Source: Saccoglossus kowalevskii (Eukaryota; Hemichordata; Enteropneusta; Harrimaniidae). From it: a DNA stretch of 23,983 nt. Location of the stretch: positions 1-23,983 of the forward strand of contig NW_003154741.1 of assembly GCF_000003605.2 (NCBI RefSeq). The letters run 5' to 3'. Positions 1 to 23,983 of this stretch are shown here, piece after piece. The notes beneath the pieces were generated by a model. The model made no database searches, had not been told where the DNA came from, and saw nothing but the letters and a program-made list of their open reading frames with translations. Within the stretch, counting starts at the first letter, position 1; every line of letters begins with the position of its first letter. The position numbers were made by a program, and so were the translations under genes.

Positions 1-900
1 TTAGGCTTTGTGTTCTTGCGAACGGGAAGACATTATACTGTTGTATAGTGGACGTCAATAAAATCGAACATAATTCGAAAGTTGTGAAATCATAGTACTG
101 TTTTGGCATTATACGACTTGCAGTTCCCTTTTGATGGATTTTATGTGACGGGCCGTGTTATCGAACTGTATTATCATGTAAATCTGCCCGGGAAAATCTG
201 CTAGCAATGTTTAAATTGCCATTTTCACGCTGTGTATAGAGTCGTCATCTAAGTATGCACAATTGTTCGTCTCGTGTTCCCCGGTGCATTTAAAAATCCC
301 TTTTGAATTTGGGGGACTTTGTGTGACTGACCGTGGTGTTCGTAAACTTTAGTCGAACTGTAGTAGTGTGTATTAAATTACGTTTGTGTGTCAACGAGGA
401 CTGAAAAGTGATTTCTATTTACTTCGTCTGTTATAAATAAACTGTATTAGCTTCCTTCGAACTTCCTATTGCCATCGGGATTATGTCTACTACACTCGGC
501 GGTGTAGTTTGTATCGATCTTCTTGTATGAAACGCACTCGAACCCGGAAATCGACGACAAATCGTGTTGGTCTCGTCACGTTATTTTTTACCTTGTTCTT
601 GACCGCCGTACGCTTGGCTATGAACTTCCACATACCCACGCCTATGGAATAGTGCATCGTGGGTTACTACATTGATCGAGGTGAAACAAACTTGGCTGCC
701 ATAATGCCTGTTGTTCGAATACATCGCTCGTGTTTCTCTTCCTGTCTTAGAGTTTTCTGTGATTTTAGCGATTAGGCTGTGACCATGCACTTAGTCATTG
801 TTGACTGTTTTTCTCGAATTGGTTGATTGTCACAGTAACATACGCTAAGTACAATTAATGGTCCGGAGTTGAACAGTAGTCATTTCTAACATGATTATTT
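1..900. other. upstream flank, slightly GC-richer, no gene recognised
   Basis: No supported coding sequence. Two degenerate copies of a segment lie about 190 bp apart: each starts at CCCTTTTGA (126 and 298), has GTGAC-x-G-x-CCGTG and then TCGAACTGTA. A small hairpin, CTACAC / GTGTAG, lies near 487-505. The 69-codon minus-strand frame at 581-790 shows no domain. Confidence 0.4.
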
Positions 901-3530
901 AATTTAGTTTAATTCCTTCAGTTAAAAATTGAGTTTCCAAAATAAATAAATAATAATACGTACCCTCATGGATACTTCAAGTTTTCATTAAAACAAAGTC
1001 AAAGATCTTGAAATTGCTTTTCTGCCTGTTCGCCAATCCATTGCTCCAAAACACACCTTTAAATACTCTTTTTTTTCCCAGCATCGAGATGGCTCTGCCA
1101 ACACTTGTTTAGCAATGATATAATTTGTTGGCATACATGTTTTAATTAGTACCTATGAAAGGCGTCATGACGTATGCGAGTGTGCGTGATCAAGTGAGAA
1201 TACTCGTCTAGACTATTCAGATTCGTTAAATTATTCTTTTGTTGTATTTAGTTCAAAGGTTGTGTCTTATATTCATTGCCATTGTTCGGAACTGTACAGC
1301 ATAACACAGTAAGGTCAACATAAGTTAATACATACGTTGGTACATGCAGTAGGAATGTTCCTTTATGTACTATGCTGGTTGTAGCCACTGCTTTTGTTGT
1401 ATTTATTTTTACGTTTCTTTTGTATTCAGTGAACAGGTCCATCATAGTCACTCACAAATCGTTGCACAGCATGAAATATGTATTTCCTAGTGAACACGAA
1501 TTGTATAAGTAATAACAGTAATTTAATGTAATATTGTAGACTAAAATTGTCTCGCAAAACATGTGCTACGAAATGACAAAAAAGTGACCAGTTCACTTAA
1601 GTTCGTATCAACTCTCAGTACTTCCAAGATTAGAACCTACATCATTCATTTCTTGGCCGCCTAAATAGCCGATAATAATAAATCCTTACCTTACAAAAAC
1701 ACAAATTGCGACTTAAAATTAAAGTACACAACACAACGCCGGACTGAATATGTGCTTGCTTCCACACAATCACGACTAGTGCAATGTAAACAGCTGCCCC
1801 GCTTTTAAGTTACTTGTTTTGACTTTCTAATACCGACTTTAGAATTCAGCTTTGTATGTACGTTCATTCTCTGTAAAGTAGTCAAAGTAAAGAAACGTAG
1901 ACCCTAGTGTAAGCTTCAATTGCAAACGTTTACAGTGTGTTCCATTAATTCTGGCAAAACATTACACTATGAGGTTAAGACCACTCAGTGCGTCTTCAAA
2001 AGTTACATTGTCGGCAGAAAAATACTGGCTCAACTTTGTACGTGAAATATGCTTTGAATCCAGCAATATAGTTACTTACTGTAACCTGACTGCATAGTTT
2101 TATTTTGCTAATGATAAACACGTAGACAAGAACATCTTCTTTTAAAATTCGTTGAACTTACATTACCCAAATGCGAATTACAACACTGTGCACGACTTTT
2201 TTTTAGTTCAGTACTTTGCTTGATACTAACCTTTTTCGAACACTCTATTTTCGCCTCTTCTAAACGACACGATTCCCTTGGTGAATATGCAAATACATGA
2301 GATACGCTTGTACGAACCCAGGTGCTTACTGCTCTTCCAATCATATTATTTTTCCACCAGATACAATTTAACCAAGCATAAAACCCGCTAACAAATTGTT
2401 TCAGCCTACATGAGTGTTTCCTATTGTTCAATGAGTTGAGAGAATTCTATAAGCGTATTGATATGTTAATGATGTATCACTCTGAATTGCTGTGCATATA
2501 TTTTTTTATTTTTAAAAATTATTTGCCTGTAATTGTAATTAGGAGTAGATATTAGTTTTGGGCACCACTACAGTCGACGAAATTCAAAATGTTTTTTGCT
2601 TGACAAAACATGGCATAATTAACTTGAGATTTATAGCCAAATTTGAAATAGACAATATTAGTTTATTTGGAAATATATTTATAGACACCTTTGTAATAAA
2701 AGACAATTAACTGAAATGAAAGTTAGGTGATGCTGTTTTTGTTGTCGCTGTTGTTGTGTAGTTCATACGCTCAGTTTATGATGGATGGATTCTATTGATG
2801 GTGGTTTATATTTGAAGCATGTTTTTTTTTTCTGATACTGCATTTTTATTTTGTGTAGTGTATGCGTTTAATCAATACATATAGCTTATAAAATTGCCAA
2901 ATGCTTATGTGTGTTTTGAACAATTATTTATATGGGATATATAGGCCTGTGTAGTGTTATTAGCAACCTAAATAAGAAGTCTTCACATTTTTTGAAAAAA
3001 AGGTCATATATTAGTTACATTTGTTGTTCAATTCCTTCAACATGTCAATGCTTGCATATCCAAGTCTACAACTTTGTCTTCAGATATTTTATGCTTAGCG
3101 ATTATTCACCTGACCATTTATGATCGTCAATTTTAGTCATTTCTCTTGTCAAATGTTTTCATAATAAGCTAGCTTGCATCTATTTATTTGCAGCAGTGCT
3201 TGAGATTTAACAGTTATGCATATTGATGAGATCAGAGGAACCCTATCTACTCATGTGACATTCAGGAGAAAAGTGCATCTCCAAAGTGAAACGCGCGATT
3301 TCAGATCAATCAGACCAATAAGTTAAACGTAATTGTTTCAAAATCAAATCACTAATAAAATTTAGTGTAAGAAAGCTTTGCCTATACATGCTATATACCA
3401 AATATGAAGTTATACATTCCTATATTTGCCTAGAAAAAATAATGATGTATCTAGTGTTTGACGAAGGAGAGAACAACAAATAATAAATTCTATAACTAAG
3501 AAACATTCAATAATATATGAATCAAGTATG

Positions 3531-3564
3531 ACAATTGCATGTACTTACAATTGCATGTAAGTAC
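3531..3564. repeat. short palindrome with direct repeat
   Basis: GTACTTACA (3541-3549) and TGTAAGTAC (3556-3564) form a perfect 9-bp stem with loop ATTGCA. ACAATTGCATGTA also occurs directly at 3531 and about 3547. No function assigned. Confidence 0.6.
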
Positions 3565-4317
3565 ACGAAAACAAGTATATATATTTACATACTCTTCATA
3601 TTTTGTAATGAGAATTGATTTGTATTGCTATCTAAATGCATTTATGATGTTTATACATTTAAATTATTACTGAGTTTATTCCATAGCGTAATACCACCAT
3701 GTGTAATTGATTGTTCAAACACCGACATACTGCTTCCATAGCGGTGAAGATTGTTTTCATTTCGTTTGTTTCATTTGTTTGGCAGCAAATTCTTGTCAAC
3801 TCTAAATATATAAATTAGACTAGATGCATTGTATAAATATCCTGTATTTTAAAGCGTTAATTTTATTTTTAAACAACGGTTTACACTTCTTCAATCCACT
3901 CGACAGATAGCTCGAACAACGTTTTTCAACTTATTTATTTTGTGTAATTTGTGTTATGATGCATAATTTCATGCTAAATTAAACTAATTGCTAGTTTATT
4001 TTGCTCTATGTTTCTGTCCAATGAGATTTGATATCACTGATTGAAGTGCTGGGTCGATTTTTGTAATACACCTAGAACAATCCCACCTGTTCCTTCTTCG
4101 TCATTCCCTGGTTTCGAAATAAAACTTACCTCTAAATTCACTCTCATGTATAATATGAAACCCGTTTACGGAGTGCTGAATTTTCCTTCCTCAAATTACT
4201 GTTTGAATCTTGAGTTTGGTAAAACTTTGCTCTCATATTCTCGCAATAAAAGCTCATGAACTACATAAATTTCAGGACGCTTGGTTGTGACGTTTTAACA
4301 ACGTTAAGATCTGTAAT

Positions 4318-4361
4318 GATCATGGCAGTTTGTTTGTGTCTAAATTAGGCAGGCCATGATC
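4318..4361. repeat. short inverted repeat
   Basis: GATCATGGC (4318-4326) and GCCATGATC (4353-4361) are perfect inverted copies separated by 26 bp in the upstream flank. Confidence 0.6.
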
Positions 4362-6413
4362 GGCTGCAATTACATGAGTTTGCACATAGATACAGATCAC
4401 CTTGGGTGAATTTTACCAAAGTGATTTTAGAACAATCATTGTATTTGTTAGACATGATTTCTTTGGTATTGTTCAACCGCAGGGGGTGTTCTGTAAAAAG
4501 AATGTATTGATCAGCTTACAACAGCTTATGCATAAATAACTAGTAATCATTCAGTTTTCAGTCAATCCGTCCGTGTTTAAATGACTATTATTCAGTTAAT
4601 TAAACAACTGCCAGACAACTGGAACGTTGACAATACAATCACAATAACTCCATAGACCAGCCACAGTAGAAAAACTTGACAACGAACACGATATTTTAGG
4701 TACATTAGAACGATTTAGAGTGTCTCACTTCCAACAGCGCCACCATTATAGACATAGTTGTTTATTATTCAGGTTGACGTACAGGCATTGTTAACGACAC
4801 CGTGATGTATTTGGGTGGTCTGAATGTAAAGGTGTCGCTCTCAAACACATCACTATATGTGTTTCTTTCAGAATTGTCACAAGTAAACTTTGACACGGTG
4901 ATAATATTATAAACAATTATGACCAACACGATATTTGTATTGTATTTATCTATTGTAGCACTTGTTGATGTTTTATTGAATTGCTTGTCAAATATCATCA
5001 ACGAGTTGAGACATAACGTATTTGACTCAAATCAATCAAGGCATGTCTGAGAGATGAAATTGAGCGCAAAGACGTACAGTTAGAACCACACAAGTCCGAT
5101 TGATTTTCATGAAGCTGATCATGATGATTATTTAAATGGTTTATTCTTGTATTTTATATATACTCAGTTGACGAAATTAATCAGTAATGTCGAATATGAC
5201 AATGCCATGTGATGAAATTTACGAGACGTTTTATGTCACTTTACGGAGATGATGCTGATACCATTTAACATGGTAACAACATTTTAATACAAAATATATG
5301 TGGAAGAAGGTATATATCAATATATATACATCCGGTAATAGAAGAATTAACCACAACTGCATGAATATCGACAGCAATGTTTCGTAAGGTACAAGTACCT
5401 CACCCATCATGATCGTTATGTTTAATAGTTCACTGCACCAACGAGGATACATTATAAACTTAACATATTAAATAAAATTAAAGCGTTCAAGTGTTACATA
5501 ATAGTGCTGTTGATCTGTGTCGACGTGATAATACAAGTTCATTTCATTTGTGGAGTGGTGGGGTCTAAAAATTATGATAATATATGTTCTTTCAAACAAA
5601 ATATGCATCGTTTGCTGAAGCTGTTGTACGGGCGACCACGAGCAAGGATTGTCCATGTCATTCTATGCTCAATATTTTTTCCTTGGGTGACCAAACATGC
5701 TTACTCCGTTCTGTCGCAATGCCAAAGACCTGAAAGCGAAATGATGCAGTGTGGTTTCTGTACCTTGTTTTAAAGTTTCGCTAGTTTTTTTGTCAATCTA
5801 ATCGCGTAACTCCCGATTGATACATGACGTTAGACTGCAAACACTTCCCGTCCAGTGGGCATTCCGTTTCTTTTCTCTGGCAATTGCCTAGCTTGTTATT
5901 TTTTGTGTTATCGGTCGTGGTGTTCTTATTGATCGCAAGTTGGCGTTTGTTGTTGTTTTTTTTCTCTTAATAGTACATGTTATATTTTTCATACAGCTAT
6001 ATCTGACTCTGATGTCATTTCTGTTGAAAGATTTCCTGAGATTATTGCCAGCCTAAAAGCACTTGTTGATTAAATCGATGAATTGATGAATATGTTACCG
6101 TATCCCTAAATTAAAATACATTGTATTGGTAATAACAACTTTTAATCTAAAAACAAACAGCCCTATTTGTAATGCTAACCCTAAATATAGGGGCTGTATT
6201 ACATTTTGGGTTGATAGTTTACACTGATACAACATTTTCACTGTTAGTAATTTGTGGCGTAATATACGCCAGAAACATCGACCAAGTCTACATCATTAAC
6301 GTCAAATTTAAATAGTGCTATCTTCACATCAGACAAAGCAGAATATGCGCGAAAAATATTTACCCGACCACTGAATTGATTGAATATTCGTTTTACAATC
6401 TGTATGTAACAAT

Positions 6414-6461
6414 TGATCACTTGATCTTATATTAATATACAGAATACTGGGCTACAGGATG
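6414..6461 (+). promoter_or_regulatory. translation start context and possible 5' UTR splice acceptor
   Basis: ATG at 6459-6461 is followed by G at +4 and is the first ATG after an in-frame TGA at 6414-6416. A possible acceptor, TAATATACAG, ends at 6442, so the ATG may sit 16 nt into its exon with a non-coding exon further upstream. No convincing TATA box or initiator was recognised. Confidence 0.45.
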
Positions 6462-6555
6462 GACACGGTCGAGAAGAAGTTTGAACTCCTTATAGAGCAA
6501 CTTTCAAAATGTCTTGAGAATAACACTGCGAAGTTAATTGATCAAATACATGCAG
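6459..6555 (+). CDS. exon 1: first half of DED-like fold
   Basis: Codes for residues 1-32, starting MDTVEKKFELLIEQLSKCL, an amphipathic helix typical of helix 1 of a death-effector fold. Donor GTACAT at 6556. One base (G) is carried over and makes GAT with exon 2. There is no signal peptide, consistent with a cytosolic protein. Confidence 0.75.
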
Positions 6556-9500
6556 GTACATGCAAGGAATAATACAACTACAACAACATATATATATAAT
6601 CAATTTACAGACATATTTGAGTCGCCTTAAAATAATGTTTGTATATCTTCGTGTAATCAGGTTTTATAAATGTTAATGTCATATTACAGTTTGTTTTATT
6701 GTTTTTTTTTCATCTAGATATTGGTATATGTGGTCTTTCAGAATCATTTGAAGGTGTCAGTTCAACAGACTTATTACACTTCCTGAAAGAAAAATGTCTG
6801 TTCCATCATGAGAATCTTCATCTTATGGACCATGTTTTCAAAGAGCTGAAACAAAAAAGAGCATCGAAATTATTGGATATTTTTAAGGAAACTCGGATAA
6901 AGTCTCCCATCATTCAATATTGGTCTGATCAGACTCGTAAGTACACAGATTACTCTATACATTAGTATGTGACGAAATTCCTGCAAAACTGTGTAACCTT
7001 TTTTAGCAATATATTTATGTATTTCCTTTAATATTAAATAGTGTTTTAATGTTTTTTGTTGTTATTAATAGTATTATTAATAATTTTACATCGGTATTTA
7101 CAGTTTTTTGGTTATTTTCATGGATTATGGATCATTATATATCCACTCAATATGTTACTGTTTATTTTACTATTATCAAGTTAAAATTTATTCCTACTAC
7201 ACATTTGTGTCGAACAGTATGTTCTACCTAATATGTGTAATTTTAATCAATTCATATTCTGCATGTTCAGTAAATCCATATATATCCTAACCAAGTCTAT
7301 TGCTGCGAAATGTTGCAGCGCTACTCACGTTGTTTGTTTTTTTCAATATCTTGTGTACGCGAAATATTGCCATATATCAATGTTGCACATCAATTGAAAT
7401 TCATTATTTGACAATATTGTATGCCAATTTTTTCTTTAAGTGAAAGAATACGAATCATTCATGGTGCTTTTTCCAAACGGGAATCTGGATCCAACAATGC
7501 GCAATACATTGGAGAAACTCCGATGTTACGCTAGTGAGAAGACTTCCGCTCCTATAAGACATATATTAGTGACTGGGATTAAAATAAACCAGGGACTAAC
7601 TGTGAAGTTGAATATACCAACAAGGTTCATAGATAAAGTAAATCCACCGTTTTCAGATCCTGATGAGTACTACAAGGAATGGGAATTAGAATGTGTTTAC
7701 TTTTCCACCGGTGGGTAATTTAATTATTGCATATGACTTGTGTTTACCACCATAATACGATATTTTGGAGAGACATTCAGACGAACAATTTCAATAGCTT
7801 CGTTTTAGTCGTATCGGAGCTTGGAATGTTAGGAACAATGATAATACTGGAAAAAAAATGTTTTTGTCTTATTTAGTTTTTTTTTTATTATATTTCCTGT
7901 AAAGAAATGAACTCAATTATATTGAATATATTGCATGTGCATCTTTCCGTTGAGAAACCCAACAACATAGTACAATAGCTTTAAAAACAACCTTTGACCG
8001 AAATGAAATGATAACACTTTGAAGGTGGTCTGAAACTAGTGTCGAGGTCATTTTTATATTGATTTGTTTCGTTTTCAAACAATGATGCCAAAAAGGTCAA
8101 CTGTTTCTCTTGACTAAGTTAAAAAAAAACAAATGTTCTCGAATCAGTTTGGAAAGGGTAAATCAGTTGATTTAAGGAAACGGGCGATTAATTGACATTT
8201 TGTTATAGTTTGATGACATGTACTCCTCCTGAATACCAGTAATAACAAATACAATGTATTATATGAGCTGTGACATACAAATCTATCAGTCCTTTGCTAT
8301 TAGGAAGAACTATGACGTACCTACGTACATTTATATAGCTCGGTTTGTTTTCTACAGTTATTTTAACAACATGTAAAGTGATAATAAAAGTGTTTAACAA
8401 AACAGATTTTTACGTCCAGACATACAAAAATTTCCAAAAGCAGTTTTGATTAGAATGTTTTTTACAAGATTTTTTTCAATTCAATCTCAAATAAAATAGT
8501 CATGTGTTTAGGGTCATATTTTATTTTATGATCAAAGCTTGATGTGCCATGTGTGATTGTACAATGTGTATCACGTGCTAAATTATCTCAACTTATATCC
8601 ATTTATAGATGAACAACACCCTGTAGAACAACGTCTGCTCTGAGGTGTGTAATCATTAATCTTATTTTCTGATTGTTCATGCTGTATATACGTTTATACA
8701 TTGTGGTTAATTGTCTATTACAATCAGAACTGTGTATGATAATGAGACCTAATGGATTTAAAAATAGATTCCCATTGTCGGGCAGGCTAAATGATGAAAT
8801 GATGCATGTCAAATGACATGAAATAACTTTTTCAATAAACAAAACCTGATCATGTGCACAATAGACGATAATATAAATACAAAGATGTCAGTCGAAACAT
8901 AAACTGGCAGAATTTCATTGTCAAGTGCAAAACTATATGTGCAAAAGTGGTTACTATAATGAACTGTTTTTAATGTATTTCTAACACGTATATTTGTTTC
9001 GTCAGGTTGCACCACCGGATCAGACAATTGAGTGAGTAATAATTGATTTGTATCATTTTGTGAAACGCCATAAGACTGTCCGACATCGTTACAGTTACAA
9101 TGATTTATATTAATATTTTATATTGCAGTCGACAACAAATTATTAACAGCGAAAATGAAAAAGTTTCTATTGTACACTTTACTGTTCTCATATCGATGAG
9201 TAATTTCCAAAACAAAACAAAATGTGTATTGAAACTAGTGTTTGCTGGCAAAGAAGGCCGCGAAGGAACGTCACCCTGGACTAAGGACAGTGATATGGAA
9301 TCCGAAAGGTAAATGTCATTTACAGGTTTAAAATAAACATGTTTGTGTGTTACAATTGCAAGGTACTGTAGATGAATTAATTATTCATTGGGTATTAATT
9401 TCACTAGTTTCGCTGATAAGTAAAATTAGCTAAACTCATTGTTTTCCTGACAAATTCGTGAAATTAAAACAGAGTGAATACTAGTATGCTCAAAACATGA

Positions 9501-12500
9501 ACATAGTGAAATTAAATATCAATGAAAAAAATGGTTTTACAGTAATTCATTCTATTAGTTGCAGTGATTAATGGTAGTGCTTAATTTGATTTGATTGACT
9601 GTTTTTTATTATGTAATTACTTCAAGCAGCAGCATTGAAGGGTATTATAGGCTGAATGGTACGATGAAGATTCCAAAGTTTTATCTTAAAAGGGGATGTC
9701 AGTATTACTATGCATTGAGAAACGGTGAATATAACGTTCGGGAATACATTCACACCACCACTTCTTATCATACAGTTGACAGGTTATTGAAATTCGAAGA
9801 TCCTAGCGGTAAGTATTTACCAAGTTATTTTCGTTACTTTTTGCCCCACAATTAGCAGGGGAATGAAACGAGAATCAAACGGGAATTAATTTAATTAATC
9901 GTGATTATATGCAAATGACTAATATATTTATTCATTTTCTATTCTTAATGGTATTTGTTCATGAATTTGCAGTTACATTTACTTTGATATGTTATCACTG
10001 ACTATTTAGATGAAATATGGATCTACAATGACGTAATTCATCCTGGAAAACTAGAGTGGTCACGGCAAAAAGAACATAATAATCACAAAGACACACGACG
10101 TGAGGACTGTGAACGAGCCATGTTAGCGATGCTTCCAAACTGGTCTGGGTTTGTTGTGAATGGGGAGGAAAACAAGGCTAACGAGGCTTTACAGACATTC
10201 AGAAGAGTGGTACAAGGAATCACCGAAACCAAATTGATGAAAAATGGCAAGATAAGCATCAAACCGGTTAAGAATATCCGTAAAGCAAATGTAAGAATTT
10301 GTAATTAATTTTAATATTGAAATGTATATTTCGTCACACGCTGTCAATTATGGTCGTCTAAATAATTTTATATTTGATTTCCACAGATAATAACAAAATG
10401 CTTGGAAGATAAACTTAACTATTTTGATGAAAGAAAAGAACTAGCACACTCCAAGCACGATATCATTTCTTCATTGGCTATTACTGTAATATGCAATGAG
10501 TACAATATTTTCGATAACAAGGAAGATTGGAGACGTATATTAGCTCGGACATTGTTTCACAGTTGTGAAATTCGTAATGATATTGACCAACATTTTGGCA
10601 AAATTAGGTTTGTCGTTTTGATTTTTGTTGTCATTCAAGTGTAAAATTCATGTTTTATGTAATGATGAAGAAAGTATATATACCAAAAAATCTTGAAACA
10701 AAAATTATTGATATCTTATGTAATTGACTTAGATGACATATACAAGTATAATAATAATGAATGTTTTATTGTCAGCGATGACGCCCGAGCAGCCATTGTC
10801 AAACTGTGTAATGATATGATCAAGAGAAAGGAAACAGAATGGGTGTTTACATTGCCGTTGCTGCACTGTGTAACATATAGTTCAAAGTCTACGTCTACTC
10901 TGCCAAGTATAAGTCAACTATCAGATCTACATTGGTGGGGATTATCCGGACTAGATGTTCAAATGTATATTGAAAAAAACTACAAGTATGTCACCAGAAA
11001 TTATTATTATCTACTATATTACCATACAAATTCAGTAGTTGTGATAAACTGATAGTAAGATAGATGTTGTCTAGAGTTATTTCAATATGTTTTATCAGCA
11101 ATAAACAATTGCCAATCAGGGATAGATTAACGTGATTGACGTGTTTATCATCATATTATTATATCATGGTTTTATGAGAAGAATATAATCAGCGTTATGC
11201 ATTCTCATCTATTCGCCGTGAGTGCCTATCTCAAGCTGAACAACACATTGTAGCGTTACAAAACTACTTAATTTTCAACCAATCTTTGGATGTTAACCAA
11301 TTTTATGCTAATCAAATTGAGTTTGGCATATTATCTAACTGTAATCAATCAGTCGGTTCCTATGTTCATCACGACGTATGTGCAGAGCGTGATTACTAAT
11401 TCGTCGTGTTTTGCTTAGGACAATAATATCGCAAACTAAACTTGTTCGTATAGAAAGACATATACATAGCGGATACAATTCACCTAGAATAGAATGTTAA
11501 TATTATATCATTGTAAATGGTCATCAATGTTATTATGTATTCAAGAATATGATGTTTTCTATTATTTAATTTGAACTTGAACTTATTTGAAAATTTGAAC
11601 TATTACACTTTTCACTGATTACGGATATAGTTTTCCAATTGGTACAATGATATTACCAATATTTCAGTGATACCATAATGACGCATTTTGATGAAATTGC
11701 ACAAGCTTTTGCAATGGATGACAGTCTACCCAGGAGTATTGCTTATCTCGAGAATTTGCGTGGTACATCCTTCTCCAAGCTTGTAAACGATGACAGATTT
11801 CCAACACACCTTGTCTACGTCAAGATCAATAACGACATCAAACAAAACAACGACACGCATAAAGAGCGTAAAATGGAGCCATCCTACAAGGTAAATGTAT
11901 ATACTGTACTCATTTGTTTCATTGAATAGTTCAATTAGATTTCAATGTATACACGTTAACATTTTATTTTTTGTAGTTCGATGTCCGAATCAAAAACATC
12001 CTTGGAATTTTAAAGCGCAGAAATATGGACTGCTTTTTAAGCGCTAATCTAACGTAAGTTAACTCAGGGTATTGTGCATCTGTTACAATATTTTGCGTGA
12101 CATTCGATCTTATACTGGTATACTGGTGTAGACTGAACTGGAATATATATAACTAAGTAGTAAGCTGTTTTTGTTTTGTATAACGAAACAACAAACCACA
12201 TTCTGAAATTATATTCGACAAAACAATTTCCAATTAGATATCAGTCAGAACTTGTACCAGAACTTGTATCATATTCACATCAACACTCAGTTCCTTAGTT
12301 TAGACCTTAGACACATATATACTGTTACCTTCACGTTTGTCCTTAATATGGGATCACAAAAGAACATGTGTGACAAGCTTTGAAGGTAATGGCGATTCCC
12401 TGGTATTTATTTTGTGAAATGCTCGTATATACACACATATTGACTCTTTCTTCACATATCTTAGCTGCCATCCTTTGTAGCGCAATACTTAGCATCAACA

Positions 12501-15500
12501 CAAATTGTGACCTTCGTCCTTTGTTCCAAAAATGCATCCAGATGACGTGAGTCGCATGTAGAATAAGTATATATCCCTCTGCAGGTAAATAACAAACATT
12601 CATAAATTCATACTGCGACCTCGGCATTTTACCTCAAAATGTAGTAAGGTCACGCAGGGTATGTGTACGCCAGTTTGTATGTCATTTTTTTCCATATGCC
12701 ATTAAAATTTGTATAACTTAAAACGAATACACATGAACGTGAAATATGAGCATGATCTCCGACCTTTTGTTCCTTGTTCCTCGCTCAAACACTCACGCGA
12801 AGATGTTACCCTAGTTGTACGCCACACATTGGATTACCTTTTAATAAAGTTTAATTCACTTTCAATATAATAGCGATATGAACTCGATTAAAACGCGTTC
12901 CTATATAAAGTTGCGTTTTAATTAGAGTTTAATTAAGCTCAATGACAATGCAATACAACGTAGAATTGCATTTTAATTAAGTTTAATTAAAAAGAATTTG
13001 AATATCCCGTGACTGAACATAGACATGTTTGCGAAGCTTAGGTTTTGTAACTGGCAAAGGTATGGTACAATAATTATTATATTAATATACCAAACCTCCC
13101 CTCTTTACTAAACCTAATCTTCGCAAACTTGACCTAAATTTGATTAAATATTAATATAAATCAGGAAAAATCTCCATGTGTGCGGCTCCACTTGTACAAA
13201 ATGTTCCACTTTGTTGGCGTGTGTCCGGGCCACTGGCTCCACTTCTATACAAACAAACATAGACACGCGCGCATCATTTACATTAACACTATTTCTCAAC
13301 ATTAACAGTGCAAAGAGAATTGATCTATGAGTTTCTTTATTAGTGAACATAAAGATGATATACAAATAGCACATGCAATGTCGATTCAACTGATACATTA
13401 TGTGGTGGATACAAGGTCACTTTCAAAGACGGACATCCTCTCTCTCGTTGACGCGGCGTCGACTAATTGTGATTTGATTGTCTGCCTACGAAAGTATCAA
13501 CATGAGTGTTTTCAACCAGAACTTGAAGATATTGGAAATTGTGTGGATATGATTGGAAAGTATTTTGATTCTACTGAATCTGAATCACCAACAAATACTT
13601 CAGCTCGATGGCAGTCAGTGTTAAATGTGAGTAGTAACGTGAATACGTGATTTTAAGTTCACTGCGATTTCACACAGAAAGCGATATCTCGCTGTGAACC
13701 AATTACATGAAACAATCAATAAACATGCAATATTGAATAACTTATAACGAAAAAGTAATATAAACTCGCCGCATGATATTAAGTCAAACAGTTCAAATTT
13801 AATAGTAACACTATTTTATGGCCTCCTCGCTCTTGATAGTCCATGTAGTGAAACCTGAATAACGCGATACCATCGATTAAGATTTATCGTTCCTTCCGAT
13901 ATATCATACTAATTGACTTGATACTTGGTGAAGTAACATTTATACTATAATATATGAGGTTTATACGAGGATACCTCATAATAACTTTATTATACATCGT
14001 TTGCTTCCAAGGAGACATCATGAGAATGCCGAAATCCAAAATGTCCAATCAGCGAACTTCTTTGTGTGGAGTCAAATCCAAAACAGAATCAGCAAACTTC
14101 TTTGTGTGGAGTCCGGTCAAACCTTGGTGGCAGCCATGTTTGTTTTTATAATTAGATGACGCTTACGCGCGTAATCATTCTATATTCGGTATTCGCATTT
14201 CCTAATATGGTAGGATAAAAATACCCCGTAACATACCGCAAAATTGCGGCACACTGTACCTTATGGCGTCACAGTGACAGATGTATAATAATAGTTTATA
14301 CTATAATGGTTCACTCATACTGATTCTGTAGATATATATACTAGTTTGAATGCATCTTGACATTATTATAATTTGATTACAGGACTGGAATAGACTAGTC
14401 GAAATTAAATTTGAGGTAAAGGAGATACATGATAGAGTAATAGAAGCTTTTTACAAAATGATACAAAATGTGAGTTGTATAACATGTCCATGTGTTATAT
14501 ACACACCCGATTTCCGTCATAATCGTGAAATAGAATTTAACATTTGATGAACTAGTTAAATATGTTGACAATAAATTCAAATTATAATTTCTCAACAGCT
14601 TCCTGTGAGAGATATGTTCGATATGTTTTTCTCTTGCGATCAATCTAAACGTGGACCACTGCAATCGAAAATAGCTTCCAGGGCAATTGAAATATATAAA
14701 GATAATAAAGAGGTACGTATTACGTATGGTTAGTACAAAACATACTATATTAGCATTGTCAAAGTCTGCGTGATCGGTGGTGTGTTATTCTTCGAGCTAA
14801 AAGTTATCGATCTTTATTTTGTCTTACACCAGCAACCATCAAAACAATAATAAGCAATTTCATAGTAGTGCGTGATGGAGCCATCGTATCAATGAGCGCA
14901 TATCCATAAGCGGTGCAATTTGTAAAATCGTCCCAATCACACAGTTGTGTGTTTATACAAGATCTATAGATTTTAGTGTTTAATTTTGTTTTTCTGTGCC
15001 AAGTTGTCAGTTATTTGTGTGAAGATGCATTTCTTAAAAATACAAATACATAATGTGAAGCCTTGCGTCCTGTAAAGTTAACGTGTGCGACTGGTTAAAC
15101 ATTGAATATCAGTAATTTACTGTTCTGTTTCAACTACGAATAACATTATTTGTCTTCTAGATTGTTATTGAAATGTTCCCATCAAGCGAAGAATCGTCAA
15201 TGACACATGGTCAGTTTTTCTCATGCGCTCTTGAGTTAGATGTACCAGTTGTTGGTAGAATTCCAGACAATAAATTAGTGAAACACCTTTTGACAAGCAC
15301 AGTACTGTTGCATTATATACAACATAGTGATGGTAAGCACTTTATATATTTACAATCATAGATTTTTGTCATACTGCCAATGAACACTGTTTTCTCGCGT
15401 ACCGCTAACCAGTTACTGATTTTTTTAAGTCCAGATTTGCGCTTGAATATTCAGAATATTATAAGTGGAGAAAGATCTAGTCGGTTTGTTCACTAGACAG

Positions 15501-18500
15501 CGTTTCTTTAAAAATAAATACCATCACGTTCAATATCACTTATTTGTGTTTGACTGTTTTTTTTTATATATAACTAACTAATATCAAGTACAAGCATTCC
15601 TCGCATTAGTTACAAATAAAATGTATTATTATACATATGTCACCGTATCATTTTGTCTAAAGCTTCTATTACTCTATCATCTATCTCCTTCACCACAAAA
15701 TTAATTTCGACTAGTCTATTCCAGTCTTGTAATCGAATTATAATAATGTCGAGATGCATTCAAACTAATATATATAACTACAGAATCAGGATGAATGAAC
15801 CATTATAGTATAAACTATTATTATACATCTGTATACACCGTAACGTCATAAGCTACAGCGTGCCGTAATTTTGAGGTATTTTACGGGGTATTTTCATCCT
15901 ACCATATTAGGAAATGCGAATTCCAAATATGGAATGATTATGCGCGTAAGCGTCCTCTAAAAATAACAACAAACATGGCTGCCACCAGGGTTTGACAGGA
16001 CTCCATACGAAGAAGTTCGCTTATTCTGTTCTAAACATTTTAGATTTCGGCATTCCCATGATGTATCCTTGGTAGGAAAAGATGTATGATAATAAGGTTA
16101 TTGCGAAGATACCTCAAAGTATGCACTCAGACAGTATGCTGTCGCATCGACCTCTGCTTCGCGTCGGTCGATACTGCCGCTGTACTGTCTTTGTGAAAAC
16201 TTTGAGGTATCTTCGTAATAACCTTATATTATTATATACTTGTCACTGTATTGTGATGAGGTACAGCGTGCCGTAATTGTGCGTTATGGTACAGTAATGT
16301 TGCATTTTACCATATTAGGAATTGCGCATTCCGAACGATTACACCATATCTAAGATGGCGGGCGCTTTTGAAAAGGCGGAAAAGTTTATCATTTTGGTCA
16401 GCTCCACGCTTTCTATATCAAGCGGTTGGTTCCAAAATATGTATAATATTAATGCTACATCAATCACTGTTTTGAGTCGGTCGATATTCTTGCTCTACGG
16501 TCATTGTGCATACTTGAGAATATCCTCGTAATAACCTCATATACAGTGATGATTGTTGCTGCGGTTATTGTTTATTTGCTGCAGTTGTTCATAAGCAAAG
16601 CTGATGAACAACAACTTGTGCTATTATAATATAAAAATAGTGAACTGTTAATATTTTGGATATCATTTCATGTACCATATCAGTTCAAAGCGTTTTCTGT
16701 AATAGATGGGATTTAATAGGATTTTATGTATTACAATGTAAATGATAAGTATTTAATTATTTTTCAGAAATACCCACGTTATATGAGTCAACACAGAAAA
16801 TAGTGCAAGATGTAAAAAAAGTGATCAAGAACCATCATGAAGAATGCTTAGATGGGCAAATTAAAATAAATATTCTCCGACTAATCACTCAACATAAAAG
16901 TGAATGGTCCAAGTTAGTCCATTGGAGTGTGTCTGGTGAAGAATTTGTTGATCCTGATCAATATCTAAGCATTCGAAAACGGGAACTAGAAGCAGTTGAT
17001 AATTTCCGCAAAAGTCTTAACGAATTTGACACATTCACACGGCGAATAAACTTTACAGGTAATACAAATGACTATCTAAAGACATACAATTGCATACCAA
17101 TACAACGTAGTACATAATTTTTTGGGCAATTTTCTTGTTTTTTTTTTAATCATTTCGCAGGTAATACAAGTTGTCTAAGCAGTATTCGAAACGCATTAAC
17201 CGGGGATTGTCTTGAGAATAGCAGTATTAAAGAAATAGTTAGTGTCCAGACAGTTAGTGCCGACATTGACTCATCTGAAGCAGCCGCCCCACTTTCATTC
17301 TCAGTGTCTTCCCCATTGTTCAATCCAAGTCGTATCTACGCCAATGATATCACTCCTCAAGTTGTAGAAATACTTGAAACAACCGGTAGCGCTACAGGGT
17401 TCCCACATGTATTCATAAGTATATGGGACATAATTAGCATTGATTATCCAAGCAATATTTTACTTGACGAATTTGCTGATCTATATTTAGGTGATATTAA
17501 AAATGCGCTCAAAAAGTTAAGAAATCAATTGAAATCGAGTGAAATAGTGTTAGGTGATGTGTGCAACTATTTCCAAGCAATCAAAAATGACGCAAATAAA
17601 ATATTGAGTCAATTGTCCGCACTGCTCTCAAACGAAATATCTGACGAAAAACTAAAAATCATTCAACACAAGATTACGTACTGCTTCAAGATCTTAGATG
17701 TCAGAACTGCAGCGAAAACGGTCAGAAAATGCCAACAGGAACTTGCGTTGAGAGGTGAATTTCCAGGACTCAAAGAAATGTGTGCTGAGGTAAATGCGAC
17801 TGTGTATCTGTTATCTTGTAATTAGATTGTCTAATAAGCATTAAAATTACAAAAACAAATTATACACCTACGCTTTCCCTAATACACAGCATGTATCAAT
17901 TAAATTTCTATGTTTACATGTCGCCATATCTTAATACATAATCTGTTACTTCACATACAATTACCGAAAATACGGGGTTATGAATAAATATAACTGATAT
18001 TTCTATTTTAGAAAAACGATTTGGATCAAATGGAGTTATCATTTTTAACTGACGACGTCATTGCATCCATCGATAAGCTTATGAAAGTTGACAGTAAAAA
18101 GTGTGAAGGTCTGCAAGAATTTCTGTCAAATGGGGAAGTAATACATTGGTCTAAACGAGTGACTCAAGGTAAGTATCTGTAAAATAACTGTATATCTGAA
18201 ATATTTATTGGTAATGTCGAATATATTTTGACAGTCAAGATATGGTTGTATTCTGCTCGTTTACTTTTACATACATTATTGTTCCATTTTAAAACCTGGA
18301 TACCGGGTACATAAACTGAGTTTGTATGACTCTATTAACTATTAGCGATAAATACACTTAATCACTGTCTTGATTTCAGCCTCAACTTATTGATGACATT
18401 TTACTATATTTTATTTGTTTATAACGATATTATATTTTCATAGGATCAATCGCTCAACTTCGTCAATTTATCAGCCTTATTTACCAGTGGGTTGACAAAC

Positions 18501-21500
18501 ATGAGATTCCGAAAGTTAGAACCTACCAATCCGCTGTAGAAGGATGTGTGCCGTTGATGAACGTTCCAGTCGACGCTGATATCCATCAATTGCTACAGTC
18601 ATGTGAAGAATTATGGGAGTCTATTAAATTGAACCATACATTGCTGCAAAACCTAGTATGTTCTGAACATGTCATTTCAAACATTGCCTCAAACATATAT
18701 ACCGTAATCTAGTGACATAAATATTGTGAACAGTTCATTATTAAACCTTATTTCACTTTAAAGTTACATTTTGCAACGTTTCGTAATGTAGTGAAATTGT
18801 TATCAGTATTGTGAAAAATTTGGATAACTCAGTTTCTGGGTATAGAGAGCGCCTCCTATATTAGTAGTTTTGGTAATTTATTTCCCATCATCATTTGCGG
18901 CCCTGTCATCTTTGAGTTGGTTACTTTTTCTCCCATCCCTACCAAAGACCCATTTGTTTAGTTTATTTTCATTGTGTTTCTCTAACACTATTATACTTGT
19001 ATTTAGTTAAGCCTGGGTGCTTTTGTATTATTTTTCTGCCAATATGTTCTAGTGTAGTTTGTTTCACTTATTTGTATTCAGTCTTAGAATAATGAAAAAC
19101 TGCAGTGATGTTTACTATTGAGTACAAACACTCTAAACGAACATGTCTTGTTTTGACCTGCATTATAATATATCACTATCGAATGGATCCGTGATTACGT
19201 TTATGCATTCCAATAGAATCTAATATGTTACTATATTTGCAGAAAGACAGTAATGCAAATAGAAAATGGTTACAGGATCTCTGGGAAACACACGTCAAGC
19301 CAAGTGAGCAATGTAAGCGTGTAATAAAGTCCATAAATGAAAGAGGGGTGTATTACATTAAACAACTAGAAACACCCTCGAATCAAATATCTGATTATAT
19401 TGAGCTGCAAATTCCAGCTGAAGTAGATGAAACGTATACATCTAAATCCAATACAAATACAGAAGTCGTTGCTGGAAACGATGTGAAATTAACATTGCGT
19501 GAGATAATGGATTATCGAGACCGAGTAGCTCTAATGATGGCTGACCAAGATAAAGACAACACCGATTTTGAGTGGTTTATTCAAGTAAGCATTAACATCA
19601 ATTATAGTGTAATCTTTTATATCTATAAACTAAATATTCGATATAATTTGGTACATGATTGACTACAATAATCTTTTTTATTTTATTGAACTTCATTTCA
19701 ATTATTTTGTTGACCTGATTATTGATAAAAAACAAAATTGTCTCATAACAGGTGCTAGATGAGTTGATGTCATTGGTTAGTAGTATTATCATTCTTCAAG
19801 ACGATGGTAGTGACATATTTCAAACATTCGAAGCCGCGATTATTCATGAAAATGGAGTAAATAAGTTTGTCATACAAATGGCTGGTGAAAAATTCAAAGG
19901 TACGGGGGCAACAGATGCAGTATTAGCAGAGATGAATGAGTTCCTTAAGTCATGTATTAAAGAGTGGAAGATGAGATTAAAATGCGTACGCGATTCATTT
20001 TACAACTTAAACCACTTCACATCAAAACAACTGTGTTTTCTCCGAAAAGAGTTAAATAACATACTGGAGCCTAAAGATGTTATAGATGTCCCTGGAAAAC
20101 GCATCATTTCAGAAAATGCCACTGAAAGCAAGATTCCCCAAGAAAACACTAACAAGTCAGCAGATGTCCATGCCCTGTCGAGTATGCTAACACACATTAA
20201 TGACACAATAGACGATGACATTTTATGGAAAATCGTAAATGGTTGTATGAATCTTGTAAAAGAGAGGCCAGAGTTGCTGAGCCAAGGTGGTATATATCAA
20301 ACGCAGGACGTTCGACAACTTACAATAGAAGACGAAAAAGAACGACATGAGTTTTCACAGTTTATTGAAACAATGATGGAGTTGGATGAAGTAGATGAGC
20401 GCATCGCAAAAGCAGCATTTCAAGCGAGTGAGGGAGACATAGAAAGAGGACATGCATGGTGCCTGACATGTAATGAAACACAGCTTCAGGAGATGCTCAC
20501 CGAGTTTTGTAAATCTAAATTTGCTGACATAGACGATTTGAATACTGGGTCACCTTTACAGGATGCAACGAGTGACATATCATCGGAAAAAGTCTATACG
20601 AGGTGAATATAATTGTGCTAAGATCTGTCATTTGTAAGTGATTTTATTCTTTTCGTAATTCAGAATTGTTATCATATCTGATTACATTGCAGTCTATTGG
20701 TTAAAAGTCTGTCAGCGTTCTGGAGTAAGAACATTAACACACATCAGGGCCAAGTTAGTCTTGAATTTCTTGGAATGGTATTAGCTGAATTATGCTCTGA
20801 AGGTAGGATGTAGTACATGATGTATCATGTATAGCTAGCTGCCTTGGAATTATAGAAATAGTTTATTCATCTTGATCGGAATGTGTTCACACTTTAGCGT
20901 GCTGACGCTATTTTGGTTTTCCGTGGAAGCTTTCAGCGGTCTGTGAGGTGAATAAGAGAACTATTATTTGATGCGCACATTAGACTATTATTCTTAATTA
21001 TGAAATGGCTTTTCACTTATATTAGATATTGTTAGAGCAAACTTCTCATATGTGATATATTTAAATAACTGAGTTATACATTTGTGAGCTTATTTTTCTC
21101 CTAATCACAGCTGTCACACTCGAGGGGTATGACGTTTTTCATAACATCATCCCTGGTATACCAAATTCGTGCAGTGTCACTGAAAGTAAGTGTTTTCTGT
21201 TTATCTATTTAAAGAAATATAACAATTTATGATGTTCGTTTTCCCTCGGTGTATTATGTATCATTTATATTATACGTATTTTCGTTTAAAGTATTCGTAA
21301 ATTTACTTCAAATATTTGTATTAAACGGCGATGGTGCCTTGTTTTACTGTTATTTTAGACGATGTGCTAAATACACTATTATCGTTATACACCACAAATG
21401 GAAAAGTCTACTTTCCTAATCGAGACCAAATCCTGTTATGTAATGAGAAAACAACTAAAGAAGAGGTAAGATGCATATGTGTACGTGTTTATTCACCTTT

Positions 21501-23012
21501 TATGAGAGTATAATTATTTACAAATTCATGGTAATCGTAACGTATTTTTATATCATGTAGGTTACACTTTTCTTAAGACGGTGTATCAGAAGTCAAGTAA
21601 AAAAACGACTGTATTCTCTTGTCTATGCCGACCGCCTACCATTCGATATTGCAGATGACGCAATTAGTGAATTACGTAGTCTCTGCACGGAATCCAAAGG
21701 TATTGTCATGTATGACTTGTTGAAAACAAGCTATTAATTCACTGCATCTGGTTATATGCTATCATTTTATACAAATACCATAATATATAGGATAAATATT
21801 ATTCTCTTTGGTAACATGTCGTTCAATATTGTATTTCATATCAGATTATAAACTGGTTATAATATCAGCTGAAGAGTATGGATCAAGTGCTATGTCTATC
21901 GCATTTCATAAGTATCGCATCGAACCTCCAACCATTGAATTGGATGTTCTCAGGAAAAACGTTAATGAATTTCTACACAGCATGGATTCAGAATCAGTCG
22001 GTCAGGTGATAGACCCTGACAGGTAATAATTTGTCTTCTTCAAATCGAGTACAGCGGGGTGTAACTGCAGCTGGTAATGAATAATTGTATTCATACTGAC
22101 AATTATATTGTCTTATTTCAGGCGTTGTTTGCGAATTGTGACATCCTCTAGCCCAGGTCTTGGCAAAACTCTTGCAATTCACCGACTTCTGGAGAACTAC
22201 TGTTTGAAGAGAAACTATGAATTATCCGATGTATATTTGAAAATACCAATTAATACAACCTTCATTGATCTAAACAGCATTTCAAGTTCATTGGTGAAAC
22301 ATGTTAAAAATCACGGTTACCAGGCAACGCCTATGATTTATCATTTCGATATTTCAGCATCTGTAAGTCTTCTTTTTCACTGCATCATCCATCGCTATAA
22401 TAATAGTATAGAACTGTATAAATAAATGAACTGCGTTCATTTGACCAGAAAAAAATGTGTTGGTATATACGTGTTTGGGAATTTCTTGGGAAACACATAT
22501 GTAACTGTTTTGAAAACAGACAATATTTTGTCAAATATTATAGAATAATTATGACTCCTATATGCTTGATTTAAACTGAATAACCTCACTAAATATTGAT
22601 AAAGAATCCCTCTCAAACGACGGCAAAATGTGTGACGGCCTATAAAATATACTTTGTGAACTTTTTTACTTTATATAACATTTCATAGGTGGAGACTGGT
22701 ATTGAGGAATTTATTTTCATGATTTCTATATTGCGGGAGATACAGTGTCAAAACGTACATATATGGAGGCGCAGACAGTCCGATCTATGTTTGTTCGAAA
22801 CCACTCAAAGAAACATACAGGTAATGAACAAATAATCTTTTTTGATGAAGTTGCCTGTTGAGTATTTACTGTTTGACGTAAACATGTATTTGCGATGTTG
22901 GTAATATTCTCCTTACAGGACTCGACAGTACAAGACATTCTGTTCAGCTCCATATTACCCAGAAGCTTTTGCATATCACCACAAGATAATGTAGACGGAC
23001 AAGTAATAGAAG
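6459..23012 (+). CDS. DED-like domain fused to RNF213/mysterin-like giant E3 ligase, N-terminal ~2058 codons, 28 exons (partial)
   Basis: Spliced by eye from 28 exons listed separately below; each junction uses GT..AG and the carried-over bases complete a sensible codon at all 27 junctions. The product is about 2058 residues without an internal stop. Order: DED-like fold (1-100), beta-rich segment (106-196), CBM20-like domain (about 200-330), helical RNF213 stalk (about 340-1840), with a UBA-like segment (1620-1654), then a P-loop module (GLGKT at 1915-1919). RNF213 family proteins are cytosolic AAA+ E3 ligases of about 5000 residues acting on lipid droplets and intracellular microbes; the GKS-type loop of vertebrate RNF213 lies at a similar distance from the N-terminus. 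The ATPase core and RING are not in the window, so ligase function of this copy is inferred only from family membership. Orthology to vertebrate RNF213 itself is not claimed; a lineage-specific paralogue is likely. Confidence 0.88.
6718..6936 (+). CDS. exon 2: second half of DED-like fold
   Basis: Residues 33-105. The acceptor is a T-rich tract ending CATCTAG. The exon holds LLHFLKEKCLFHHENLHLM followed by VFKELKQKRASKLLDIF. This matches the DED pattern of helices 4-6: an L..L...LF..EN...L helix pair, then a basic loop and a leucine-rich last helix, comparable to FADD and caspase-8 DEDs. The canonical R-x-D-L triad is replaced by RASKLL, so the match is to the fold, not to every signature residue. 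Donor GTAAGT at 6937. A CARD or other death fold is the main alternative. Confidence 0.75.
7441..7714 (+). CDS. exon 3: beta-rich segment before CBM20-like domain
   Basis: Residues 106-196. The acceptor ends TTTCTTTAAG and the first two bases TG complete CTG. Alternating hydrophobic strands (RHILVTGIKINQGLTVKLNI and WELECVYF) suggest a beta sandwich; no named domain was recognised. Donor GTAATT at 7715 is chosen over GTGGGT at 7711 because only the former carries the two bases (GG) that fit exon 4. Confidence 0.7.
7715..9128 (+). other. intron 3
   Basis: 1.4 kb AT-rich intron. Apart from the possible microexon at 9006-9035, nothing coding or repetitive was recognised. Confidence 0.65.
9006..9035 (+). 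other. possible 30-nt microexon in intron 3
   Basis: TTTCGTCAG precedes 30 nt that end before GTAATA at 9036. Inclusion keeps the frame exactly (GG + 30 nt + T) and would add ten residues, GLHHRIRQLS. The stronger-looking donor GTGAGT at 9032 would give 26 nt and break the frame. It could equally be chance, so it is not in the main model. Confidence 0.25.
9129..9308 (+). CDS. exon 4: first strands of CBM20-like domain
   Basis: Residues 197-256. Contains SIVHFTVLISMSNF and KCVLKLVFAGKEGREGTSPW, the strand / G-x-x-G / W pattern that begins the CBM20-like carbohydrate-binding domain near the N-terminus of RNF213 proteins. Acceptor TATTGCAG, donor GTAAAT at 9309. Confidence 0.75.
9630..9808 (+). 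CDS. exon 5: central CBM20-like domain
   Basis: Residues 257-316. GYYRLNGTMKIPKFYL, then CQYYYALRNG and NVREYIH match the family run in which a strand and loop lead to a Y-K-Y-like motif and an E-Y pair. In CBM20 this part carries aromatic glycan-contacting residues; which of the tyrosines here bind sugar cannot be told. Donor GTAAGT at 9809. Confidence 0.8.
10010..10290 (+). CDS. exon 6: end of CBM20-like domain and start of RNF213 stalk
   Basis: Residues 317-410. Starts DEIWIYNDVIHPGKLEW, equivalent to the W-x-x-Y-D-D-I element closing the CBM20-like domain of RNF213. It continues into AMLAMLPNWSGF (about 354-365), the entry to the helical stalk. Phase 0 at the donor GTAAGA (10291). Confidence 0.85.
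10387..10607 (+). CDS. exon 7: RNF213 stalk
   Basis: Residues 411-483, helical, including AHSKHDIISSLAITVICNEY. The acceptor is TTTCCACAG. The donor GTTTGT at 10608 is weak, but it leaves AG, which completes AGC with exon 8; there is no better in-frame alternative before the stop at 10642-10644. Confidence 0.75.
10776..10985 (+). CDS. exon 8: RNF213 stalk with W-x-x-x-L-P-L-L-H motif
   Basis: Residues 484-553. TEWVFTLPLLHCVTY (about 503-517) is a recognisable RNF213-family element. It is followed by SDLHWWGLSGLDV, also typical of this part of the stalk. Donor GTATGT at 10986. Confidence 0.85.
10986..11667 (+). other. intron 8
   Basis: 682 bp, AT-rich, nothing recognised beyond the splice sites GTATGT and ATATTTCAG. 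Confidence 0.65.
11668..11890 (+). CDS. exon 9: RNF213 stalk
   Basis: Residues 554-628. DTIMTHFDEIAQAFAMDDSL and an R/K-rich tail. Acceptor ATATTTCAG, donor GTAAAT at 11891, phase 0. Confidence 0.75.
11977..12053 (+). CDS. exon 10: short stalk exon
   Basis: 77 nt coding FDVRIKNILGILKRRNMDCF and six more residues. Too short to stand out by length alone, but a good acceptor (TTTTTTGTAG), a good donor (GTAAGT at 12054) and matching phase on both sides support it. Confidence 0.7.
12054..13343 (+). other. intron 10, with two repeat structures
   Basis: 1.29 kb. Contains a pair of TTAATTAA-rich direct repeats at about 12911-12938 and 12966-12994 (TTGCGTTTTAATTAGAGTTT versus TTGCATTTTAATTAAGTTTA) and the hairpin at 13027-13128. 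A doubled CAGAACTTGTA lies near 12246-12269. Confidence 0.6.
13027..13128. repeat. imperfect hairpin with 19-bp terminal inverted repeats (MITE-like)
   Basis: GTTTGCGAAGCTTAGGTTT (13027-13045) pairs with AAACCTAATCTTCGCAAAC (13110-13128), 18 of 19 positions. The centre is AT-rich. Size and shape fit a small foldback element; no clear target-site duplication was identified. Confidence 0.65.
13344..13626 (+). CDS. exon 11: stalk helices
   Basis: Residues 654-748. Contains MSIQLIHYVVDTRSL, then LSLVDAASTNCDLIVCLRKY, a pattern of paired helices. The T carried in makes ACT. Donor GTGAGT at 13627, phase 0. Confidence 0.75.
14051..14113 (+). repeat. 40-bp period tandem duplication inside arm A
   Basis: AGCGAACTTCTTTGTGTGGA at 14051 recurs as AGCAAACTTCTTTGTGTGGA at 14091. 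Arm B has only one copy, so the doubling arose in arm A after the arms separated, or was lost from B. Confidence 0.85.
14383..14469 (+). CDS. exon 12: 87-nt stalk exon inside inverted-repeat arm A
   Basis: 29 codons, DWNRLVEIKFEVKEIHDRVI onward, phase 0 at both ends, so it could be skipped without a frameshift. Acceptor GATTACAG, donor GTGAGT. The whole exon and both flanks have a reverse-orientation copy at 15628-15725, discussed under findings. Confidence 0.75.
14599..14712 (+). CDS. exon 13: stalk exon in the loop between inverted arms
   Basis: 38 codons, phase 0 at both ends, LPVRDMFDMFFSCDQSKRGP onward. Acceptor CTCAACAG, donor GTACGT at 14713. Lies between the two arms of the inverted duplication. 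Confidence 0.75.
15161..15332 (+). CDS. exon 14: stalk exon in the loop between inverted arms
   Basis: Residues 816-872, including FPSSEESSMTHGQFFSCAL and LVKHLLTSTVLLHYI. Acceptor TGTCTTCTAG, donor GTAAGC at 15333. Carries one base (G) to exon 15, so unlike exons 12-13 it cannot be skipped alone in frame. Confidence 0.8.
15628..16110 (-). repeat. arm B of long inverted duplication, with antisense copy of exon 12
   Basis: Lies in intron 14. Read on the minus strand it holds an open copy of exon 12 (15630-15725): DWNRLVEINFVVKEIDDRVI, with substitutions K/N, E/V, H/D and others. The acceptor region keeps AG (ATTACAAG) but the donor is changed to GGTGACAT, so it is probably not a working exon in that orientation. 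Confidence 0.9.
16088..16237. repeat. 150-bp foldback hairpin element
   Basis: Outer arms 16092-16120 and 16199-16227 match at 28 of 29 positions (ending ACCTCAAAGT / ACTTTGAGGT). Inner arms about 16129-16151 (GACAGTATGCTGTCGCATCG) and 16165-16188 (GGTCGATACTGCCGCTGTAC) also pair. The loop is around CTCTGCTTCGCGTC. GC content in the centre is well above the surrounding intron. Confidence 0.88.
16240..16543 (+). mobile_element. MITE-like element C, related to repeats in arms A and B
   Basis: GTACAGCGTGCCGTAATT and then ACCATATTAGGAATTGCGCA match the corresponding parts of arm B (from 15851) in the same order, so B and C are direct copies and A is inverted. The right end (16521-16543) is the inverse of TATATGAGGTTATTACGAGG, as at the start of arm A. 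No transposase frame is visible; a non-autonomous element is inferred. Confidence 0.7.
16768..17058 (+). CDS. exon 15: stalk helices
   Basis: Residues 873-969, with HKSEWSKLVHWSVSGEEFVD and RELEAVDNFRKSLNEFDTF, strongly helical. Acceptor TTTTTCAG. The donor GTAATAC at 17059 is part of a direct repeat shared with the start of exon 16. Confidence 0.8.
17056..17169 (+). repeat. direct repeat at both ends of intron 15
   Basis: CAGGTAATACAA occurs at 17056-17067, spanning the exon 15 donor, and at 17158-17169, spanning the exon 16 acceptor. The similarity continues loosely (CTATCTAAAG / TTGTCTAAGC). Confidence 0.8.
17161..17789 (+). CDS. exon 16: large stalk exon
   Basis: Residues 970-1179. A Ser-rich linker (about 975-1015) is followed by FADLYLGDIKNALKKLRNQL, VLGDVCNYFQAIKNDANKIL and AAKTVRKCQQELALRGEF. 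The L-G-D-V-x-x-x-F and K-x-x-x-x-L-x-x-x-G-x-F elements resemble the conserved central stalk of vertebrate RNF213. Confidence 0.88.
18012..18168 (+). CDS. exon 17: stalk
   Basis: Residues 1180-1231. Ends LQEFLSNGEVIHWSKRV, matching the family's L-x-x-F-x-x-x-x-x-V-x-W element. Donor GTAAGT at 18169. Confidence 0.82.
18444..18655 (+). CDS. exon 18: stalk
   Basis: Residues 1232-1302. IAQLRQFISLIYQWVDKHEI and then EGCVPLMN correspond to the L-x-x-F-V-D-L-A region and the following G-x-x-P-L motif of RNF213. Donor GTATGT at 18656, phase 0. Confidence 0.82.
18656..19242 (+). other. intron 18
   Basis: 587 bp, nothing recognised apart from the splice sites GTATGT and ATATTTGCAG. Confidence 0.65.
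19243..19584 (+). CDS. exon 19: stalk
   Basis: Residues 1303-1416. Contains WLQDLWETHVKPSEQCKRVI and VKLTLREIMDYRDRVALM, the latter matching the Y-x-L-E-E-L-x-x-L-x-x-x-L-M-L stretch of RNF213. Acceptor ATATTTGCAG, donor GTAAGC at 19585. Confidence 0.85.
19752..20602 (+). CDS. exon 20: RNF213 Y-x-L-N-x-F-T element and UBA-like segment
   Basis: Largest exon, residues 1417-1699. WKMRLKCVRDSFYNLNHFTS (1488-1507) is the best diagnostic match to RNF213, which has a near-identical W...R...F-Y-x-L-N-Y-x-T-x-x-Q-L element. Residues 1620-1654 (FIETMMELDEVDERIAKAAF, ending GDIERGHAWCL) follow a UBA pattern: two helices, an A-L-x-A-S-E-G-D turn and a last helix with A-W-C-L. The middle (about 1520-1560) is a low-conservation polar linker. 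Donor GTGAAT at 20603. Confidence 0.93.
20693..20802 (+). CDS. exon 21: stalk end, S-L-x-x-L-G-x-x-L element
   Basis: Residues 1700-1736. VSLEFLGMVLAELCSE corresponds to the S-L-x-x-L-G-x-F-L-x-x-L-A motif upstream of the first P-loop module of RNF213. Donor GTAGGA at 20803. Confidence 0.85.
20803..21110 (+). other. intron 21
   Basis: 308 bp, AT-rich, nothing recognised apart from the splice sites GTAGGA and CTAATCACAG. Confidence 0.65.
21111..21185 (+). CDS. exon 22: short linker exon
   Basis: Residues 1737-1761, including EGYDVFHNIIPGIPNSCSVT. Both splice sites are good (CTAATCACAG, GTAAGT) and the phase fits on each side. Confidence 0.75.
21359..21465 (+). CDS. exon 23: pre-P-loop region
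   Basis: Residues 1762-1797. VLNTLLSLYTTNGKVYFPNR followed by DQILLCNEKTTKEE matches the vertebrate region with L-P-x-x-D-E-V-L-L-C and T-T-x-E-E. Confidence 0.88.
21561..21699 (+). CDS. exon 24: pre-P-loop region
   Basis: Residues 1798-1843. VTLFLRRCIRSQ and RLYSLVYADRLPFDIA align without gaps to the family's L-L-R-R-C and Y-S-L-L-F-A-D-x-L-x-x-x-x-A stretch. Donor GTATTG at 21700 is moderate. Confidence 0.88.
21845..22022 (+). CDS. exon 25: pre-P-loop region
   Basis: Residues 1844-1902. DYKLVIISAEEYGSSAMSIA then SIAFHKYRI, corresponding to the D-Y-x-L-V-x-x-x strand and the S-A-F-x-x-x-K/Y-x-V segment of RNF213. Donor GTAATA at 22023. Confidence 0.85.
22122..22362 (+). CDS. exon 26: P-loop (GLGKT) of first ATPase-like module
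   Basis: Residues 1903-1983. RIVTSSSPGLGKTLAIHRLL holds a Walker A-like loop with K1918 and T1919. The first residue of the consensus is Ser, not Ala/Gly; the human protein also departs from the consensus there. PMIYHFDIS near the end is the strand with a Walker B-like D but no following E, so hydrolysis is doubtful. Confidence 0.93.
22363..22688 (+). other. intron 26
   Basis: 326 bp, AT-rich, nothing recognised apart from the splice sites GTAAGT and TTTCATAG. Confidence 0.65.
22689..22820 (+). CDS. exon 27: continuation of ATPase-like module
   Basis: Residues 1984-2027. VETGIEEFIFMISILREIQC and HIWRRRQSDLCLFET match the family's G-x-x-x-F-L-F-x-L-L-I-L and W-x-R-x-x-x-x-L-Y-x-I-E segments. 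Acceptor ACATTTCATAG, donor GTAATG at 22821. Confidence 0.9.
22919..23012 (+). CDS. exon 28: last recognised RNF213-like exon
   Basis: Residues 2028-2058. DSTVQDILFSSILPRSFCIS matches the F-L-D-I-F-P-x-V-x-C-x-P segment of RNF213. Donor GTAAACAATAAA at 23013. One base (G) is carried over. What it splices to is unclear: no RNF213-like continuation with matching phase is seen in the last kilobase. Confidence 0.88.
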
Positions 23013-23648
23013 GTAAACAATAAATATTTGTTACCTCGCTTGGTATATTGTATCATATTCCTAAAAAATAATGACAAGTTAAGTGAACCCTTATTATTTT
23101 GTAATCAAAATACGACAATTAACTTTTCGATTTTAACATTGTGTAATTCGTTTGTCAATATAATTTCTGAATTTTCTTGTCAAGTTCAATTGTTTATAGT
23201 TTTTTCTAAAAAATAAATGTGTAAAATGTTTAGAACGCAACGTTTATTGTCGTGTTTTGCATATAAAAACTGATTAATATGACTTTCACAATTTTTGACG
23301 AGTATGTACATCATGTTTTGATAATCATAGTTGCACACTTGCTAGTTGTGTACTGGTAGGTTGTTTCATTTATCTAGGTAGAATGACTGAATTTATTGTT
23401 TCAAATTGTCTACTACTGCAGAACGAGCACTATGAATATCTTTTTCGAGGCTATATTATCCAAGGTTGATTCTTCATCTTAGATGCATTGACTTACGGGT
23501 ATAGATTTAAACGAATTAGAGGGTAGTCAAGCATAATGTTTGTCAGTGTCATCGGTTCAAGTTTGTATCGTGCTTTGGTCGTTTAAACTAAAAAAGAGGA
23601 GCTCTCATTCAAACGTGCTGGGTGTCAATTTCGTCACTCATACTCAAG
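23013..23648 (+). other. region after exon 28: intron, gene end or intergenic
   Basis: AT-rich, with AATAAA at 23019-23024, another AATAAA near 23211, and the possible short exon at 23422-23464. No stretch here reads as the RNF213 segment expected after exon 28. Confidence 0.5.
23422..23464 (+). other. possible short exon after exon 28, terminal or paralogue fragment
   Basis: A good acceptor (TTGTCTACTACTGCAG) precedes 43 nt ending before GTTGAT. Joined to exon 28 it gives four residues (ERAL) and a TGA at 23432-23434, which would end the gene. Read in phase 0 it gives NEHYEYLFRGYIIQ, reminiscent of the aromatic strand of the CBM20-like domain. Neither reading can be confirmed. Confidence 0.3.
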
Positions 23649-23932
23649 ATATTCAAATGCAAGAATGAAGGCGATTCATATCACTGTTATATCCTTTCTT
23701 CAATAATTGATTTTCCTGAGGGGACAGAAGTACCAATCCAATTTGTTCTATTATATGTAGGTGGGCCTAACATTGGTTTTGATGACAAAACATTCCACAG
23801 TGAACCCATTCAAAGAGTGTACCATCATCTTAAAATCTATAATACGAAGAAGGAAGAGCTCAAACATTATGAATTCAATCTCTCAAAGACCAGAGTTGGT
23901 GATAAAAAAGACTGCATGGAAGTACTTATCAA
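23649..23932 (+). CDS. coding exon of a second gene or tandem paralogue, beta-rich domain (partial)
   Basis: Open frame from 23592 through 23933, no Met, ending at a strong donor (GTAAGTAA). The likely acceptor is CACTCATACTCAAG at 23648; the true start is uncertain. It codes IFKCKNEGD, YHCYILSSIIDFPEGTEVPI, QFVLLYVGGPNIGFDD and a basic tail. Strand spacing resembles exon 3 (HILVTGIKINQGLTVKLNIP) and exon 4 (HFTVLISMSNFQNKTKCVLK) of the same gene. Its phase 0 start does not fit exon 28, which carries one base. The most economical reading is the N-terminal part of a tandem RNF213-like copy, but the similarity is weak. Confidence 0.55.
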
Positions 23933-23983
23933 GTAAGTAAATATGTTTAGCATGTTTACATATAGCCCATTTGATTTTGGTAC

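Follow-up and report, generated by a model that had tools for sequence, protein, structure and literature searches.

A candidate death-effector-like module at the N-terminus of tandem RNF213-like genes in Saccoglossus kowalevskii

Introduction

The death effector domains (DEDs) of FADD, caspase-8, c-FLIP and PEA-15 are carried by an adaptor or a caspase. The module described here is alike in length, aligns nearly end to end with them and has in common the hydrophobic pattern and an asparagine before helix 5, but it has no Pfam match and no RxDL motif and is placed on an AAA-E3 enzyme. The DED-NACHT receptors are not known to have a ubiquitin ligase part. Such receptors, in which the DED is likewise borne by a large protein, there a NACHT receptor, are described for amphioxus, sea urchin and Nematostella in a portion of PMC2575513, whilst a portion of PMC8998645 describes lophotrochozoan RLRs whose N-terminal DED was acquired by domain grafting. 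In those RLRs an N-terminal death fold has likewise been exchanged on an innate sensor, the body there being a helicase and not a giant E3 ligase. As presented in these portions, the two cases indicate that animal lineages have grafted DEDs onto other sensors (PMC8998645, PMC2575513). Among the matches listed from the open-licence literature we recognised no description of a DED on RNF213.

Residues 1-398 of human RNF213 are termed unstructured in a section of PMC12440826, and a section of PMC11549300 places the CBM20 at residues 378-515. Sections of the latter also describe rate-limiting initiation and cooperative growth of RNF213 coats, propose an extra driving force for this growth, such as oligomerisation, and report that the protein lacking the first 367 residues is still recruited efficiently to two bacteria and less so to a parasite vacuole (PMC11549300). 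The mouse protein is given as mainly monomeric in solution in a section of PMC7311170.

Gene structure

The window, by which we mean the whole stretch of 23,983 nucleotides analysed, corresponds to positions 1-23,983 of contig C4409 (333,069 bp) in a genome of 572 Mb, and has a G+C content of 34%. Chaining of GT-AG exons gave 28 stop-free exons and then a 29th at 23761-23932. The resulting RNF213-like gene model extends over 6459-23932, encodes 2115 amino acids in 29 exons and is stop-free with consistent phases. The exons were picked by eye, so that phase agreement by itself is no independent proof of the model. Its parts are as follows.

Exon 1, 6459-6555, + strand: 97 nt, supplying residues 1-32 and ending one base into codon 33; aligned with helices 1-2 of the DED-like domain.
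Exon 2, 6718-6936, + strand: 219 nt, supplying residues 33-105 and ending one base into codon 106; aligned with helices 3-6, with a short helical tail in addition.
Exon 3, 7441-7714, + strand: 274 nt, about 91 residues, following the DED-like module and preceding the CBM20-like region.
Exons 4-6, 9129-10290, + strand: weak collinearity of exons 5-6 with the CBM20 region of human RNF213, exon 4 assigned by position only.
Exons 7-18, 10387-18655, + strand: RNF213 stalk region by position only; in-phase open exons without a PDB match, all kept in the paralogue.
Exons 19-21, 19243-20802, + strand: RNF213 linker region; the PDB match spans exons 19-20.
Exons 22-29, 21111-23932, + strand: AAA1 region with the P-loop-like SSSPGLGKT; the PDB match spans exons 23-29.

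The nearest in-frame stop ahead of exon 1 is at 6414, 45 nt upstream. Exons 1 and 2 follow the GT-AG rule, have phase 1/1 and are joined in frame to exon 3. The sequence-only reading had placed two exons with good splice sites and matching phase at 6459-6936, and its coordinates were exact. With a splice-site matrix derived from the other sites of the model, the donors at 6555 and 6936 are equalled by 3.1% and 4.7% of regional GT dinucleotides and the acceptor at 6718 by 2.6% of AG dinucleotides. The exon 3 acceptor at 7441 (TTTAAG) is weak, its score being attained by 49% of all AG dinucleotides, and none of the 29 donors scores lower than that of exon 3. The codon scores of exons 1-3, left out of the training, are similar to those of the remaining exons.

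Comparison with RNF213

Exons 23-29 and exons 19-20 match RNF213 in the PDB with E values of 5e-35 and 1e-7, respectively (phmmer); a 1202-residue N-terminal query gave no RNF213 match there. Residues 265-350, encoded by exons 5-6, are collinear with the human CBM20 region and are the best of seven hhalign segments, at a probability of only 1.5%. Among 125 open reading frames (ORFs) scanned, that of exon 5 takes first place (E 0.094). Pfam gave no match, and the score with an HMM of the CBM20 region did not exceed that of shuffled sequences (2.0 bits against 5.3). For the approximately 91 residues of exon 3 no vertebrate counterpart was found.

Human RNF213 segments, typed by hand and used as tblastn queries, locate further AAA segments of the window gene at 33-43 kb of C4409 (13 pieces, 38-61% identical to human) and those of a tandem paralogue at 109-118 kb. 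The paralogue also has a cysteine pattern resembling a RING, recognised by eye, near 124.2-124.4 kb; its RZ finger lies at 127.5 kb. On the window gene side neither RING nor RZ was recognised up to 49050. Runs of N occupy C4409:23984-25478, directly after the window, and 49053-71743, the expected place of the window gene's E3 end.

The locus resembles vertebrate RNF213 in the linker, AAA1, a weak CBM20-like match and further AAA segments in the same order, to which the paralogue adds, also in order, the RING-like pattern and the RZ finger. It differs in having a compact helical DED-like module and one extra exon in front. This module most likely occupies the place of the unstructured N-terminus of human RNF213, a single extra exon separating it from the CBM20-like region. 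That the frame runs on from exons 1-2 into an RNF213-like body, as first read from the sequence, is borne out by the stop-free 29-exon model, the PDB matches and a paralogue with the same exons.

The tandem paralogue

The paralogue was found on the same contig by searches of the animal's own genome. All 29 exons are kept, encoding 2112 amino acids without a stop and sharing 78% identity with the window gene. In the projection each exon end had to have its AG or GT no more than 12 nt away, and no shift was needed for 27 of the 29 exons. The first three are identical to those of the window gene in length and phase, with no indels.

Paralogue exons 1-3, C4409:86601-86697, 87166-87384 and 87801-88074.

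Between the copies, exons 1-2 give a dN/dS (ω) of 0.53 when read in frame, with a bootstrap interval of 0.29-1.07 and 4% of replicates at or above 1; either shifted frame gives 1.07. They are the fastest of six exon groups compared, at 65% identity and ω 0.53 against 0.37 overall, and include a run of residues over helices 4-5 that is identical in both copies. Exon 3 (7441-7714), weak in its splice sites in the window gene, is kept in the paralogue, and at 81% identity the two copies differ less there than in the DED-like exons (65%).

Similarity of the N-terminal module to death effector domains

The helix pattern of residues 1-105 had been read as that of a DED. A profile of nine hand-typed human DEDs gives these residues a score of 30.8, which at default gap costs is reached by 14 of 3000 shuffles and by none of 381 windows of the protein body; under two other gap settings the query is reached by 40 (looser gaps) and 2 of 3000 shuffles. 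Held-out human DEDs score 66.7-167, all nine above the query, and the best non-DED death fold scores 24. Against the corresponding human DED HMM the query has 10.2 bits (6 of 3000 shuffles) and the paralogue 11.6 bits (0 of 3000). HMMs were also built from 47 of the 67 DED places in the animal's own genome, seeded by the HMM of the hand-typed human DEDs. With two versions of these the query obtains 12.5-12.6 bits and the paralogue 13.6-15.3 bits. Out of 3000 shuffles none reaches the query, whereas the paralogue is reached by one with one version and by none with the other; no body window attains either score.

Profile-profile comparison aligns residues 8-86 of the pair with positions 1-77 of the 79 in the own-genome DED profile, over 76 columns. 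Column shuffles reach the score once in 400 and never in another 1600, none of 127 body windows does so, and the hhalign probability for DED is 38.5%, a measure on which one shuffle obtained 62.8%. Reversal of the pair lowers the score from 23.2 to 11.7, but cyclic shifts still give 14.3-20.3, indicating that much of the DED signal is local, mainly in helices 4-5. In a scan of the forward ORFs in 11 kb (window 1-11000) the DED HMM matches the exon 2 ORF best of all 125 (E 0.0015, 11.9 bits), and the same scan at the paralogue places it first of 129 (E 0.015, 8.8 bits). Overall, profile likeness to DEDs is above chance and above that to other death folds, with the exception of a global-mode hhalign run in which Death scored higher (13.9 against 10.3).

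Curated models do not extend this picture. The Pfam DED, CARD and Death models, proposed earlier as a check, returned no match; in particular the DED model (PF01335) matches neither copy, and C4409 is absent from the genome's 67 DED places. No curated family recognises exons 1-2 above cut-off, PDB searches gave no DED match, and the single query aligned to the human DEDs in hhalign has a probability of 2.7%. RxDL is the charge motif of DEDs. It is absent from both copies here, and among 47 DEDs of the same genome it occurs within the last 18 aligned residues in 20 and is missing in 27. A Pfam RST match at residues 7-33 was rejected, having 17.5 bits against a cut-off of 22.7 and no equivalent in the paralogue. 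Of the other death-fold profiles Death comes nearest, its score being reached by 47 of 1000 shuffles, and the CARD and PYD scores are unremarkable; identities as CARD, Death or PYD were set aside, the scores being otherwise within or near those of shuffles and body windows.

AlphaFold, run without an alignment, predicts four longer helices and one of four residues for exon 2 alone (mean pLDDT 50) and helices for a model that reads through the intron (mean pLDDT 43). Structure prediction, also put forward earlier as a check, was in this form uninformative, giving helices at low confidence. The DED reading of the helix pattern stands in part, with likeness beyond chance in profile tests and no recognition by any curated DED model. 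On these comparisons residues 1-105 are probably a divergent DED that falls outside Pfam's membership rule, and the DED reading as a whole is plausible.

Alternative explanations

Two questions should be addressed in interpreting the locus. Do exons 1 and 2 belong to the RNF213-like gene? If they do, is the fold that of a DED, and might it still function as one? With respect to the former, exons 1-2 could form a separate short gene, ending at a stop near 6965 if the donor at 6936 is unused, and be followed by an RNF213-like gene with its start inside exon 3. The weak exon 3 acceptor (7441) and the presence of an ATG inside exon 3 would fit. However the RNF213 body of the paralogue is preceded by the same three exons, in the same order and with the same lengths and phases, the exon 3 acceptor there is TTTTAG and the exon 2 donor is GTAAGT in both copies; between 6901 and 7441 there is no exact AATAAA and one ATTAAA, at 7033. 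The same exons 1-3 ahead of the paralogue's RNF213 body make a separate gene very unlikely, and assignment of exons 1-2 to the N-terminus of the RNF213-like protein is well supported at the level of sequence.

With respect to the fold, the module may be a small helical bundle unrelated to death folds, for example a lineage-specific stalk or capping bundle, whose DED likeness reflects amphipathic-helix periodicity. We regard this as possible though doubtful. It would account for the lack of any curated family above cut-off, the missing RxDL, a query score below all nine held-out human DEDs, the uninformative structure models and the retention of 14-20 of a score of 23 by cyclic shifts of the pair. 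It is less easily reconciled with the failure of body windows to reach the DED scores (0/381 and 0/127), the drop to 11.7 from 23.2 on reversal, a match running from residue 8 to residue 86, with DED as the clearest family, and the top rank of exon 2 among forward ORFs in both copies. Assignment to CARD, Death or PYD instead seems decidedly improbable. These folds are akin to one another, the stretch KRASKLLDIF resembles a CARD on inspection, and Death exceeded DED in one global hhalign run and was reached by 47/1000 shuffles, but the hand-typed CARD, Death and PYD profiles otherwise score near shuffles and body windows and Pfam gives no match. The module might also be a former DED, now a degenerate relic without homotypic function, in keeping with exons 1-2 being the fastest of the six exon groups (65% identity, ω 0.53 against 0.37) and with the absence of RxDL. 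We consider this rather unlikely, as neither copy has an indel or a stop and the run over helices 4-5 is identical.

Proposed function

The interpretation we favour, with moderate confidence, is that one of two tandem RNF213-like genes has at 6459-6936 the coding sequence of its N-terminal module, and that this is most likely a divergent DED-like death fold. For this module we infer a death fold, homotypic assembly and an immune role. The CBM20-like and stalk surface would find the pathogen or a damaged membrane, and the DED-like module might then gather further copies or recruit other DED proteins, for which the 67 DED matches in the genome are candidates. Such gathering or recruitment could drive cooperative growth of a coat or couple coating to cell-death signalling, and the AAA core and RING/RZ E3 end, the latter seen in the paralogue, would ubiquitylate the target. 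A death fold near the CBM20-like region could in this way supply an oligomerising force for RNF213 coats. The observation, in the section of PMC11549300 cited above, that human RNF213 without its first 367 residues still reaches two bacteria efficiently counts against this explanation. A stronger proposal, that a functional DED is fused to a complete RNF213, that its polymerisation drives the coating of invaders and that it wires RNF213 to the caspase-8/FADD network, we put forward only tentatively.

RNF213 coats grow cooperatively on very different pathogens, and a natural RNF213 fronted by a death-fold-like module would allow a direct test of how they do so. If the interpretation is correct, a giant ubiquitin ligase joins the helicase and NACHT sensors among the recipients of grafted death folds, and crosstalk of ubiquitin coats with caspase signalling is suggested.

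Other loci and a possible origin of the module

Further RNF213-like loci occur on contigs C51, C2615, C1647 and C3729, from which the family appears expanded in this genome. The N-termini were examined at four loci on three of the five contigs (the C4409 pair, C51 and C1647), leaving out C2615 and C3729. The C51 gene is like the window gene in its RNF213 AAA core and CBM20-like exons, the latter identified by eye and weakly supported by an HMM. Over parts of the AAA core it is nearer to human, four of nine pieces being 64-76% identical and the others 41-46% when compared with the hand-typed human segments. It differs in having, upstream of the CBM20-like exons, an open frame of about 760 codons that is polar and, by eye, probably disordered. 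No DED-like exon was detected at C51 at the sensitivity used (best 5.9 bits, E 0.1) or at C1647 (best 5.7 bits, E 0.36); the positive control for this ORF scan is exon 2, first in both C4409 copies at 11.9 and 8.8 bits. Among the four loci the DED-like module is therefore seen in the tandem pair only. One scan each of viral contigs and genome contigs confirmed no relatives outside the animal's own genome. The simplest reading of these sequences would be an N-terminal swap in a lineage that had duplicated.

The genome is rich in death folds, with 67 DED, 55 Death and 13 CARD places (E ≤ 0.001, six-frame search). Of the PF01335 places 52 of 67 are over the cut-off, and C129, C359 and C3952 have several DED matches each.

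Other features of the window

A segment of exon 20 (19752-20602), MELDEVDERIAKAAFQASEGDIERG, is UBA-like by its pattern, which Pfam did not confirm. An inverted repeat with arms of 188 nt, 93% complementary, is present at 14277-14464 and 15645-15832. One arm overlaps exon 12 (14383-14469), so that an antisense copy of this exon seems to sit in intron 14, and further repeats at 15836-16542 adjoin that copy.
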